A stretch of 64,000 nucleotides of DNA from Hyphomicrobiales bacterium (GTDB lineage: Bacteria > Pseudomonadota > Alphaproteobacteria > Rhizobiales > Rhizobiaceae): NCBI GenBank assembly GCA_900469965.1, contig UBZP01000017.1, positions 124,001-188,000 on the forward strand, written 5' to 3'. Positions 1-64,000 of this stretch are shown in pieces. The first letter of the stretch is position 1. Each line of letters opens with the position of its first letter. Under the pieces are notes generated by a model. That model did no database searches. It saw only the letters and a list, made by a program, of their open reading frames with translations, and was not told the DNA's origin. Position numbers and translations under genes: made by a program.

Positions 1-410
1 GGGGAAAAGGATGCCGCGATCGCCTTCGGGCCGAGGCCCGGAAAGCGGCTGCGGATCTCGGCCGGCCCCAGCTCCTCGAGATCGACGTCCCACGGCCTGG
101 CCGCCTCGGCGAAGGCGCGCATCTCGTCAAGGCCGGCCTGGCTGAAGATCAGCCGCAGGTGGCCGGTGGCACGAAACTCCACGTCCCGGCCCAGCATCCT
201 CGCGGCCTCTCCCCACAGCGCCAGCGAACGGCGCGCCAGGCCGAGCTGGGGGATATAGCGGCCGCTGCGACGGATGTTGCCGAAGGATGCGACCGTCGCC
301 CCGCTGCCGACCCGATTGCGTTCCAGGAGTGTCACCCGCACGCCGCGCCGCGCGAGAAAATATGCGGACGCGGCCCCCATCAGGCCGCCGCCCAGAACGA
401 TCGCGTCCAT
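1..410 (-). CDS. FAD-dependent oxidoreductase, DAO family (3' end outside window)
   Basis: Only the first about 136 codons are in the window. The ATG at 410 starts with MDAIVLGGGLMGAASAYFLA, a dinucleotide-binding GxGxxG-type motif, followed by the LLERNRVGSGAT segment typical of D-amino-acid/sarcosine/glycine oxidase-like flavoproteins (DAO fold). It is divergent from hyuA across a 208 bp control region with two LysR-type boxes. It could be the beta (substrate-oxidising) subunit of a three-part dehydrogenase whose other subunits, a small 2Fe-2S protein and an FAD/BFD-type protein, lie at 4695-6382. The family assignment is firm; the partnership is inference from HcnABC and octopine-oxidase systems. 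The substrate is unknown. Confidence 0.85.
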   Translation of the reverse strand, partial: MDAIVLGGGLMGAASAYFLARRGVRVTLLERNRVGSGATVASFGNIRRSGRYIPQLGLARRSLALWGEAARMLGRDVEFRATGHLRLIFSQAGLDEMRAFAEAARPWDVDLEELGPAEIRSRFPGLGPKAIAASFS

Positions 411-618
411 CGGTTCCCCGCGCTTCTGAATGGATTTCCAGCCTGCGCGATCCGGCAGGGCCAAGTCAAAGTCGAGGTTTTGCCTCTTCCATAAGTCAGG
501 CCTATGGGCTGGCCCGGACCCCGCATAAGTCGACCTTATGGCTCCTGCCCGTTTCGATCTTGGACCCTGCCGCGCCATTCGTGCCAGCCTTGCGGCATCA
601 CGGAGAAGGGGAACCGGA
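411..618. promoter_or_regulatory. Divergent control region with two LysR-type operators
   Basis: Between the minus-strand oxidoreductase and hyuA. Site 1 at 491-505 is ATAA-N7-CTAT inside the imperfect inverted repeat CCATA...TATGG (489-507). Site 2 at 525-539 is ATAA-N7-TTAT inside the perfect palindrome CATAAG-TCGAC-CTTATG (524-540). The two sites start 34 bp apart. This is the T-N11-A architecture of LysR-family operators such as those of OccR/NocR. The obvious candidate regulator is the LysR protein encoded at 6393-7307. A Shine-Dalgarno-like GGAGAAGGGG at 602-611 precedes the hyuA start. Confidence 0.7.
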
Positions 619-2703
619 ATGGTCAGCATGTCAGCGTCCGCCGCGAGCGAACTCGTCCAACAGGACTGGAAGATCGGCGTCGATATCGGCGGAACGTTCA
701 TCGATTTCTGCGCACTGGAGACCCGTTCGGGTCGCGTCGCCTCCTTGAAGGTTCTGACGACCCCCGATGATCCGGGCGCCGAGCTGATGACGGGCCTCAC
801 CCTGCTCGGTGAGAGGGAGGGTCTCGATCCCGCAACCGTCACCCGCTTCGTCCACGGCACCACCGTCGGCATCAACACCGTCATCCAGCGGCGAGGCGTG
901 ACGCTCGCGCTGCTGACCAATGCGGGCTTCGAGGATGTGATCGAGCTGGCGCGTTTGAGAATGCCCGACGTCTACTCGCTCTTCTGCTCCCGGCCGGAGC
1001 AGCTGATCGCGCGCGACATGGTCTTCGGCATCCCCGCCCGCCTGCGGGCGGACGGCAGCGAGGTGGAGCCACCGGATCTGCACGCGGTCGCCACGGCAGT
1101 CGCCAGGGCGAAGGCCGGCGGCGCTGCCGGCATCGTCGTCTCGTTCCTGCATTCCTGGCGCAACGACGCCCATGAGGCGGCGGTCAAAGAGGAGATCGCC
1201 CGCATCGCTCCCGAACTCTTTGTCTTCACCTCCTGCGAAGTCTGGCCGGTCATCCGCGAATACGAGCGGACCACCACGGCCATCCTGAACGGATACGTGC
1301 ACCCGCGCGTATCCGGCTATCTGGCGGCGCTGGAGGAGAAGCTGCTTTCGCGCGGCGTGACGGCGCCGGCGCTGCTCACCAAGTCGAACGGCGGCGTGAT
1401 GAACGCCGACGAAGGCAAGCGCTCCTGCGTCCAGATGCTGCTTTCCGGGACCGCCTCCGGCGTGATCGGCGCGGCCTGGCTCGCCCGTCGGGCCGGCGAG
1501 AAGCATATTCTGACCCTCGACATCGGCGGCACGTCGGCCGATTTCGCGCTGATCATCGACGGCGAGCCGCAGTTCGGCACTGGCGAACTGATCGGCGAGT
1601 TCCCCCTGCACATTCCGTCCGTCTCCGTCAGTTCGATCGGCATCGGCGGTGGCTCGATCGCCAGCGTCGATGCGCAGGGCGTCGTGAGGGTCGGACCGGA
1701 ATCGGCGGGCTCGACACCGGGACCTGCCTGCTACGGGCGCGGTGGCATGGAAGCCACCGTCACCGACGCCATGGCCGTCTGCGGGTGGCTCGGCCACAGC
1801 CAGATGGCCTATGGACAGCTGCAGATCGATGTCGGGCTGGCCCGTGCGGCGGTGACGCGGCTGGCGGAAAAGATCGGCCGCACGGCAGAGGAGGCCGCCC
1901 AGGCCATCCTCGATATCGCGATTTCGGAAATGTTCGTGGAAGTCGAGAAGCTGGCCTCGCGGGCCGGCGTCGATCTGCGGGAGTTCACGCTGATGCCGTT
2001 CGGCGGCGGCGGACCGATGCTGGGGGCGTTCCTTGCCCGCGAGTTCAAGATGGCGAGGGTCATCGGCCCGCCGCGGCCCGGCGTCGTCTCGGCGCTGGGC
2101 GGCCTGGTGGCCGACCTGCGCGGCGACTTCATCCGCACGGTGTTCACCCATCTCTCCGACGCCGCGGCGCCGCAATTGCGCGCGGCGCTGGAATCGCTTG
2201 CAGCGGAGGGGCGCGGCTGGCTCGCCAGGCAGGGCCATGCCGGCGCCGCGACGCTGAATGTCTCTGCCGACATGCGCTATGTCGGCCAGAGCTTCGAGAT
2301 CGAGGTGCCGATCCAGGCGGCCTGGATCGCCGAGAACAGGTTCGGCGCGATCGAAGAAGCCTTCCACGCCATGCACGCCCGGCTCTACGACTTCCACGAT
2401 CCGGACGGAGCGATCGAGATCGTCAACCTGCGCCTTTCGTCAATCGGCGCCGGCCCCGCACTGGATCTCCCGGTCGACACCGGCGAAGCCGGCAAGACGG
2501 CGCAGCCCGAGCGCGAGATCCCGGTCTTTACAGGTGGGGCCTTCGAATGGATCGGCCTCTATCGGCGCGATCGTCTGCGGCCCGGCAGCTCCTTTGCCGG
2601 CCCCGCGGTCGTTGCACAGGAGGATACGACCTTCGCGATCCCGAGCGGCACGCATGTCGAGGTCGACCGTCACCTGAACCTGCACCTCACCTTCGCGGAG
2701 TAA
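619..2703 (+). CDS. hyuA: Hydantoinase/oxoprolinase family protein, subunit A
   Basis: About 694 aa. Family members use ATP to open cyclic amides (5-oxoproline, N-methylhydantoin) or carboxylate acetone/acetophenone, as a heteromer with subunit B. GVDIGGTF at residues 20-27 and a second phosphate-binding repeat LDIGGTSADF near residue 297 are the actin-fold ATP signatures of the HyuA/OplA family; GGGSIASVD and a glycine-rich FGGGGP follow. I chose the ATG at 619 over longer reading because GGAGAAGGGG lies just upstream; the next ATG is at 628. hyuB starts 6 bp after the stop. The exact substrate cannot be read from sequence. Confidence 0.92.
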   Translation: MVSMSASAASELVQQDWKIGVDIGGTFIDFCALETRSGRVASLKVLTTPDDPGAELMTGLTLLGEREGLDPATVTRFVHGTTVGINTVIQRRGVTLALLTNAGFEDVIELARLRMPDVYSLFCSRPEQLIARDMVFGIPARLRADGSEVEPPDLHAVATAVARAKAGGAAGIVVSFLHSWRNDAHEAAVKEEIARIAPELFVFTSCEVWPVIREYERTTTAILNGYVHPRVSGYLAALEEKLLSRGVTAPALLTKSNGGVMNADEGKRSCVQMLLSGTASGVIGAAWLARRAGEKHILTLDIGGTSADFALIIDGEPQFGTGELIGEFPLHIPSVSVSSIGIGGGSIASVDAQGVVRVGPESAGSTPGPACYGRGGMEATVTDAMAVCGWLGHSQMAYGQLQIDVGLARAAVTRLAEKIGRTAEEAAQAILDIAISEMFVEVEKLASRAGVDLREFTLMPFGGGGPMLGAFLAREFKMARVIGPPRPGVVSALGGLVADLRGDFIRTVFTHLSDAAAPQLRAALESLAAEGRGWLARQGHAGAATLNVSADMRYVGQSFEIEVPIQAAWIAENRFGAIEEAFHAMHARLYDFHDPDGAIEIVNLRLSSIGAGPALDLPVDTGEAGKTAQPEREIPVFTGGAFEWIGLYRRDRLRPGSSFAGPAVVAQEDTTFAIPSGTHVEVDRHLNLHLTFAE

Positions 2704-2709
2704 CAGCCC

Positions 2710-4698
2710 ATGTTCGATCCTTTGAACCTTCAGGTGTTCGCCAACCACACGCGGGCTGCCGCCGAGAACATGGCCTATACGCTGCAGCGGACGGCGCATT
2801 CCGCCTTCGTCAAGGAGACGGAAGACTTCACGGTCATGCTGATCAACCGTAAGGGCGAGACCTTCGGCGTGCCGATGGGGCTCGGTGCGACGTGGTATCC
2901 GGGGCTGACCTATTCCCGGGCGATCGAGATGATCGACGACTACAGGCCCGGGGATGTCGCGTTCACGAACGATCCCTATTCCTGCTTCGTCGCGACGCAT
3001 GCGCCGGATACGCACCTGTGGAAGCCGGTGTTCTTCGAGGGCGAGATCATCGCCTGGACGGGCGGCCATATCCACAACACCGACATGGGCGGCGCGGTGC
3101 CGGCCTCGCTGTCGCGGGCCCTGACCGAGATCCATCAGGAGGGTATCCGCTTCCCGCCGATGAAGCTGGTCAACGAAGGTGTCTTCGACGAGGACATCCT
3201 GAAGATCATGACCACGAACGTGCGCAAGCCCGATCTCAACATCGGCGACATGAAGGCTCTGGTCGGCGCCCTGAACACGGGGGAACGGAAGATCCTCGCC
3301 ATGGTCGAGAAATTCGGCAAGGAGGCCTTCCTGGAGGGCACCGAAGTGCTGCTCGACCATGCCGAAGCGCAGGCGCGCGATCTGCTGCGCTCCATGCCGG
3401 ACGGAACCTGGGAATTCGTCGACTATGCCGACGAGGATTCCGTTGAGGCCAATCCGTGCCGCCTGAAGCTGACACTGACGATCCGTGGCGACGAGGCGCT
3501 CCTCGATTTCACCGGTTCGGACCCGCAGCTCGGTTCCTCGCTCAACGTGCCCTCGGGCGGTGATCCGCGCCACACCATGCTTCTGGTCGGCGTCTACTAC
3601 GTGCTCTACACGCTGAACCCGAAGATCCTCCTGAACACCGGGCTGACGCGGCCCTTCACCTGCATCACGCCGAAAGGCAGCGTGCTGAACCCGATCGCGC
3701 CGGCGGCCGTCGGCATGCGTTCGCTGACCTGCGCCCGCCTGCGTTCGGTCATCTTCGGTGCCTTCAACCAGGCCGTGCCGGAAAAGCTGCCGGCAGCACC
3801 CGCGGGCAACAACTGCATCGTCAACGTGATGACCACGGACGAACGGAACGGCCTCACCGTGATCGCCGCCGTCAATCCGGTGGTCGGCGGCGGCGGCGGC
3901 ATGCCCCATCGCGATGGAACCAACGGCTCCGGCGCCGATGCGGCCTATCTCAAGAACACGCCGATCGAGATCACCGAGACGGAAGTGCCGATCGAGTTCG
4001 TCAAATACGGGCTCGCCAGGGACAGCGGCGGCGCCGGACGCTGGCGCGGCGGCCTTGCCACCGAAATGGCCTTCCGGGTCTTTTCGCCCGGCAGCCGCAT
4101 CACCGCCCGCAACCGCGACCGCAGCTTCTTCCGCCCCTGGGGCACGTTGGGCGGCAAGGCTGCCGGCCTGTCGGACATGGTTCTCAATCCCGGCGGGGAC
4201 GACTACCGGCGTCTCGGCAACATCGACACCGCGATCCTGCAGCCCGGCGACGTTCTGGAAATCCGTTCCGCCGGCGGCGGCGGGCGCGGCAATCCGCTCG
4301 AGCGCGAGACCTGGCGGGTGGCGCAGGACGTCGCGCGCGGCTACGTTTCGCCAGAGGCCGCGGAACGCGACTACGGGGTCGTCATCCGAAACGGCGCGGT
4401 GGACGAGGCGAAGACCGAGAAGCTCAGGGCCGCCCGCACGGCATCTTCCGCGCACTTCCACTATGGTCCCGAGCGCGAGGGCTACGAGGCGCAATGGACG
4501 CCGGCAGCCTACGACCTGTTGACGGACATTCTGCAGGGCCTGCCCATCCACTGGCGCTTCTTCACCAAGACGGAGATCTTCCGCCGCATGAAGGGTCGCG
4601 CGGGAGCCGAAGGCGTGGCCGCCGCGTTCGCGGATGTCCGGGCGCGTTTCAGGGAGATGCCCGAGCCCGTGATCGCCAGAAGAGAGGCTGCCGAATGA
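2710..4698 (+). CDS. hyuB: Hydantoinase/oxoprolinase family protein, subunit B
   Basis: 662 aa, full length for HyuB. Diagnostic stretches are GGHIHNTDMGG near residue 120, GSSLNVPSGG in the middle, GGGGGMPHRDGTNGS near 400 and SAGGGGRGNPLERE near the end; these glycine-rich loops are conserved across N-methylhydantoinase B and the C half of 5-oxoprolinase. It should form the HyuAB complex with the product encoded 6 bp upstream. Its stop overlaps the ATG of the next gene (ATGA at 4695-4698), so ring opening and the downstream dehydrogenase subunits are translationally coupled. The substrate is inferred to be a lactam or imide. Confidence 0.92.
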   Translation: MFDPLNLQVFANHTRAAAENMAYTLQRTAHSAFVKETEDFTVMLINRKGETFGVPMGLGATWYPGLTYSRAIEMIDDYRPGDVAFTNDPYSCFVATHAPDTHLWKPVFFEGEIIAWTGGHIHNTDMGGAVPASLSRALTEIHQEGIRFPPMKLVNEGVFDEDILKIMTTNVRKPDLNIGDMKALVGALNTGERKILAMVEKFGKEAFLEGTEVLLDHAEAQARDLLRSMPDGTWEFVDYADEDSVEANPCRLKLTLTIRGDEALLDFTGSDPQLGSSLNVPSGGDPRHTMLLVGVYYVLYTLNPKILLNTGLTRPFTCITPKGSVLNPIAPAAVGMRSLTCARLRSVIFGAFNQAVPEKLPAAPAGNNCIVNVMTTDERNGLTVIAAVNPVVGGGGGMPHRDGTNGSGADAAYLKNTPIEITETEVPIEFVKYGLARDSGGAGRWRGGLATEMAFRVFSPGSRITARNRDRSFFRPWGTLGGKAAGLSDMVLNPGGDDYRRLGNIDTAILQPGDVLEIRSAGGGGRGNPLERETWRVAQDVARGYVSPEAAERDYGVVIRNGAVDEAKTEKLRAARTASSAHFHYGPEREGYEAQWTPAAYDLLTDILQGLPIHWRFFTKTEIFRRMKGRAGAEGVAAAFADVRARFREMPEPVIARREAAE

Positions 4699-5018
4699 CA
4701 TCCGGACCGCAGGCCGCCGGGCAGGCAGGGCGAATGGTGCGCCTTGCCGATCGGGACAGGCCACGGGTCCGGTTCCGGCTGGACGGCGCCGATTGCGCCG
4801 CACTTGCCGGCGACACGGTGCTGACGGCGGTGCTGGTTTCGGCGCCCGCCGTCCGGCAGTCGGAGTTCGGACCGGAGCGGCGGGCGGGTTTCTGTCTCAT
4901 GGGCGCCTGCCAGGACTGCTGGCTCTGGCAGGAGGACGGCGGGCGGCTTCGCGCCTGCTCGACGCTGATCGCCGAGGGCATGCAGCTGCGGACCGTGCCG
5001 CCGGAGGATTGGCAATGA
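4695..5018 (+). CDS. Small (2Fe-2S)-binding protein, HcnA/octopine-oxidase gamma-like
   Basis: 107 aa. Cys67, Cys72, Cys75 and Cys88 (C-X4-C-X2-C-X12-C in a GFCLMGACQDC context) match a 2Fe-2S ferredoxin-like domain of the small subunit of bacterial three-component amine dehydrogenases (HcnA, OoxC/NoxC, hydroxyproline dehydrogenase gamma). The start is fixed by the ATGA overlap with hyuB and the stop by another ATGA overlap with the following FAD gene. It should pass electrons between flavins. I see no sequence clue to the electron acceptor. Confidence 0.85.
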   Translation: MTSGPQAAGQAGRMVRLADRDRPRVRFRLDGADCAALAGDTVLTAVLVSAPAVRQSEFGPERRAGFCLMGACQDCWLWQEDGGRLRACSTLIAEGMQLRTVPPEDWQ

Positions 5019-6382
5019 CGGTGCCCGGCGCGGAAAGAATTGTGATCGTCGGTGCCGGCCCGGCCGGCATCCGCGCCGCCGAAACGCTGGTGAATGCCGG
5101 CATCCGGCCGGTGGTGATCGACGAGGGCATGAAGGCCGGAGGCCAGATCTACCGCAGGCCGCCGGAAGGATTCACGCGCCCGCCCGAGACGCTCTACGGA
5201 TCCGAAGCCCGCAAGGCTGTCACCCTTCACACGCTGTTCGACCGTATGGTCGCCGCTGGCGAGATCGACTATCACCCACAGAGCTCGGTGCTGGCGATCG
5301 CCGGCAATCTCCTGCAGGCGCTGGCCCACGGCGGCCGCAGGGACTTCACCTACGACCGCCTCATCCTCGCCACCGGTGCCATGGATCGGCTGGCGCCGGT
5401 TCCCGGCTGGCAGGCGCCCGGCGTCTACAGCCTCGGGGCCACGCAGATCGCTCTGAAGGCCCAGGGTGTCGCGCTCGGCCGCCGGATCGTCCTGGCGGGA
5501 TCCGGCCCGCTTCTGACCCTGGTCGCCGTCCAGTTGCTCAAGGCCGGCGCGGAAATCGCTGCAATCCTCGATACCTCCTCGCTCGGCGACCAGATGGCCG
5601 GACTTCCGGGCATGATGGTGCGGCCCGGCCTGGTTCTGCGCGGCCTTGTCATGCGCGCAAAACTCGGCCGGCTCTATCACGCCGGCGTCAGGCTCGACGG
5701 CATCGAGACGGACGGACGCGGGCCGGTCGGCATGCGCTGGCGGGACGCGCGCGGCAGAGCGCATTTCACCGAATGCGACATGGTCGGGCTCGGGTGGCAT
5801 CTGCGCGCCGAAACGCAGCTTGCCGGCCTGGCGGGCTGCGCATTCGACTATGACGGGGACTGGGCGCAATGGCTGCCGCGCACCGATCGGATGGGCCGCG
5901 CTGGCGAAGGGCTCTATCTGGCCGGCGACGGGTTGCGGATCCTGGGCGCGGATGGGGCGGAAGTCGCGGGGCGGCTCGCGGCGGCGGCGTGTCTTGCGGA
6001 CATGGGCCTGCCGTCGCCGGATGTGGCGGCCGATCTGCGCCGGCTGGATCGTTGCGAGCGCTTTGCCCGCGCCATGGCACGCGCCTTTCCCTGGCCCGCC
6101 GAGAGCGTCCGCGCCGTACCGGACGAGACGATCGTCTGCCGTTGCGAAGGCGTTACAGCCGGCCAGTTGCGCGAGAGCGTCGCCTATGGCGGCGGCGAAG
6201 CCAACCGGGTCAAGTCGCTCGCACGCGTTGGCATGGGGCGCTGCCAGGGGCGCTACTGCCAGCTCGCCGGCGCCGAGTTGATTGCCGGCAAGGCCGGGAT
6301 CAAGGTCTGCGACGCGGGACGGCTGCGGGAACAGGCGCCGGTGAGGCCGGTGCCGATCGGCGCATGGGTTCGCGATGCCTGA
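5015..6382 (+). CDS. NAD(P)/FAD-dependent oxidoreductase with C-terminal BFD-like Fe-S domain
   Basis: 455 aa. An N-terminal FAD-binding motif IVIVGAGPAGIRAAE (residues about 9-23) and a second nucleotide-binding fold near residue 155 (IVLAGSGPLLTLVA) are followed by a C-terminal BFD-like domain with CRCEG near residue 375 and GRCQGRYC near 410, four cysteines placed to hold a 2Fe-2S cluster. This is the architecture of HcnB and of octopine/nopaline oxidase subunit A. It is the last gene of the hyuAB operon and lies 10 bp from the convergent lysR stop. With the 2Fe-2S protein and the DAO-type protein at 1-410 it could make a heterotrimeric amine or amino-acid dehydrogenase. Confidence 0.88.
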   Translation: MTVPGAERIVIVGAGPAGIRAAETLVNAGIRPVVIDEGMKAGGQIYRRPPEGFTRPPETLYGSEARKAVTLHTLFDRMVAAGEIDYHPQSSVLAIAGNLLQALAHGGRRDFTYDRLILATGAMDRLAPVPGWQAPGVYSLGATQIALKAQGVALGRRIVLAGSGPLLTLVAVQLLKAGAEIAAILDTSSLGDQMAGLPGMMVRPGLVLRGLVMRAKLGRLYHAGVRLDGIETDGRGPVGMRWRDARGRAHFTECDMVGLGWHLRAETQLAGLAGCAFDYDGDWAQWLPRTDRMGRAGEGLYLAGDGLRILGADGAEVAGRLAAAACLADMGLPSPDVAADLRRLDRCERFARAMARAFPWPAESVRAVPDETIVCRCEGVTAGQLRESVAYGGGEANRVKSLARVGMGRCQGRYCQLAGAELIAGKAGIKVCDAGRLREQAPVRPVPIGAWVRDA

Positions 6383-6392
6383 CCGGGCAGCG

Positions 6393-7307
6393 TCAGGCGG
6401 TCTTCGGCGCCGGACTTTCCGCATTCAGGACCGCAACGCAGGCTGCCCGAAGGTCGTCGCGCATGGCGAGATGGCTTCCCGTCAGCGGGCGGTCCCGGCT
6501 GGTCAGCAAGGCAATCGGCACGGAGATCTTCTGCTGGAGCGGCCGGCGGACGAGACCCGGAAACTGCTGCCACGGCAGGAGGCCGTCGACGATCGCCACG
6601 CCAAAGCCGTCGCGCACGAAGGGAAGGGCCGTGATGGAGATGTCGATCTCGATGGCCGGGTTGAATATCTGCTTCTCCGCCGCTGCCGCGGCGACCAGCA
6701 GCCGGCCGGGCAAGGTGCCGGCACGGTAGGATATCAACGTCTCGTTCTGGAGGTCGGCAAAGGCGATCTGGGCCCGTTCGGCCAGCGGATGTCGTTCAGG
6801 GACGATGCAAACCAGGTCGGTATGGCCGAGCGTCTCCACATCGATGCCCGTGCGGGGCTTGTTGTTCATCACGAGGCCGAGCGGTGCGTCGCCGTCGCGG
6901 ATCATGTCGACGATGTTGACCAAGGGGGCGATCAGCGAGCGCACGACGATATCGGGATGGGACGCGCGAAACGAGAGCAGCGCCCTGGGCACGATCGACA
7001 TCGCCGGCGGCGCCGAAGCCGCCACCCGGATCAGCCCGGTGCGGCCGAAGCGCATGTCCGTGGTGCGTCTGCGCAGGGCGCTGAGTTCGGAAAAGATCCG
7101 CTCGCATTCCGGATAGAGCTCCTCGGCTTCCCGGGTCGGGATCAGCTTGCCGCGGACCCGGTTGAACAGCTTGAAACCCAGCTGGTCTTCGGCATGCAGC
7201 AGGATCTGGCTGAGCGCCGGCTGCGATATGTTGAGCATGGCAGCGGCGCCGGTCACCGTCCCGTTCCGCATCAGCATGCAAAAGACCTCGAGTTGCCGTG
7301 CCTGCAT
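6393..7307 (-). CDS. LysR family transcriptional regulator
   Basis: 304 aa. The N-terminal winged helix (VTGAAAMLNISQPALSQILL, residues about 18-37) is typical of LysR-type regulators, and the C-terminal part is a periplasmic-binding-like effector domain. It lies 44 bp downstream of the DAO-type oxidase gene on the same strand and probably shares its transcript. The two ATAA-N7-TTAT-type sites in the hyuA divergent promoter fit an OccR/NocR-like regulator, so this is the likely activator of the island. The effector is unknown, probably the substrate. Confidence 0.9.
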   Translation of the reverse strand: MQARQLEVFCMLMRNGTVTGAAAMLNISQPALSQILLHAEDQLGFKLFNRVRGKLIPTREAEELYPECERIFSELSALRRRTTDMRFGRTGLIRVAASAPPAMSIVPRALLSFRASHPDIVVRSLIAPLVNIVDMIRDGDAPLGLVMNNKPRTGIDVETLGHTDLVCIVPERHPLAERAQIAFADLQNETLISYRAGTLPGRLLVAAAAAEKQIFNPAIEIDISITALPFVRDGFGVAIVDGLLPWQQFPGLVRRPLQQKISVPIALLTSRDRPLTGSHLAMRDDLRAACVAVLNAESPAPKTA

Positions 7308-7351
7308 TCGGACGTCCTGTGGTTCTCAATGGCAGCCTGGCGTATCGGAAA

Positions 7352-8677
7352 TCAGAAATCCGCCACCTTGCCCCAGGCGGAGGCCTGGAAGCGCTTGGGA
7401 TGGTAGGGCTCCGGATCGACGATCGGGGTGGCAGCGGTGACGATGTCGGCGATCAGATGACCGGCGCCGGGACCGATGCCGAAACCATGGCCGCTGAAGC
7501 CGGCGGCCAGGATGAAGCCCGGAACGGTTGCCACCTCGCCGATGGCCGGCACGCCGTCTGGGGTCGAATCGATGTACCCGGCCCAGCTTGCCGCAATACG
7601 GCGCCCGCCGATCGAAGGGAGAAGCTCGATGGCGCGCTGATGCGTCAGCCTGACCGTCCTGCGGTCGACGGCCGGATCGAGGATGCGCATCTGCTCCATC
7701 GGCGTCGGGCGGTCGAGGCGCCAGCCGGCCAAGCTCTCGTGGCCGCTGCGGATGCCCTCGAGGCCTCCCGGCGACAGGCTGCGCCAGCGGCGCATGAACA
7801 TCGGCAGGAACTGGCCGGCGAAGCGCATGTTCTGGGCCGTGGGATCGACCCGTCCCCGCCCGCTGATGGCCAATGTGTGGCCGCCGTCGCCCCGCCTGGT
7901 CACCGAGACGCGGGCCGTATGAAGGGCATCGGGCAGATCGCCCGCGCCCGGTTCGACCGACAGGATCGAGGAGCGGACCGAGGCCTGCGGAAAACGGATG
8001 CCGAGCTGGCGGCAGAAGGACGAGGCCCAGGCCCCGCCGGCGAGAACGGCGATCTTCGTTCTGATCGTGCCATGCTCCGTCACGACTGCCGAAAGCCTGC
8101 CGCCTTCGAGCTCGATGCCGCGTGCGGCGCAGCTCTGGTGCACCGTGCCGCCGAGCTTCGCAATGGCCCGGGCCACCGCCGGCGCGGCATTGGCCGGATC
8201 GGCGGTCCCGTCCGAAGGCGAGAACACGCCGCCCTTCCAGGTGCGGCCGGTCGCCTTGCCGCGCTCGCTGGCCTCGGCGCTGTCGAGCATGCAGGTGGTG
8301 ACCCCCACCGTGCGGGCAAAGTCCCTCCAGCGGACCCAGCCAGCCAACTCTTCCTCATCGTCGCTCAGGTAGAGTAGGCCGCAACGCCGGAAGCCCGTAT
8401 CCTCGCCGCTCTCGGCGGCGAAACGCTCCCAGAGGTCCAGGCTGCTGGTCGCCATCGGAAGTTCGCGCGCGTCACGGTTCTGCTGGCGGCACCAGCCCCA
8501 GTTGCGGCTCGACTGCTCGGCACCGACACGGCCCTTCTCGACGAGCGCCACCTTCAGGCCGCGCCTGACCAGGTAGTAGGCGGCGAAGACGCCGACGATG
8601 CCGGCGCCGATGACGACCGCATCCGCAGCCTGCGGCAATCCGGCGTCGGTTTCCACGAGCGCGAGCGGTGCTGGCAT
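7352..8677 (-). CDS. FAD-dependent oxidoreductase, DAO family
   Basis: 441 aa from the ATG at 8677, which has GGGAG about 10 bases upstream; a longer reading to 8863 adds a poor, low-complexity N-terminus. AVVIGAGIVGVFAAYYLVRR near residue 20 binds FAD; GAEQSSRNWGWCRQQ is the DAO-family flavin-contact region. The product should oxidise an amine or amino acid to an imine, reducing FAD. It shares family with the truncated protein at 1-410 but is a separate gene. Divergent from the AsnC/Lrp regulator and co-oriented with lysR, it may be controlled by the former. Confidence 0.88.
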   Translation of the reverse strand: MPAPLALVETDAGLPQAADAVVIGAGIVGVFAAYYLVRRGLKVALVEKGRVGAEQSSRNWGWCRQQNRDARELPMATSSLDLWERFAAESGEDTGFRRCGLLYLSDDEEELAGWVRWRDFARTVGVTTCMLDSAEASERGKATGRTWKGGVFSPSDGTADPANAAPAVARAIAKLGGTVHQSCAARGIELEGGRLSAVVTEHGTIRTKIAVLAGGAWASSFCRQLGIRFPQASVRSSILSVEPGAGDLPDALHTARVSVTRRGDGGHTLAISGRGRVDPTAQNMRFAGQFLPMFMRRWRSLSPGGLEGIRSGHESLAGWRLDRPTPMEQMRILDPAVDRRTVRLTHQRAIELLPSIGGRRIAASWAGYIDSTPDGVPAIGEVATVPGFILAAGFSGHGFGIGPGAGHLIADIVTAATPIVDPEPYHPKRFQASAWGKVADF

Positions 8678-8855
8678 GAACTTCAATCTCCCGGGGCGTG
8701 ACCTGGTTCCTGCTTCAGCATAGTGGTGGCGGCCGCGCGGAGGTTGCCGCACATGCCCGCGGGACAGCACAAGATTCCACACGTGGCCGATGATCCAGCG
8801 TATTGTGCCGGTCGTTCTTGCGCAGAATGAAATAGACAAGGAAAGCCAGAGTGTT

Positions 8856-8874
8856 AATGTCAATTCGAAACATT
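8856..8874. promoter_or_regulatory. Inverted repeat AATGT-N9-ACATT, possible AsnC/Lrp operator
   Basis: AATGT (8856-8860) and ACATT (8870-8874) are perfect inverted arms separated by 9 AT-rich bases, in the 247 bp divergent region between the FAD oxidase and the Lrp-type gene. The AT-rich ATAAAAT at 8881-8887 could be a -10 element. Lrp/AsnC proteins bind such short palindromes and often autoregulate. The assignment rests on position and symmetry only. Confidence 0.4.
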
Positions 8875-8924
8875 TGCGGCATAAAATGCTGCAAGCCGCC
8901 GGCCGCCGCAGGAGGTGTCAGCAC

Positions 8925-9401
8925 GTGAAGCTCGACCGAATCGACATCAAGATCCTCTACGAACTGCAAAAGAACGGCCGCATCACCAATGTCGAGCTCG
9001 CCGAGCTGGTCAATCTCTCGCCCAGCCCCTGCCTGATGCGCGTCAAGAAGCTCCAGCAGGAGGGGTATATCGAGGGCTATTCGGCCCAGATCAACATCGG
9101 CAAGCTTGGCCAGACACTGACCGTCTTCACCGAGGTCACGCTGAAAAATCACCGGCAGATCGACTTCGCACGGTTTCTTGCGGCGGTCGAAAAAGTCGAT
9201 CAGGTGATCGAATGCCATCTGGTGTCGGGCGGGTACGACTACATGCTCAAATTCGTCACCGCCGGCATCGGCGAGTATCAGACGATCATGGAGCGGCTGA
9301 CCGACATGGACATCGGCATCGACAAGTATTTCAGCTTCGTCGTCCTGAAGTCGCCCATCGTCAAGGCGCACATGCCGCTCACCAGCTTGTTCATGGTATA
9401 G
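8925..9401 (+). CDS. Lrp/AsnC family transcriptional regulator
   Basis: 158 aa. The N-terminal helix-turn-helix (RIDIKILYELQKNGRITNVE) and the C-terminal RAM effector domain (CHLVSGGYDYMLKFVT, with the conserved G-YD-L core) are typical of feast/famine regulators, whose ligands are usually amino acids. I chose the GTG at 8925 because AGGAGGT lies at 8910-8916, ideal spacing; a longer frame upstream has a basic, unlike N-terminus. It is divergent from the FAD oxidase and convergent with the dpp-type operon, and may control either. Confidence 0.9.
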   Translation: MKLDRIDIKILYELQKNGRITNVELAELVNLSPSPCLMRVKKLQQEGYIEGYSAQINIGKLGQTLTVFTEVTLKNHRQIDFARFLAAVEKVDQVIECHLVSGGYDYMLKFVTAGIGEYQTIMERLTDMDIGIDKYFSFVVLKSPIVKAHMPLTSLFMV

Positions 9402-9489
9402 CCGGCCGGGTCGCCTGCGGCGTCGGCCGAGGGTGCCATGTTCTGCCTAAGCCGACGCGTCCTTCTGTTGCGACACGGCGGATCGCCGT

Positions 9490-11145
9490 TCAGCCATGCA
9501 CATAGGTTTTGACGAGTTCGGGGTCGCGTTCCAGGCTGTCGAGCCAGCCGGGGTCGAGCTTCGGAACGGATGAAAACAGCAGTTGCGAATAGGGGTGCTG
9601 CGGAACCTTCGAGCGTGCAGGCGTGATTTCCTCGACCTTGCGACCGTTGTACATCACCACGATCTCGTCGCAGATGGCTTCGACGACCGAGAGATCGTGG
9701 CTGATGAAGATGTAGGACAGGGCGAGTTCCCGCTGCATCTCCTTCAAGAGATCGATGACGGCGGCCGCCACGACCGTGTCGAGGGCCGAGGTGATCTCGT
9801 CGCAGACGATCAGCTTCGGCTCGGCGGCGAGAGCCCGCGCGAAGTTGACCCGCTGCTTCTGGCCGCCCGAGAGCTCGGCCGGCGTGCGGCTGCGAAGGGA
9901 TTTCGGCAGCCGGACCATGTCCAGCAGTTCGTCGATCCGCGCATCCCGGGCCTTGCCCTTCATGCCATGGTAGAACTTGAGCGGACGGCCGAGAATCTCC
10001 TCGATCGACTTGGCAGGATTGAGCGAGGTGTCCGCATGCTGGAAGACGATCTGCAGCTCGCGCAGCTGTTCCCGGCTTCTCTGTCGGGCGGATCGGGCGA
10101 GTTCGCGTCCGTCGAGGGTCAGTTTTCCGGCCGATGCAGGCAGGATGCCGGCAATCGAGCGCGCAAGCGTGGACTTGCCGCAGCCGGATTCGCCGATAAT
10201 TCCGAGGTTGCGACCTCTTTCCAGGGATAGACTTGCCTCCTGCACGGCCCTGACGAGCGGCAGGCCGTCAGCCTGGGTCGGGCCGTAGCCGGCGATCAGA
10301 CCGCTCACCTGGAGGAGCGGCCTGCTTTCTGCGACGGCAACGACGCTGGCGCCGCGCGCCTTGGGTTCAAAGGCCGATAGCAGCTCGCGCGTGTAGGGAT
10401 GCCTGGCGTTCGACAGGATGTCGGCGGTGTTCCCGACCTCCTGGACCTCGCCACCGCGCAGCACGACGATGCGGTCCGCGATCTGGGCCACGACTGCGAG
10501 ATCGTGCGATACATAGACGCCTGCGCTGCCGCTCTTCTTCATCACGGCCTTGAAGGCGCGCAGCACCTCGATCTGGGTCGTCACGTCGAGCGCTGTGGTC
10601 GGCTCGTCGAAGATGACGAGCTTCGGATCGGCAATCAGCGCCATCGCCGCGGCGAGGCGTTGCAACTGGCCCCCGGAAACCTGGTGGGGATAGCGGTAGC
10701 CGATCCCTTCGGGATCCGGCAGCGACAACGCCCTGAACAGCGAAATGGCCTTCTCCCGGGCCTGCGCCAGCGGCATCAGGCGATGGATGCGGGTGACCTC
10801 GACCACCTGGTCGATGATGCGCTTGGAGGGATTGAAGGCCGCGGCGGCCGACTGCGGCACATAGGAGACCTCCAGGCCGCGGACCTGCGCGCGCTGGCGC
10901 TCGCCCAGCGCCACCATGTTCTTGCCGGCGACCGTGATGCTGCCGCCCGAAATCCTGCAGCCGGGACGGGCATAGCCCATGATCGTCAAGGCGATCGTCG
11001 TCTTCCCCGATCCACTTTCCCCGATCAGGGCGACGATCTCGCCGGGCGCTATGTCGAGATCGATGCCCTTGATGATCTCGAGGCGGCGTCCGGCGTCTGT
11101 CGTCGCCTCCACCTTCAGATTGCGGATTTCAACGAGGTTTTCCAT
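9490..11145 (-). CDS. ABC transporter ATPase, fused DppD-DppF type
   Basis: 551 aa with two complete nucleotide-binding domains: Walker A GESGSGKTT at residues 42-50 with signature VSGGQLQR, then GESGCGKST near 316 with signature LSGGQKQR and LIVCDE. In many peptide importers these are two proteins (DppD and DppF/OppF); here they are one chain, a known arrangement in Rhizobiales. It starts directly after the stop of the DppC-type permease gene and closes the operon. Substrate family: oligopeptides, glutathione, nickel or opine-like compounds. Confidence 0.93.
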   Translation of the reverse strand: MENLVEIRNLKVEATTDAGRRLEIIKGIDLDIAPGEIVALIGESGSGKTTIALTIMGYARPGCRISGGSITVAGKNMVALGERQRAQVRGLEVSYVPQSAAAAFNPSKRIIDQVVEVTRIHRLMPLAQAREKAISLFRALSLPDPEGIGYRYPHQVSGGQLQRLAAAMALIADPKLVIFDEPTTALDVTTQIEVLRAFKAVMKKSGSAGVYVSHDLAVVAQIADRIVVLRGGEVQEVGNTADILSNARHPYTRELLSAFEPKARGASVVAVAESRPLLQVSGLIAGYGPTQADGLPLVRAVQEASLSLERGRNLGIIGESGCGKSTLARSIAGILPASAGKLTLDGRELARSARQRSREQLRELQIVFQHADTSLNPAKSIEEILGRPLKFYHGMKGKARDARIDELLDMVRLPKSLRSRTPAELSGGQKQRVNFARALAAEPKLIVCDEITSALDTVVAAAVIDLLKEMQRELALSYIFISHDLSVVEAICDEIVVMYNGRKVEEITPARSKVPQHPYSQLLFSSVPKLDPGWLDSLERDPELVKTYVHG

Positions 11146-11988
11146 TCAGGCGCTCCGATCGCGGATCTTCTTCGGCAGGTTGTCGATCAGCAGGTTGACG
11201 CTGATCGTCAGGCTCGCGATCGCCAGCGAGGGGACGATCACGGCAGGTGCGCCGAACGGCAGGCCGCCGATATTCTCGTGAACCAGCGCGCCCCAATCCG
11301 CATAGGGCGGCTGCACGCCGAGGCCGAGGAAGGAAAGGCCCGAGAGAAGCAGGACGATGAAGACGAAACGGATACCGAAATCGGCCAGCAGCGGGCCGAT
11401 GATGTTCGGCAGGATCTCCGAGAAGACGATGTAGGAGATGCCCTCGCCGCGTGTGCGGGCGACGGTAATGTAGTCCATCGTGTTGACGTTGACGGCGAGC
11501 GACCGGGCGAAGCGATAGGCGCCGGGCGTATAGATCACCGCCAGCATGACGACCAGAACGCCCAGCGACGAGCCCACGGCGGCGGCGATCACCAGACCGG
11601 AAAGCTTGCTCGGAATGGAATTGAGCGCATCGAGCAGGCGGCTCAGCACCGTATCGAACCAGCCGCCGATGACCGCGGCCGCCATGCCGAGCGCTGCGCC
11701 GCTGAAACAGGCGAGGCAGACGGCGGCGAGCGAGATGCCGACGGTGTAGCGGGCGCCCATGATGATGCGCGAGAGCATGTCACGGCCCAGATAGTCGGAA
11801 CCGAGCAGGAGCTTGCCGCTCATCGGGCCGAAATAGTCCTCGTCTATGATTTCACCGACGGGATAGGGGACGATATGGGGTGCCAGGAGGGCGACGAGCG
11901 CCCAAAAGAGAATGATCGAGAGGCCGATCATTCCAACCCAGCTGAACCGGTAGCTCGGTCTGCGCGACAGGGCGGTGGATGTGGTCAT
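11146..11988 (-). CDS. ABC transporter permease, DppC/OppC type
   Basis: About 280 aa, an inner-membrane permease with several hydrophobic helices and an EAA-like loop containing ARTRGEGISYIVFSEILPN. I chose the ATG at 11988 (GAGGGTG upstream); a TTG at 11994 overlapping the stop of the preceding permease (TTGA) is an alternative. It pairs with the DppB-type permease to form the channel of the peptide-type importer. Confidence 0.9.
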   Translation of the reverse strand: MTTSTALSRRPSYRFSWVGMIGLSIILFWALVALLAPHIVPYPVGEIIDEDYFGPMSGKLLLGSDYLGRDMLSRIIMGARYTVGISLAAVCLACFSGAALGMAAAVIGGWFDTVLSRLLDALNSIPSKLSGLVIAAAVGSSLGVLVVMLAVIYTPGAYRFARSLAVNVNTMDYITVARTRGEGISYIVFSEILPNIIGPLLADFGIRFVFIVLLLSGLSFLGLGVQPPYADWGALVHENIGGLPFGAPAVIVPSLAIASLTISVNLLIDNLPKKIRDRSA

Positions 11989-11990
11989 GG

Positions 11991-12941
11991 TCAACGCACC
12001 CTCGGATTGGCCAGGATTGCAACGATGTCGGCGAAGGTGATGAGCGTGAGATAGCCGACGCAGAAGATGATGGCGCAGGACTGGATCAGCGGCAGATCAC
12101 GGGTGGAGACGCCGTCGACCATGAGCTTCGCAATGCCTGGATAGTTGAAGATCGTCTCGACGATGATGACGCCGCCGACCAGGTAGGAGAGGGACAGCGC
12201 GATCGCATTGGCGATCGGGCCGACCGCGTTCGGCAGGGCATGCAAAAGGACCGCCCGCCAGCGTGATGCGCCCTTGAGGATCGCCGCCTCCACGTAGGGC
12301 GTATTGATCGTGTCGATGACGGCGGCGCGGGTCATGCGGATCATCTGGGCGGAGACGACGAAGGTCAGGGTGATGACCGGCATGGCATAGATCTTCAGCA
12401 CCTGCGCGAAGGACGTCGCGTCGCTGGCGAAGGACAGCGCTGGCAGCCATTTGAGATAGACGGAAAACAGCAGCACCGCCGAGGTGGCGATCATGAATTC
12501 GGGAACCGAAATGATGCCGATCGTCAGCACGGTCACGACGCGGTCGTAGACGGAGCCGCGAAACATGGCGGCGGTGATCCCGAGTGCAAGCGACAGCGGC
12601 ACGGCAAAGAAGGTCGTGATGCCCGCAAGGCGCATCGTGTTGACGAAACGCGTGCCGATCAGGTCCGCGACGGGGACATTGTTGACATAGGAGGTCCCCA
12701 GATCCCCGTGCAGCAGGCCGACCAGCCATCGCGCAAAACGCAGAAAGGCAGGTTCGTCGAGATGCATTGCGGCCCTGAGGCCGGCCACGGCTTCCGGTGT
12801 CGCGGCCTGGCCAAGCAGGATCGTGGCGGTGTCGCCGGGCAGCATTGCCGTGGCGAAGAAAACCGCGAAGGAAACGATCAGCAGCGTCAGGGCGGAACTA
12901 CCGAGCCTGTTGGCGATGAGCCCGAGGACATAAGTGCGCAA
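11991..12941 (-). CDS. ABC transporter permease, DppB/OppB type
   Basis: About 316 aa. The start is unusual: the frame has no good ATG, and the TTG at 12941, reading MRTYVLGLIANRLG, has AGGGA eight bases upstream; a TTG at 12980 has its GGAGG directly abutting and is less likely. The RTYVLGLIANRLG start, the PGD segment after the first helix and the conserved VEAAILKGASRW loop are DppB hallmarks. It lies downstream of the binding-protein gene and overlaps the next permease region. Confidence 0.88.
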   Translation of the reverse strand: MRTYVLGLIANRLGSSALTLLIVSFAVFFATAMLPGDTATILLGQAATPEAVAGLRAAMHLDEPAFLRFARWLVGLLHGDLGTSYVNNVPVADLIGTRFVNTMRLAGITTFFAVPLSLALGITAAMFRGSVYDRVVTVLTIGIISVPEFMIATSAVLLFSVYLKWLPALSFASDATSFAQVLKIYAMPVITLTFVVSAQMIRMTRAAVIDTINTPYVEAAILKGASRWRAVLLHALPNAVGPIANAIALSLSYLVGGVIIVETIFNYPGIAKLMVDGVSTRDLPLIQSCAIIFCVGYLTLITFADIVAILANPRVR

Positions 12942-13020
12942 TATGGTTTCCCTGCCTGAAGAATTGGAAATCGCCGGCAACCTCCGCGGACAAGGCGGAA
13001 GGTGCGGTCAGGCTTAGCTT

Positions 13021-13050
13021 CGGCGGCAGGAGAAGCATCCCCTGCCGCCG
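13021..13050. repeat. 10 bp perfect stem-loop between binding-protein and permease genes
   Basis: CGGCGGCAGG at 13021-13030 pairs perfectly with CCTGCCGCCG at 13041-13050 around a 10-base loop. It sits in the gap between the solute-binding-protein stop and the first permease. Such hairpins commonly stabilise the upstream mRNA and give more binding protein than membrane components. There is no T-run, so it is not a classical terminator. Confidence 0.6.
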
Positions 13051-13060
13051 ATGATCGGCC

Positions 13061-14671
13061 TCAGGCGTCGAGCCAGACGTATTCGGCAAAGGCGTAGCCC
13101 ATCATGCCGCCGAGCGGATTGGCTTCGAGGCCCTTCAGGTTCGCCGAGATCGCATCCACGTTCGAGATGAAGACCGGGATGACGGTGCCGGCTTCCTCGG
13201 AAATCATGACCTGCATCTGGCCGTAGATCTCCTTTCGCTTGGCCTCGTCGAGAAGGCCACGGGCTTCCACCAGCATCTTATCGAATTTTTCCGACTTGTA
13301 CTGGCTTTCATTCCACGGTGCGTTGGAGGCGTAGAGCAGCGAGAACAGGATATCCGGCGTCGGCCGCGGGTTGATATTGCCGAAGTGAACCGGTGCCTTG
13401 AGCCAGTAGTTCGACCAGTAGCCGTCGGAAGGAACGCGCTGCACGTCGAAGTTCATGCCGATCTCGGCGCCCGACTGCTGGACGATCGTCGCCATCTCCA
13501 CCGCCGAGGTCGGCGCCTCCGACGTGATCATCGGGATCGACTGGCCGAGCAGGCCGGACTTCTGGAAATGGAACTTCGCCTTTTCCGGGTCGAAGGCCTT
13601 CGGCTTGAGTTCCGCATTGTGGTAGATGCTGGCCGGAGGAACGGGCTGGTCGTTGGCGATCTCCGCCAGACCGCGCAGCACCGATTTCTGGATCTGCTGG
13701 CGGTTGATCAGATGCTTCATGCCCATGACGAAATCGGCCTTGTCGCCCGGGGCGAGGTCGAGGCGGATGTTCAGGTCGGTATAGTTGCCCGACGTCGTCT
13801 GCGACAACGCGAAGCCGGGCTGGCTTTCCACCAGCTTCATCGAGCGTGGCTTGATCGAGGCCGCCAGATGGATGTCGCCGGAAAGCAGGGCGTTGATGCG
13901 CGCATTGTCGTCGGTGATGGCAAAGAACTCGAACGAGTCGACATGCGGGCCGCCGGCCTTGAAGTAGTTGGGATTCTTGCTGAAGATCGATTTGACGCCG
14001 GGCTCGAAGGTTTCCATCTTGAACGCGCCGGTGCCGATGCCCTTGGAAAAGTCGGTCGTGCCGTCCGCGACGATCATGAAGTGGTGCATGGCCAGGATGG
14101 TCGGCAGGTCGGCGTTCGGGTTGGCGAGCGTGATCTCGACGGTCAGCGGATCGAGCGCCTTGACGTCGGTGATCTGCTTGGCGATCGCATTGACCTTGGA
14201 GCCGACGGCCGGATCCAGATGCCGCTTGAGCGAGAAGACGACGTCGTTCGACGACAGGGATTTGCCGTCGTGGAAGGTGACGCCGGAGCGGAGCTTGACC
14301 GTCCAGACCTTGGCGTCGCCGCTCTTGATGCTTTCGGCGAGTTCCATCTGCACGGTGCCGCCCTGATCGAGGAACGTCAGGCGGTTGTAGAGGGCGCAGC
14401 AGCGGACGTAGTCGGTCGACAGCGACGCCTTGGCCGGGTCGAGCGTGTCGGCGGTGGACGACGACCAGCCTGCCGCCCTCAGGTTGCCGCCCGATTTGGG
14501 GGTGGCGGCCACAGCGTTGGTCGCGCGCCCCAGGACCAGGCCGCCCGCCGAAAGCGCAGCGCCCCCCGCCAGCAGCATCGTCAGCAGCTCGCGGCGGGTC
14601 GCGCCCCGGCGAATGGCATTCTCGACCATGGCGTCGTCAGAGGCGGTCCAGTTCGTGATCTTGTCGTTCAT
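13061..14671 (-). CDS. ABC transporter substrate-binding protein, family 5 (DppA/OppA-like)
   Basis: 536 aa from the ATG at 14671, preceded by AAGGGG. The N-terminus carries a Tat-like signal (ATRRELLTMLLAGGAAL, residues about 24-40), suggesting export in a folded state. LRAAGWSSSTADTLDPAKAS and the later VTFHDGKSLSSNDVVFSLKR are classic for family 5 binding proteins. It captures a peptide-like substrate in the periplasm for the permease pair encoded downstream. A HAD-hydrolase gene 78 bp upstream on the same strand may share its promoter. Confidence 0.93.
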   Translation of the reverse strand: MNDKITNWTASDDAMVENAIRRGATRRELLTMLLAGGAALSAGGLVLGRATNAVAATPKSGGNLRAAGWSSSTADTLDPAKASLSTDYVRCCALYNRLTFLDQGGTVQMELAESIKSGDAKVWTVKLRSGVTFHDGKSLSSNDVVFSLKRHLDPAVGSKVNAIAKQITDVKALDPLTVEITLANPNADLPTILAMHHFMIVADGTTDFSKGIGTGAFKMETFEPGVKSIFSKNPNYFKAGGPHVDSFEFFAITDDNARINALLSGDIHLAASIKPRSMKLVESQPGFALSQTTSGNYTDLNIRLDLAPGDKADFVMGMKHLINRQQIQKSVLRGLAEIANDQPVPPASIYHNAELKPKAFDPEKAKFHFQKSGLLGQSIPMITSEAPTSAVEMATIVQQSGAEIGMNFDVQRVPSDGYWSNYWLKAPVHFGNINPRPTPDILFSLLYASNAPWNESQYKSEKFDKMLVEARGLLDEAKRKEIYGQMQVMISEEAGTVIPVFISNVDAISANLKGLEANPLGGMMGYAFAEYVWLDA

Positions 14672-14749
14672 TTCATTCCCCTTTTTGCTGGTTGGCGGGC
14701 GACCCATCTTGCGTGGTTTGGTCCGATGCTTGAAAAGTCCTGAATTCCG

Positions 14750-15472
14750 TCAGTTTCCGCGTGCTGTCCTGGCAGCCTCGGCCAGTCCGGCCATCGACGT
14801 GAAATGATAGTCGGGTCTGGTGAACTCGGCCGGTTCGATCGTGCCGCCATAGCCAGGCTGGGCGTGGCGGCGCTGGATCCAGCAATTGGTCATGCCGAGA
14901 TCACGGGAAACGCCGATGTCGTGATACTGGCTCTGGGCCACGTGCAGGATGTCGTCCTTGCTGGCGCCTTCGCGCGAAACGAAATCGAAGACCTGGTGAA
15001 AGAAGGCGGGGTCCGGCTTTTCCGTGCCGGTGTCGTCAGCGGTGAACGCGGCGTGGAAGGGATTGCCGAGTGCATTCGAGAAGTGCTCGAAGGCCCAGCG
15101 ACGGGCGTTGGTCATGGCAATCAGGCGATAGTTCCTTGCAAGCTCCGCCATCGCCTCGGCACTGTCGGGAAACGCTTTCCAGGTCCTGGCGGAATCGCGC
15201 AGGCGAATGCCGTAGGCCTCTTCAGACGGCAAGCCGAGCTGCGGCGCGATGGCCAGGTAGACGCGCACTAGGTCGTCCGGAAAGAGATCGGCGTCGTCGG
15301 AATAGCGGGCGGCGCGATAGAGCGAGAGCGCTTCTTCGCCGTCGATCTGAACGCCGGCTTCCGTGGCGATCTCCTGCAGGCAGGACTTGAGGCCGCCCTC
15401 GAAATCGATGAGCGTACCGACCACGTCGAAGGTCATGTACTTGAATTCCGGCAGAGATTTTATCAATTCCAT
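14750..15472 (-). CDS. Haloacid dehalogenase type II family hydrolase
   Basis: 240 aa. Motif I is TFDVVGTLIDF with the nucleophile Asp16; AMTNARRWAFEHFSN corresponds to motif II, and TGTEKPDPAFF carries the motif III lysine. Length and motifs match L-2-haloacid dehalogenase-type HAD proteins. I chose the ATG at 15472 (TGGGGAT upstream). It lies immediately before the binding-protein gene, and a second type II HAD gene at 18262 flanks the aminotransferase unit. A true haloacid substrate is not implied by the context; hydrolysis of another small acid is equally possible. Confidence 0.88.
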   Translation of the reverse strand: MELIKSLPEFKYMTFDVVGTLIDFEGGLKSCLQEIATEAGVQIDGEEALSLYRAARYSDDADLFPDDLVRVYLAIAPQLGLPSEEAYGIRLRDSARTWKAFPDSAEAMAELARNYRLIAMTNARRWAFEHFSNALGNPFHAAFTADDTGTEKPDPAFFHQVFDFVSREGASKDDILHVAQSQYHDIGVSRDLGMTNCWIQRRHAQPGYGGTIEPAEFTRPDYHFTSMAGLAEAARTARGN

Positions 15473-15555
15473 ATCCCCAGTTAAGTCGCAGGTGGCGCGC
15501 AACGGCGGCCCGGCGAAAGAATATGCTGTCCCGGGCCTCGGCGTATTTGGATGCA

Positions 15556-15577
15556 AAACCCGGATTTTCCGGGGTTT
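15556..15577 (-). terminator. Probable terminator after the aminotransferase gene
   Basis: Read on the minus strand this is AAACCCCGGA, a short A-rich loop, then TCCGGGTTT followed by T and GC. The stem is about 9 bp with one bulged C. It lies 130 bp downstream of the aminotransferase stop, before the HAD hydrolase gene, separating two minus-strand units. The T-tract is short, so termination may be partial. Confidence 0.4.
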
Positions 15578-15706
15578 GAGGCCGTCATTGGCTAAGATAG
15601 TGCCACTTGGTCCGAACCATTTGCGCCGAATAGGCGGGGCCGTGCGGCACAAAATTCCGAAATTCGGGCCGCCGCGATATTTCGGCCAGCCGGGGTCTGA
15701 AACGGC

Positions 15707-17083
15707 TCAGCCGCGGACGGTGCGCCGGACATCGGGATCCTCCAGGGTCTGGTCCAGCGTCTTTGCCGTGCGCTCGATGATCGCATCGATATCGGCATCC
15801 GAGCAGCACAGCGGCGGCGCATAGCCCAGCACGCCGTTGGCGAAGGCGCGAATGATCAGGCCATTGTTCCAGGCACGATCGAAGATGCGGCGCGCCGGCG
15901 CGGCGTCCGCCGAAAGCGGCGTCTTGGCGGCCTTGTCGGTGACTAGCTCGATCGCCGCCAGCATGCCGCGGCCGCGGACATCGCCGACCAGCGGATGGGC
16001 CTTCAGGCTTTCCAGGCCGGCCATCAGACGGGCGCCGGCCCTGACGCCGTTTTCCAATAGGCCACCCTCGTAGAGCTTCAGCACCTCGAGGCCGACGGCG
16101 GCACTGACCGGGTGAGCCGAATAGGTGTAGCCGTGCCCGACGGCGGATGCGCCTGCGCCGTCGGCGATCACCTGATAGACATGATCTGCCATGAATACGG
16201 CGCCCATGGGAACATAGCCGGAGGTCAGGCCCTTGGCCGTGGTCATGAAGTCGGGGACGATGTCGTCCTCGGTGCAGGCAAACAGCGGCCCGGTCCGGCC
16301 GAAACCGGTGATGACCTCGTCGGCGACGAAGAGGATGCCGTAGTCCCGGCAAAGGTTTCGCATGGCCTTCATCCAGCCCTTGGGCGGAACGATCACCCCG
16401 CCGGATCCCTGGATGGGCTCGGCGTAGAAGGCGGCGACGCGGTCGGCGCCGATGGCCTCGACCTTCTCCTTCAGCGCGGCGAGGGACGCGGCGATGATCG
16501 CCTGCGGATCCTCGCCTGCCGGGTTGCGGTAGGGGTAGGGCGAGGGGATCTTGTGCTGCCACTCGAAGGGAATGCCGAAGCCGGCATGGAAGTTCGGCAG
16601 CGCCGTGAGGCCGGCACCGACCGTCGACGAGCCATGATAGCCCTGCTCGATCGAGATGAACTGGTCGCGCTGCGGCTGGCCCCTGGCGATCCAATAGTAG
16701 CGGATGAACCGAATGGTGCTGTCGACGGCATCCGAGCCGCCGAGGGTGAAGTAGACGTGGTCGAGATCGCCGGGCGCGCGTTCGGCAAGCTCGGCGGCAA
16801 GCCGGATGGCCGGCTCGGAGCCCAGGCCGAAATAGGCGGTTGCGTAGGGCAGTTCCCGCATCTGGCGTGTCGCCGCCTCGACGATCGAATCGTGGCCATA
16901 GCCGGCATTGACGCACCACAGGCCGGCAAAGCCGTCCACTAGCTGGCGCCCCTGCGCGTCGGTGACGGTCGCGCCCTTGGCGGAGGCGAGAACGCGTACC
17001 CCCTGCTGTTCGTGGCCGCGATAGGAGGCGACGGGATGCACGAGATGGGCGCGATCGAGTTCGATGAGGGAATTGCTGAACAT
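15707..17083 (-). CDS. Class III aminotransferase (PLP-dependent)
   Basis: 458 aa, full length. Lys284 in TTAKGLTSGY is the PLP Schiff-base lysine; DEVITGFGRTG (residues 255-265) carries the PLP-pyridine aspartate; QGYHGSS near 147-153 stacks the cofactor. It belongs to the omega-amino acid:pyruvate / polyamine aminotransferase group and should deaminate a terminal amine to an aldehyde, which the nearby aldehyde dehydrogenases could oxidise. It starts 12 bp after the GNAT gene stop, with CGGAGA as ribosome site. Confidence 0.92.
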   Translation of the reverse strand: MFSNSLIELDRAHLVHPVASYRGHEQQGVRVLASAKGATVTDAQGRQLVDGFAGLWCVNAGYGHDSIVEAATRQMRELPYATAYFGLGSEPAIRLAAELAERAPGDLDHVYFTLGGSDAVDSTIRFIRYYWIARGQPQRDQFISIEQGYHGSSTVGAGLTALPNFHAGFGIPFEWQHKIPSPYPYRNPAGEDPQAIIAASLAALKEKVEAIGADRVAAFYAEPIQGSGGVIVPPKGWMKAMRNLCRDYGILFVADEVITGFGRTGPLFACTEDDIVPDFMTTAKGLTSGYVPMGAVFMADHVYQVIADGAGASAVGHGYTYSAHPVSAAVGLEVLKLYEGGLLENGVRAGARLMAGLESLKAHPLVGDVRGRGMLAAIELVTDKAAKTPLSADAAPARRIFDRAWNNGLIIRAFANGVLGYAPPLCCSDADIDAIIERTAKTLDQTLEDPDVRRTVRG

Positions 17084-17095
17084 GGTGTCTCCGGA

Positions 17096-17935
17096 TCAGC
17101 CGAGGGCCTGGTTGGCCAGGGCGAAGGTATGAACTGTCGATGCGGCAGGGCGGACGGGCAGGGGCCGCGCCATGGCGACGCCACCCCCGACATGAGCGAG
17201 AGAGCAGTCGATGAGCCAGGGGGCGAGGCGGGTGCCGGCGCCGGTGTCGACCCTGAGAAAGGCGCCGGGGCGGCGGCTCATGAAATGCGCGACGAGCGCC
17301 TTGGCGTCGTCGATGCCTGTGGCGACGACCGGTCCGACGACCTCGCCGCGACCGAACGCCCGGATGCAGGCGAAGCCGGTGATGCCGGCGTTTCGGCGCA
17401 GGACGGCGACCTCGCCGATTTCGGCCAGCCTTGCGATCAGAGCCGAACGGTCGGCGCCGAAGGCTTCGCGGTCGAGCGCGATGATCGCGGTGAGATCTCC
17501 GGGGGCCGCGGTCTGCGTCTCCTCGGGCACCGCCACGCTGCCGACGATCCCCTGGTGTTGCAGGATGGCGCCGGTTTCGCGGAACCCCAGCTTCTCGTAG
17601 AGCGGCAGGCCCTCGGCCGTCGCGACCAGGCGAAGCGACCGCTCTCCGGCGAGCTTGAGTGCTGCATCCATCAGGTGGCGGCCGACGCCGCGGCCCCGCA
17701 TGCGCGCATCGACGATCACCATGTTGATCGTGGCACAGTCGTTGCCGTAGGGCGTCATCAGCGCCGTGCCGACCACCTTGCCGGTCTCGTTCACGGCGAC
17801 GACGCCCTGGCTGAGATCCAGCACGGTCTGCCAATCGGGCAAGCGGTGCGGCCAGCCGGCCTGGCGCGACAGGGCGGCGGCATCCTCCAGGTGCTCGATG
17901 CCGAAAGCTCTGGTTTCGATGTCCCCGACGTGCAT
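17096..17935 (-). CDS. GNAT family N-acetyltransferase (tandem GNAT-like domains)
   Basis: 279 aa from the ATG at 17935, preceded by GGAGAG. RMRGRGVGRHLM (residues 78-89) contains the R-x-x-G-x-G acetyl-CoA loop; YEKLGF follows. The C-terminal half is a second, degenerate GNAT-like domain. A clear paralogue is encoded at 27189-28091: both share WPHR..DW near the N-terminus and HVVGPVV/EVVGPVV near the C-terminus. It is the first gene of a two-gene unit with the aminotransferase, so an amine in this pathway may be its acceptor. Confidence 0.87.
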   Translation of the reverse strand: MHVGDIETRAFGIEHLEDAAALSRQAGWPHRLPDWQTVLDLSQGVVAVNETGKVVGTALMTPYGNDCATINMVIVDARMRGRGVGRHLMDAALKLAGERSLRLVATAEGLPLYEKLGFRETGAILQHQGIVGSVAVPEETQTAAPGDLTAIIALDREAFGADRSALIARLAEIGEVAVLRRNAGITGFACIRAFGRGEVVGPVVATGIDDAKALVAHFMSRRPGAFLRVDTGAGTRLAPWLIDCSLAHVGGGVAMARPLPVRPAASTVHTFALANQALG

Positions 17936-18261
17936 GGACAGTGCTCTCCGTTTCCGCCCAGAGTTTCGAGGCGAAGGAGCCGGACGAGTATCCGAAGGCG
18001 GTGCCGGCGGCGGTATCTTTCGCCAAAGCGGCGGCATCGTTCCGCATCTTATGCCGTGCGTCGGCGATCAGGCGCCGGGACGCGCCATGACATCGCCGGC
18101 CGCGCCGGCCGCCGTCTGCAACCAAATGCCAAAGCGGCGACGCGATACGGAACATTCTGCTTCGGATTCCGGCAAATCAGTCGGCCCTGATGCCGGAAGC
18201 GGTCTTATGATCGTGTTCTCACCCGAAAGGCTCGATGGGCCATCACGCAAGGACGAAGCGC
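17936..18261. promoter_or_regulatory. 326 bp divergent intergenic region (GNAT / HAD hydrolase)
   Basis: No gene seen. It must hold promoters for the minus-strand GNAT-aminotransferase unit and the plus-strand HAD-oxidase unit. An inverted repeat CGGCAT (18032-18037) / ATGCCG (18051-18056) with a 13-base spacer is a possible operator. The string GCGATACGG also occurs in the divergent region near the second GNAT gene (about 27059), which may or may not be meaningful. Confidence 0.4.
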
Positions 18262-18930
18262 ATGACTACCTTCCGCCCGAAATACATCACCTTCGATTGC
18301 CATGGCACGCTCATCAACTTCCAGATGGCCGAAGCTGCCCGCGACCTCTACGGTGATCGTCTCGACGAGCCGCGCATGCTGCAGTTCATCAAGAACTTCG
18401 CAGCCTACCGGCTGGACGAGATCATGGGCGACTGGAAACCCTATGCCGACGTCGTCCACAATTCGCTGGAGCGGACCTGCAAGCGAAATGGCGTCGCCTT
18501 CAACGACGAAGATGCCAAGATGGTCTATGAGCGGGTGCCGACCTGGGGTCCCCATGCGGACGTTCCGGCCGGTCTTGCCAAGGTCGCAAAGGAAATCCCG
18601 CTCGTCATCCTGTCCAATGCGATGAACGACCAGATCCCCTCCAACGTCGCCAAGCTCGGCGCCCCCTTACATGCCGTCTACACGGCCGAGCAGGCCAACG
18701 CCTACAAGCCGCGCTTCCAGGCTTTCGAATACATGTTCGACATGCTCGGCTGTGGTCCGGAGGACATCCTGCATTGCTCCTCGTCCTTCCGCTACGACCT
18801 GATGTCCGCCCACGACCTCGGCATCAAGAACAAGGTCTGGGTCAATCGTGGACACGAGCCGGCCAATCCCTTCTATGGCTATGTGGAAATCTCCGACATT
18901 TCCGGCCTGCCGGGCGTCGTCGGTCTCTGA
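18262..18930 (+). CDS. Haloacid dehalogenase type II family hydrolase (second copy)
   Basis: 222 aa from the ATG at 18262 with AAGGACG upstream. TFDCHGTLINF supplies the nucleophile Asp12, but the usual DxxGTLxD ends in Asn (residue 19). ILSNAMND is motif II, and AYKPRFQAF supplies the lysine. It diverges from the HAD protein at 14750 and is not a recent duplicate. It precedes a PuuB-like oxidase by 16 bp and so is probably co-transcribed with it. The pairing recurs at both ends of the aminotransferase unit, which hints at a shared step on the same pathway. Confidence 0.87.
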   Translation: MTTFRPKYITFDCHGTLINFQMAEAARDLYGDRLDEPRMLQFIKNFAAYRLDEIMGDWKPYADVVHNSLERTCKRNGVAFNDEDAKMVYERVPTWGPHADVPAGLAKVAKEIPLVILSNAMNDQIPSNVAKLGAPLHAVYTAEQANAYKPRFQAFEYMFDMLGCGPEDILHCSSSFRYDLMSAHDLGIKNKVWVNRGHEPANPFYGYVEISDISGLPGVVGL

Positions 18931-18946
18931 GGAAAGGCCGAAGCCG

Positions 18947-20221
18947 ATGAAATACGTCTCCTACTGGCACGACACCGCGCCCCGCTTTGCGGGCGCCGTC
19001 TCGGGGCCGATCGAAGGTCACTACGACGTTGCCGTGGTCGGCGGCGGCTTTACCGGGCTCGGCGCGGCGCGACAGCTCGCCATGGCCGGCGCGAAAGTCA
19101 TCGTGCTGGAATCCGAGACGGTCGGCTTCGGGGCTTCCGGCCGCAACGGCGGGCATCTGAACAACGGTCTGGCCCATAGCTACCTCGCCGCCAAGCGTGA
19201 ACTCGGCAAGGAGCGGGCGATCGCGCTCTACAAGGCGCTCGACGCCTCGATCGACACGCTGGAGGCGATCATCGCCGAGGAAGGCATCGACTGCGACTTT
19301 CGCCGCGCCGGCAAGCTCAAGCTCGCTTCGAAGCCGCAGCATTTCGAAGGGCTCGCCAGGAATTTCGAGGCGGTCCATGCGGAGGTCGATCCGGACACGG
19401 CGCTGCTGTCGGCCGATGATCTCAAGCGCGAGATCGGCTCGCCCTTCCACGGTGCCATGCTGTCGAAGAAGAGCGCGATGATGCACATGGGGCGCTACGT
19501 CGTCGGCCTCGCCGAGGCGGCCAGGCGGCGCGGCGCGATCATCGCCGAGAAGGCGATGGTCACCGACATTTCGAAGGCGGGCGCCCGGCATGCATTGAAG
19601 ACCGCGAGAGGCAGCGTGACGGCCGACAACGTCATGATGGCGAGCGGCGCCTACACGACGCCGAACTTCGGCTATTTCCGCCGCCGGATCATGGCGGTCG
19701 GCAGCTTCATCATCGCCACGCGGCCGCTCACCGATGAGGAGATCGCCGCGACGATGCCGGGCAACCGCACCTGCGTCAACAGCATGAACATCGGCAACTA
19801 CTGGCGCCTGTCGCCGGACAACCGGCTGATCTTCGGGGGCCGGGCGCGGTTCTCGGCGACGTCGGACCAGCGTTCGGATGCCAGGAGCGGCGCCATCCTT
19901 CGCGACAGCCTCAGCCGCATCTTTCCGCAACTGTCGAATGTCGAGATCGACTATTGCTGGGGTGGCCTGGTGGATATCACGAAGGACCGCTACCCCCGGG
20001 CGGGCTACCATGACGGACTGTGGTACGCCATGGGCTATTCCGGCCACGGCGCGCAGCTTTCGACCCACCTCGGCATGGCGATCGCCGACGCGATCCTCGG
20101 CCGGCCAGACCGAAATCCGGTGAAGGGGCTCGAATGGCCGGCGGTGCCGGGTCATTTCGGCAAGCCCTGGTTCCTGCCGCTGGTCGGGCTGTACTACAGG
20201 ATGCTCGACAGGATCCAATGA
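18947..20221 (+). CDS. FAD-dependent amine oxidase, gamma-glutamylputrescine oxidase-like
   Basis: 424 aa. YDVAVVGGGFTGLGAARQLA near residue 26 binds FAD and GFGASGRNGGHLNNG is the conserved flavin-attachment region of the PuuB/OrdL-type DAO subfamily. Such enzymes oxidise secondary or N-acylated amines to an aldehyde plus ammonia or amine with H2O2 release. GAGGAAAGG precedes the ATG; the start is 16 bp after the HAD stop. With the succinate-semialdehyde dehydrogenase encoded convergently it would convert an amine to succinate-level carbon. The exact amine is not determined by sequence. Confidence 0.85.
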   Translation: MKYVSYWHDTAPRFAGAVSGPIEGHYDVAVVGGGFTGLGAARQLAMAGAKVIVLESETVGFGASGRNGGHLNNGLAHSYLAAKRELGKERAIALYKALDASIDTLEAIIAEEGIDCDFRRAGKLKLASKPQHFEGLARNFEAVHAEVDPDTALLSADDLKREIGSPFHGAMLSKKSAMMHMGRYVVGLAEAARRRGAIIAEKAMVTDISKAGARHALKTARGSVTADNVMMASGAYTTPNFGYFRRRIMAVGSFIIATRPLTDEEIAATMPGNRTCVNSMNIGNYWRLSPDNRLIFGGRARFSATSDQRSDARSGAILRDSLSRIFPQLSNVEIDYCWGGLVDITKDRYPRAGYHDGLWYAMGYSGHGAQLSTHLGMAIADAILGRPDRNPVKGLEWPAVPGHFGKPWFLPLVGLYYRMLDRIQ

Positions 20222-20271
20222 CCGCCGGGCGTGCCTCTCAGGGCACTGGTCGTCGTCGTCGCAAACAGAAA

Positions 20272-20305
20272 GGCGGGGCTGCGAGCGCAGCCCCACCTTT
20301 TTCTT
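20272..20305 (+). terminator. Rho-independent terminator
   Basis: GGGGCTGC (20275-20282) pairs with GCAGCCCC (20287-20294) around GAGC, extended by GG/CC pairs, and is followed by TTTTTCTT at 20298-20305. It lies between the oxidase stop and the convergent gabD stop and should end the plus-strand HAD-oxidase transcript. Confidence 0.85.
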
Positions 20306-20326
20306 GACCCCGCGTGTGCCGCAGGC

Positions 20327-21784
20327 TCAGGCGAGGCCGCCGATATGGAAGGTCTTGGCCTCGAGATACTCGTCGATCCCCAGCTGTGATCCCTCTCTTC
20401 CCAGGCCCGACTGCTTGACGCCGCCGAACGGTGCGACCTCGGTCGAGATCAGGCCGGTGTTGAGCCCCACCATGCCGAACTCGAGCGCCTCGCCGACGCG
20501 CCAGGCCCGCTTGAGGCTTTCCGTATAGAAATAGGCCGCCAGCCCGTAGGGCGTGCCGTTGGCGATGGCGATCGCCTCCTCTTCGGTCTCGAAGCGGAAC
20601 AGCGGCGCGACCGGCCCGAAGGTCTCTTCGCTGGCAAGCTGCATGTCGATGGTGGCGCCGGTCAGGACGACCGGGGCCGTGTACTGCCGTCCTGGCGGCA
20701 GCTCGCACCTGGCGGTGACGATCCGGGCACCCTTCGCCAGAGCGTCCTCAAGGTGGCGGTTGATCTTGGCGATCGCCGCATCATTGATCATCGGGCCTAT
20801 CGAAACGCCCGCTTCCGTGCCGGGACCGACCTTCATGGCGTTGACGCGCGCCGTGAGCTTTTCGGCGAAGCGATCGTAGACGCCCGCCTGAACGAGGATG
20901 CGGTTGGCGCAGACGCAGGTCTGGCCGCCGTTGCGGAACTTCGACACGATCGCGCCCTCGATCGCGAGATCGATGTCGGCGTCGTCGAAGACGATGAAGG
21001 GCGCGTTGCCGCCGAGTTCGAGGGAGAGCCGCTTGACGCTGTCGGCCGCGCCGCGCATCAAGAGCGAACCGACCGGCGTCGAGCCGGTGAAGGAGATCTT
21101 GCGCACGGTCGCGTTGGCCATGATCTCGTTGCCGATCTCCTTTGGCATGCCGGTGACGATGTTGACGACACCGGCGGGAATGCCCGCCATTTCGGCCAGC
21201 ACGCCGAGCGCCAGGGCCGAATAGGGCGTGAACTCGGAAGGCTTCACGACGACGGTGCATCCGGCGGCGAGCGCGGGCGCGATCTTGCGGGTGATCATCG
21301 CGTTCGGAAAGTTCCAGGGCGTGATGATGCCGCAGACACCCACCGGTTCCTTCAACACGATGATGCGGCGGTCGGCGGTCGGCGATGGTATGGTCTGGCC
21401 GCCGATGCGGCGCGCCTCTTCGGCGAACCACTTGACGAAGGAGGCGCCGTAGCGGATCTCGCCGCGCGCCTCGTCGAGCGGCTTGCCCTGCTCGGTCGTC
21501 AGGATCAGCGCGAGATCGTCGATATGCTCGATCATCAGCGCGTACCAGGCTTCGAGCAGCGCAGCGCGCTCGGCATGCGTGCGCTTCTTCCACGCCGGAT
21601 AGGCCTTGTCGGCAGCCTCGATCGCCGCGCGCGTCTCCTCGCCCCCCATGTCGGGTACGGTGCCGATCACCGCCTGGCTCGCAGGATCCGTGACGTCGAC
21701 GCTCTTGCCCGACCGGGCCGCGACCCACGCGCCGCCGATCAGGCCTTCTTGGCGAAACAGGGAGGGGAGTTTCAAATTCCGCAT
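20327..21784 (-). CDS. gabD: NAD(P)-dependent succinate-semialdehyde dehydrogenase
   Basis: 485 aa, the usual GabD length. ITPWNFPNAMITRK, FTGSTPVGSLLM, LELGGNAPFIVFDDADID (catalytic Glu) and NGGQTCVCANR (catalytic Cys) are all present and in GabD spacing. It oxidises succinate semialdehyde, the end product of GABA or putrescine breakdown, to succinate. It ends a six-gene minus-strand run starting at 26948, 24 bp after the upstream dehydrogenase gene. GAGGATC precedes the ATG. Confidence 0.93.
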   Translation of the reverse strand: MRNLKLPSLFRQEGLIGGAWVAARSGKSVDVTDPASQAVIGTVPDMGGEETRAAIEAADKAYPAWKKRTHAERAALLEAWYALMIEHIDDLALILTTEQGKPLDEARGEIRYGASFVKWFAEEARRIGGQTIPSPTADRRIIVLKEPVGVCGIITPWNFPNAMITRKIAPALAAGCTVVVKPSEFTPYSALALGVLAEMAGIPAGVVNIVTGMPKEIGNEIMANATVRKISFTGSTPVGSLLMRGAADSVKRLSLELGGNAPFIVFDDADIDLAIEGAIVSKFRNGGQTCVCANRILVQAGVYDRFAEKLTARVNAMKVGPGTEAGVSIGPMINDAAIAKINRHLEDALAKGARIVTARCELPPGRQYTAPVVLTGATIDMQLASEETFGPVAPLFRFETEEEAIAIANGTPYGLAAYFYTESLKRAWRVGEALEFGMVGLNTGLISTEVAPFGGVKQSGLGREGSQLGIDEYLEAKTFHIGGLA

Positions 21785-21808
21785 GCTTGCGATCCTCGGG
21801 TACGATTT

Positions 21809-22849
21809 CTACAGGGCGGCAAGGAGCGCCGCGGTGATGGCGTCCGTCCGGTCCCTGCCGGGAGCCGTGCCGATGCCGGCCGCCGTGGTGGCCTCGATCG
21901 CCTTCATGACGGCCCCGGCGGCATCCTTTTCGCCGAGGTGGTCGAGCATCATGGCGCCGGACCAGACCGTGGCGATCGGGTTGGCGATCCCGAGATGGGC
22001 GATGTCGGGTGCCGAGCCGTGCACCGGCTCGAACATCGACGGGGCGTTGCGCTCGGGATTGATGTTGGCGGAGGCGGCAAAGCCGAGACCGCCCTGGATG
22101 GCTGCACCGAGATCGGTCAGGATGTCGCCGAAGAGGTTGGAGGCGACCACCACGTCGAGCGTTTCCGGAGCCATCACCATCCGCGCCGCCATCGCGTCGA
22201 TGTGATAGCTGGTGACCTCGACGTCCGGATATTCCGCCGCGAGCTGCTTCGTGACGTCGTCCCAGAAGACCATCGAGTATTTCTGGGCGTTCGACTTGGT
22301 CACCGAGGCCAGCTTGCGGCGCCGCGACCGGGCCTGTTCGAAGGCGAAGCGCAGGATGCGCTCGACGCCCTTGCGGGTGAAGATCGACGTCTCGACCGCC
22401 ACCTCGTCCGCCGTGCCCTGGTGGATGCGGCCGCCGGCGCCGGAATACTCGCCCTCGGTGTTCTCGCGGATGCAGAGAATGTCGAACCTGGTCGTCTTGA
22501 GCGGCCCCTCGACGCCGGCCAGCAGGCGGTGCGGACGGATGTTGGCGTATTGCGCGAAGCTCTTGCGGATCGGCAGCAGCAGGCCATGCAGCGATACGGA
22601 ATCCGGAACCTCCGCCGGCCAGCCGACGGCGCCGAGCAGGATCGCGTCAAAGCTGCGCAGGGTGTCGATGCCGTCTGCCGGCATCATCGCGCCGGTCTCC
22701 CTGTAGAAGGCGCAGGACCACGGGAACACGGTCCCCTTCAAGGCAAATCCGTGCGCCCCGGCTGCCTTCTTAAGCACGGACCAGGCGGCTTCCGTCATGT
22801 CGCGGCCGATGCCGTCGCCGGGGATCAGGGCTATCGTGTGTGTCTTCAT
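21809..22849 (-). CDS. Isocitrate/isopropylmalate dehydrogenase family, tartrate dehydrogenase-like
   Basis: 346 aa. IALIPGDGIGRDMTEAA at the N-terminus, CIRENTEGEYSGAGGR, the catalytic lysine in SVTKSNAQKYS, and SNLFGDILTDLGAAIQGG are conserved in beta-hydroxyacid oxidative decarboxylases. The particular pattern is closer to tartrate/D-malate dehydrogenase (TtuC/DmlA) than to LeuB. It lies between two aldehyde dehydrogenases and likely oxidises a 2- or 3-hydroxy dicarboxylate made in the pathway. 10 bp separates it from the upstream gene. Confidence 0.85.
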   Translation of the reverse strand: MKTHTIALIPGDGIGRDMTEAAWSVLKKAAGAHGFALKGTVFPWSCAFYRETGAMMPADGIDTLRSFDAILLGAVGWPAEVPDSVSLHGLLLPIRKSFAQYANIRPHRLLAGVEGPLKTTRFDILCIRENTEGEYSGAGGRIHQGTADEVAVETSIFTRKGVERILRFAFEQARSRRRKLASVTKSNAQKYSMVFWDDVTKQLAAEYPDVEVTSYHIDAMAARMVMAPETLDVVVASNLFGDILTDLGAAIQGGLGFAASANINPERNAPSMFEPVHGSAPDIAHLGIANPIATVWSGAMMLDHLGEKDAAGAVMKAIEATTAAGIGTAPGRDRTDAITAALLAAL

Positions 22850-22859
22850 GGTTTCGTCC

Positions 22860-24323
22860 TCAGAGGCTGATCAAGACGCTCTTGCTCTTTCGATTGGCCT
22901 GGAAGGCCTCCCGGCCGAGATCCTTGCCGATGCCGGACTGCTTGTAGCCCCCGGTCGGAAGGATGTGGTCGCGCGAGCGGCCGTAGCGGTTGACCCAGAT
23001 GGTGCCGGCCTGCAGCCGCCGGGTAAGGCGGATGGCGCGGGAAAGGTCGCTGGTGAAGAGGCCGGCGGCCAGTCCGTAGCTCGGATGGTCGGCGAGGTTC
23101 ATGGCTTCGTCCTCGTCCTCGAAGGTCTGCAGCGTCAGCACCGGCCCGAAGATCTCCTCGATGACGGCGGGAGAGCGCTGGTCGACGCCGGCAACCAGGG
23201 TCGGCGCATAGAAATATCCCGGCACGTCCATGGAACGGCCGCCTGTCAGGCATTCGGCACCGGCTGCAACGGCGGCCGCGACGATGTCGTCGATGCGCTG
23301 GCGCTGCCGTTCGGAGATGATCGGCGAATACTGGCTCGCCGCATCCCAGGTCGGTCCCGGCACGACGCGCTTCATCTTCTTAAGGATGGCGTCGATCAGC
23401 GGTGCTGCGACACTCTTCTCGACGATCAGCCGCGATCCGGCGACGCAGGCCTGGCCGGCATTGCTGGTGATGCTCGCGGTCACGGCCGCCGCCGCCCGAT
23501 CGATGTCGGCGTCGGCGAAGACGAGCTGCGGGCTCTTGCCGCCGAGCTCCAGCGTCATCGGCTTGACGCCGGTGCGCGCGATGTTCTCCATGATCGCCGC
23601 GCCGGCGCGGGTGGAGCCCGTGAAGCTGATCTTGGCGATGTCCGGATGGCCGGTGATGGCATTGCCGGTGGTCATGCCGTCGCCGAGCACGACGCTGATC
23701 AGGCCTGCCGGAAGGCCGGCGCGTACGGCGAGTTCCGCCAGCCGGAGCGTCGAGAACGGCGTCATCTCCGATGGCTTCAGCACGACCGCGTTGCCGGCGG
23801 CGAGTGCCGGACCGAGCTTCCATGCGGCCATGTTGATCGGAAAGTTCCAGGGCGTGATCGCGCCGACGACGCCGTAGGGCTCCGTCATGATCATGCCGAG
23901 ACTGCCATCGTCGGTCGGCACCAGGTCGCTGCTGTCCTTGTCGGCGAATTCGGCGAAGAAGCGGATCTGCTCGGCCGAGATGGCGATGTCGCCCTCGACG
24001 AGGTGGCCGACCGGGCGCGTCGAGGCGACCGCCTCCAGCCTTGCCAGCGCCATGGCGTCCTGTTCGATGAGGTCGGCCCAGCGATGCAGGACCTTCAGCC
24101 GTTCGCGGGGACGGATCCCGCCCCAGTTGCTTTCCTTGAGGGCCGACTTCGCCGTCTGTACGGCCCGGTCGACGAGATCGGCATCGGCAATCGGACAGGC
24201 GGCGTAGGCCTTGCCGTCGGATGGCCGGTGCATCGCGATGACGCCTTCGCCCGCCACCAGGCGATCGCCGATGAAATGCCCCACCGGCAGGGCCAGGCTG
24301 TCAGGATCGAAACTCAGGCTCAT
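22860..24323 (-). CDS. Aldehyde dehydrogenase family protein
   Basis: 487 aa from the ATG at 24323; GGAGA lies upstream, and the longer frame to 24410 is poor. AITPWNFPINMAAWKLGPAL, FTGSTRAGAAIM, MTLELGGKSPQLVF (Glu) and GQACVAGSR (Cys) mark an active NAD(P)-dependent enzyme. The FGP..YGLAAGLFTSD and IWVNRYGRSRDHILPTGGYK segments resemble betaine-/gamma-aminobutyraldehyde dehydrogenases. It may oxidise the aldehyde made by the aminotransferase or the PuuB-like oxidase before GabD acts. Confidence 0.9.
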   Translation of the reverse strand: MSLSFDPDSLALPVGHFIGDRLVAGEGVIAMHRPSDGKAYAACPIADADLVDRAVQTAKSALKESNWGGIRPRERLKVLHRWADLIEQDAMALARLEAVASTRPVGHLVEGDIAISAEQIRFFAEFADKDSSDLVPTDDGSLGMIMTEPYGVVGAITPWNFPINMAAWKLGPALAAGNAVVLKPSEMTPFSTLRLAELAVRAGLPAGLISVVLGDGMTTGNAITGHPDIAKISFTGSTRAGAAIMENIARTGVKPMTLELGGKSPQLVFADADIDRAAAAVTASITSNAGQACVAGSRLIVEKSVAAPLIDAILKKMKRVVPGPTWDAASQYSPIISERQRQRIDDIVAAAVAAGAECLTGGRSMDVPGYFYAPTLVAGVDQRSPAVIEEIFGPVLTLQTFEDEDEAMNLADHPSYGLAAGLFTSDLSRAIRLTRRLQAGTIWVNRYGRSRDHILPTGGYKQSGIGKDLGREAFQANRKSKSVLISL

Positions 24324-24439
24324 CGGGAAGTCTCCGTCATCTGACTGCAACGCTACCGGATCGCCAGGACAGGTTGCTCCGGTAGAGGGGACGGCCGCAG
24401 CCGAAGTCACCGTTTTGGCGGCGCCTCACAGCGTATTCT

Positions 24440-24471
24440 GCGGCGCGGGCCGGAAACGGGTTCCGCGCCGC
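24440..24471. repeat. 9 bp GC-rich stem-loop downstream of the cupin gene
   Basis: GCGGCGCGG (24440-24448) pairs perfectly with CCGCGCCGC (24463-24471), loop 14 bases. It lies in the 158 bp gap between the cupin stop and the aldehyde dehydrogenase start, the only long gap in the six-gene minus-strand run. No T-tract follows. It may be a transcript-stability or attenuation hairpin separating the two halves of the run. Confidence 0.5.
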
Positions 24472-24481
24472 TGCGCGGGCG

Positions 24482-24838
24482 TCAGGGCGTGACGGTGACG
24501 TAGATCTTGCGGACGGTCTCGATGGTCTTCCAGACGCCGACGAAGCCCGGCTTCATGACGAAGCTGTCGCCGGCCCTGTAGACGACCGGCTGGCCGCCTT
24601 CAGGGGTGATTTCGACGACTCCGGACAGGATGTGGCAGAACTCGAAGGTCTGGCCCTTGATCGAGCGGGTGACGCCCGGGGTCGCTTCCCAGACGCCGGT
24701 GTGCACCAGTTCGCCATGGGCCTCGTCCTGCGCCCAGGTCTTGAGCTGGGGATTGCCGGAGATCAGCCGGTCCGGCGCAGGCGTGTTTTCGCGCGGTGCG
24801 AAGGAAGGGTTGGTCTCGATGGTCTTGAGGAGCGACAT
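24482..24838 (-). CDS. Cupin domain protein (DUF861-like)
   Basis: 118 aa from the ATG at 24838, preceded by AAGGAAT. One beta-barrel: VWEATPGVTRS, then FEFCHILSGVVEITPEGG and YRAGDSFVMKPGFVGVWKT match the EutQ/(S)-ureidoglycine-aminohydrolase-like cupins often adjacent to amine-oxidation genes. The catalytic role of this family is mostly unknown; some bind metals, some sense or sequester an aldehyde. Its stop is followed by a strong stem-loop. Confidence 0.85.
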   Translation of the reverse strand: MSLLKTIETNPSFAPRENTPAPDRLISGNPQLKTWAQDEAHGELVHTGVWEATPGVTRSIKGQTFEFCHILSGVVEITPEGGQPVVYRAGDSFVMKPGFVGVWKTIETVRKIYVTVTP

Positions 24839-24863
24839 GGCATTCCTTTCGGGGGTTGAGGTG

Positions 24864-25787
24864 TCAGTAGCCGCGCTGGCGGTCGACCAGGCCAATCGGA
24901 TCGAGCCCGGCGCGCAGCCTCCTGATGTTGTCGATGACGGCGCGCGCGGCCGTATGGGGCTGGGTGATGCTGGCGATGTGCGGGGTCAGCAGGATGCGGG
25001 CGTCACGCCAGAACGGATGGCCGGGCGGCAGCGGTTCCGGATCGGTGACGTCGATCACGGCGCCGGAGATGTGGCCGCTGTCGAGCGCGGCGAGAAGCGC
25101 CTCCTGGTCGAGCTGCGGCCCGCGGCCGACGTGGATCAGTCCGGCGCCTTCCGGCAGTTGGCTGAACAGCCTGGCGTCAAGGAAGCCGCGGGTCTCGTCC
25201 GTCAGGGGCAGAAGGCAGATCAGCACGTCGGTTTCTGCCAGCATGGCCTCCAGACCCGCCGGGCCGGAGAAGCATCGGACACCCTCTATCTCCCGGGCGG
25301 AGCGGCTCCAGCCGGACAGCGGAAATCCGAACGGCTTCAAACGCTCGAGCACGGCCTGGCCGAGGTTGCCGAGCCCCAACACGCCGATGCGGCGTTCGCC
25401 GGCCTGGGCCTGCGGCAGGACCTGCCAGACCTCGTCCTGCTGCTGCCGCAGATAGGCCGGCAGGTTGCGGTGGAGCGAAAGAACGCCGAGGACGACGTAT
25501 TCCTGCATCATCCGCACGATGCCCTCCTCGACCATGCGCACGATCTTCACGTCGTCAGGAACGCTGGCGGTGCTGAACTGGTCGATGCCGGCCCCGGTCG
25601 AGAACAGCACCTCCAGATTGCGGTAGCGCGCCAGGTTCTCCGGCACGGTCCAGGTCATGAGGTAACGCACCTCATCAGGATCGACCGTCGCCGGATCCAT
25701 GGAGAACGGCAGGTCCGGGATTTCGCGGGCGAAGGCCTCCCGGAATACCTGGCCGCGGGCTGCATCGGAATTGAAGAGAAAGGTCAT
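24864..25787 (-). CDS. D-2-hydroxyacid dehydrogenase, glyoxylate/hydroxypyruvate reductase A-like
   Basis: 307 aa. [20 protein letters not shown] is the NAD(P)-binding motif (about residue 135), with [20 protein letters not shown] (arginine loop) and [14 protein letters not shown] (catalytic His) all present; the pattern follows GhrA. It interconverts 2-oxo and 2-hydroxy acids using NADPH/NADH. 25 bp before the cupin and 24 bp after the ArgE-like gene, so it should be in the same transcript. Confidence 0.88.
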
Positions 25788-25811
25788 CGTCCGGATCCGC
25801 TCCTGGCTCGT

Positions 25812-26948
25812 TCAAGCGTCCCTGCGGCAATGCCGCCCCAGTGCTTCGATCAGCGACTGGCAGGCTGCGAGTTCGCTTGCGAGAATGAATTCGTTGGGTT
25901 TGTGGGCACGCGCAATGTCGCCGGGGCCGCAGATGATCGCCTCGACCCCGGCGCGCTGGTAGAGCCCGGCCTCGGTTCCGTAGCTGACGGCGGCGAGCGG
26001 CTCGATCCCCGTCAGGTCCTTCAGCAGACCGGCGAGGGGAGAGGACGGGGCGAGGGAGAGCGCCGGATAGGCGCTGAGGACCTGCCAATCGACCCCGAAG
26101 CCCTTTGACGCCAGCGCCTCGGCGGCTTCGCGCACCGGCGCCAGCAGCGCTTCGGGATCAACGGACGAAATGGCCCTGGTCTCCAGTTCCAGGCTGCAGA
26201 GCTCGGGAATGATGTTGACGGCCTGACCGCCACCGATCGTGCCGATCGACAAGGATGAGTAGGGCGGTTCGAATTCGGTCTCGAACGGTCCTTGCGCAAG
26301 GTCGATGGCGGCGGTGACGGCGGCCTGCTGCACCTCCGTCATGGCGTGGATCGCGTTGAGGCCGAGATCCGGCCGGGAGGAGTGACCCGAACGGCCCGTG
26401 AGCGTCACCCGTGCCGCCGCCTTTCCCTTGTGGGCGAGAATGGCCCGCATCCCGCTCGGCTCGCCGATGATGGCACCGAGCGGTGGTGCGCACAGGTCCG
26501 GCAGGCGAGCGATCAGATGTGGCACGCCGCGGCAGCCGGCCTCCTCGTCATAGGAGAGGGCCAGGTGGATCGGCGAAGAGAGCGGGCGCGCGAGGAACGA
26601 GGGGACGGCGGCCAGGACGGCAGCCAGGAACCCCTTCATGTCGGTCGTTCCGCGTCCGTAGAGCCTGTCGCCCTCGATCCGCAACAGAAAGGGATCGCCG
26701 TCCCAGCCAGCTTCCCTGGCCGGGACCACGTCCATGTGGCCGGACAGGATATAGCCCGGCCGGTCGGCGGGGCCGATCGTGGCGAAAAGGTTCGCCCTGT
26801 CGCCTTCCGGTCCGGGAAGGATGTGCGCGGTAACGCCGAAGGACCTCAGATGGTCGGCGATCCATTCGACGATGCCACCATTGGGCATGCCGACCACCGA
26901 CTGGAACCCGACCAGCTCTCTCAGGATGCCTGTGGCGCGCGTCATCAT
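25812..26948 (-). CDS. M20 family deacylase, N-acetylornithine deacetylase-like
   Basis: 378 aa from the first of two adjacent ATGs (26948, 26945). SGHMDVVPA carries a zinc-ligand His/Asp pair; YGRGTTDMKGFLAAVLA supplies the bridging Asp; YDEEAGCRGV supplies the catalytic Glu. The dimerisation domain segment ARVTLTGRSGHSSRPDLG is intact. ArgE/DapE-type enzymes hydrolyse N-acyl amino acids, so here it may free an amine or amino acid from an N-acyl precursor. First gene of the minus-strand run. Confidence 0.88.
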   Translation of the reverse strand: MMTRATGILRELVGFQSVVGMPNGGIVEWIADHLRSFGVTAHILPGPEGDRANLFATIGPADRPGYILSGHMDVVPAREAGWDGDPFLLRIEGDRLYGRGTTDMKGFLAAVLAAVPSFLARPLSSPIHLALSYDEEAGCRGVPHLIARLPDLCAPPLGAIIGEPSGMRAILAHKGKAAARVTLTGRSGHSSRPDLGLNAIHAMTEVQQAAVTAAIDLAQGPFETEFEPPYSSLSIGTIGGGQAVNIIPELCSLELETRAISSVDPEALLAPVREAAEALASKGFGVDWQVLSAYPALSLAPSSPLAGLLKDLTGIEPLAAVSYGTEAGLYQRAGVEAIICGPGDIARAHKPNEFILASELAACQSLIEALGRHCRRDA

Positions 26949-27188
26949 TGTTCCCGTTCCAGGATCTGTCACGCCCTGCAGTGCTCCAGCAGCGCGAACA
27001 AACCAATCTTGACAATCAAAGTAGAGGCACAGGACACCAATAGCTGCCGAAAGACGAAGCGATACGGTCAAATCTTGTGCCGGCTTTCGCTTCAGCAGTG
27101 AAATGTTTCGCAGGATCTCCACTAACATGGCCGCCGGGACATCCGGGCGCTTGGCCCCGGAGGAGGAATTGTCATTTCGGCTGGGTGG

Positions 27189-28091
27189 ATGATGGACAGC
27201 GAACTACCAGGGACGTTGAGTGTCGATAACTTCGAGATGCGCTTCGCCGACATCGCGAGTATCGAGCTTTCCCAGTTGCAGGCCCTGTCGATCTCGGTGG
27301 AATGGCCTCACCGGGCGGCGGACTGGCAGTATCTCCTCGACATCGGCAAGGGCTATGTCGCGCGCGACGAGATCGGCCGCATCGGGGCGTCCGCCATGTG
27401 GTTCCCGCATGGCGAGGGTTTCGCCACCTTCGGGATGCTGATCACCTTGCCGAGGCTGCAGGCCAACGGCACGGCGAAGTGGCTGATGAACCGGATCATG
27501 GCCGATTGCGGTCATGATTGCATCCGCCTCAATTCGACCCGCGAGGCCCGGCGGCTCTATGCGTCTCTGGGCTTCCTGCCGAAGGGGAAGGTCTATCAAT
27601 GTCAAGGCACGGTGATGGCCGCCATGGAGCTTCCGCCGCTGGGCAAGGACCTCGTCCTGAGGCGGTTGGACCGTGCCGATCTGGATGCCGTCGTCGCCCT
27701 CGATGCACCGGCCTTCGGCGCGGCGCGGCGCCTGCATCTGGCGCGTCTGTTCGACAGTTCGATATGCTACGGTCTTTACCAGGGCCAGCAGCTGCGGGCC
27801 TTTTCGATGCTTCGCCGCTTCGGGCGGGGCCATGTCGTCGGGCCGGTGGTCGCCGCTCGCGACGAGGACGCCATCCGGGTCACCCAGCCGCATGTCGCCG
27901 CGCATGTCGGCCGTTTCCTGCGCATCGACACGCACTTCGAAACCGGCGCGTTTGCCGCCTTCGTGCAGCAATGCGGTCTTGGCGTCTACAACACGGTCAG
28001 GACGATGGTGACCCGGGAGGATGCCAGCTACGGTACCGGCCAGGACGGGGAAGCGGTCGTCTATGCGCTCGCGTCGCAGTCTTTGGGTTAG
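27189..28091 (+). CDS. GNAT family N-acetyltransferase (paralogue of 17096-17935 product)
   Basis: 300 aa. R-L-Q-A-N-G-T-A (residues 89-96) fits the Q-x-x-G-x-A acetyl-CoA loop; ARRLYASLGF follows. The WPHRAADWQYLL start and HVVGPVVAARDEDA tail align with the GNAT protein 9 kb to the left, so the two are duplicates that diverged. Two overlapping ATGs exist at 27189 and 27192 with only a weak GGGTGG upstream; GGAGGAGG is 19 bases further away. It is divergent from the deacylase gene and may act on a related amine. Confidence 0.85.
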   Translation: MMDSELPGTLSVDNFEMRFADIASIELSQLQALSISVEWPHRAADWQYLLDIGKGYVARDEIGRIGASAMWFPHGEGFATFGMLITLPRLQANGTAKWLMNRIMADCGHDCIRLNSTREARRLYASLGFLPKGKVYQCQGTVMAAMELPPLGKDLVLRRLDRADLDAVVALDAPAFGAARRLHLARLFDSSICYGLYQGQQLRAFSMLRRFGRGHVVGPVVAARDEDAIRVTQPHVAAHVGRFLRIDTHFETGAFAAFVQQCGLGVYNTVRTMVTREDASYGTGQDGEAVVYALASQSLG

Positions 28092-28312
28092 ATGCTGTTG
28101 CCGGCTGATCGAGGCGTAAGCACCAGGCCGGGCATCAGCCAGCCTTCTCGCGGTGGCGACCGGGTGCCGCCCCATCTGCGCCGCCGCCAACCTGAGGTCG
28201 TCCACGAAACCCCCTATGCGGCCGTTGGACGCGCGGCTAAGACGGCGGCGACGAATAGAAGTGCAAAGCGCGATGCGCCCCGCAAGGAACATCGCGCGAT
28301 GATTGGAAGAAC

Positions 28313-29215
28313 GTGTCCGCCCATATCGAACGTCCCCGCCTCGGAATCGCCCTGCGCATTCTCTCCGGTCTGCTCTTTGCCACCATGGCGGTCTGCGTCA
28401 AGGCCGTGTCCGACACCGTTCCGGTGGGCGAAATCGTCTTCTTCCGCTCCGCCTTCGCCTTGTTCCCGCTCGTCGTCTTTCTCTGGTTGAGGGCGGAGTT
28501 CCCGCAAGGGCTGACGACGCGCCGGCCGCTCGGCCATCTCCTGCGGTCCAGCCTCGGCGCGGCAGCCATGTTTGCGTCGTTCGCCTCGATTGCACGGCTG
28601 CCGCTCGCCGAGGCGACGCTGCTCAGCTACCTGTCGCCGACCTTCACCAGCCTGGCCGGGGTATTACTCCTCTCCGAACGGGTGACGGTCTGGCGGATTG
28701 GCGGCGTGGCGCTCGGGCTGATCGGCGTGATCGTGCTGGTCTGGCCGGAAATCGGCCAGGGGGCGGTCGACGACGAACGGCTTTGGGGCTATGCCTTCGG
28801 CCTGCTGATGGGGCTGCTCACCGCCTGCGCCCTCATCATGGTCCGCAGCCTCAGCCACACCGAGAGCCCCGGCGCGATCGCCTTCTATTTCGTCATCGCC
28901 TCGATGATCGGCGGTGTGCTCACGCTGCCGATGGGCTGGGTGGCGCCGGACCTGCGCGGCCTGATGTATCTCATGCTGGCAGGCCTCTTCGGCGGCTTCG
29001 CCCATATCGCCATGACACTCGCCTTCCGCCATGCGGAGGCATCGCTGCTGGCGCCGTTCGAATATCTGGCAATCCTGTGGCCGGTTCTGGCCGACATCTT
29101 CCTCTTCGACATGCCCCTGTCCTCCGCTTTCGTCGCGGCGCTGCCGCTCGTCCTCGCCGGGGCGGCGCTGGCGGCTGCAGAAGGGCGGCAGCGAAAACGT
29201 TCCGGAGCCGGTTGA
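28313..29215 (+). CDS. DMT/EamA family transporter
   Basis: 300 aa with ten predicted membrane helices in two EamA repeats; GEIVFFRSAFALFPL and LLSYLSPTFTSLAGVLLLSE are typical of repeat 1. The start is GTG at 28313 with GGAAGA just upstream (short spacing). Members export small metabolites or amino acids. The neighbours give no direct substrate hint. Confidence 0.85.
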   Translation: MSAHIERPRLGIALRILSGLLFATMAVCVKAVSDTVPVGEIVFFRSAFALFPLVVFLWLRAEFPQGLTTRRPLGHLLRSSLGAAAMFASFASIARLPLAEATLLSYLSPTFTSLAGVLLLSERVTVWRIGGVALGLIGVIVLVWPEIGQGAVDDERLWGYAFGLLMGLLTACALIMVRSLSHTESPGAIAFYFVIASMIGGVLTLPMGWVAPDLRGLMYLMLAGLFGGFAHIAMTLAFRHAEASLLAPFEYLAILWPVLADIFLFDMPLSSAFVAALPLVLAGAALAAAEGRQRKRSGAG

Positions 29216-29293
29216 GGCTGGAACGATTTGCCACAGCACGTGCGGCCGGCCGGGGCTTCCCTGCTCAAGGGTTCCATGCTCAAAACACGTCTG

Positions 29294-29313
29294 GATTTGT
29301 CCGACATCAAATC
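29294..29313. promoter_or_regulatory. Crp/Fnr-family (FNR/DNR/NnrR-like) binding site
   Basis: A perfect 20 bp inverted repeat GATTTG-N8-CAAATC, with the core TTG-N8-CAA at 29297-29310 reading TTGTC-CGAC-ATCAA. The FNR consensus is TTGAT-N4-ATCAA, so the right half is perfect and the left matches three of five. It is centred about 72 bp upstream of the GTG of the small protein gene that opens the metal/NnrS block. Confidence 0.65.
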
Positions 29314-29375
29314 GCCGGTTGCCGGTCGTGCTATCAGAGCGATGTCGGAGAAACGCCAAGTAGGGACGTGACCTC

Positions 29376-29747
29376 GTGAGCGCTTTTGTCAGGATCCTGT
29401 GCGCGATCGCGCTGCTGTTCGTGGGCCTTGCCCACCAGCCGCCGGCCGCCGCCATGGTCGGCGACCAGCACCTCGACCTTGCTGCCTATGTCCTTCCGGA
29501 CGGCACGCTTGCGGATCTCTGCCTCTCCGGCGACGGCAGCCATGACGACGAGCCGATGCCCGCGGAGCTCTGCGACGCGTGCCTGATCGCATCGGCCATC
29601 CTTCTGCCCGCGCCGGCGGACGTCTCGGGTCAGCCGCTCGCAATCGTCCTGGCGGTTCTCGCGCCGCCGCAGGTCGAGATCTCCCATCGCCGGGTCTTCC
29701 CGCCGAATGCCGCGCCTCGGGCGCCGCCCCTCCTGTCCTTGGCCTGA
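29376..29747 (+). CDS. Small exported protein, DUF2946-like
   Basis: 123 aa, GTG start. An N-terminal signal helix (MSAFVRILCAIALLFVGLA) is followed by a Cys-rich middle: Cys in ADLCLSGDG, then LCDACLIASAILLPAP, and a Pro-rich tail. Size, layout and the C-x-x-C next to the LLPAP motif resemble DUF2946 proteins that sit beside TonB-dependent copper/iron receptors. It could bind a metal in the periplasm; function is unproven. First gene of the block downstream of the FNR-type site. Confidence 0.6.
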   Translation: MSAFVRILCAIALLFVGLAHQPPAAAMVGDQHLDLAAYVLPDGTLADLCLSGDGSHDDEPMPAELCDACLIASAILLPAPADVSGQPLAIVLAVLAPPQVEISHRRVFPPNAAPRAPPLLSLA

Positions 29748-29961
29748 ACGCGCTCCTGACCGCCGATTGCCTGCGGTCGAGCGTGTTCGGTGATCGCCGC
29801 GCTTTGCCTTGCACCGGCCGGAGCACGTAATTGTGCCGCCGAAGCGGAGTGAAAGCGGGCGCGTTCGCACACGGGTTCCAGTGCTTTCGCGCAAGCGACG
29901 TCGTCGACGCGGTCGCGATGGCACCCGAATTCCCGATCCATTCTCCTGACAGGACAGACCC

Positions 29962-31065
29962 ATGAACAAGTTCCTCATCGCCACCGCCATCGCCCTCATC
30001 GGGCTCGTCAACCCGGCCTTGGCCGACATCACGCTGACCGACGCCAAGGGGCGCACGGTCAGCCTGCCGAAGCCGGCCGAAAGGGTCGTGCTGGGCTTCT
30101 ACTACGAGGATTATCTGGCCGTGGCGGGGCCCGGCGCCATCGACAAGGTCGTGGCGCTGTCCCTCTCCACCTGGAAGGACTGGCGGCCCAACCAGTTTGC
30201 AGCCTATGAAAAGGCGCTTCCCGGCCTTGCTGCCATCCCGGACGTCGGCAATACCGAAGACAACACCTTCTCGATCGAGAAGGTCATCGCGGCCAAGCCC
30301 GATCTCCTGATCCTTGCGGCATGGTCCTACGACGCCCTCGGCGAGAGCATCAAGCAGATCGAGGCTGCCGGCATCCCGGTCGTCACGCTGGACTACAATG
30401 CACAGACCGTGGAGAAGCACGTCGCCTCCACGATCGCGCTCGGCAAGGCGATGGGCGCCGAAGACCGGGCCGAGAAACTCGCCGCCGGCTACCAGCGGGC
30501 GATGGCCGATATCGAACGGCGTATCGAGCAAGCCGGCCCGACCCAAAAGAAGGTCTATGTCGAACTGGCGCAGAAGGGACCGGCCGAGACCGGCAACTCC
30601 TATGGCGACAGCATGTGGGGCGCGCTGGTCGACAGGCTCGGCGGCCACAACATCGCCAAGGGACAGGTCGGCAACTGGGGGCCGCTCAATCCGGAGTATG
30701 TCCTGGCCCAGAGGCCGGACCTGATCTTTCTCGCCGGCTCCGAATGGGTCAACAAGCCGCAGTCGGTGCAGGTCGGCTTCGGCGCCGATCCGGCGGTGAC
30801 CGAGGAGCGAATCGCCGCCTACCTGACGCGTCCCGGCTGGTCGGATCTTCCCGCCGTCCAGAACGGCGGCGTCCATGCCATCTACCACGGCGGCGCCCGC
30901 ACCATCTCCGACTATGTCTACGCCCAGTACATCGCCAAGCAGCTCTACCCGGATGCCTTCAAGGACGTCGATCCGGCGAAAAACCTCGAAGACTTCTATC
31001 GCGCCTGGCTGCCGATCGAGGCGAAGGGCGTGTTCGTCGTCCCCTACAAGGGCGTGGGCCAATGA
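29962..31065 (+). CDS. ABC transporter substrate-binding protein, iron-siderophore/cobalamin family
   Basis: 367 aa. Signal peptide MNKFLIATAIALIGLVNPALA, then a FecB/BtuF-like fold: TLTDAKGRTVSLPKPAERVV at the start of the mature protein and DLLILAAW.YD. near residue 120. It should deliver a ferric-chelate or similar compound to the permease encoded next (ATGA overlap at 31062-31065). No substrate-specific residue is obvious. The long gap before it (29748-29961) holds nothing I recognise. Confidence 0.9.
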   Translation: MNKFLIATAIALIGLVNPALADITLTDAKGRTVSLPKPAERVVLGFYYEDYLAVAGPGAIDKVVALSLSTWKDWRPNQFAAYEKALPGLAAIPDVGNTEDNTFSIEKVIAAKPDLLILAAWSYDALGESIKQIEAAGIPVVTLDYNAQTVEKHVASTIALGKAMGAEDRAEKLAAGYQRAMADIERRIEQAGPTQKKVYVELAQKGPAETGNSYGDSMWGALVDRLGGHNIAKGQVGNWGPLNPEYVLAQRPDLIFLAGSEWVNKPQSVQVGFGADPAVTEERIAAYLTRPGWSDLPAVQNGGVHAIYHGGARTISDYVYAQYIAKQLYPDAFKDVDPAKNLEDFYRAWLPIEAKGVFVVPYKGVGQ

Positions 31066-32123
31066 GCCCTTCTGCCTCGGATCACCTTGGAAGGATGCGC
31101 GGCGAATACCGCCGCGCATCCCTCAGGAAGACGGCCGGGCTGGTGGCCGCTGCCGGACTGCTTGCCGTCCTGATGCTGCTGGACCTGACGACCGGTCCGT
31201 CGGGGCTGCCATTGACGGATGTCTGGACCGGTCTTGCGGCCGGCCCGGCCGGCGACGACCGCATGGTGGCGACCATCCTGTGGCAGTTGCGCATGCCGCA
31301 GACGGTCATGGGCATGCTGGTCGGCGCCTGCCTCGGGCTTGCCGGATTGCAGATGCAGACCATTCTCGACAATCCGCTCGCAAGCCCCTTCACCCTCGGC
31401 TTCTCGGCCGCGGCCGGCTTCGGGGCAGCGCTGGCGATCATGTTCGGCGGTCTTCTGCCGGTGCCCGGCTTCCTCGTCGTCCCGGCCGCCGCCTTCGCCA
31501 TGACGCTCGTCGCCTCGGCGCTGGTCTATCTGCTTGCGACGCTCCGTGGTGCCTCTCCGGAAATTCTCGTCCTCGGCGGCATCACCGTGTCCTTCTTCTT
31601 CCAGTCGCTGCAGTCGCTGATGCAGTTCCTCGCCTCGCCGGAGGTCCTGCAGCAGATCGTCTTCTGGCTGTTCGGCAGCCTCCTGAAGGCGACATGGACC
31701 AGCGTGCAGGTGACGGCGGCCCTTCTGCTGCTGTGCCTGCCCTTCGTGTTGCACAACGCCTGGGCGCTGACGGTGCTGAAACTCGGCGACGCCAATGCCC
31801 GCAGCCTCGGCCTGACGGTCGACCGCGTCCGCCGCCAGACCTTCCTGCTGGTGGCGCTTCTGACGGCCGCTGCCGTGTCCTTCGTCGGCACGATCGGTTT
31901 CGTCGGCCTGATTGCCCCGCATGCCTGCCGCATGATCGTCGGCGAGGACCATCGCTTCGCCCTCCCGCTCTCGGCGGTCATGGGCGCGATCATCCTGGTG
32001 GGCGCCTCCGTCGTCGGCAAGATCATCTCTCCTGCCGCCGCCATTCCCGTCGGCATCGTCACGGCCATCGCCGGGATCCCGATGCTCTTTGCGGTCATCA
32101 TTCACAAAGGAAGCCGTCCATGA
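31062..32123 (+). CDS. FecCD family ABC transporter permease
   Basis: 353 aa, around ten hydrophobic segments. NPLASPFTLGFSAAAGFGA and FVGTIGFVGLIAPHACR are FecCD/BtuC hallmarks. The start overlaps the binding-protein stop by ATGA, and its own stop overlaps the ATPase start, so the three parts are tightly coupled. It forms the inner-membrane channel of an iron-chelate type importer, probably as a homodimer since no second permease gene is present. Confidence 0.93.
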   Translation: MSPSASDHLGRMRGEYRRASLRKTAGLVAAAGLLAVLMLLDLTTGPSGLPLTDVWTGLAAGPAGDDRMVATILWQLRMPQTVMGMLVGACLGLAGLQMQTILDNPLASPFTLGFSAAAGFGAALAIMFGGLLPVPGFLVVPAAAFAMTLVASALVYLLATLRGASPEILVLGGITVSFFFQSLQSLMQFLASPEVLQQIVFWLFGSLLKATWTSVQVTAALLLLCLPFVLHNAWALTVLKLGDANARSLGLTVDRVRRQTFLLVALLTAAAVSFVGTIGFVGLIAPHACRMIVGEDHRFALPLSAVMGAIILVGASVVGKIISPAAAIPVGIVTAIAGIPMLFAVIIHKGSRP

Positions 32124-32875
32124 ACGACGCTCTCATCCTTGACGACGTTTCTATCCGCCTCGGCCGCCAGGTCATCCTCGAAGGGATCAATGCGCGGCTC
32201 GCCGCCGGTCAGATCGTCGGCCTCGTCGGCCCCAACGGCACGGGCAAATCGAGCCTGCTCGGCGCGATCACCGGCATGATCCCCTTCAAGGGCGAGATCA
32301 CCTTCGCCGGCCGGGGCATCGATCTGCGCGGGGTGGGCTACATGCCCCAGCATGCCGCGGTGCGGGCGCAACTGAGCGTCCTTGAGGTCGTGCTTCTCGG
32401 GCGGCACGAAGGCCTCGGTTGGCGGATGGACCCCGGACTGCTCGCTGCGGCCACCGACATCCTGGCCGACTTCGGCATCGCCGAGCTTGCGCCGCGGCCG
32501 ATCCACACGCTGTCGGGCGGCCAGCAGCAGCTGGTGCTGCTGGCGCAGCGCATGCTGCGGGAGCCGCGGCTCCTGCTGCTGGACGAAGCGACCAGCGCCC
32601 TCGACCTCGCGCATCAGATGAAGGTCTTCGATCTCCTGAAGGCCTATGTCCGGCGCACCGGCGCGCTCGTCATGATCGCGATCCACGACCTGAACCTCGC
32701 CGCCCGCCATGCGAACAGCGTGCTCATGCTCAGGCGCGGCGGGCTTGCCGGCTCCGGGCGCTTCGGCGATGTCGTCACCCCTTCGGCGCTGCGATCGGTC
32801 TATGGCGTGGAAGCGGAGTTCGTCACCGGCCCGACCTCGGGCACGGTGGTGCTGCCCGTCTGCGCGGTCGCCTGA
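32120..32875 (+). CDS. ABC transporter ATPase, iron-siderophore type
   Basis: 251 aa. Walker A GPNGTGKSS (37-45), signature LSGGQQQLVLLAQ, Walker B LLLLDEATSALD and the switch His in AIHDLNLAARH are complete. It couples ATP hydrolysis to transport by the FecCD permease. ATGA overlap at 32120-32123, with AAAGGAAG just upstream. Confidence 0.93.
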   Translation: MNDALILDDVSIRLGRQVILEGINARLAAGQIVGLVGPNGTGKSSLLGAITGMIPFKGEITFAGRGIDLRGVGYMPQHAAVRAQLSVLEVVLLGRHEGLGWRMDPGLLAAATDILADFGIAELAPRPIHTLSGGQQQLVLLAQRMLREPRLLLLDEATSALDLAHQMKVFDLLKAYVRRTGALVMIAIHDLNLAARHANSVLMLRRGGLAGSGRFGDVVTPSALRSVYGVEAEFVTGPTSGTVVLPVCAVA

Positions 32876-33132
32876 GGCCCTGCTGCGGGACGAAGGGTGG
32901 ACTGAGACCGGAATCGCGGCGCTGTTTGCCCTGGCGCAAAGAACGGCCTTCCCGCGTCCACTACCGGCGAAGCATGAAACGCGAACCGGTCTACATTGCC
33001 AGACTGACACGGCCCCGCTGCTTCCTGCGCAAACGCTGTCGGAAGCCGCAAGGCCGGGAGTGTGAGGCATAGGTTCTCAGCTTTCCCGCTTCCCTGCGGC
33101 TTGCATCAAGTTTGTGGGGAAAGGAAGCAACG

Positions 33133-35418
33133 ATGTTTCGAACAATGTGCCGCGCATCCCGGGGCGGGCGGCATCAGTCCGGATGGATGAACTGCAGAGC
33201 CGGCCTGTCACGGGTCGCCATTCTTCTCTTGTCGTCGACGACGCTCTGCGGCACGGAGGCCCTCGCGCAGTCGGCCGGGCCCGGCGCGCCGACGGTGCTC
33301 GATCCGATCGTCATCCAATCCGGCTGGGACAATTCGATCGACTACATTCGTGAACGGCTGGCCGTCCTTCCCGGCGGCGTGGCCCTCGTGGAGGCGGATC
33401 TCTACGACAACACGGTCGCACCGACGGTTTCCGACGCGCTCGCGGGCGTTCCCGGCGTCGTCGTGCAGAACTTCTTCGGGGCGAACGACCAGCCGCGCAT
33501 CCAGATCCGCGGGTCCGGCCTGCAGCAGAACCCGGTCGAGCGCGGCATCCTGATGCTGCGCGACGGCCTGCCGATCAATCGCGCCGACGGGTCCTACATC
33601 GTCGGCTTCGCCAACCCGAACCAGGCGCAGGCGATCGAGGTCTACCGCGGCTATCTCGCAAACCGGCTGGGCGCCACCGTCCTCGGCGGTGCGCTCAACT
33701 TCATGTCGCCGACGGCATCGACCGCGCCGGGAACGCAACTCGTCGTGGGCGGCGGCAGCTTCGGCCAGGCCGGCGCATCCGGAAGAACCGGTTTCGACGG
33801 CGAGCGCCTCGATGCGTCGATCTATTTCGACGTGACCCGGCGCGATGGTTTCCGTGACTACAACAGCTCCGAACGCGTCGATATCGGCGGCAACATCGAG
33901 GCCGAGCTGTCGGACATCACAACGACGCGGCTCTTCTTCGGCTACACGGATCTCGGATTCGACGTTCCCGGCCCGATCAACAAGGCCGCGCTGGAATCCG
34001 ACCCGAAGCAGATTTCCAAGGGCCCGATCGTGACGCCGACGGGTGTCATCAACCCCGGACCGAACGTCGTTCGTGACCGGCCGCGCCGGGACGCAAGCCA
34101 GTACCTGATCGGCTCCCGCACGACGTTCGATCTCGGCGATCACCTGATCGACGTCGGCCTGGGCTATACCTATACCGACGACACCTTCCGCTTCCCGATT
34201 TCGGCGGGCATCCGCGACACCACGGGCGGCGACTTCACCGGTCTGCTGCGCTATGCCTATGCGCCGGACGACGCCAGGCTGTTGCCGTTGTTCGAAACGA
34301 CGGCGCAGTACACGATCGGCTCGGCGGATCGCAGCTACTACCAGAACGAGGCCGGCCGGCAGGGCGCCCAGTTCGGCGAAAACGAACTCGATGCCTCGAC
34401 GCTTTCGCTCCACTCGGGCTTCAACATCCCGCTCGGGGCGGCATGGACCGTGTCCCCGGGGCTGTCCTATGCGCACGCGACCCGCAAGAACACCGATACC
34501 TTCGGCGCGCCCACCCGTCCGACGATCGCGTTCAATCCGGCCAATCCGGGCATGCCGCTGCCGAACGGCGCCGTGCCGACGGTGAGCACCGACTACGACC
34601 GCAGCTATCATGCCTGGACCCCGAGCCTTGCGGTGAGCGTCGAGCCCGTCCCCCAACAGTTTCTGTTTGCCGCGGTCAGCCGCAGCTTCGAGCCGCCCAC
34701 GCATGACGACCTGCTGGCGACGATCAACGGCACGCCGAACAGCAGCCCCGGTCGCCCCGCGCCCGGCGACCCGTCATTGCCGGCAGCGGTCTTTTCGACA
34801 CCGGATCTCGAAGCCCAGACCGCAACGACGCTGGAGTTCGGCTGGCGTGGCAGCGTCGGCGAATTCGGCTGGGATGCGACGACCTACTATTCCTGGATCG
34901 ACAACGAACTGCTGAGCCTTCGCGATGCCACCGGCGCTCCGCTCGGGGCGGTGAATGCGGACGAGACGACGCATTTCGGCGTCGAACTCGGCCTCACGGC
35001 CGAACTGGGATACGGCGTCACCGGACGGCTCGCCTACACCTACCAGGACTTCCGCTTCGACGACGACCCGCTTCGCGGCGACAACCGCCTGGCCGGCGCG
35101 CCTCGCCATGTGATCAATGCGGCTGCGACCTATCAGGCGACCGACGCCTGGTCGGTGGCGGCAAACATCAACTGGGTGCCGGACAAGACGCCTGTCGACA
35201 ACATGAACACGCTCTGGGCCGATCCCTATGTCGTCGTCGATCTGGGAACCGAATACCGGATCAACGAGCGGGTGTCCGTCTTCGGCCAGATCACGAACGT
35301 GTTCGACGAGAAATACGCCTCGTCGACCCTGATCGTCGACCAGGCGACCCCCGACCAGGCAGCCTTCCTCCCCGGCGACGGACGCGGGTTCTATGCGGGC
35401 CTGAAGACCAGCTTCTGA
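33133..35418 (+). CDS. TonB-dependent outer-membrane receptor
   Basis: 761 aa from the ATG at 33133, preceded by AAGGAAG; a GTG 21 bases upstream is the alternative. After a signal region ending in ALAQ, a TonB-box-like DPIVIQSG precedes a plug (VSDALAGVPGVVVQNFFG, RIQIRGSGLQQNPVERGI, ANRLGATVLGGALNF) and a 22-stranded barrel ending in the aromatic YAGLKTSF. It takes up a large ligand across the outer membrane, here most likely the ferric or copper chelate that the adjacent FecB-type importer carries inward. Substrate unknown. Confidence 0.93.
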   Translation: MFRTMCRASRGGRHQSGWMNCRAGLSRVAILLLSSTTLCGTEALAQSAGPGAPTVLDPIVIQSGWDNSIDYIRERLAVLPGGVALVEADLYDNTVAPTVSDALAGVPGVVVQNFFGANDQPRIQIRGSGLQQNPVERGILMLRDGLPINRADGSYIVGFANPNQAQAIEVYRGYLANRLGATVLGGALNFMSPTASTAPGTQLVVGGGSFGQAGASGRTGFDGERLDASIYFDVTRRDGFRDYNSSERVDIGGNIEAELSDITTTRLFFGYTDLGFDVPGPINKAALESDPKQISKGPIVTPTGVINPGPNVVRDRPRRDASQYLIGSRTTFDLGDHLIDVGLGYTYTDDTFRFPISAGIRDTTGGDFTGLLRYAYAPDDARLLPLFETTAQYTIGSADRSYYQNEAGRQGAQFGENELDASTLSLHSGFNIPLGAAWTVSPGLSYAHATRKNTDTFGAPTRPTIAFNPANPGMPLPNGAVPTVSTDYDRSYHAWTPSLAVSVEPVPQQFLFAAVSRSFEPPTHDDLLATINGTPNSSPGRPAPGDPSLPAAVFSTPDLEAQTATTLEFGWRGSVGEFGWDATTYYSWIDNELLSLRDATGAPLGAVNADETTHFGVELGLTAELGYGVTGRLAYTYQDFRFDDDPLRGDNRLAGAPRHVINAAATYQATDAWSVAANINWVPDKTPVDNMNTLWADPYVVVDLGTEYRINERVSVFGQITNVFDEKYASSTLIVDQATPDQAAFLPGDGRGFYAGLKTSF

Positions 35419-35440
35419 CGACCGTTCCTTCCGTCCGCAT

Positions 35441-35473
35441 GCGGCGGCGTGGCCCCTTGTGCCGCGCCGCCGC
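35441..35473. repeat. Strong GC hairpin downstream of the TonB receptor gene
   Basis: GCGGCGGCG (35441-35449) pairs with CGCCGCCGC (35465-35473), with a further GGC/GCC pairing inside. It lies 22 bp after the receptor stop. The following bases (CTGCTTGCGTTTTCG) contain a broken T-run, so partial termination between the receptor and the second importer is possible. Confidence 0.55.
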
Positions 35474-35557
35474 CCTGCTTGCGTTTTCGCAAAGATATCC
35501 CGAGCCCCAGGCCTTATTCATGAGATGCACGGTCATGTTAAATCAGCAGGTTGCCCT

Positions 35558-36583
35558 ATGAGCCGGAAACATCTCTCGCCGACGTCCTCTCCGCGACCGA
35601 CCGTATCCGGCGTTTCCAGGCGCGCCGTCTGCGCAGGCTTGGCCTCGAGCCTTGCGATGCCGTGGATCGGACGCGCTGCCGCCGCTCCGCTCGCAGCGCT
35701 GGAACTCCATGGGCCGCCGGCAAGCCCGTCGATCACGCTTGCCTATGCGGCCGGTGCCGGACTGCTGCGGAGCGTTGCCGACAAGGTCTCCTTCAAGGTC
35801 TGGCGAACGCCCGATGAAATGCGTGCCGGCCTGACCTCGGGCGGCATGCAGGCTCTCGTCATGCCGGTGACCGCGGCCGCCAACCTGCACAAGCGGGGCC
35901 TGGGCGTCAGGCTCGCCAACGTGATGACGAACGGCCTTCTCTACGTCATCTCGTCCGACGACACGCTCGGGACCATCGCGGATCTGAAAGGGCGCAGGAT
36001 CACAGTGCCGTTTCCGAACGATACCCCGGAGGTGATTTTCGATGCCGTCCTGGCCCACAACGGCCTGACGGAAAACGACGTCACGGTCGAGACGGCGGGA
36101 ACGCCGATCGAGGCAATCCACATGCTGCTCGCGGGCAGGATCGACATTGCCCTGGTGCCGGAACCGGCCGCGACGGCTGCGATCCTCAAGGCGGCGGCAT
36201 CGGGCAGGGCCATCCATCGCGCGATCGATATGCAGGTCGAGTGGGGCAAGGTGACGGGCCTCGGCCCGATCATGCCGCAGGCGGGCCTCGCGTTCACCGA
36301 CGCCTTCCTCCAGCAGCATGCCGACATGGTGGAGCCGATGCTCGCGGCAATCGCAGAGGCGACGGCCGCCGTCACCGCACGTCCTTCGCTGGCTGCCGGC
36401 CACGCGGCCTCGGCGCTGGAACTGCCCTGGCCGGTCATCGAGAAGTCGATCCCCTTCTCCAGTCTCGTCGCCACGCGGGCGACCGATGCGCGGACGGGGC
36501 TCGAAGCCCTGTTCTCGGCGATCGCCGCGGTCAATCCGAAAATCATCGGCGGCGGCATGCCCGACACGTCGCTCTATCTCTGA
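35558..36583 (+). CDS. ABC transporter substrate-binding protein, NMT1/SsuA-like, Tat-exported
   Basis: 341 aa from the ATG at 35558, AGCAGG upstream. SRRAVCAGLASSLAMPWIG is a Tat-like signal. The mature part (LKGRRITVPFPNDTPEVIF, AIHMLLAGRIDIALVPEPAA) has the two-lobe fold of nitrate/sulfonate/thiamine-precursor binding proteins. It is followed by its permease (broken) and ATPase and by two NnrS genes. It could carry a metal chelate, sulfonate or other small anion; not determined. Confidence 0.85.
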   Translation: MSRKHLSPTSSPRPTVSGVSRRAVCAGLASSLAMPWIGRAAAAPLAALELHGPPASPSITLAYAAGAGLLRSVADKVSFKVWRTPDEMRAGLTSGGMQALVMPVTAAANLHKRGLGVRLANVMTNGLLYVISSDDTLGTIADLKGRRITVPFPNDTPEVIFDAVLAHNGLTENDVTVETAGTPIEAIHMLLAGRIDIALVPEPAATAAILKAAASGRAIHRAIDMQVEWGKVTGLGPIMPQAGLAFTDAFLQQHADMVEPMLAAIAEATAAVTARPSLAAGHAASALELPWPVIEKSIPFSSLVATRATDARTGLEALFSAIAAVNPKIIGGGMPDTSLYL

Positions 36584-36592
36584 GGCCTTCCG

Positions 36593-37402
36593 ATGTCGGC
36601 GGCTGCTCATCGCACAGGACGGCTGGGGAAATTCCTCTGGTCCGGTTGGGCGGGCGTGGCCGGGCTCTCGGTCTTCGCCGCCGCCTGGCAACTGGGCCAC
36701 GAGGCCTATGGCAGCTTCATCCTGCCTTCGCCGGCCGAAACGTTTTTCACGCTGACCGTGATCCTCGGTGAGCCGGAGGCCTGGCGGCTGGCGGGCATGA
36801 CGGCGGCACGGGCCGTGGCCGGCTTCGTCGTGGCCAGCATTTCCGGAACGGTTGCGGGAGCGGTTGCCGGCTATCATCCGGCCGTCCTCAGGCTTGCCCG
36901 GCCGCAGCTCACCTTGATGCTGGGGGTGCCGCCGATCGCATGGATCGTGCTTTTGATGATCTGGCTCGGCACCGGCGGCGCCACGGTGATCGCGACCGCG
37001 GCCATCGCCTGCCTGCCGGTTGTCTTCATCGGCGCCTCGGAGGGGATCGCGGGACGCGATCGCGGCCTGGACGACATGGCGCGCGCTGCCGGCGTCTGAC
37101 CGGTCGCACGGCTCTTCAGGATCGTTTTCCGGCAGATGCTGAACACGCTTTTCCCGGCGCTCGTCATGGCGCTGGGGACGGCCTTCAAGGCCGCGATCAT
37201 GGCCGAACTCCTCGCAAACGCTGGCGGAGTCGGCGAGGCGCTGGCGGTCGCGCGCGCCAATCTGGACGTGGCCGAAGCCCTGGCATGGATCCTGATTTCC
37301 GTCACCGCGCTCATCGCCATCGAATACGGGCTGTTGCAGCCGCTGCGGGCCGAGCTCGAGACGTGGCGCGAGGCGGCGCGTCCATGGGGCGTGAAGCGAT
37401 GA
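36593..37402 (+). pseudogene. ABC transporter permease, interrupted by an in-frame TGA
   Basis: 270 codons encode a complete SsuC/TauC-type permease if codon 169 is read through. The frame starts at the ATG at 36593 and is open to the TGA at 37097-37099, then continues in the same frame without a shift (PVARLFRIVFRQMLNTLFPA...) to 37402. The TGA lies in the EAA loop (AAGV-stop-PVARLF), the part that contacts the ATPase. One base change from TCA, CGA or GGA would explain it. The flanking binding protein and ATPase are intact, so the loss is recent or a sequencing error; a truncated 168-residue product would lack the last helices. Confidence 0.85.
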
Positions 37403-38148
37403 GCGTCCTTGTGCTGGAAAATGTCGGCCATGCCTTCCTCGGCCGCACCGTCCTTGAAGAGATCGATCTTGCGATCGCCGCGGGCGAACTCGTGGCGCTG
37501 GTCGGGCCATCGGGATCGGGAAAGAGCACGCTCGCCCACATCGCCGCCGGGCTCGTGGAGCCGAGGAAAGGGCGGGTGACGCGAAACTATCGCCGGCATG
37601 CCGTCGTTTTCCAGGAGCCGAGGCTGATGCCCTGGGCCACCGCCGGCGACAACATCGCACTCGGTCTTGCGCCGTCCTCCGCCGGCCGGCGTCAGCGCCG
37701 GCTGCAACTCCAGTCCGTCGCATCGAGGGTTTCGCTCAACGCCGAGGATCTTGCGAAATTTCCCTCGCAGCTGTCGGGCGGAATGCGCCAGCGTGTCGCG
37801 ATCGCCAGGGCGCTCGTGGCCGATCCGGACTTTGTCTTCTTCGACGAACCGTTCACGGCCCTGGACGTGGCGCTGAAGCGGCGGATGCAGGACCTCGTCA
37901 TCGAGACGGTGGCCCATTCCGGGCTTTCCAGCCTCTTCATAACCCATGACCTGGCCGAGGCCGTTCGTATCGCGCATCGTATCGTCGTGCTGGACCGAAG
38001 CGGCCGCGGCATCGCCGGCAGCCGCGAGATCCCGCTTTCACCGGGCCTGCGCGACGACCGGACGGTGTTCGAGATCGCGCAGGCATTACTTGCCGGCGAT
38101 GCGCTCTTTGCCCATGTCAATGAAATCGACGAGAGGATGCGCGCATGA
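37399..38148 (+). CDS. ABC transporter ATPase, nitrate/sulfonate type
   Basis: 249 aa. Walker A GPSGSGKST (36-44), signature LSGGMRQRVAIARAL, Walker B VFFDEPFTALD and the switch His of FITHDLAEAV are present, matching SsuB/TauB. The start overlaps the permease stop (ATGA at 37399-37402), which keeps translation coupling intact past the internal stop only if ribosomes reach it. It would power the importer whose permease is broken. Confidence 0.92.
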   Translation: MSVLVLENVGHAFLGRTVLEEIDLAIAAGELVALVGPSGSGKSTLAHIAAGLVEPRKGRVTRNYRRHAVVFQEPRLMPWATAGDNIALGLAPSSAGRRQRRLQLQSVASRVSLNAEDLAKFPSQLSGGMRQRVAIARALVADPDFVFFDEPFTALDVALKRRMQDLVIETVAHSGLSSLFITHDLAEAVRIAHRIVVLDRSGRGIAGSREIPLSPGLRDDRTVFEIAQALLAGDALFAHVNEIDERMRA

Positions 38149-39362
38149 CCGTCGCGATCCTCCAGCCGGCCGCGCGCCGGCGCAACCTGCTCACTATTGT
38201 GTCCGACGAGGGCCTGCGGCTGTTCTTTCCGCTGGCGGCCGTGCACGCGGCGCTGTGGCCACTGCTCTGGGTCGTTGCCTGGCGCTTCAGTCTGCCGATG
38301 ACCGACACGACGCTGCCCGGCCAGTGGCCTGCGCAGGAAATGATCATCGGTTCCTTCGGCGCAGCGCTGATCGGTTTTCTCACCTCCGCCCTTCCGGAGT
38401 GGACCGACAGCCCGCGCATGAAGGGGCGGCCGCTGTTCCTCCTCGCCGCCGTCTGGGCCGTGGGACGCCTCGCCGGTTTTGTGGGTGCCGAGCCGTTCAT
38501 CGTCGTCGCCGCCGTGGCCGACCAGGCCTGGCTGCTGTTCCTTCTGGTCTACACTCTCTCGACCTCCTGGCGCCGGCGGACCACGGCATTTGCAGGGTTC
38601 GTCCTCTTTCTCGCCGCGCTGGCCGTCAGCGCCGGCGCCTTGCGGCTCGCCATGCTGCGCGACGACGTCGATGCCGGCGAGACCGCCATCCGCATCGGCG
38701 CCTTCGCCTTCCTCGGCCTGCTCGCCCTGGCGCTCACGCGCATCACGGTGCCGATCACCAACCGCGTGCTCGACCCGACCGAAGCGACCTCGCCCTATCG
38801 GCCGCATCCGGGCCGGGTCAATCTCGCCCCCGGCCTGGTCGGGCTGCTGCTGGTCGGCGAATTCGCCGGCCTGTCCGAACCCGTGCGCGGCTACCTGATG
38901 ATCGCGGCCGGCGCTGCCTTTCTCGATCGCGTCGCCGAGGGCTTCATCGGACGGGAAGCGATACAGGCCGAAATCCTGGTGCTGACCTCGTCCTGCGGCT
39001 TCGCCGGAGCGGGGCTCCTGCTGGGCGGACTGTCGCTGATCGGCCTGCCGCTCTCGTTTGTCGGCGCCGTCCACCTGATGATGATGGGCGGGCTTGGCAT
39101 CGGCGTGCTTGCGGTCCTGTCGATCGCCGGCCTGCTCCACACCGACCGGCCGCTCCGGTTTGCCCGGCAGACAAAGGCGGCCATCGGCATCATGGTCGCA
39201 GCCGTGATGCTTCGCCTCGCGCCGGAATTCGCGCCCGGCCTCGATCTGCCCGGCGGGCCGCACGGTGCGGCGGCAGTCCTCTGGGCGCTCTCGTTCGTCC
39301 TGTGGCTGGGTGTCTACGTTCCCTGCCTCTGGCGCGCCAATCCAAGCCCCGAAGGAAACTGA
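38145..39362 (+). CDS. NnrS family protein
   Basis: 405 aa with about 12 hydrophobic segments. PAQEMIIGSFGAALIGFLTSALPEW corresponds to the conserved WHAHEM...GFLLTA core of NnrS, here with Gln-Glu in place of the usual His-rich motif. NnrS is a heme/copper membrane protein linked to nitrite and NO metabolism. It overlaps the ATPase stop by ATGA. The paralogue that follows keeps the His motif. Confidence 0.82.
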   Translation: MTVAILQPAARRRNLLTIVSDEGLRLFFPLAAVHAALWPLLWVVAWRFSLPMTDTTLPGQWPAQEMIIGSFGAALIGFLTSALPEWTDSPRMKGRPLFLLAAVWAVGRLAGFVGAEPFIVVAAVADQAWLLFLLVYTLSTSWRRRTTAFAGFVLFLAALAVSAGALRLAMLRDDVDAGETAIRIGAFAFLGLLALALTRITVPITNRVLDPTEATSPYRPHPGRVNLAPGLVGLLLVGEFAGLSEPVRGYLMIAAGAAFLDRVAEGFIGREAIQAEILVLTSSCGFAGAGLLLGGLSLIGLPLSFVGAVHLMMMGGLGIGVLAVLSIAGLLHTDRPLRFARQTKAAIGIMVAAVMLRLAPEFAPGLDLPGGPHGAAAVLWALSFVLWLGVYVPCLWRANPSPEGN

Positions 39363-39365
39363 CCC

Positions 39366-40571
39366 ATGGCGACCCTTGCCCCCACCAAGCCGTCATCCGC
39401 GATCAAGGTCTTCTTTTCCGCAGGCTTTCGTCCCTTCTTTCTCTTCGGGGCGCTCCAGCCGGCGGTGATGATCGCGCTCTGGGTGCCGTGGTTTCTCGGT
39501 TTCCTGCATCTGCCGTCGGCCCTGCCGCCCATAGCCTGGCATCAGCACGAACTTCTGTTCGGCTATGTGCCGGCCGTCATCGCCGGCTTCCTGCTGACCG
39601 CGGTTCCGAACTGGACCGGCCGCAAGCCGCTTTCCGGCTGGCCGCTCTTGTTGCTCTTTGCCCTTTGGCTGGCCGGCCGCCTGGCGACCGCCTGTTCGGA
39701 GCAGATCGGCATAAATTTGGCCTTGATCGTTGCCGCTGCCTTCCTCCCGGTTCTGGCCGTGATCGTCCTCCGCGAACTGGTGCTTTCCGGCAACCGGCGC
39801 AACTACAAGGTCGTGCTGGTGCTCTCCGCCCTGTCCGTCTCCGAGTTGCTGTTCTTCTACGAGGTGGATCGCTTCGGCTTCGTCGAAATCGCCGATCGGC
39901 TGGCGATCGCCACGATCATCCTGCTCATCGCCATCATCGGCGGGCGCATCATCCCGATCTTCACTGCCAACTGGCTGCGCCAGCGCAAACCCGGACGCCT
40001 GCCGCCGGCCTTCGACCGGTTCGATCTGGCCTGCATGGTTCTCACCTTTGTTGCGCTCGCCGCATGGCCCGTCGCCGCGCGCGTCGAACCCATCGTGTTG
40101 CCAACCGGCATGCTGATGCTGCTTGCAGGCTCGGCGCAGTTCGCACGTCAATGGCGATGGGCGCCCTTCAGGACCTTTGCCGAGCCGCTCGTCACGATCC
40201 TGCACCTTGCATTCCTGTTCGTGCCGGTCGGGTTCCTGCTCTTGGGGGTTGCGCTGTGGCTGGACGATGCCGGCCTGCAGACGGCGGGCATCCATGCCTG
40301 GACGGTGGGTGCCATCGGGGGCATGACGCTGGCGGTGATGACGCGCGCCACACGCGGACACAGCGGCCAGGCGCTGCACGCACCCCTGTCGACGGTTCTG
40401 GCGATCTATGCACCGGTCATGGCCGCAGCCTTCGCCCGGGTCGCCTCGGCGCTCATGCCGGAGCAGACAATGCTGCTGCTGCCGCTCGCAGGCGTCTGCT
40501 GGAGCGTCGCGTTCCTCGGATTTGCGCTGCTCTACGGACCGATGCTGCTCGGCCGCCGATCACCGCCATAG
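39366..40571 (+). CDS. nnrS: NnrS family protein (second, canonical copy)
   Basis: 401 aa. WHQHELLFGYVPAVIAGFLL and TAVPNWTGRKPL are the hallmark region of NnrS, with conserved histidines; WTVGAIGGMTLAVMTRATRG near the C-terminus is also typical. It starts 3 bp after the first NnrS gene with AAGGAA upstream. Family members relieve nitrosative stress on metal centres and are regulated by NnrR/FNR-type factors, which fits the palindrome at 29294. Confidence 0.9.
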   Translation: MATLAPTKPSSAIKVFFSAGFRPFFLFGALQPAVMIALWVPWFLGFLHLPSALPPIAWHQHELLFGYVPAVIAGFLLTAVPNWTGRKPLSGWPLLLLFALWLAGRLATACSEQIGINLALIVAAAFLPVLAVIVLRELVLSGNRRNYKVVLVLSALSVSELLFFYEVDRFGFVEIADRLAIATIILLIAIIGGRIIPIFTANWLRQRKPGRLPPAFDRFDLACMVLTFVALAAWPVAARVEPIVLPTGMLMLLAGSAQFARQWRWAPFRTFAEPLVTILHLAFLFVPVGFLLLGVALWLDDAGLQTAGIHAWTVGAIGGMTLAVMTRATRGHSGQALHAPLSTVLAIYAPVMAAAFARVASALMPEQTMLLLPLAGVCWSVAFLGFALLYGPMLLGRRSPP

Positions 40572-40585
40572 GCAATAGGCCCGCC

Positions 40586-41254
40586 TCAGGCCCCACGCGG
40601 CCGCATGCCTTCGGCAATCATGGCGAAGCAGCGTCGCAGATAGGCGGGGCGGTCGTCTCCGCCCGGCCATTGCGGAGCATCTGTGGCCTTCAGCGACATC
40701 GCCCCGAACACGACGTCCATCAGCATCCTGGCTGCGACATCGGCATCGGGCACGACCAGGCGCCCCCGGGCCTTCTGCCTGTCGAACCAGGCGGCCAGGA
40801 GCTTGTGGGCATGTTGCGGGCCTTCTGCGTGAAAGACCGTCGACAGTTCCGGAAACTGGCGGCTTTCGACCAGAAGCATGGTCATCAACGCATCGCGTTG
40901 CCGCGTCGCCTCCTGGTCGAGATCGATCTGGAAGATCCGGCCGAGCGCCTCTTCCAGCGGCATGTCGTCGTAGTCGCCGGGCAGCGCCAGCATGCTCTGC
41001 CGGTGCAGGGCGACGACGGCGGAGAAGAGATCGGTCTTGCCGGGAAAGAACCGGTAGATCGTGCTCAGGGACATCTGCGCGGCGGCGGCCACGTCGCCCA
41101 TCGTCGTCCGTGCATACCCTCTTTCCAGGAGACACGTCCATGCCGCCCTGGTCACCGCTTCCTTCTGCGCGGCGTCCGAGGCGACCTTCGGCCGACCGCG
41201 CCGGCGGCGCGTCGACAAGTGCCCCTGGCCCGGCCCTGCACGCATGCTCGTCAT
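40586..41254 (-). CDS. TetR/AcrR family transcriptional regulator
   Basis: 222 aa. A basic N-terminus (STRRRRGRPK) precedes the helix-turn-helix TTMGDVAAAAQMSLSTIYRF; the C-terminal ligand domain contains VVPDADVAARMLMDVVFGAM. It is divergent from the RND pump genes and should repress them until a toxic compound binds. Two perfect palindromes in the shared promoter are the likely operators. 14 bp separate its stop from the convergent nnrS stop. Confidence 0.9.
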   Translation of the reverse strand: MTSMRAGPGQGHLSTRRRRGRPKVASDAAQKEAVTRAAWTCLLERGYARTTMGDVAAAAQMSLSTIYRFFPGKTDLFSAVVALHRQSMLALPGDYDDMPLEEALGRIFQIDLDQEATRQRDALMTMLLVESRQFPELSTVFHAEGPQHAHKLLAAWFDRQKARGRLVVPDADVAARMLMDVVFGAMSLKATDAPQWPGGDDRPAYLRRCFAMIAEGMRPRGA

Positions 41255-41261
41255 CCCCGAA

Positions 41262-41288
41262 TTGACAACGCTACCGCCTCACAATAAT
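41262..41288 (+). promoter_or_regulatory. Sigma-70-like promoter candidate for the RND operon
   Basis: A perfect -35 TTGACA at 41262-41267 and an AATAAT-type -10 near 41283-41288 (spacing about 15-16). The palindrome at 41290-41303 lies directly downstream of it, a normal place for a repressor. Confidence 0.5.
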
Positions 41289-41289
41289 C

Positions 41290-41340
41290 GTAATCACAAT
41301 TACTGTAAATATCGCGGTGCCGTTTCGACGACTGAAACGG
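41290..41340. promoter_or_regulatory. Two TetR-type operator candidates
   Basis: First: GTAAT-CACA-ATTAC, a perfect inverted repeat at 41290-41303. Second: CCGTTTC-N7-GAAACGG, a perfect 21 bp palindrome at 41320-41340. Both lie between the divergent TetR and RND adaptor genes. The second has the length and arm spacing typical of AcrR-like operators. Confidence 0.6.
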
Positions 41341-41376
41341 TGGCGGTGACCAAACGTGAACGAGGTTGTCCACGGC

Positions 41377-42576
41377 ATGAGACTGGCAAGAAAACCGGGC
41401 GCGCTCGCAGCGCTTCTCCTCCTCGTGGCCTGCAGTCCGCAGGAAGGGCAGGCCCCGCCGGCCCCGCCGAAGATCGAGGTGGGATACGTCACGCTCAAGC
41501 CGCAATCCGTGCCGCGGACGATCGACCTGCGCGGGCGGGTCGTTGCCTTTGCGACCGCCGAGGTTCGCCCGCAGGTCAACGGCATCGTCCGCAAGATCGC
41601 CTTCGCCGAGGGCAGGGAGGTGAAGGCGGGCGACGTGCTCTACGAGATCGACGACGCAAAGTTCAAGGCGGCCTTCGAAGCCGCCGAGGCGGCGCTGAAG
41701 AAGGCCGAGGCGGTGACGACCGGGGCGCAGACCACCTATGACCGCAACCGCACCCTGCTCGAGACGCGGGCGGTCAGCACCCAGACGCTGGACGATTCCC
41801 AGACCGCCCTGCTGCAGGCCGAGGCCGACCAGGAAGCGGCCAAGGCGGACCTGGAGACGGCCCGCATCAATCTCGACTATGCCACGATCCGCGCGCCGAT
41901 CGGCGGCGTGATCGGCGTGTCGAACGTCAGCGTCGGCGCGCTGGTCACCGAGAACCAGACGGATGCGCTGGCCACCATCCGCCAGGTCGATCCCATCCAT
42001 GTCGATCTCGTCGATTCCAGCGCCAACTTCCTGCGGATCCGCGAGGAGGTGCGGTCGGGGCGGCTGAGCCGGAAACCGGGCACGCCGATGCCGGTGACGC
42101 TGACGCTGGAGAACGGCACGCGCTATGACACGCAGGGACAGATATCGCTGATCGACATGGTCGTCGGCCAGTCGACCGGCACGTTCACGGTGCGCGCGAC
42201 GTTTCCGAACAAGGGGCGGATGCTGATCCCCGGCATGTTCGTTTCCGCCACGGTCGATCTCGGCACCATGGCCGGCGCGTTTCTCGTACCGCAGCGGGCG
42301 GTGACGCGCGGCGACGACGGCAAGGCGACCGTCTACCTCGTGACGGCCGAGGGCAAGGCGCAGCAGCAGCAGGTCACCACGAGCGGCACGGCCGGAAACG
42401 ACTGGATCGTGACCGACGGGGTCAAGGACGGCGACCGCCTGATCGTCGACGGCTTCCAGAAGATCTCCGACGGCAGCGCGGTGACGCCGGTCGAAGCCGC
42501 CATCGACGACGATGGCGTGGTCCCGCAGGACATCGAGACGCAGGCGGCGCAGACCGGCAAGGGGGCGGGCCAGTGA
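41377..42576 (+). CDS. RND efflux periplasmic adaptor (membrane-fusion protein)
   Basis: 399 aa from the ATG at 41377. LALLLLVAC-type lipobox with Cys19 predicts a lipoprotein anchored in the inner membrane. AEVRPQVNGIVRKIAFAEG is the lipoyl half-motif; the EAAEAALKKAEAV region forms the coiled-coil hairpin; DYATIRAPIGGVIG is the second lipoyl half. A GTG 21 bases upstream is an alternative start. It joins the RND pump (GTGA overlap at 42573-42576) to an outer-membrane channel that is not encoded here. Confidence 0.92.
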   Translation: MRLARKPGALAALLLLVACSPQEGQAPPAPPKIEVGYVTLKPQSVPRTIDLRGRVVAFATAEVRPQVNGIVRKIAFAEGREVKAGDVLYEIDDAKFKAAFEAAEAALKKAEAVTTGAQTTYDRNRTLLETRAVSTQTLDDSQTALLQAEADQEAAKADLETARINLDYATIRAPIGGVIGVSNVSVGALVTENQTDALATIRQVDPIHVDLVDSSANFLRIREEVRSGRLSRKPGTPMPVTLTLENGTRYDTQGQISLIDMVVGQSTGTFTVRATFPNKGRMLIPGMFVSATVDLGTMAGAFLVPQRAVTRGDDGKATVYLVTAEGKAQQQQVTTSGTAGNDWIVTDGVKDGDRLIVDGFQKISDGSAVTPVEAAIDDDGVVPQDIETQAAQTGKGAGQ

Positions 42577-45500
42577 CCCTCTCTTCGCCACGCAACGCAC
42601 TCGCCAGCTTCTTCATCGCTCGCCCGGTCTTTGCGATCGTCCTTGCGATCGCGACGATGCTGGCCGGGGTGATGGGAATCTATTCCCTCTCCATCTCGCA
42701 GTATCCGGACATCGCCCCGGTGACGGTGCGCGTCAGCGCCACCTATCAGGGGGCGACCGCCGAGGCGGTCGAGAACTCCGTGACGAAGAAGATCGAGAGC
42801 GTCATGACCGGCCTCGACGGCCTTCTCTACATGGAGTCCACGTCGAGCACCGGTTCGGCGTCGATCTCGCTCACCTTCGCCAACGGGACCGATCCGGAGA
42901 TCGCGCAGGTGGAGGTGCAGAACAAGCTGTCGCGGGTGGAATCGCAGCTGCCGGAATCCGTCCAGGACCAGGGGGTGCAGGTCAACCGCTCGCCATCGGG
43001 GATCCTGATGATCGGCAACATCATCTCGCGCGACGGCCGCTACACCTCCGACCAGCTCTCCGACATCATGTCCAGCCAGATCGAGGAACGCATCGAGCGG
43101 CTGGACGGCGTCGGCTCGGTGCAGGCGTTCGGCTCGGGCTATGCCATGCGCATCTGGCTCGACCCGGCCCTGATGGAAAAGTACGAGCTCGTTCCCGGCG
43201 ACGTCACCGCTGCGATCGGGGCGCAGAACGTCCAGGTCGCCGCGGGTTCGATCGGGGCGACGCCCGTCGTCAAGGGGCAGCAGCTGAAGGCGAGCATCAT
43301 CGCGCGCACGCAGATGACCTCGGTGGACGAGTTCGAGCGCATCATCCTGAAGACGGCCTCGGACGGGGCGGTGGTGCGCCTGGCGGACGTGGCGCGCGTG
43401 GAGATCGGGCTCGAGACCTATGGCCAGAGCTCGACCTTCAACGGCATGCCGGCTGCGGGCTTCGGCGTCCAGCTGGCATCCGGCGCCAACGCCATTTCGA
43501 CCGCGCAGCTCGTCCACGCCGAACTGGACAGCCTGGCGGGGTCGCTTCCGGAGGGCGTGGAGATCGCCTATTCCTACGAGACCACGCCGTTCGTCGAACT
43601 GTCGATCGAGAAGGTGGTGCACACGCTGATCGAGGCGATCGTGCTCGTCTTCGTGGTGCTTCTGCTGTTCCTGCAGAACCTGCGGGCGACCATCATTCCG
43701 ATGATCGCCGTTCCCGTCGTGCTCCTGGGCACGTTCGGCGTCCTCGCCGCGCTCGGCTATTCGATCAACATGCTGACGATGTTCGCGATGGTGCTGGCGA
43801 TCGGCCTTCTGGTCGACGACGCCATCGTCGTGGTGGAAAACGTCGAGCGCATCATGCGCGAGGACAAGGTGTCGGCGCGCGAGGCGACGGAGCGGTCGAT
43901 GGGCGAGATCACCGGAGCGCTGATCGGCATCGCCCTGGTGCTGACGGCCGTCTTCATCCCCATGGCGTTCTTCTCCGGCTCGGTCGGCGTCATCTACCGG
44001 CAGTTCTCGGTCACGATCGCCAGCGCGATGCTGCTGTCGGTGCTCGTCGCCGTCATCCTGACGCCGGCGCTTTGCGCGATGATCCTGAAGCCCGCCCACG
44101 GCGGCCCGATCGCCCGCTGGCTCGGCTGGTTCGACAGGGGGTTCGACCGCGCCACCGGCCGCTATGCCGCGGCGGTCGGCTGGCTGGTCGGGCGTCCGCT
44201 GCGCGTGCTGGCCGTGTTCGGGGTGCTGTTTCTGGCCGCCTATGGTCTCTATGCGAAGCTGCCCACCTCGTTTCTTCCGGAGGAGGACCAGGGTGTTCTG
44301 ATGACCCAGATCACGCTGCCCTCGGGCGCCAATGCCGCCCGCACCCAGGCCGTGATCGACATGGTGCGGGACTACTACCTGAACGACGAGAAGGAGGCCG
44401 TGCAGAGCGTGTTCATGACGCTCGGATTCGGCTTCGGCGGCAGCGGCGAGAATGCCGCGATGGGGTTCGTGCGGCTGAAGGACTTCGACCAGCGCACGGA
44501 CAGCCGGCTCTCCGCCGCAGCCGTTCAGCAGCGCGCCTCGGCCCATTTCCGCAAGATCCGCGACGCCGAGGTCTTCGTTCTCGCTCCCCCGGCGATCCAT
44601 GGCCTCGGCCAGAGCAGCGGCTTCTCGATGTATCTCGAGGACACGGCCAACCGGGGGCGCGACGCGCTGATCGACGCCAGCAACAGGCTGGCCGACAACG
44701 CCCAGTCGAATGCCGTCGTCGCCGATATGCGCGGCAACACCCGCACCCTGGAGGCGCAGCTCAAGATCGACATCGACCAGCAAAAGGCGAGCGCGCTCGG
44801 CGTCAGCCTCAGCGACCTGAACAGCCTGATCACCACCGCCTTCTCCGGCACCAATGTCAACGACTTCGTCTACAAGGGCGAGATCAAGCCGGTCTATGTC
44901 CAGGCGGACGCGCCCTTCCGCATGCAGCCGGACGACGTCAGCCGGTGGTCGGTACGCAACGGCGAGGGCGAGATGGTGCCGTTCAGCGCGTTCGCCACCA
45001 CCGAATGGGTGCAGGGCTCGCCCTCCCTGGCCCGCTTCAACGGCACGGCGGCGATCGCCATGGACGGAGCGGCCGCGCCGGGCGCGAGCTCCGGCGATGC
45101 GATGACGGAGGCCGAGCGGCTCGTGGCCGCGCTCGACGGCGGCTATACGGCGTCCTGGTCCGGGCTGTCCTATCAGGAGCGGCTGGCGGGCTCGCAGGAG
45201 GCGCTTCTGTATGCGGTGTCGCTCGTCGTCGTCTTTCTGTGCCTCGCCGCCCTCTACGAGAGCTGGTCCATTCCCTTCTCCGTCATCCTCGCCGTGCCGG
45301 TCGGCGTCTTCGGCGCGCTGTTGTTCGCCGTCGTCTTCGGTCAGTCGAACGACGTCTATTTCAAGGTGGGATTGCTGACGACCATCGGGCTGACGGCGAA
45401 GAACGCCATTCTGATCGTGGAATTCGCAAAGGACCTGATGGCGCGCGGAAAGACGGCGGTCGAAGCGGTGACGGAGGCCGCACGCCTCAGGCTGCGGCCG

Positions 45501-45713
45501 ATCGTGATGACCTCGCTCGCCTTCATCCTCGGCGTGCTCCCGCTCGCGCGGGCCACCGGGGCGGGCTCTGCGGCGCAGAATTCGATCGGCATCGGGGTGA
45601 TGGGCGGGATGATCTTCGCCACCATCCTCGGCGTCTTCTTCGTCCCGCTGCTGTTCGTGACCGTGCAACGGCTGACCGGCAAGAAGCCGGCGCCTGTCTT
45701 GTCGCCCGGTTGA
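42573..45713 (+). CDS. RND efflux pump, HAE1/AcrB type
   Basis: 1046 aa, normal length; GTG start. FFIARPVFAIVLAIATMLAG opens the first helix; GLLVDDAIVVVENVERIM in helix 4 contains the paired Asp residues of the proton relay; GLTAKNAILIVEFAKDLM in helix 10 has the matching Lys. FLPEEDQG opens the second porter half. It exports drugs, dyes, detergents or plant compounds using the proton gradient. The lack of an outer-membrane gene implies use of a shared TolC. Confidence 0.95.
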   Translation: MTLSSPRNALASFFIARPVFAIVLAIATMLAGVMGIYSLSISQYPDIAPVTVRVSATYQGATAEAVENSVTKKIESVMTGLDGLLYMESTSSTGSASISLTFANGTDPEIAQVEVQNKLSRVESQLPESVQDQGVQVNRSPSGILMIGNIISRDGRYTSDQLSDIMSSQIEERIERLDGVGSVQAFGSGYAMRIWLDPALMEKYELVPGDVTAAIGAQNVQVAAGSIGATPVVKGQQLKASIIARTQMTSVDEFERIILKTASDGAVVRLADVARVEIGLETYGQSSTFNGMPAAGFGVQLASGANAISTAQLVHAELDSLAGSLPEGVEIAYSYETTPFVELSIEKVVHTLIEAIVLVFVVLLLFLQNLRATIIPMIAVPVVLLGTFGVLAALGYSINMLTMFAMVLAIGLLVDDAIVVVENVERIMREDKVSAREATERSMGEITGALIGIALVLTAVFIPMAFFSGSVGVIYRQFSVTIASAMLLSVLVAVILTPALCAMILKPAHGGPIARWLGWFDRGFDRATGRYAAAVGWLVGRPLRVLAVFGVLFLAAYGLYAKLPTSFLPEEDQGVLMTQITLPSGANAARTQAVIDMVRDYYLNDEKEAVQSVFMTLGFGFGGSGENAAMGFVRLKDFDQRTDSRLSAAAVQQRASAHFRKIRDAEVFVLAPPAIHGLGQSSGFSMYLEDTANRGRDALIDASNRLADNAQSNAVVADMRGNTRTLEAQLKIDIDQQKASALGVSLSDLNSLITTAFSGTNVNDFVYKGEIKPVYVQADAPFRMQPDDVSRWSVRNGEGEMVPFSAFATTEWVQGSPSLARFNGTAAIAMDGAAAPGASSGDAMTEAERLVAALDGGYTASWSGLSYQERLAGSQEALLYAVSLVVVFLCLAALYESWSIPFSVILAVPVGVFGALLFAVVFGQSNDVYFKVGLLTTIGLTAKNAILIVEFAKDLMARGKTAVEAVTEAARLRLRPIVMTSLAFILGVLPLARATGAGSAAQNSIGIGVMGGMIFATILGVFFVPLLFVTVQRLTGKKPAPVLSPG

Positions 45714-45817
45714 GCGGCATCGCCGGGCGAGGCTTTCGCCGCCCCGCCGGTCCGGCTACAAGCCGCTTGTGACCGCGCGCGCAGGCGTCACCCGTCAGAG
45801 TGGAGGAAGCATCGACC

Positions 45818-46909
45818 ATGGCAGAACCGACAAACCCGCCCGCGGCCTTCACCCTCGTCGTCGGCAGCTACACCCATTCGCTGCCGCATGTGGAAGCGCG
45901 CGGGCAGGGGATCAGCGTCCTGCGCCTCTGTGCCGAAACCGGCCGCATCGCGCCGGTATCGAGCTTTGCGGACCTGCGCAATCCGACCTATCTCGCGCTG
46001 GCCGACGACCACCGCATGCTCTACGCGGTGGAGGAGCTGCCGGCGGAGGACGGGGCATCGGCCGTGGCGCTGCGCTTCGAGCCGGGCAGCGGCGACATCG
46101 CGCTTCTTGCCCGCGTGGAGGCGGTGGGCGACTGCCCGTGCCATGTTTCGCTCGATCGGCAGGGCCGAAGGCTCTTCGTGTCCAACTATGTGAGCGGCAA
46201 TCTTCTCACCTGCGCGCTGGATGCCGCCGGCCTGCCGACGGGCGCTGCCGTGAACCTGCAGCGCCGCGGCTCCGGGCCGAACGAGAGCCGGCAGGAGGGG
46301 CCGCATGTCCACCAGGCGACGGCGACGCCGGACGGCAGCCGGGTCCTCGTCTGCGACGCCGGCACCGACGAGATCGCCGTCCATGCGATCGGGGGCGCCA
46401 CCCTGATCGATCCGCAGCCGGACCTCGTGGTGAAGACGAAGGGCGGCCACATGCCGAGGCACCTGGCGTTCTCGACCGATGCGACGAAGGTCTTCGTCGT
46501 GCACGAGCTCGGCTGTTCTGTGAGCTGCTATGCCTATTCGGACACCGGGATGCAGCTGCTCGACGAGGCTTCGACCCTGCCGGACGGTTTCGAAGGCCAG
46601 TCCGCCTGCGCGGCGATCCGTGTCCACCCGGGCGGCCGCTTCGTCTATGCCTCCAACCGCGGCCACGACACCATCGTTGCCTTCGAAGCCGATCCCGGCG
46701 CGGGCGCGCTCAGGCCGATCGGCTGGTATTCCACCCGCGGGGCGGTGCCGCGCGACTTCGCGATCGATCCGGGCGGGCACTATCTGGTCGCCGCCAACCA
46801 GGACAGCCATTCGCTCTCGGTGTTCTCCATCGACCAGCAGAGCGGGGCGCTGACGCCGGTCGGCGAACCCTACGGGATCGGCAGCCCGGTCTGCGTGCTG
46901 TTCGCCTGA
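45818..46909 (+). CDS. Lactonase family protein (6-phosphogluconolactonase-like beta-propeller)
   Basis: 363 aa from the ATG at 45818, with GGAGGAAG 8 bases upstream. Repeating blades with VSNYVSGNL, PHVHQATATPDGSRVLVCD and VYASNRGHDTIV mark the YbhE/cycloisomerase-2 family. Such proteins hydrolyse 6-phosphogluconolactone or carboxymuconolactones. It follows the RND gene by about 100 bp and is convergent with the IclR-SDR-cupin operon, so a sugar or aromatic lactone is plausible. Confidence 0.85.
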   Translation: MAEPTNPPAAFTLVVGSYTHSLPHVEARGQGISVLRLCAETGRIAPVSSFADLRNPTYLALADDHRMLYAVEELPAEDGASAVALRFEPGSGDIALLARVEAVGDCPCHVSLDRQGRRLFVSNYVSGNLLTCALDAAGLPTGAAVNLQRRGSGPNESRQEGPHVHQATATPDGSRVLVCDAGTDEIAVHAIGGATLIDPQPDLVVKTKGGHMPRHLAFSTDATKVFVVHELGCSVSCYAYSDTGMQLLDEASTLPDGFEGQSACAAIRVHPGGRFVYASNRGHDTIVAFEADPGAGALRPIGWYSTRGAVPRDFAIDPGGHYLVAANQDSHSLSVFSIDQQSGALTPVGEPYGIGSPVCVLFA

Positions 46910-46922
46910 AGGCTTCGGCGCG

Positions 46923-47714
46923 TCAGCCGTCGCATTCGCGGGCGATGTCGCGGACGCACTCTGCCATGGCTTGCGTGATCGGCCGGGCATCCGTCTCCTC
47001 GAAGCGGTAGCGCGGCATGCTGACGCTGATGCAGCCGAGCGGCCGGCCGTCGCGGCCGACGATGGCGCGGCCGTAGCAGCAGATGTCGTCCTCGTTCTCC
47101 TGGATGTCCAGCGAATAGCCGCGCTCGCGCGTGGCCTGAAGCTGGCGTTCCAGTGCCGTTCGGTCAGTCACGGTATGGCGGGTGCGCGCCGGAAGCGGCA
47201 GCCGGTCGAGAACGGCCTGCAACGCCTCGGGATCCAGCGTCGCGAGCCAGGCCTTGCCGACCGAGCTCGAGTGCAGCGGAACGCGCGTGCCGATGCGCGA
47301 CATCATCCGCACCGTGCGGTTGCTCTCGAGCTTGTCGATGTAGACCATCTCGTCGCCGCTCGCGATCGCCAGGTGGATGGTCTCGTCGAGCAGGTCGCGA
47401 AGCCGTGTCAGCGGGGCCTGCGCGGCCTGCCGGAAGTCGGACCGTTCCCAGCCGCGGGCGGCGAGGCTCAGGAGCCGCGGGCCGGGCAGGAGCGTGCCCG
47501 ATCCGCGCGATTCCGTCAGCATGCCTTCCGCCTTCAACGCGGCGACGATCCGGTAGACCGTCGGGCGCGGCAGGTCGACCAGCGTCGCGAGCCGGGCCTT
47601 GGTCGGCGGATTGTTGCTGTCGCAGACGGCCTGGAGCACGCGCATGAAGCGGGAAAAGGCCGCCGTGCCCGGCACCTCTTCGCGTGGCGATCCTTCGTGC
47701 GCGTCCTTGCTCAT
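46923..47714 (-). CDS. IclR family transcriptional regulator
   Basis: 263 aa from the ATG at 47714. FMRVLQAVCDSNNPPTKARL and LPRPTVYRIVAALKAEGML form the winged helix; ETIHLAIASGDEMVYIDKLE and HSSSVGKAWLA belong to the IclR effector domain. IclR proteins usually control a catabolic operon in response to an aromatic or sugar-acid ligand. It is the last gene of the cupin-SDR-IclR run (35 bp after the SDR stop). Confidence 0.9.
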   Translation of the reverse strand: MSKDAHEGSPREEVPGTAAFSRFMRVLQAVCDSNNPPTKARLATLVDLPRPTVYRIVAALKAEGMLTESRGSGTLLPGPRLLSLAARGWERSDFRQAAQAPLTRLRDLLDETIHLAIASGDEMVYIDKLESNRTVRMMSRIGTRVPLHSSSVGKAWLATLDPEALQAVLDRLPLPARTRHTVTDRTALERQLQATRERGYSLDIQENEDDICCYGRAIVGRDGRPLGCISVSMPRYRFEETDARPITQAMAECVRDIARECDG

Positions 47715-47749
47715 CGGCAGTGCCGGTCCCCGGGCCTCGTTTCGTTCGT

Positions 47750-48475
47750 CTACGCCACCAGGTAGCCGCCGTCGACCGGCATGACAATGCCCGTGACGAA
47801 GGCCGCCGCCGGACTGCACAGGAACGCCACGGCGCCTGCAACGTCGTCCGGCCGGCCCCAGCGCTTCAGCGGCGTGCGCTCGAGGATGGGGCCGGCGCGC
47901 GCCGGGTCGTCTTGCAGGGCCTGGGTCAGCGGCGTCGCGATCCAGCCGGGGGCGACGGCGTTGACCCGGATGCCGTCCGCGGCATAGGCGATGGCGAGCG
48001 ACTTCGTCAGCTGGGCGACGCCACCCTTGCTGGCGCTGTAGGCCGGCACCAGACCGCCGCCGAAGAAGGACAGCATGGAGGCGGTGTTGACGATCGCGCC
48101 GCGGCTTTCGGCCAGTCTGGCGCGGGCTGCCGTGCAGACCCGCATCGTCCCGGTGAGGTTGACGGCGAGCACGGCCTCGAAGACGTCGAGCCTGTGTTCC
48201 TCCTGCCGCCTGATGACGCCGGCGCAATTGACGACGATGTCGAGGCGGGGAAGGCTGTCGACGAGCGCCTGCACGCCGCTCTCGTCGCAGACGTCGAGTT
48301 CGCGCATCTTTACCCTCGCTTCGGCGGACGGCGCGACCTTGTCGGCGCCGAGCCCGGCCGCGACGACGTCGGCGCCGAGGGCTGCAAGGGTGGCGGCGAT
48401 GGAAGCGCCGATGCCGGTCGTGGCGCCGGTCACGAGCGCCACCTTTCCGTCGAAGAGATCAGATTGAAACGTCAT
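47750..48475 (-). CDS. Short-chain dehydrogenase/reductase (SDR)
   Basis: 241 aa from the ATG at 48475. VTGATTGIGASIAATLAALG is the NAD(P)-binding motif; NCAGVIRR, Ser in NTASMLSF and YSASKGG (catalytic Tyr/Lys) are complete. The set resembles KduD-type and sugar-acid dehydrogenases. It should oxidise an alcohol in the same pathway as the cupin encoded 52 bp upstream. Confidence 0.92.
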   Translation of the reverse strand: MTFQSDLFDGKVALVTGATTGIGASIAATLAALGADVVAAGLGADKVAPSAEARVKMRELDVCDESGVQALVDSLPRLDIVVNCAGVIRRQEEHRLDVFEAVLAVNLTGTMRVCTAARARLAESRGAIVNTASMLSFFGGGLVPAYSASKGGVAQLTKSLAIAYAADGIRVNAVAPGWIATPLTQALQDDPARAGPILERTPLKRWGRPDDVAGAVAFLCSPAAAFVTGIVMPVDGGYLVA

Positions 48476-48527
48476 GAGCCTGCCTGAGGGTCGGGACACT
48501 ACGGAGGGTGAATTGGCGGGAAAGCCG

Positions 48528-49070
48528 TCAGCGGATGAACTGGTCGACATATTCCGCTCCCAGGCCCACGGCCTCGTAGTGCTTGCGGCACATGTCGATC
48601 TTGGTGAACACGTCCTCGTAGCCGTTGTTGTTGCCCCAGGGGTCGACGTAGTACATGCAGCCGTTGACCTGGAAGTAGGTGATCATCTCCTCCACGCCCT
48701 CGTCGACGACCAGTGTATGCGTCTCGCCCGGCGGCTCGAAGGCATAGGAGCCTTCGGTGGCGACCCAGTCGTGCTCCAGATAGCGCCAGCTCCCCTTCAG
48801 CACCAAGGCATGCACGGGTCCCGGATGCCGGTGGCGGCTGAGGACACCGGCGCGGCGGACGCGCAGCAGGTTCATCCAGTAGCCGGCGGAACGGTTGAGG
48901 CAGAGCGGGCGGAACCAGACCTGATCGGCCTGCGGGACCCAGACGCGCTCATCGAGGGGGATGGCGTTGGCGACGACGAGGTCCGGCAGGATCTCCGCCG
49001 GCTGCGGCTTCTGGTAGGGCATCCGGCGCTGGGTTTCCGGATCGGTGTCGGCTGGGCCGCTGTTCGTCAT
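48528..49070 (-). CDS. Cupin, 2,4'-dihydroxyacetophenone dioxygenase-like
   Basis: 180 aa from the ATG at 49070, with GGAGGAGACG directly upstream. RHRHPGPVHALVLKGSWRYL provides the metal-binding His residues and FEPPGETHTLVVDEG the second cupin motif. The size and order match DAD-type ring-chain cleaving cupins, though many members are uncharacterised. It heads the cupin-SDR-IclR operon. Activity on an aryl ketone is possible but not shown. Confidence 0.75.
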   Translation of the reverse strand: MTNSGPADTDPETQRRMPYQKPQPAEILPDLVVANAIPLDERVWVPQADQVWFRPLCLNRSAGYWMNLLRVRRAGVLSRHRHPGPVHALVLKGSWRYLEHDWVATEGSYAFEPPGETHTLVVDEGVEEMITYFQVNGCMYYVDPWGNNNGYEDVFTKIDMCRKHYEAVGLGAEYVDQFIR

Positions 49071-49423
49071 CGTCTCCTCCGATTGTCCATAATATGGACA
49101 CATGTCCATAAAATGAACTTACCCCTGAGGAACAGGCGTGTCAAACCGCGCCGGCCAGTGTCCCTGCATGGATGGCAGGAAAAACCGCTGCGACAGGACC
49201 GCCGGCTGACTTCCCGCCGCGCATCGGAGACCCGGGGAACGATTCCGTTCTTCTGCCGTGCGCATCGCGCGCACCCGTCCGTCGGTTCTGTTGCAGTGCC
49301 GCGACGATAGTTCGCGCCTATCGAAAATCGCGGATTTATCTATTTCATTTATCGAGGCAATCTGTCTATGTTGCGCCGCGAAGGCGACCTATCGCTTTGC
49401 AGCAATTTCTGACAGGAGTTCCC
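49071..49423. promoter_or_regulatory. 353 bp divergent region between cupin operon and ahpC
   Basis: No gene seen. The right end carries the OxyR site (49307-49343) and an adjacent promoter: TTCATT (49344-49349), 17 bp spacer, TATGTT (49367-49372). The left 200 bp has no signal I recognise apart from an AT-rich stretch near 49090-49115 just upstream of the cupin start, a likely minus-strand promoter. Confidence 0.55.
49307..49343. promoter_or_regulatory. OxyR binding site upstream of ahpC
   Basis: The OxyR consensus is ATAG-N7-CTAT-N7-ATAG-N7-CTAT. Here ATAG-N7-CTAT is perfect at 49307-49321; after a 7-base spacer, the next 15 bases end in CTAT at 49340-49343 (the ATAG is CGCG). Three of four tetramers match in correct register. 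It abuts the -35 of the ahpC promoter, the position for activation. Confidence 0.8.
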
Positions 49424-49987
49424 ATGGCCCTCATCAACACCCCCATCAAGCCGTTCAAGGCGCAGGCCTTCAAGCAGGGCAAGTTCATCGAAGTGACCGA
49501 AGCCGACATCCAGGGCAAGTGGGCCGTCTTCTTCTTCTACCCCGCCGATTTCACCTTCGTCTGCCCGACCGAACTCGGTGACGTGGCCGACCACTATGCC
49601 GAGCTGCAGCGCCTGGGCGTCGAGGTCTTCTCGGTCTCCACCGACACGCACTTCACCCACAAGGCCTGGCACGACAGCTCGGAGACCATCGGCAAGATCC
49701 AGTATGCGATGATCGGCGACCCGACCGGCACGATCACCCGCAACTTCGACGTCATGCGCGAAGGCGAAGGCCTCGCCGACCGCGGCACCTTCATCGTCGA
49801 TCCGGACGGCGTCATCCAGGCGATGGAGATCACCGCCGAAGGCATCGGCCGCAACGCCGCCGACCTGCTGCGCAAGATCAAGGCGGCGCAGTATGTCCGC
49901 GCGCATCCGGGCGAAGTCTGCCCGGCCAAGTGGGAAGAGGGCGAAAAGACGCTCGCTCCCTCGCTGCACCTCGTCGGCAAGATCTGA
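49424..49987 (+). CDS. ahpC: Alkyl hydroperoxide reductase subunit C (2-Cys peroxiredoxin)
   Basis: 187 aa, exactly the E. coli length. Peroxidatic Cys47 in FVCPTEL and resolving Cys166 in GEVCPAKW. It reduces organic hydroperoxides and H2O2 in the cytosol, recycled by AhpF encoded next. ACAGGAGTT precedes the ATG. Controlled by the OxyR site upstream; oxyR itself lies downstream of ahpF. Confidence 0.97.
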
Positions 49988-50000
49988 TTTCAAGAACGCT

Positions 50001-50028
50001 CCGCCCCTTCGGATTGCCGAGGGGGCGG
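50001..50028. repeat. 12 bp stem-loop in the ahpC-ahpF gap
   Basis: CCGCCCCTTCGG (50001-50012) pairs with CCGAGGGGGCGG (50017-50028) with one G-T wobble and a 4-base loop. It lies 14 bp after the ahpC stop and has no T-run. Such hairpins often protect the ahpC message and lower ahpF expression. Confidence 0.6.
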
Positions 50029-50092
50029 CATTCGCCCGCCGCGCTTCCTCGCGGGTCGCGGCTGCAGTTGATACCTTTAGGCGGAGTGCCCG

Positions 50093-51673
50093 ATGCTCGA
50101 CGACACCCTGAAAACCCAGCTCAAGGCCTATCTCGAAAAGGTCGTTCGCCCGATCGAAATCGTCGCCTCCGTCGACGACGGCGCGAAGTCGAAGGAGATG
50201 ATGGAGCTCCTGAACGCGCTCGTCGGGCTCTGCGACAAGATCACCGTCACCGAACGCCGCGACGACGGCGAGCGGGCGCCGTCCTTCTCGCTCGACAGCC
50301 CCGGCCACGACATCAAGCTGCGCTTCGCCGGCATTCCGATGGGCCACGAGTTCACCTCGCTCGTGCTGGCACTGCTGCAGGTCGGCGGCCATCCGCCGCG
50401 CACCGAGCAGGCCATCATCGACCAGATCCGCGACCTCGACGGCGAGCTGACGTTCGAGACCTATTTTTCGCTCTCCTGCCAGAACTGCCCCGACGTGGTC
50501 CAGGCGCTGAACCTGATGGCGGTGCTGAACCCGCGCATCCGGCACGTGGCGATCGACGGCGGCGTGTTCCCGTCCGAGGTCGAGCGCCGGCAGGTCATGT
50601 CGGTGCCGACCGTCTACCTGAACGGCGCGCTGTTCGGGCAGGGCCGCATGGAGATCGAGGAGATCGTCGCCCGGCTCGACACCAATTCGGCCGCCCGCGC
50701 CGCCGAGAAGCTCAACGCCCGCGATGCCTACGACGTCCTCGTCGTCGGCGGCGGTCCGGCGGGGGCCGCGGCAGCGATCTACGCGGCCCGCAAGGGCATC
50801 CGCACCGGCATTGCCGCCGAGCGCTTCGGCGGCCAGGTGCTCGACACGATGGCGATCGAGAACTTCATTTCCGTCCGCCACACGGAGGGCCCGCAGCTCG
50901 CAGCCTCGCTCGAGGAGCATGTGCGGGAATACGACGTCGACATCATGAACCTGCAGCGGGCGGAAAAGCTCGTCCCCGGCGAGGACATGATCGCCGTCGA
51001 GCTTGCCAACGGCGCGACGCTGCGTTCCAAGACCGTCATCCTCTCCACCGGCGCGCGCTGGCGCCAGATGGGGGTTCCGGGCGAGGAGCACTATCGCAAC
51101 CGGGGTGTTGCCTATTGCCCGCATTGCGACGGCCCGCTGTTCAAGGGCAAGCGCGTGGCCGTGATCGGCGGCGGCAATTCCGGCGTGGAGGCGGCGATCG
51201 ATCTCGCCAACATCGTCAGCCACGTGACGCTGATCGAGTTCGACAACAAGCTGCGCGCCGACGACGTCCTTCAGCGCAAGCTCCGCAGCCTTCCCAATGT
51301 CGACGTGCTGCTTTCGGCCAAGACGACCGAGGTTCTCGGCGACGGCCAGAAGGTCACGGGTCTGGTCTATGAGAACCGCGTCGCCGGCCAGCGCCACACG
51401 CTGGCGCTCGAAGGCATCTTCGTCCAGATCGGCCTTCTGCCGAACACGGAATGGCTGAAGGGCACGGTGGCGCTCTCGCCGCGCGGCGAGATCGTCGTCG
51501 ATCACCATGGGCAGACCTCCGTCCCCGGCATCTTTGCCGCCGGCGATTGCACGACGGTTCCCTACAAGCAGATCGTGATCGCGGTCGGCGAGGGCGCCAA
51601 GGCGTCGCTTTCCGCCTTCGACCATCTGATGCGGACGTCGGCGCCCGAGACCGATTCCGCCCAGGCTGCCTGA
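50093..51673 (+). CDS. ahpF: Alkyl hydroperoxide reductase subunit F
   Basis: 526 aa. N-terminal domain redox pair Cys129/Cys132 in [13 protein letters not shown] motif [17 protein letters not shown], CxxC in YCPHCDG and a second nucleotide motif [16 protein letters not shown]. It transfers electrons from NADH to AhpC. It follows ahpC by 105 bp and precedes oxyR. Confidence 0.96.
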
Positions 51674-51782
51674 ACAGGCCGCGCGCCGCGTCGGCAAGGC
51701 GCGGCGCACCTGCCAGATGCAATGCGGCGGCCGGCGGGGATCGATCGCGATCTTCGCACGCCGCACACGGATCGAACGCCCC

Positions 51783-52700
51783 ATGACGCTGCGCGAGCTG
51801 GAATATCTGATCGCCCTCGCCGACCACCGCCATTTCGGCCGGGCCGCGGAGGCCTGCCATGTCAGCCAGCCGACGCTTTCGATGCAGATCCGCAAGCTCG
51901 AGGAGGATCTCGGCGCGCCGCTGGTGGAGCGTTCGCCGAAGACCGTCATGCTGACGCCGTTCGGCCGCGACGTCGTCGCCCGCGCGCGGCGCATCATGAC
52001 CGAGGTGGGCGAGATGCGCCGCTCCGCGACGAGCTTCCGCAATCCGGAGACCGGCTCGCTGCGGCTCGGCGTCTTCCCCACGCTCGGCCCCTATCTCCTG
52101 CCGCATGTCGTGCCCCGCATCCGGGCGCGCTATCCGAAGCTGGAACTGCTGCTGTTCGAGGAGAAGAGCGAAAGCCTGATGGTGCGGCTGCGCGAGGGCC
52201 GGCTCGACGCCACCCTGCTGGCGCTCCCGGTCTACGACGACCGGTTGCAGACGGAATTCCTGTTCGAGGAGCGCTTCCTGCTGGCCGTGCCGGCGACGCA
52301 CGCGCTGGCGAAACGCCGCTGCCTGGCGCTCGACGAGCTGTCGGGCTACGACCTGATGCTCCTGGAGGAGGGGCATTGCCTGCGCGACCAGGCCCTCGAC
52401 GTCTGCCGCGCGTCGGGTGCCGCCGAGCGCGGCTCGTTCCGCGCCACGAGCCTCGAGACGCTGCGGCAGATGGTCGGCGCCGAGGTCGGCATGACGCTCC
52501 TGCCGGAGCTTGCGACGCGGTCGGCGGCCTCGGAGCACGTCCGGCTCCTGCGTTTCGAGAACGCGGCGCCCAGCCGCCAGATCGCGCTCTGCTGGCGCAG
52601 GAGCTCGGCCATGGGCGAATTCCTCGCGAAGCTCGCCCTGCTGTTGCGCGACGTCTCGCAGTCCCTTCTTGCCGACGAACCGCTGGACAAGGCGAGCTGA
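51783..52700 (+). CDS. oxyR: Hydrogen peroxide-responsive regulator OxyR
   Basis: 305 aa. The LysR helix-turn-helix (FGRAAEACHVSQPTLSMQIR) is followed by the effector domain in which EEGHCLRDQALDVC gives the disulfide pair equivalent to Cys199 and Cys208, with ATSLETLRQMVGAEVGMTLL also as in OxyR. It activates ahpC through the site at 49307 and senses H2O2 directly. The ATG at 51783 was chosen because it starts the conserved MTLRELEYLIAL. Confidence 0.93.
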   Translation: MTLRELEYLIALADHRHFGRAAEACHVSQPTLSMQIRKLEEDLGAPLVERSPKTVMLTPFGRDVVARARRIMTEVGEMRRSATSFRNPETGSLRLGVFPTLGPYLLPHVVPRIRARYPKLELLLFEEKSESLMVRLREGRLDATLLALPVYDDRLQTEFLFEERFLLAVPATHALAKRRCLALDELSGYDLMLLEEGHCLRDQALDVCRASGAAERGSFRATSLETLRQMVGAEVGMTLLPELATRSAASEHVRLLRFENAAPSRQIALCWRRSSAMGEFLAKLALLLRDVSQSLLADEPLDKAS

Positions 52701-52835
52701 AGGCGGCCCTTGGCCGTTATGCGTCGGCGCGCCGCCGCTGCCGAAATCAGGGAAGAATTAATCCTCCCGCTTTACGGCGCGTTCTCACTTTTCGCCTACA
52801 GATAGGCCTGACGAAATTTCAGGCAGGGCGATATC

Positions 52836-54560
52836 GTGGCATATGGACTGAAGGCAACCGTGGAGGCGGAACCCGACCGCACCACACTCCTGGAGCGGCT
52901 GTCGCTGGCCCATGCCCGCATCGAGGCCTCGTTTCTCGAAGGCGGGGCGACGCTGGTCTCCGTCATGGAAATGGTCAACGGCCTGATCGAGACGCTCGAC
53001 CGCTTCACCCGCACGCTGGACGGGGAGACCGCCGATGCGACGATCGACGGACTGCAGCGCACGATCAGCGACCTTGCCAACCTGCCGCAACTGGCCGGCG
53101 CCCGCCAGGCGTCGTTCGACCGGATCGCCGACCTGTGCACGGCCGCCTTCGGGCATGTCGACGAGATGCGCGAGACCTTCCGCTATCTGAAGGTGTTCGC
53201 GGCGACCGTGAAGATCACCGGCGCGGGCCTTGCGGAATTTGCGGAGTTCGCCGACGAAATCCGCGAGCGCATCCTGTTCGGCGCCCAGGAGATCGATCGT
53301 TTCGCCAAAGAACTCGACCGCATGCGCGGGGAACTGTCGAATGCGCGCCTGCTTTCGGCCGGCATCCTCGGCGATTTCGAGACGACGATTCCGGCCGTGG
53401 TCGCCAACCTTGCCGAAAACACCAAGCGGATGAAGGCGCAGCACGAGAGCATGGCCAAGCTCGCCGCCGAGGTCAGGACCGTCGCCGGCGCCGTCCAGCG
53501 CAAGATTGCCACCGCCCTTTCGGCGCTGCAGATCGGCGACATCACGCGCCAGCGCATCGAGCACGTGCAGACGAGCTTCGACCTGCTCGATGCGTTCTTG
53601 TCCTCCAGCGAGGCGGCCGACCTTGCGCCGGCGGATCATGCAAACGTGGAGGGAACGGTCCTGCGGCTGGCCCATGCGCAGCTCGACGAGACGATGATCG
53701 ATTTCCGCGAGAAATGCGCGAGCATCTTCTCCACCATCTCTTCCTTCAGCGCGGATGCCTCGCGCATCCTGGCCCTGCGCGACGATCTCGCCCGCCCGCG
53801 CAACGGCGCGGAGGCCAGCATCCTTGCGATCATGGCCGGCGATCTCGGCCAGGCCTGCGCGCTCGTGGCGGGCGTCGAGGGCCGCAGCCAGGATTCGACT
53901 GCGCTGGCCGCCTCGGTGACCGAGGCCGTGCATGCGCTGATCGCGATGATCGAGACGATCCGCCTGATCAAGACCGACATCCACCACATGGCCCTCAATT
54001 CGAACCTGCGCTGCTCGCGGCTCGGCGACGAGGGCCGGTCGGTCAACGTCGTCAGCGGGGAGCTGCGCAATTTCGCCGGCAAGCTGGAAGCGCCCGCCGA
54101 CGCGGTCGTGGAGGAGATGCGGCGCGTGGAGACCGCGGCCGCGGCCCTCAGCGCCGCACAGGAGGGTGACGTCGCCTCCCTCGGCGCCCCGCTCGCCGCC
54201 GCCCGCCAGGCGATCGACACCGTGTCTGCCGAGATGGACCAGAGCATCGAGGCGCTGGCGGAGGAAGGCAACGCCGTGTTCGGCCGCATCGCCGCCGCCG
54301 TGCAGGCGCTCGATTTCCAGAGCAACCTGGGTGAGGTCCTGGAAGGCTGCGTGATGATCGCGGGCGACATGGCAGAAGGCGTCGATGCATCACCGGCCGG
54401 CGCCGAGGCGCTCGGGCGCCGGATCTATGCGATCTACACGATGGCACAGGAGCGCGACATTCACCTGGCCTTCTTCCCCGCAAGTGCGGCGGAGGCACCG
54501 CTCCCGCATCAGGCTGCGGCGCAGAGCGACGAGGAACTCTTCGAGGACGCGCTGTTCTAG
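52836..54560 (+). CDS. Soluble chemoreceptor-like protein with divergent signalling tip
   Basis: 574 aa, GTG start, no transmembrane segment. Long amphipathic helices typical of a methyl-accepting protein; the hairpin tip aligns as HHMALNSNLRCSRLGDEGR then SVNVVSGELRNFAGK, where canonical MCPs have [20 protein letters not shown]. The CheA/CheW contact residues are therefore changed. The acidic end DEELFEDALF is distinctive. It is adjacent to a ParA-like gene, as soluble receptors of cytoplasmic chemosensory clusters often are. Whether it binds CheA encoded nearby is unknown. Confidence 0.75.
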   Translation: MAYGLKATVEAEPDRTTLLERLSLAHARIEASFLEGGATLVSVMEMVNGLIETLDRFTRTLDGETADATIDGLQRTISDLANLPQLAGARQASFDRIADLCTAAFGHVDEMRETFRYLKVFAATVKITGAGLAEFAEFADEIRERILFGAQEIDRFAKELDRMRGELSNARLLSAGILGDFETTIPAVVANLAENTKRMKAQHESMAKLAAEVRTVAGAVQRKIATALSALQIGDITRQRIEHVQTSFDLLDAFLSSSEAADLAPADHANVEGTVLRLAHAQLDETMIDFREKCASIFSTISSFSADASRILALRDDLARPRNGAEASILAIMAGDLGQACALVAGVEGRSQDSTALAASVTEAVHALIAMIETIRLIKTDIHHMALNSNLRCSRLGDEGRSVNVVSGELRNFAGKLEAPADAVVEEMRRVETAAAALSAAQEGDVASLGAPLAAARQAIDTVSAEMDQSIEALAEEGNAVFGRIAAAVQALDFQSNLGEVLEGCVMIAGDMAEGVDASPAGAEALGRRIYAIYTMAQERDIHLAFFPASAAEAPLPHQAAAQSDEELFEDALF

Positions 54561-55301
54561 GTCTTCCTGCGCGAGGGCCTGCGGCGGTCCTGCCGGGGCT
54601 CTGGCCGCGGCGGCGACGACGGGCCGCGGCATGGTGAAGCGGTTCGTTACCAGCGCCTCGACCTCGTCGGCATACCGCGTCGCATTGTGGATCGCCTTGT
54701 CGAGATTGCTGACCCTGTCGGGCGTCAGCCGGTGCAGGAAGGTCCTGTATTCGAACATGTCGCGATAGGCGGAACGCTCGATGATCGGCGTGTCGAGCAT
54801 GCGCACCTGCCGCGCCGCCAGCAGCTGCTTGACGGCCTGCAGGGCGCGGGTGGTCACGAGCGAGTTGACCCGTGACAGCAGCACGGCGTGGGGAATGCGG
54901 ATGCCGGCCTTGTCGTCCAGGTATTTCAGGAGCTCCAGCACCTGGGCGCCGCCCTGGGCGTCCATCGAACTGCCCTGGATGGGGATGATGACGAAATCGG
55001 AGAGCCCGAGCGCGGTGGCCAGGAGCGGCGACTGCGCGCCCGGCAGGTCGACGATCACGTAGTCGCTCTTCGGCCGATATTCGGCAATCGTGCGCGACAG
55101 CGAGGCGAGCGAGACGTAGGTCGCGACCGTGAGGTTGGCAACGGGTTCGGCCCCTTCGAACCAGCGCGAGATCCAGCGTTGCGGGTCGGTGTCGATGATT
55201 GAGATGCGATGGCCGCGGCGGGCGAGTTCGGTGGCAAGCAGAAGGACGGCCGTCGTCTTGCCGGCCCCGCCCTTGGTGTTGGCGAAAGTGATGATGGACA
55301 T
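54390..55301 (-). CDS. ParA/MinD family ATPase (chemotaxis-cluster positioning candidate)
   Basis: 303 aa from the ATG at 55301. FANTKGGAGKTTAVLLLATE is the deviant Walker A of ParA; DTDPQRWISRW and YVIVDLPGAQSP are Walker A' and B. The closest roles in similar contexts are PpfA (R. sphaeroides) and ParC (Vibrio), which place chemosensory arrays. The last about 57 codons overlap the 3' end of the convergent receptor-like gene by 171 bp and are Arg-rich, so the annotated C-terminus may be an extension of a normal 240-250 aa protein. Confidence 0.85.
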   Translation of the reverse strand: MSIITFANTKGGAGKTTAVLLLATELARRGHRISIIDTDPQRWISRWFEGAEPVANLTVATYVSLASLSRTIAEYRPKSDYVIVDLPGAQSPLLATALGLSDFVIIPIQGSSMDAQGGAQVLELLKYLDDKAGIRIPHAVLLSRVNSLVTTRALQAVKQLLAARQVRMLDTPIIERSAYRDMFEYRTFLHRLTPDRVSNLDKAIHNATRYADEVEALVTNRFTMPRPVVAAAARAPAGPPQALAQEDLEQRVLEEFLVALRRSLMRERCLRRTCGEEGQVNVALLCHRVDRIDPAPERLGAGR

Positions 55302-55373
55302 CGCGAACCTCGCATTCGGCAGGCAACCGCATCCGTGCCCGATCCGCACCGATCCGTGGTGCCCTCCCATCTT

Positions 55374-55405
55374 CCGGATTTATGGTTAACCGCGGGTAAA
55401 TCCGG
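55374..55405. promoter_or_regulatory. Nested palindrome between cheB and parA (CtrA-like half match)
   Basis: CCGGATTTA (55374-55382) and TAAATCCGG (55397-55405) are perfect inverted arms of 9 bp with a 14-base spacer that itself contains the palindrome GGTTAACC (55384-55391). Within it, TTAA-N7-TAAA at 55386-55400 is one base off the CtrA box TTAA-N7-TTAA. It lies in the 122 bp between the cheB stop and the parA start, so it may be the parA promoter region or a hairpin ending the che transcript. Confidence 0.45.
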
Positions 55406-55423
55406 CGTGCCGGATAGCGCCTA

Positions 55424-56518
55424 TCACCGCCGGCGGTCCTCGGCGAGGATCTCGCGGGCGATCTGGGCAAGTGGCACGACGCGGTTCACGCCGCCGCGGG
55501 CGATGGCCTCCTTCGGCATGCCGAAGACGACCGAGGTCGCCTCGTCCTGCGCGATCGTGTGGGCGCCGGCCTGGTGCATTTCCAGCATGCCGCGCGCGCC
55601 GTCGTCGCCCATGCCCGTCATGATCACGCCCATCGCGTTCGAGCCGGCCGACCGGGCGGCGGAACGGAACAGGACGTCGACCGAGGGGCGGTGGCGGGAG
55701 ACGAGCGGCCCGGTGCGCACGGAGATCTGGTAGCGCGCGCCCTGGCGCTCGAGAAGCAGGTGGTGGTCGCCCGGGGCGATCAGCACGTGCCCGCGCAGGA
55801 CCGGATCGCCGTCCGCCGCCTCCTTGACCTCGACCTCGCACAGGCTGTTGAGCCGCCTGGCGAAGGCGGCGGTGAATTTCTCCGGCATGTGCTGGACGAT
55901 GACCATGCCCGGCGCGTTCGCGGGCAGCATTTCCAGCATCTCGCGCAGCGCCTCCGTGCCGCCGGTGGAGGCACCGACGCAGACGACCATTTCCGTCGTC
56001 CGCGCCATCGGCCTGCCGGACGGCGGCGGCAGCATGACGTCGGCGGTCAGCTTCTTCTGCGTGCCCGACAGCGAAGCCGAGCGGGCGGCTGCTGCGGGCC
56101 GCTGGCGCAGGCGCGCCTCGGCGGCGCTCTTCACCGCCTCGCAGATGCGGGTCGCCTGCTCGGCCAGATGGTCCGCCGCCCCGATCCGCGGCTTCAGGAT
56201 CACGTCCACGGCGCCGGCCTCCAGGGCCTGCATCAGCGTTTCCGTCCCTTCCTCCGTCAGCGACGAGCACATCACCACGGGAATGGGGTGCTGCGACATC
56301 AGCTTGCGCAGGAAGGTGATGCCGTCCATGCGCGGCATCTCGACATCCAGCGTGATGACGTCGGGAACCTCCTCCTGGATGCGCTTGGCGGCGATGAACG
56401 GATCGGAGGCCGTGCCGATCACCTCGATATCGGGATCGGACTGCAGCACGGAAGCGAGCGTCTGGCGAACGCTGGCGGAGTCGTCGATGATCAGGACGCG
56501 GATCTTGCGGACGGCCAA
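55424..56518 (-). CDS. cheB: Chemotaxis protein-glutamate methylesterase/deamidase
   Basis: 364 aa. An N-terminal receiver ([12 protein letters not shown], phospho-acceptor Asp58 in LDVEMP) is joined to the methylesterase, with the Ser in GASTGG, His in QHMP and Asp in TGMGDDG. The start codon is TTG at 56518, supported by AAGGAGTG 5-6 bases upstream and a 4 bp gap from the cheR stop. It removes methyl groups from receptors and so resets adaptation. Confidence 0.94.
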
Positions 56519-56522
56519 GCGC

Positions 56523-57377
56523 TCACTCCTTGATGAAGACTGTGTTGGCGAGCTGGCGGACCGGAAGGTTCATCGCGGAGATCGATTCCGAATGCCCGAT
56601 GAAGAGATAGCCGCCGGGCCTGAGGCACTCGCAGAGCCGGGTCATCACGTGCAGCTGCGTCTTCTTGTCGAAGTAGATCAGCACGTTGCGGCAGAAGATC
56701 ATGTGCATCGGCTCGCCGACGCCATAGGTGGCGTCCATCAGGTTCAGGCGCATGAAGCCGACCTTGGCGCGCAGCTGCGGGGCGATGCGGACGACGCGGC
56801 GGGTGGCATCCTTTGCCTGCATGACGAAGCGTCGCGCCATCTCCTTCGGCACGGGATCGATCATCTCGGCCGGGAAGATGCCGCGCCGCGCCTTTTCCAG
56901 CACCTCGGTCGAAAGATCGGTCGCGAGGATCGAGTAGTCGGGACCGCCGGCCTCCTTGCGGAAATCCTCCAGCACCATCGCCATGGTGTAGGGTTCTGCA
57001 CCGATGGAGCAGGCCGAGCTCCATGCCCGGATGCGGCGGACACCCTTCTCCTGAAGGGTCGGAAGCGCCACCTCGCGCATGTAGTCGAAATGGTTCGGCT
57101 CGCGGAAGAAATCCGTCTTGTTGGTGGTGACGACGTCGATCAGGTAGATCGATTCGCCTGCCAGCCCGTTCTGATCGAACAGATAGTCGCAATAGGCGTC
57201 GAACGTCGGCAGTCCGGTGGCGCGCAGGCGCCGGCGCAGACGCCCCTCCAGCATCGTCAGCTTGGTCGGGGGCATCTTTATGCCGCTGTAGTCGAAGATG
57301 TAGGCGGACAGCCGCTTGAAGTTGCGCGAACTCAGGCGGTCGCCGTAGGAGAAGGACGCAGCGATCGACACCGGCAT
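56523..57377 (-). CDS. cheR: Chemotaxis protein methyltransferase
   Basis: 284 aa from the ATG at 57377, 7 bp after the cheW stop; the longer frame upstream only overlaps che[34 protein letters not shown] (SAM-binding) and [10 protein letters not shown] are CheR hallmarks. It methylates receptor glutamates using SAM, opposing CheB. Confidence 0.95.
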
Positions 57378-57384
57378 GCGCCTC

Positions 57385-57876
57385 TCAGGCGACCGCGGCG
57401 GCGGCCGCCGATGCGATCGCCGCGCCGCCATCGGAGAAGAGCCGGGCGAGATTGATGATGACGACGAAATCACCCTCGCGGCGGACCACCCCTTCGATGT
57501 AGTCGGAGCGCCAGCGCACGCCGATATCCGGTGCGTTGTCGATCGCATCCCGGCGGAAGGGCGTCACCTCGAACACCTTGTCGGCCACGAGCCCCAGGGT
57601 GAGCGTGCGCTCGCCGATCGGAATGTCGAGCACGAGCACGCGCGTGTGCGGCGTCCTGGCCGTGGCCGACATCCCGAGCCGGAGCCGCAGATCGATGACC
57701 GGGACGCCCTGGCCGCGCACGTCGCGCAGCCCGAGCAGGTAGTCCGGCCCATGCGGGATCTTGAAGGCCTCCTCGTGGTCCAGGATCTCCCGGACCACGG
57801 TGACCGGCACCGCAAAGACCTCGTCCCCGAGCGCGAAGGTGACGAACTGCAGTTCGGCGGCGTTGCTCATGGTCAT
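57385..57876 (-). CDS. cheW: Chemotaxis coupling protein CheW (second copy)
   Basis: 163 aa. [20 protein letters not shown] and [20 protein letters not shown] match CheW. The start overlaps the MCP stop (ATGA at 57873-57876). It links the receptor signalling tip to CheA. A second CheW is encoded at 59585. Confidence 0.93.
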
Positions 57877-59570
57877 GCGCTCTGCCTGAAGTCGGCGTCC
57901 TCGTCGTCGGGGCCGCCCATGGACATGTCGAGGGCGAAGCCCTTGGCGCGGGCCTGCTGGGCGGCAACCGACTGGCCGGCCGGGGTGCGGGCGGGCGTTG
58001 CCGGGCGGCTGGGCGCAGCCGGTCGGGCGGCCGGCCGGGCCGGTGCCGGCCGCGGCTGGGCCTGGCGGGCCTGCGCGGCGTTGTCGACGCGGAAGAAGGC
58101 GATCGATGCCTGCAGCTCCTCGGCCTGGGCGGCGAGCTCCTCGGAGGTCGCCGACATCTCTTCCGAGGCGCCGGCGTTCTGCTGCGTCACCTTGTCGAGC
58201 TGCTGGATCGCCTCGTTGATCTGGGAGGCGCCGATGTCCTGCTCGCGGCAGGCCGCCGAGATCTCGGCCACGAGTTCCGCCGTCTTGCGGATGTCGGGCA
58301 CCAGCCGGTTCAGCATCTCGCCGGCTTCGGTGGCAACCTGCACCGTCTCGCCCGACAGCGCGCTGATTTCGGCTGCGGCCGCCTGCGAGCGCTCGGCGAG
58401 CTTGCGCACCTCGGAAGCGACGACGGCGAAGCCCTTGCCGTGTTCGCCTGCGCGGGCCGCCTCGACGGCTGCGTTGAGCGCCAGAAGGTCGGTCTGGCGG
58501 GCGATCTCCTGGACGATCGAGATCTTCTCGGCGATCGTGCGCATGGCGCCGACGGCCCGGCCCACGGCCTCGCCGCTGGTCTCGGCGTCCTTGGCCGACT
58601 GGCGGGCGATCTTCTCGGTCTGGGCGGCGTTGTCGGCGTTCTGCTTGATGTTGGCGGCCATCTCCTCCATCGAGGCGGAGGCCTCCTCGGCGGACGAGGC
58701 CTGTTCGGTGGCGCCCTGCGAGAGCTGCTCGGAGCTCGAAGACAGCTCCTGGCTGCCGGACGAGACGTTGTCGGAGGCGGCGAGCGCATCGGCGACGACG
58801 CCGCGAAGGCGCTCGATCATCGCATTGACGTGGCCGAGCAGTTCGCCGATCTCGTCCTTCTGGGTGATCTCGGCGGTGCTGGTCAGGTCGCCTTCGGCAA
58901 CGGTGCGCACGGCCGTCGTCGCGCGGAGCAGGCCGCGGCTGATCGTCAGAGAGATCCAGATGGCGGCGAGAAGGGCGATCGCGGCTGCGACGGCGGAAAC
59001 GGTCAGCATCACGTTGCGGGTGGTCTCGTAGGAGGCCTGCTCGTCGCTGATCGCATCGGCCAACTGTTGCTTGGAGAGCGTGACCAGTTCCTCGACGGCA
59101 TCGTCGAGCGCGTTGGCGGCCTGGCGTCCCTCGGTGACCGATACGCGTTCGGCCTGGTCGAGCGCGCCGCTCTGCATCAGCGCGCGCACCCGGTCGTCGG
59201 CGGCATTCGCGTCCTCTGCGAGCGCCTGGATCTTCAGCCAGCGCGGACGTCCCTCCTCGGTGGAAATGGCGAGCGCGGCGCCGAGCGCCTCCTTCAGCGC
59301 GGCTCGGGCTTCATCGCCCTTGGACCGCGCGGTCTGGAGGTCGGCGGGGGTGTCGGCGCCGAGCATGTTCTTCTGCTGGCGGATGCTCTGGAGCTGGGCG
59401 ATGTTGATGTTCTGCACCAGTTCCAGGCGCGTGACCGGACCCTTGGTCATGGCTACGACGGCGTGGTTGAGCTCCGCCAGGCTGATGATCGCGTAGCCCG
59501 CGGTGCCCAGGAGGAGAGTGATGAGCAAGGCAAAGGCGATGCCCAGCTTGAGCTTGATCGTGAATTTCAT
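57873..59570 (-). CDS. Methyl-accepting chemotaxis protein
   Basis: 565 aa from the ATG at 59570. TM1 (residues about 8-30), a periplasmic four-helix-bundle sensor, TM2 near 190-210, HAMP, and a canonical tip [18 protein letters not shown]. The C-terminus has a Pro/Ala-rich linker and ends without a CheR-binding pentapeptide. Unlike the soluble protein at 52836 this is a normal membrane receptor. It is flanked by two cheW genes in the operon. Confidence 0.95.
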
Positions 59571-59584
59571 GCTAGCCCCCAAAA

Positions 59585-60103
59585 TCAGTTGTTCCCGCCC
59601 GCCGGACCGGACCGTTCGCCCTGGGAGGCGAAGATGGCCCGGAGGTTCGGGAGAATGATGAACTCGCCGCCCCGCTTGACGAGGCAGTCAATGTAGTCCG
59701 CGCGCCAGCGCATCCCGACGCTGGGCGGCGGTTCGCTGGCAGCCCGCGGCAGCGTCGTGACCTCGTAGACGCGGTCCGTGCGGATGCCGACGAGTGTCGG
59801 TTCGTCGTCGAGATGGAGTTCGATGACGACGATGCGGCTGTCGATGGTCGGTTCCGTGGCCTCCATGCCGAAGGCGAGCCTGATGTCCGCGAGCGGGATG
59901 ACCTTGCCGCGGAAGTTGATCACGCTGCCGACGAAGGCCTTGGACCCCGGCACCTGCGTTTCCGGCAGGAGGTCGAGGATCTCCTGCACCACGGTCGCCT
60001 CGATCGCGAAGGTCTCGCCGTTGAGGTTGAAGGTCAGGACGGAGAGTTCTTCCGCGCCGTTCCACAATCCGTCGAATTCGGTTCTTGCCACCGCTATGGT
60101 CAT
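59585..60103 (-). CDS. cheW: Chemotaxis coupling protein CheW (first copy)
   Basis: 172 aa. [20 protein letters not shown] and [20 protein letters not shown] are the CheW core. It starts within the cheA stop (ATGA at 60100-60103). It differs from the second CheW in the receptor-binding loops, so each may serve a different receptor. Confidence 0.94.
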
Positions 60104-62127
60104 CCTGCCGCCCGCAACTGCGCCTCCTGCTGTTGTCCGGCGCTGACGAGGTGGGCGACGTCGAGGATGAGCGCCACGCTGCCGTCGCCGAGGATCGTCG
60201 CGCCCGAGAAGGTGGCGACGTCATGGTGAAGCTTGGACATGGATTTGATCACGGTCTGGTGGTCGCCGACGATCTGGTCGACGACGAGCCCCACGCGCTC
60301 GTCGCCCGTGGAGATGACCACCACCTTCTGGAAGGGGTCCGGCGCGGTGCCGGTCCGGAACAGGTCGCGCAGCCTGAGGAACGGCACGAGGCTGTCTCTC
60401 AGCGAGATGAAGCTGCGCCCGCGCGAGCGCAGGTCCTCTTCCAGCGACAGTTCCAGGCATTCCTCGACCGCCGAGAGCGGAATGACGTAGCGGCCGGTGC
60501 CGACGCGGACGAGAAGCCCGTCGATGATCGCAAGCGTCAGCGGAATCCGCAGGGACACTTCCGAGCCCTTGCCGGGCTCGCTGCGGATGTCGATGACGCC
60601 GCGCAACGCCTCGACGGTCTTCTTGACCACATCCATGCCGACACCGCGGCCGGACAGGTTGGTGACCTGGGCGGCGGTGGAAAAGCCCGGCTGGAAGATC
60701 AGCTGCAGCAGTTCCTGGTCCATCAGCTGCTGGCCGGGCTGGATGAGCCCTGAGGCCTCCGCCTTTGCCCGCACCCGGTCGCGGTCGATGCCGCGGCCGT
60801 CATCCTTGATGGTGATGATGACCTCGCCGCCGGATTGCCGCGCCGACAGCAGCACCCGTCCGGCCCGCTCCTTGCCCGCGGCTGCGCGCTCGTCGGGAAG
60901 CTCCAGGCCGTGGTCGACCGAATTGCGCACGAGATGCACCAGCGGGTCGGCCAGCCGTTCCATCACCGTCTTGTCGACCTCGGTGGATTCGCCCTCGAGT
61001 TCGAGTTCGATCATCTTGCCGGTTTCGCGCGCAAGATCGTGCACGAGGCGGCGGAAGCGGCCGAACAGCTGGGTGACGGGTACCATGCGCAGGACCATCA
61101 TCGTGTCGCGCAGCTCGCCCGAGAGCCGCTCGACATCTTCGGAGACCGAGCGCAGCTGGATGTCGGCGCTGGAGCTCGCGAGCTGCGAAAGCCGCGACTG
61201 CGCGATGACGAGCTCGCCGACCCTGTCCATGAGCTCGTCGAGCCGTTCGGCCGGCACGCGCAGGTTCTCCGCCGCCTTGGCGTGCCTGGCGTCGGAAGCG
61301 CCGGCCGGGTGCGCCTGGTCGGGGTGAGGGGGCTGCGCGGGCGGCGCGGATGCAGGCGATATGGCGGCCGCGGAGGGGGCCGCAGCCGGCTCGGGGACGG
61401 ACGGCAGCGCGGCCGCCGCGGCGGCTTCCTCGATCGTAAGCTCCATGTCGTCCATGACGAAGATGAAGACGTCGTCGATCGCAGATCGCGGCTGTTCGGT
61501 GGTGAGCGTCACGTTCCAGCCGACATGCAGGTCGGAGGGCGCGATTTCGTCGAGCGCGGGGACGGTCGAAAGGTCCGCCGCGACATGGCAATCGCCGAGC
61601 TCGCGCAGCTCGTCGAGGAGGCCGAGCGGGTTGGTGCCGTTGGCCATCGCGTTGTCCGGAAGGCGGAAACGGAGCCTGAAGGTGGTCCCCCTGGCCGTCG
61701 TGGCGGCGGGAACGGGGGCTGCGAGCGGCGGGCCCACGACGGTGCCGCCGGAATGGCCGCCGACGGTCGCCTGCAGCTTGGCCAGCAACCGGTCGCCCGC
61801 CTCCTCGTGGCCGCCGTGCGGCTGGTCGACCAGAACCTTCATATGGTCCTGCGCCTCGAGCACGCAGGCCACCAGCTCGGCGGTGGCCGCAACCTCGCCC
61901 TTTCGCACCCGGTCGAAGGCGGTCTCGCAATGGTGGGTGAAGGCCGCGAGCGCGTCGAAGCCGAACATGGCGCCCGATCCCTTGAGCGTGTGCAGCCCGC
62001 GGAAGACGGCGTCGATCTGGTCCTGGTTGGACAGATTGTGCAGGAGATCGAGAAGCCCCGCCTCGATCTGCTCGAAGAGTTCGGCCGCTTCCGTCCTGAA
62101 AACCTGGATCGGGTCCAGCGTGGTCAT
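60100..62127 (-). CDS. cheA: Chemotaxis histidine kinase CheA
   Basis: 675 aa. The HPt domain has the phosphorylated His46 in GLHTLKGSG. After a Pro/Ala-rich linker, the kinase domain shows the N box LVHLVRNSVDHGLE, G1 DDGRGID and G2 SGRGVGMDVVK; the C-terminus is CheW-like. The start is fixed by ATGA overlap with cheY (62124-62127). It phosphorylates CheY and CheB. Confidence 0.96.
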   Translation of the reverse strand: MTTLDPIQVFRTEAAELFEQIEAGLLDLLHNLSNQDQIDAVFRGLHTLKGSGAMFGFDALAAFTHHCETAFDRVRKGEVAATAELVACVLEAQDHMKVLVDQPHGGHEEAGDRLLAKLQATVGGHSGGTVVGPPLAAPVPAATTARGTTFRLRFRLPDNAMANGTNPLGLLDELRELGDCHVAADLSTVPALDEIAPSDLHVGWNVTLTTEQPRSAIDDVFIFVMDDMELTIEEAAAAAALPSVPEPAAAPSAAAISPASAPPAQPPHPDQAHPAGASDARHAKAAENLRVPAERLDELMDRVGELVIAQSRLSQLASSSADIQLRSVSEDVERLSGELRDTMMVLRMVPVTQLFGRFRRLVHDLARETGKMIELELEGESTEVDKTVMERLADPLVHLVRNSVDHGLELPDERAAAGKERAGRVLLSARQSGGEVIITIKDDGRGIDRDRVRAKAEASGLIQPGQQLMDQELLQLIFQPGFSTAAQVTNLSGRGVGMDVVKKTVEALRGVIDIRSEPGKGSEVSLRIPLTLAIIDGLLVRVGTGRYVIPLSAVEECLELSLEEDLRSRGRSFISLRDSLVPFLRLRDLFRTGTAPDPFQKVVVISTGDERVGLVVDQIVGDHQTVIKSMSKLHHDVATFSGATILGDGSVALILDVAHLVSAGQQQEAQLRAAG

Positions 62128-62492
62128 TTTCCGAGCACCTTCCGCGCGATCTTGACCAGCTGCTCCGGATCGAAGGGCTTGGTGATCCAGCCCGTGGCGC
62201 CCGCTGCCTTGGCGCGGTTCTTCATGTCGGCATCGGATTCGGTGGTCAGGAAGATGATCGGGATGCCGGTATGGGCCGGCGAACTGCGCAGCGCCTCGAT
62301 CATGGCGAGGCCGTTCATGTTCGGCATGTTCAGATCGGTGACGATCATGTCGAAGCTGCCGGCCTTCGCCTTGTTCAGCCCGTCCAGCCCGTCGACCGCC
62401 TCCGTCACCTGGTAGCCGGCGCCGGTCAGCGCGATCTTGGTGGTCAGGCGGATGCTCGCCGAATCGTCGACGGTCAGGATATGCGCGGTCAT
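62124..62492 (-). CDS. cheY: Single-domain response regulator, CheY-like
   Basis: 122 aa. Asp9/Asp10, Asp53 (TDLNMP) and the lysine in ITKPFDPEQL are the receiver active site. It overlaps the STAS gene stop and the cheA start by ATGA. It likely carries the CheA signal to the motor or to another output; which of these the operon controls is not visible. Confidence 0.95.
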   Translation of the reverse strand: MTAHILTVDDSASIRLTTKIALTGAGYQVTEAVDGLDGLNKAKAGSFDMIVTDLNMPNMNGLAMIEALRSSPAHTGIPIIFLTTESDADMKNRAKAAGATGWITKPFDPEQLVKIARKVLGK

Positions 62493-62821
62493 TGTTGTTC
62501 CTTCCGATGAAGCCAGAATTCGCGGTCGCGCGGATCCGCATCGGTCAGGAAACCTGCGCGCTCGAGAGTGGAGAGAAGATTGCCGCCGGCCGGGCGCTCC
62601 AGGGCGATCGTCCGCCCGTCCGCCGCCGCCTGCAGCCGCGCCGCGTGGACGAGCTGGAGGAAGCTCAAATCCACCTCGGCGTCCTCGGCTATGTTCAGCA
62701 GCACAGGCCCCTGCGCTTCGAAGGCAGAGCGGATCGCCTCGTGCACGGCGGCAACCTGCCGGATCGTCAGCGGTCCCGAAAGATCCACTTTGCCGTTGGA
62801 CGGAGCGGGCGCTGGAGACAT
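62489..62821 (-). CDS. STAS domain protein at the head of the che operon
   Basis: 110 aa. KVDLSGPLTIRQVAAVHEAI and AEVDLSFLQLVHAARLQA match the STAS fold of anti-sigma factor antagonists; Ser53 in DLSFLQL is at the place of the phosphorylatable Ser of SpoIIAA. STAS proteins next to che genes often tie chemosensory signalling to a regulator. It overlaps cheY by ATGA. Partner unknown. Confidence 0.85.
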   Translation of the reverse strand: MSPAPAPSNGKVDLSGPLTIRQVAAVHEAIRSAFEAQGPVLLNIAEDAEVDLSFLQLVHAARLQAAADGRTIALERPAGGNLLSTLERAGFLTDADPRDREFWLHRKEQQ

Positions 62822-63235
62822 GAGACACCTCTTCGGAAGTCATGAGCCGGCACCGATGCAACCGCATCCTCGGCCGAGACAAAGCGCTGAGCCGCGGGCC
62901 GTGAAGGCCAGGCGGGGACAGTGCACCACAGGCGGGCGAGCGCTCGGGGCGGCCAGATATGGATGGGGGAATCTTGCAGGGGAGCCCGATGATATGCTCG
63001 CATCATGCGGGCGGGCACATTTCCTTCAAGCACGCCTCATGGCGCTCGAATGGTCGAATTAACTATGCGCGTTAACCAGTTAAAGTTGTCTTAACTCCGA
63101 TCGATCCGAGGCGGCAGTCGTCGCTCGTGTGCCGATTTTCCGTGCAGTCACGACGCAGCCATGGCTGATTGCGGCCGGGATCGCGCGATCCGACCTGCCA
63201 GCGGGCACCGGGAAAGGGGGATGGGCTCGAAACCG
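62822..63235. promoter_or_regulatory. 414 bp intergenic region upstream of the che operon
   Basis: No gene seen. The middle (63055-63096) is AT-rich with four TTAA words at 63059, 63072, 63080 and 63091, including the CtrA-type box described separately. The promoter of the minus-strand STAS-che operon must lie here. The right part contains a 14 bp palindrome GGATCGCGCGATCC at 63178-63191. Confidence 0.5.
63080..63095. promoter_or_regulatory. CtrA-type binding site
   Basis: TTAA (63080-63083), seven bases, TTAAC (63091-63095): an exact match to the alphaproteobacterial CtrA box TTAA-N7-TTAAC. It lies about 260 bp upstream of the first che-operon gene. CtrA regulates motility and chemotaxis genes in many alphaproteobacteria, including non-Caulobacter ones. 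Confidence 0.65.
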
Positions 63236-64000
63236 CTACCGTGTGAGCGCGACGGTCTCGACCGCATAAGGGGCGAGGACCGTGCTGCCCGCATTCGAGA
63301 GCGGTTCCAGCCCGCGCAGGTCGACCGTCTTGGCTGTCGGCGTCAGGTTGACGAGGTGGAGGGTCGCTTCGCCCGCACGACCGGCCATGAGGGCCAGCAC
63401 CTGCGACGAGTCGGAGGAGACGCAGGCCTGCCAGGGCGCGCCGGCCAGGCGGGCCAGGGCCTTGACCGTCCGGAACAGCGGCCGCCTGCCGCCTTCCGGC
63501 GTCGGTTCGCCGCTGCCGGCGACAAGGCCGAAGGGGCCGGTGAGCGCTGCGAGCGTCAGGCACTCGAGATCCGCGTCGAGCACGCGGATGGCATAGCCGA
63601 GCGCGAAGGCCTCGGCGAAGCGGCCGTTGTGGCGGGGATCGCGGTTCGCCATCGGGATGCGGCCGAGCCCGGGATTGTCCATCGTCCGGCTGCCATAGGG
63701 GTTCTGCCGCATGGCAATGGTGGACGGGCCGATGCGGTAGGGCATGTCGCCATAGATCGCCCGCACGGAGCGGGTGATGAAGGGCAGCGCCTCCAGCGTC
63801 TGCATGACGCTGAGGTCGTCGGCGGCATGGACGATCGGGTTCGTGCAATGCGAAACAACGGAAAGCTGTTCGGGCGGGACGCGCTTGCGGTTCAGCTCGG
63901 TGAAGTAGCTGAGCATGCCGCCGCCGATCCGGACGCCCGGGAAGGCCGCATGGGCCGCCGCATAGACTTCCGTAAGAGGGGGGCACTCCGGCCATTGGCT
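63236..64000 (-). CDS. C-terminal part of a protein resembling D-apionate lactonase (5' end outside window)
   Basis: The frame is open to the window edge; 254 codons are visible. FTELNRKRVPPEQLSVVSHC, then IVHAADDLSVMQTLEALPF, PYRIGPSTIAMRQNPYG and a C-terminal beta-rich domain ending in VAPYAVETVALTR-like strands suggest a TIM-barrel sugar enzyme with a C-terminal all-beta domain. From memory the order of these motifs is that of D-apionate lactonase, an apiose-catabolism enzyme. That name is a moderate guess; no neighbouring pathway gene is in view. Confidence 0.5.
   Translation of the reverse strand, partial: SQWPECPPLTEVYAAAHAAFPGVRIGGGMLSYFTELNRKRVPPEQLSVVSHCTNPIVHAADDLSVMQTLEALPFITRSVRAIYGDMPYRIGPSTIAMRQNPYGSRTMDNPGLGRIPMANRDPRHNGRFAEAFALGYAIRVLDADLECLTLAALTGPFGLVAGSGEPTPEGGRRPLFRTVKALARLAGAPWQACVSSDSSQVLALMAGRAGEATLHLVNLTPTAKTVDLRGLEPLSNAGSTVLAPYAVETVALTR

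Follow-up and report, generated by a model that had tools for sequence, protein, structure and literature searches.

A FecBCD-type importer preceded by a CruR-like ORF and adjoining an NnrS-linked uptake unit with predicted NnrR boxes in a Hyphomicrobiales genome

According to the excerpted text of PMC9426467, CruR of Bordetella pertussis has a spacing of 45 residues between its CXXC and RAPP motifs and is separated from the next gene by 162 bp. Caulobacter also has DUF2946 genes, in clusters linked to zinc and to superoxide (PMC4176598, in excerpt). For the NnrR regulon of Alphaproteobacteria, the excerpt of PMC1274295 gives the consensus ctTTGcgnnnncgCAAag, with nnrS as a classical target and, in another genus, the copper receptor gene nosA as a predicted member. 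The signature of the receptor PqqU includes Tyr, Phe or Trp at position 99, alongside Arg304 and Arg365 (PMC12124388, in excerpt).

Here we analyze a stretch of 64,000 nt from contig UBZP01000017.1 of a Hyphomicrobiales bacterium (GCA_900469965.1), hereafter the window, in which all positions are numbered. An earlier note had described, on the plus strand, a continuous run of genes for a DUF2946-like protein, a FecB-type importer, a TonB receptor, an NMT1-type importer and two NnrS proteins, preceded by an FNR-type palindrome. Pfam and ORF analysis recovered this gene list in full, and both the palindrome and the common strand are real (Table 1). The single operon, however, was not confirmed, given the gaps of 214 bp after the DUF2946 ORF, 257 bp before the TonB receptor gene and 139 bp before the NMT1 gene and the stronger boxes that the downstream genes have of their own. 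We consider it likely that the region 29376-40571 consists of two adjacent units, namely importer A, probably gated by a CruR-like ORF, and a unit B predicted to be NO-controlled, rather than one superoperon; regulation and operon borders are predicted throughout. At the Rfam gathering threshold, no riboswitch was detected in the window, a scan for sigma-70 promoters found none, and terminator-like sites numbered 10 compared with 6.7 in shuffled sequence, that is, near the shuffled number. In the GC-rich loci used for comparison, Pfam scans of naive ORFs left many entries empty, and these are probably antisense or out-of-frame ORFs.

Table 1. Features of the analyzed region (unit A, 29376-32875; unit B, 33133-40571)
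Feature	Position	Strand	Remarks
Palindrome GATTTG-N8-CAAATC	29294..29313		Possible half-matched FNR/FixK-type site before the cruR-like ORF
cruR-like uORF (DUF2946)	29376..29747	+	GTG start; CXXC at residues 66-69, RAPP at 115-118, Cys49
Intergenic region after the cruR-like ORF	29748..29961	+	214 bp
FecB/Peripla_BP_2 binding protein (SBP2)	29962..31065	+	Candidate copper or copper-chelate binder; Pfam
FecCD permease	31062..32123	+	Pfam
FecE-like ABC ATPase	32120..32875	+	Pfam
NnrR-type box TGTTTGCCCTGGCGCAAAGA before TonB receptor	32923..32942		26.3 bits, best of 64 kb
TonB-dependent receptor	33133..35418	+	Unit B
NnrR-type box TGCTTGCGTTTTCGCAAAGA before NMT1 gene	35476..35495		18.8 bits, second best of 64 kb
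NMT1-type binding protein (P0001)	35558..36583	+	Unit B
BPD permease	36593..37393	+	Unit B; in-frame TGA 37097-37099
ABC ATPase	37399..38148	+	Unit B; 4-bp overlap with NnrS1
NnrS1	38145..39362	+	Unit B
NnrS2	39366..40571	+	Unit B

The CruR-like ORF and the FecBCD-type importer

The first ORF of unit A displays the features of CruR, namely a CXXC motif, a C-terminal RAPP in a protein of 123 residues, exactly 45 residues between the two and a 214-bp gap to the next gene. With Pfam PF11162 (DUF2946) it scores 22.5 bits (E 2e-4), just under the gathering cut-off of 23.7, which is a profile threshold and not a functional feature; the ORF was missing from the results of the genome-wide Pfam search. 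C outnumbers G across the 3' end of the ORF (29641-29778) and once more near the next start codon, and the ORF appears to come first in a transcript. By analogy with B. pertussis CruR, copper scarcity would make the ribosome stall at RAPP, and transcription would continue into importer A; copper bound to the CXXC of the nascent chain would relieve stalling, and Rho would then end transcription in the intergenic region. On this analogy, a CruR-type copper uORF is the element that most plausibly gates unit A, and not the palindrome at 29294.

Of 36 alphaproteobacterial loci, 25 have a CruR-like ORF ahead of this importer, compared with none of 9 loci from outside this class. Among the 20 loci examined for gene order (from 24 genomes, without the window's own and without G024, G295 and G180), 14 have the ORF upstream of SBP2 and in the same orientation; nine of these show the strict motif and five were detected only by an HMM built from six sequences, five of which came from loci that it afterwards detected. 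When 16 more alphaproteobacterial loci were searched with the strict motif, 11 had the ORF upstream of SBP2; the background of the motif is 4 matches in 2.62 million strand-bases. Two of the loci (L216 and L218) come from one genome, and five of the 25 ORFs lack an intact CXXC. The 11 alphaproteobacterial loci in which no CruR-like ORF was found include one cut by a contig end (L124) and two outgroups at 33-34%.

Four of the 36 loci carry copper genes between the CruR-like ORF and the SBP2 gene: SCO1/SenC in L120 and DUF1775 with CopC-CopD in L134 (by Pfam), and Sco in L217 and YcnI/CopCD in L132 (by tblastn similarity). The invariant residues of SBP2, including Glu49, His153 and Met218, are present in 19 of 19 aligned rows and absent from both outgroup rows (33-34% homologues). 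Judging from sequence, the cargo of unit A is probably copper or a copper chelate, which the importer would carry across the inner membrane. FecBCD-type transporters are best known for siderophores, and unit A might accordingly be an ordinary iron-siderophore importer, with the DUF2946 ORF answering another metal or being non-functional. The iron/siderophore-type protein 6b2x is indeed among the nearest solved relatives of SBP2 (4mo9, the nearest of all, bears no more specific name than periplasmic binding protein), and the zinc- and superoxide-linked Caulobacter clusters with DUF2946 genes (PMC4176598, in excerpt) point the same way. Against this stand the recurrence of the CruR motif, the copper genes of the four loci, the SBP2 residues not found in the two homologues and the lack of any TonB receptor detected beside SBP2 in 45 loci searched with 11 receptor queries, so that we regard a siderophore importer as distinctly unlikely. 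Copper is nevertheless not certain for every member of the unit A family, because of these same Caulobacter clusters and because a CobW-type GTPase gene follows the ATPase gene in one unit A locus (L122).

NnrR-type boxes and the NnrS-linked importer

The genome encodes NirK, NorB, NosZ and four NnrS proteins, as well as a Crp-family regulator near nirK that is, from its position, a candidate NnrR. A matrix of NnrR-type sites was derived from 8 boxes that we chose in the denitrification stretches of this genome, the genes beside some of them being unannotated; one further box (L175:6426, 19.3 bits) did not enter the matrix, and a site before a second NirK-family gene, absent from the training set, scores 22.2 bits. 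The two best sites of the window, at 32923 and 35476, do not appear in the earlier note; the third best reaches 11.1 bits. Because each has a predicted NnrR box, the TonB receptor gene and the NMT1-permease-ATPase-NnrS-NnrS operon would be NO-induced along with nirK, nor and nos. In relatives, a TTG-N8-CAA box occurs within 400 bp before unit B in 24 of 38 loci compared with 11.6% of control stretches, an enrichment; 14 of the 38 have no box within this distance and 20 of the 38 score below 12 bits. These counts cover 38 of the 40 NnrS-linked loci, without L080 (a contig of the same length as that of L036) and L093 (a divergent binding protein); L055 was taken at the NMT1 copy after NnrS, and L045 and L046 are near-duplicates.

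Both NnrS proteins match PF05940 well above the cut-off of 28 (226.6 and 348.3 bits), and a sequence search found no solved relative of NnrS2. In 40 of 64 loci, as far as Campylobacterota, NnrS is a neighbor of the NMT1 importer, and the importer and NnrS genes often overlap (9 of 12); the other 24 NMT1 loci, some cut by contig ends, lack NnrS. Because the ABC-NnrS linkage is recurrent, it suggests that NnrS works together with the NMT1-type importer. Columns conserved in at least 80% of 38 NMT1 sequences contain no His, Cys or Met as potential metal ligands, and the cargo of unit B is most likely organic or metal-organic.

The nearest solved relative of the receptor is YncD/PqqU (E 3e-25, compared with 2e-5 for the next non-PqqU structure), and PqqT is the second-best match, after 3hn0, to an AlphaFold model of the NMT1 protein; both would fit import of PQQ or a close relative. 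The folds of TauA, Thi5 and SsuA score close behind PqqT, though, PqqT is absent from the sequence-profile matches of the NMT1 protein, and the receptor scores 107.9 with the NCBIfam PqqU model, whose cut-off is 1200. Moreover, the aromatic signature position 99 of PqqU (PMC12124388, in excerpt) aligns with Pro134, which is invariant in 10 of 10 unit B receptors. We therefore reject PQQ, import of which we consider very unlikely. The receptor was likewise rejected as a NosA/OprC copper receptor, scoring 24.3 bits with TIGR01778 compared with a cut-off of 472.45.

The NMT1 permease gene contains an in-frame TGA at codon 169 that the earlier note missed and that interrupts none of 11 relatives, so that importer B may be inactive in this strain. 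Unit B could then be a decaying remnant in which the importer is pseudogenized and only NnrS matters; we hold this to be somewhat improbable, since the frame beyond the stop is open and similar to that of the relatives and the remaining genes of the unit are open as well, which indicates a stop that arose recently, is read through or comes from an assembly error.

Relationship between the two units

The palindrome at 29294 has perfect 6+6 arms and lies 62 bp before the GTG-started ORF. Relative to the FNR consensus TTGAT-N4-ATCAA, its right half is exact and its left half reads TTGTC (8 of 10 positions match), and the right half, ATCAAATC, is found again on contig 9, in a TTG-N8-CAA site (L178:4098) close to the Crp-family gene. 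The TTG-N8-CAA core is not unusual, with 6 occurrences in the window versus 5.89 expected, 423 in the genome versus 621 for the reversed control pattern and a chance expectation of about 0.012 in any 150 bp. The full arms are rare: among all loci compared, they are found in the window and at one related place, L127 (the same as L108), where they likewise precede a CruR-like ORF. The palindrome is thus not conserved, the same arms standing before 1 of 25 CruR loci, and its score of 4.9 bits with the matrix from the denitrification boxes of this genome, equaled or exceeded at 19 window positions (itself included), ranks it poorly as the controlling box next to 32923 and 35476.

A single FNR/NnrR superoperon driven from this palindrome, forming one module of metal uptake and NO response, would agree with the common strand of all genes, the rare arms before the first ORF, the recurrence of their right half near the Crp-family gene and the finding that 8 of 40 NnrS-linked loci, versus none of 24 loci without NnrS, have FecCD-type importers from other subfamilies in the stretch that holds unit B. 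We reject it, as highly doubtful, because of the box scores, the gaps and the separate conservation of the units. The 257- and 139-bp gaps contain sites whose scores as NnrR-type boxes far exceed that of the palindrome, and none of the 45 SBP2 loci yielded a match to NMT1, NnrS or a unit B-type receptor. Measured against the refuting condition of the earlier note, the outcome is mixed: in relatives, the order is conserved within each unit, whereas the joint order is not, A and B being side by side in no other locus. Across 397 genomes the two co-occur in 2, at chance (P 0.72; the test counted 19 genomes with a full-length match of at least 45%, including the window's own).

What stands of the proposed module is a metal-type importer beside TonB receptor, NMT1 and NnrS genes with predicted NnrR boxes, the genome also carrying nirK, norB and nosZ; the separate conservation of A and B speaks against the rest. 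The two adjacent units are thus probably neighbors only locally, but the FecCD-type counts (8 of 40 versus 0 of 24) indicate that the pairing of two importer kinds may be more than accident. A shared service of A and B to copper-dependent denitrification (NirK, NosZ, NnrS) is plausible, although unsupported by co-occurrence.

On a wider and quite speculative reading, unlikely to hold in all its parts, NnrS proteins would be partners of a dedicated NO-induced uptake system (an ABC importer of the NMT1 type, in many cases accompanied by a TonB receptor) from Alphaproteobacteria to Campylobacterota, CruR-gated FecBCD systems would be new inner-membrane importers of copper or chalkophores, and the two would stand side by side here to feed the copper enzymes of denitrification. 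The recurrent ABC importer provides a concrete partner for NnrS and a testable question of cargo. To our knowledge, the passage of copper across the bacterial inner membrane is poorly known, and the CruR-gated FecBCD importer is a candidate for this transport. Among the matches listed in a literature search that left most subscription journals outside its scope, no title concerned either a CruR-headed FecBCD importer or an NnrS-linked NMT1/TonB importer.

Comparison with described systems

The window ORF shares with CruR of the Bordetella cruR-bfrG-bp2921 locus, as described in the excerpt of PMC9426467, a DUF2946-type ORF in first place, the CXXC-45-RAPP arrangement, a semiconserved Cys and a long gap; it differs in heading an inner-membrane FecBCD ABC importer, whereas Bordetella CruR heads a TonB receptor and a PepSY protein. 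By analogy with Bordetella CruR, the window ORF would be under copper-dependent control through Rho. CutF of Rhodobacter capsulatus cutFOG is likewise a DUF2946-like, copper-sensing ORF before copper genes, but it has CXXXC, and copper raises the output of the downstream oxidase (PMC9973294, in excerpt); the window protein, with CXXC and RAPP, follows the CruR pattern. For the NnrR regulon, the boxes at 32923 and 35476 are close to the consensus, and the excerpted text of PMC1274295 makes no mention of a TonB receptor-NMT1 ABC-NnrS operon. The NosA/OprC copper receptors have in common with the unit B receptor a place in the outer membrane under predicted denitrification control, but the window receptor matches their family model weakly. 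Finally, PqqU is the solved receptor nearest to that of unit B, and PqqT is one of the nearest folds for its binding protein, yet sequence similarity to them is low and the diagnostic aromatic residue is replaced by an invariant proline.

Gene content and arrangement of the run

In its 5.34 Mb genome, the window spans contig 6:124001-188000. The earlier note described one FNR-type palindrome driving a single metal-uptake/NnrS superoperon. The genes that it named were borne out by Pfam, which also identified the permease and ATPase of each importer, and the palindrome is present as described, but a single continuous operon is not borne out: 214 bp follow the DUF2946 ORF, and the TonB receptor gene is separated from the FecE-like ATPase gene by 257 bp and from the NMT1 gene by 139 bp. 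All remaining junctions are at most 9 bp apart or overlap. Observation and interpretation each stand in part: two separately controlled units, A (copper-gated) and B (NO-gated), are predicted. In partial coverage of the literature, no paper was titled on a CruR-headed FecBCD importer or an NnrS-linked NMT1/TonB importer.

Besides NirK (547 bits; gene on contig 25), the genome encodes another NirK-family protein, NorB, NosZ and four NnrS, and the DNA-binding part of a Crp-family regulator is encoded 1.6 kb past nirK.

Coordinates of the features discussed (window positions unless a locus or contig is named)
Feature	Position	Remark
Palindrome GATTTG-N8-CAAATC	29294-29313	4.9 bits on the NnrR-type matrix
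Unit A: DUF2946 ORF, SBP2, FecCD permease, FecE-like ATPase	29376-32875	
SBP2 (Peripla_BP_2 binding protein)	29962-31065	
NnrR-type site ahead of TonB receptor	32923	26.3 bits, best in window
Unit B: TonB receptor, NMT1-type binding protein, permease, ATPase, NnrS1, NnrS2	33133-40571	
NnrR-type site ahead of NMT1 gene	35476	18.8 bits, second-best in window
In-frame TGA in NMT1 permease	37097-37099	
Minus-strand regulator-like ORF, then plus-strand RND-efflux-pair-like ORFs	40586-45713	directly 3' of NnrS2; read by eye
Second NirK-family gene	own genome (G000), contig 13:104946	
NnrR-type site before second NirK-family gene	L179:11730	22.2 bits; left out of matrix training
Site near another Crp-family gene of own genome	L178:4098	
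Crp-family regulator directly after SBP2-FecCD-FecE genes	L134:12430-13656	locus with CopC-CopD

The CruR-like ORF and the FecBCD importer of unit A

In B. pertussis, CruR is reported to be a uORF of the DUF2946 type that senses copper through the CXXC of its nascent chain; when stalling at RAPP is relieved, Rho can terminate transcription ahead of a TonB receptor gene (PMC9426467). The DUF2946 protein in the window contains CXXC at residues 66-69 and RAPP at 115-118, with 45 residues between them, and Cys49, probably the counterpart of the semiconserved CruR cysteine. Toward its end the ORF has more C than G, and a ribosome stalled there could mask a Rho site.

Searches with SBP2 (own genome counted in each) yielded 24 of 397 genomes of the order (E <= 1e-50), 17 of 385 of the class (E <= 1e-70) and 13 of 398 of the phylum. 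A same-strand CruR-like ORF lies upstream of SBP2 in 14 of the 20 order loci examined, 9 by strict motif match and 5 more by HMM only, the latter carrying CXXXC or a pair of cysteines that is incomplete; no such ORF was detected in L126, L133, L135, the 33-34% outgroup loci L137 and L138, or L124, whose contig stops 283 bp upstream. The strict motif was further found in 11 of 16 other alphaproteobacterial loci (15 genomes) and in 0/9 non-alphaproteobacterial ones. The motif used for these counts, the looser of two that were searched, gave 4 background hits over 2.62 million strand-bases from unit-B and own-genome loci; the stricter search matched in the window alone.

Between CruR and SBP2, copper genes are present in 4/36 alphaproteobacterial loci: SCO1/SenC in L120 and DUF1775 plus CopC-CopD, after a DUF2244 protein, in L134 (both by Pfam), and Sco in L217 and YcnI plus CopCD in L132 (both by tblastn similarity). 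Residues invariant across 19 aligned SBP2 sequences (the window and 18 loci) include Glu49, Trp71, Asn146, Gln148, His153, Met218, Trp219 and Arg313, all of them missing from both outgroup rows. Given these invariants, the recurrence of the CruR-like ORF and the adjoining copper genes, we read copper or a copper chelate as the candidate cargo of unit A. Counting against copper, Caulobacter DUF2946 genes are reported also in zinc- and superoxide-linked clusters (PMC4176598), the solved binding proteins nearest SBP2 include the iron/siderophore type, and 11 receptor queries detected no TonB receptor adjoining SBP2 in 45 loci. In L122, a CobW-type GTPase gene lies 3' of the ATPase gene.

The TTG-N8-CAA core of the palindrome occurs in the window at chance frequency (6 observed vs 5.89 expected), and 19 window positions, itself counted, reach its matrix score. 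Among the loci examined, the exact arms were seen in one other place, ahead of the CruR-like ORF in L127, and any TTG-N8-CAA lies upstream in 4/25 CruR loci vs 5.3% of control stretches. Because its right half, ATCAA, is an exact FNR-type half and ATCAAATC is also part of the L178 site, the palindrome may be a local FNR/FixK-type site.

The NnrS-linked NMT1 importer of unit B

The NnrR-type matrix was built from eight TTG-N8-CAA sites around nirK/nnrS, nor and nos, the genes beside some of which lacked annotation. The third-best window position scores 11.1 bits, and the two top sites both approach the alphaproteobacterial NnrR consensus given in PMC1274295, ctTTGcgnnnncgCAAag. TTG-N8-CAA occurs within 400 bp upstream in 24/38 unit-B loci vs 11.6% of control stretches (binomial P 6e-14, relatedness of loci ignored), and scores of at least 12 bits in 18/38 vs 6.1%. 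Like the window, Rhizobium terricola and Ciceribacter have boxes ahead of both receptor and NMT1 gene.

NMT1 homologues were detected in 50/397 order genomes (E <= 1e-20), the closest named ones being those of R. terricola (74%), Ciceribacter selenitireducens (71%) and Neorhizobium xiangyangii (69%). NnrS adjoins the importer genes in 40 of 64 loci (19/40 from the order search, 10/10 named homologues, 11/14 annotated), including L093 with a divergent binding protein and L084, a MAG locus without a detected permease. The 24 loci without NnrS mostly hold more distant homologues, and in some (L067, L070, L073) the contig breaks off within the locus. At 9/12 annotated or window junctions, the ATPase gene shares 1 or 4 bp with the NnrS gene. 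A same-strand TonB receptor lies within the run or at most 2 kb from it in 15/40 NnrS-linked loci; its insertion between permease and ATPase in L086 (Azospirillum), and apparently in L084, ties the receptor to the importer. Unit B sits in a denitrification island (nirK, norCBQD-type genes, nnrU) in Rhizobium SSA_523 and among nap and nor in Agrobacterium, and extends to Campylobacterota.

None of 11 relatives has an in-frame TGA in the permease, and the window's frame past it is still similar to theirs; this strain may have an inactive importer, or the assembly may be wrong at this base. A Paraclostridium plasmid (L098) carries a distant NMT1-type ABC importer without NnrS near genes for a Crp/Fnr regulator, Hcp and hemerythrin, which is likewise a setting of the nitrosative-stress type. 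A Diaphorobacter plasmid (L095) encodes a related binding protein with no adjoining permease annotated, and nearby TonB receptors, a cupin and a CobN-like chelatase.

Relation of the two units and comparison with known systems

A joint module of A and B as a conserved system is unsupported, because none of the 45 SBP2 loci matched NMT1, NnrS or a unit-B-type receptor, the stricter CruR motif search matched only the window (by HMM, one unit-B locus, L048, has a weak CruR-like ORF, E 0.005, about 8 kb past NnrS), and of the 19 genomes in the order that carry a close SBP2, two also have the NMT1 gene, namely the window's genome and G370 (P 0.72). Some link between the two kinds of importer is favoured by the distribution of FecCD-type ABC genes from other subfamilies: 8/40 NnrS-linked loci (L039, L064, L078, L081, L087, L088, L090, L097; 796 kb) have them within the same 14-25 kb stretch, against 0/24 loci without NnrS (432 kb); the density in the window's genome, six strong FecCD genes at five places, predicts about one such stretch.

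Bare metal is an unlikely NMT1 cargo, since the protein family has no His, Cys or Met position conserved in at least 80% of 38 sequences. The AlphaFold model of the NMT1 protein (mean pLDDT 86.8) is nearest to 3hn0 and next to PqqT. CruR of B. pertussis controls a TonB receptor gene, whereas the CruR-like ORF of unit A precedes a FecBCD importer. The unit-B receptor is nearest to YncD/PqqU, but the aromatic residue reported in the PqqU signature (PMC12124388) aligns with a proline invariant in 10/10 unit-B receptors, and unit B is therefore not classed as a PQQ system.
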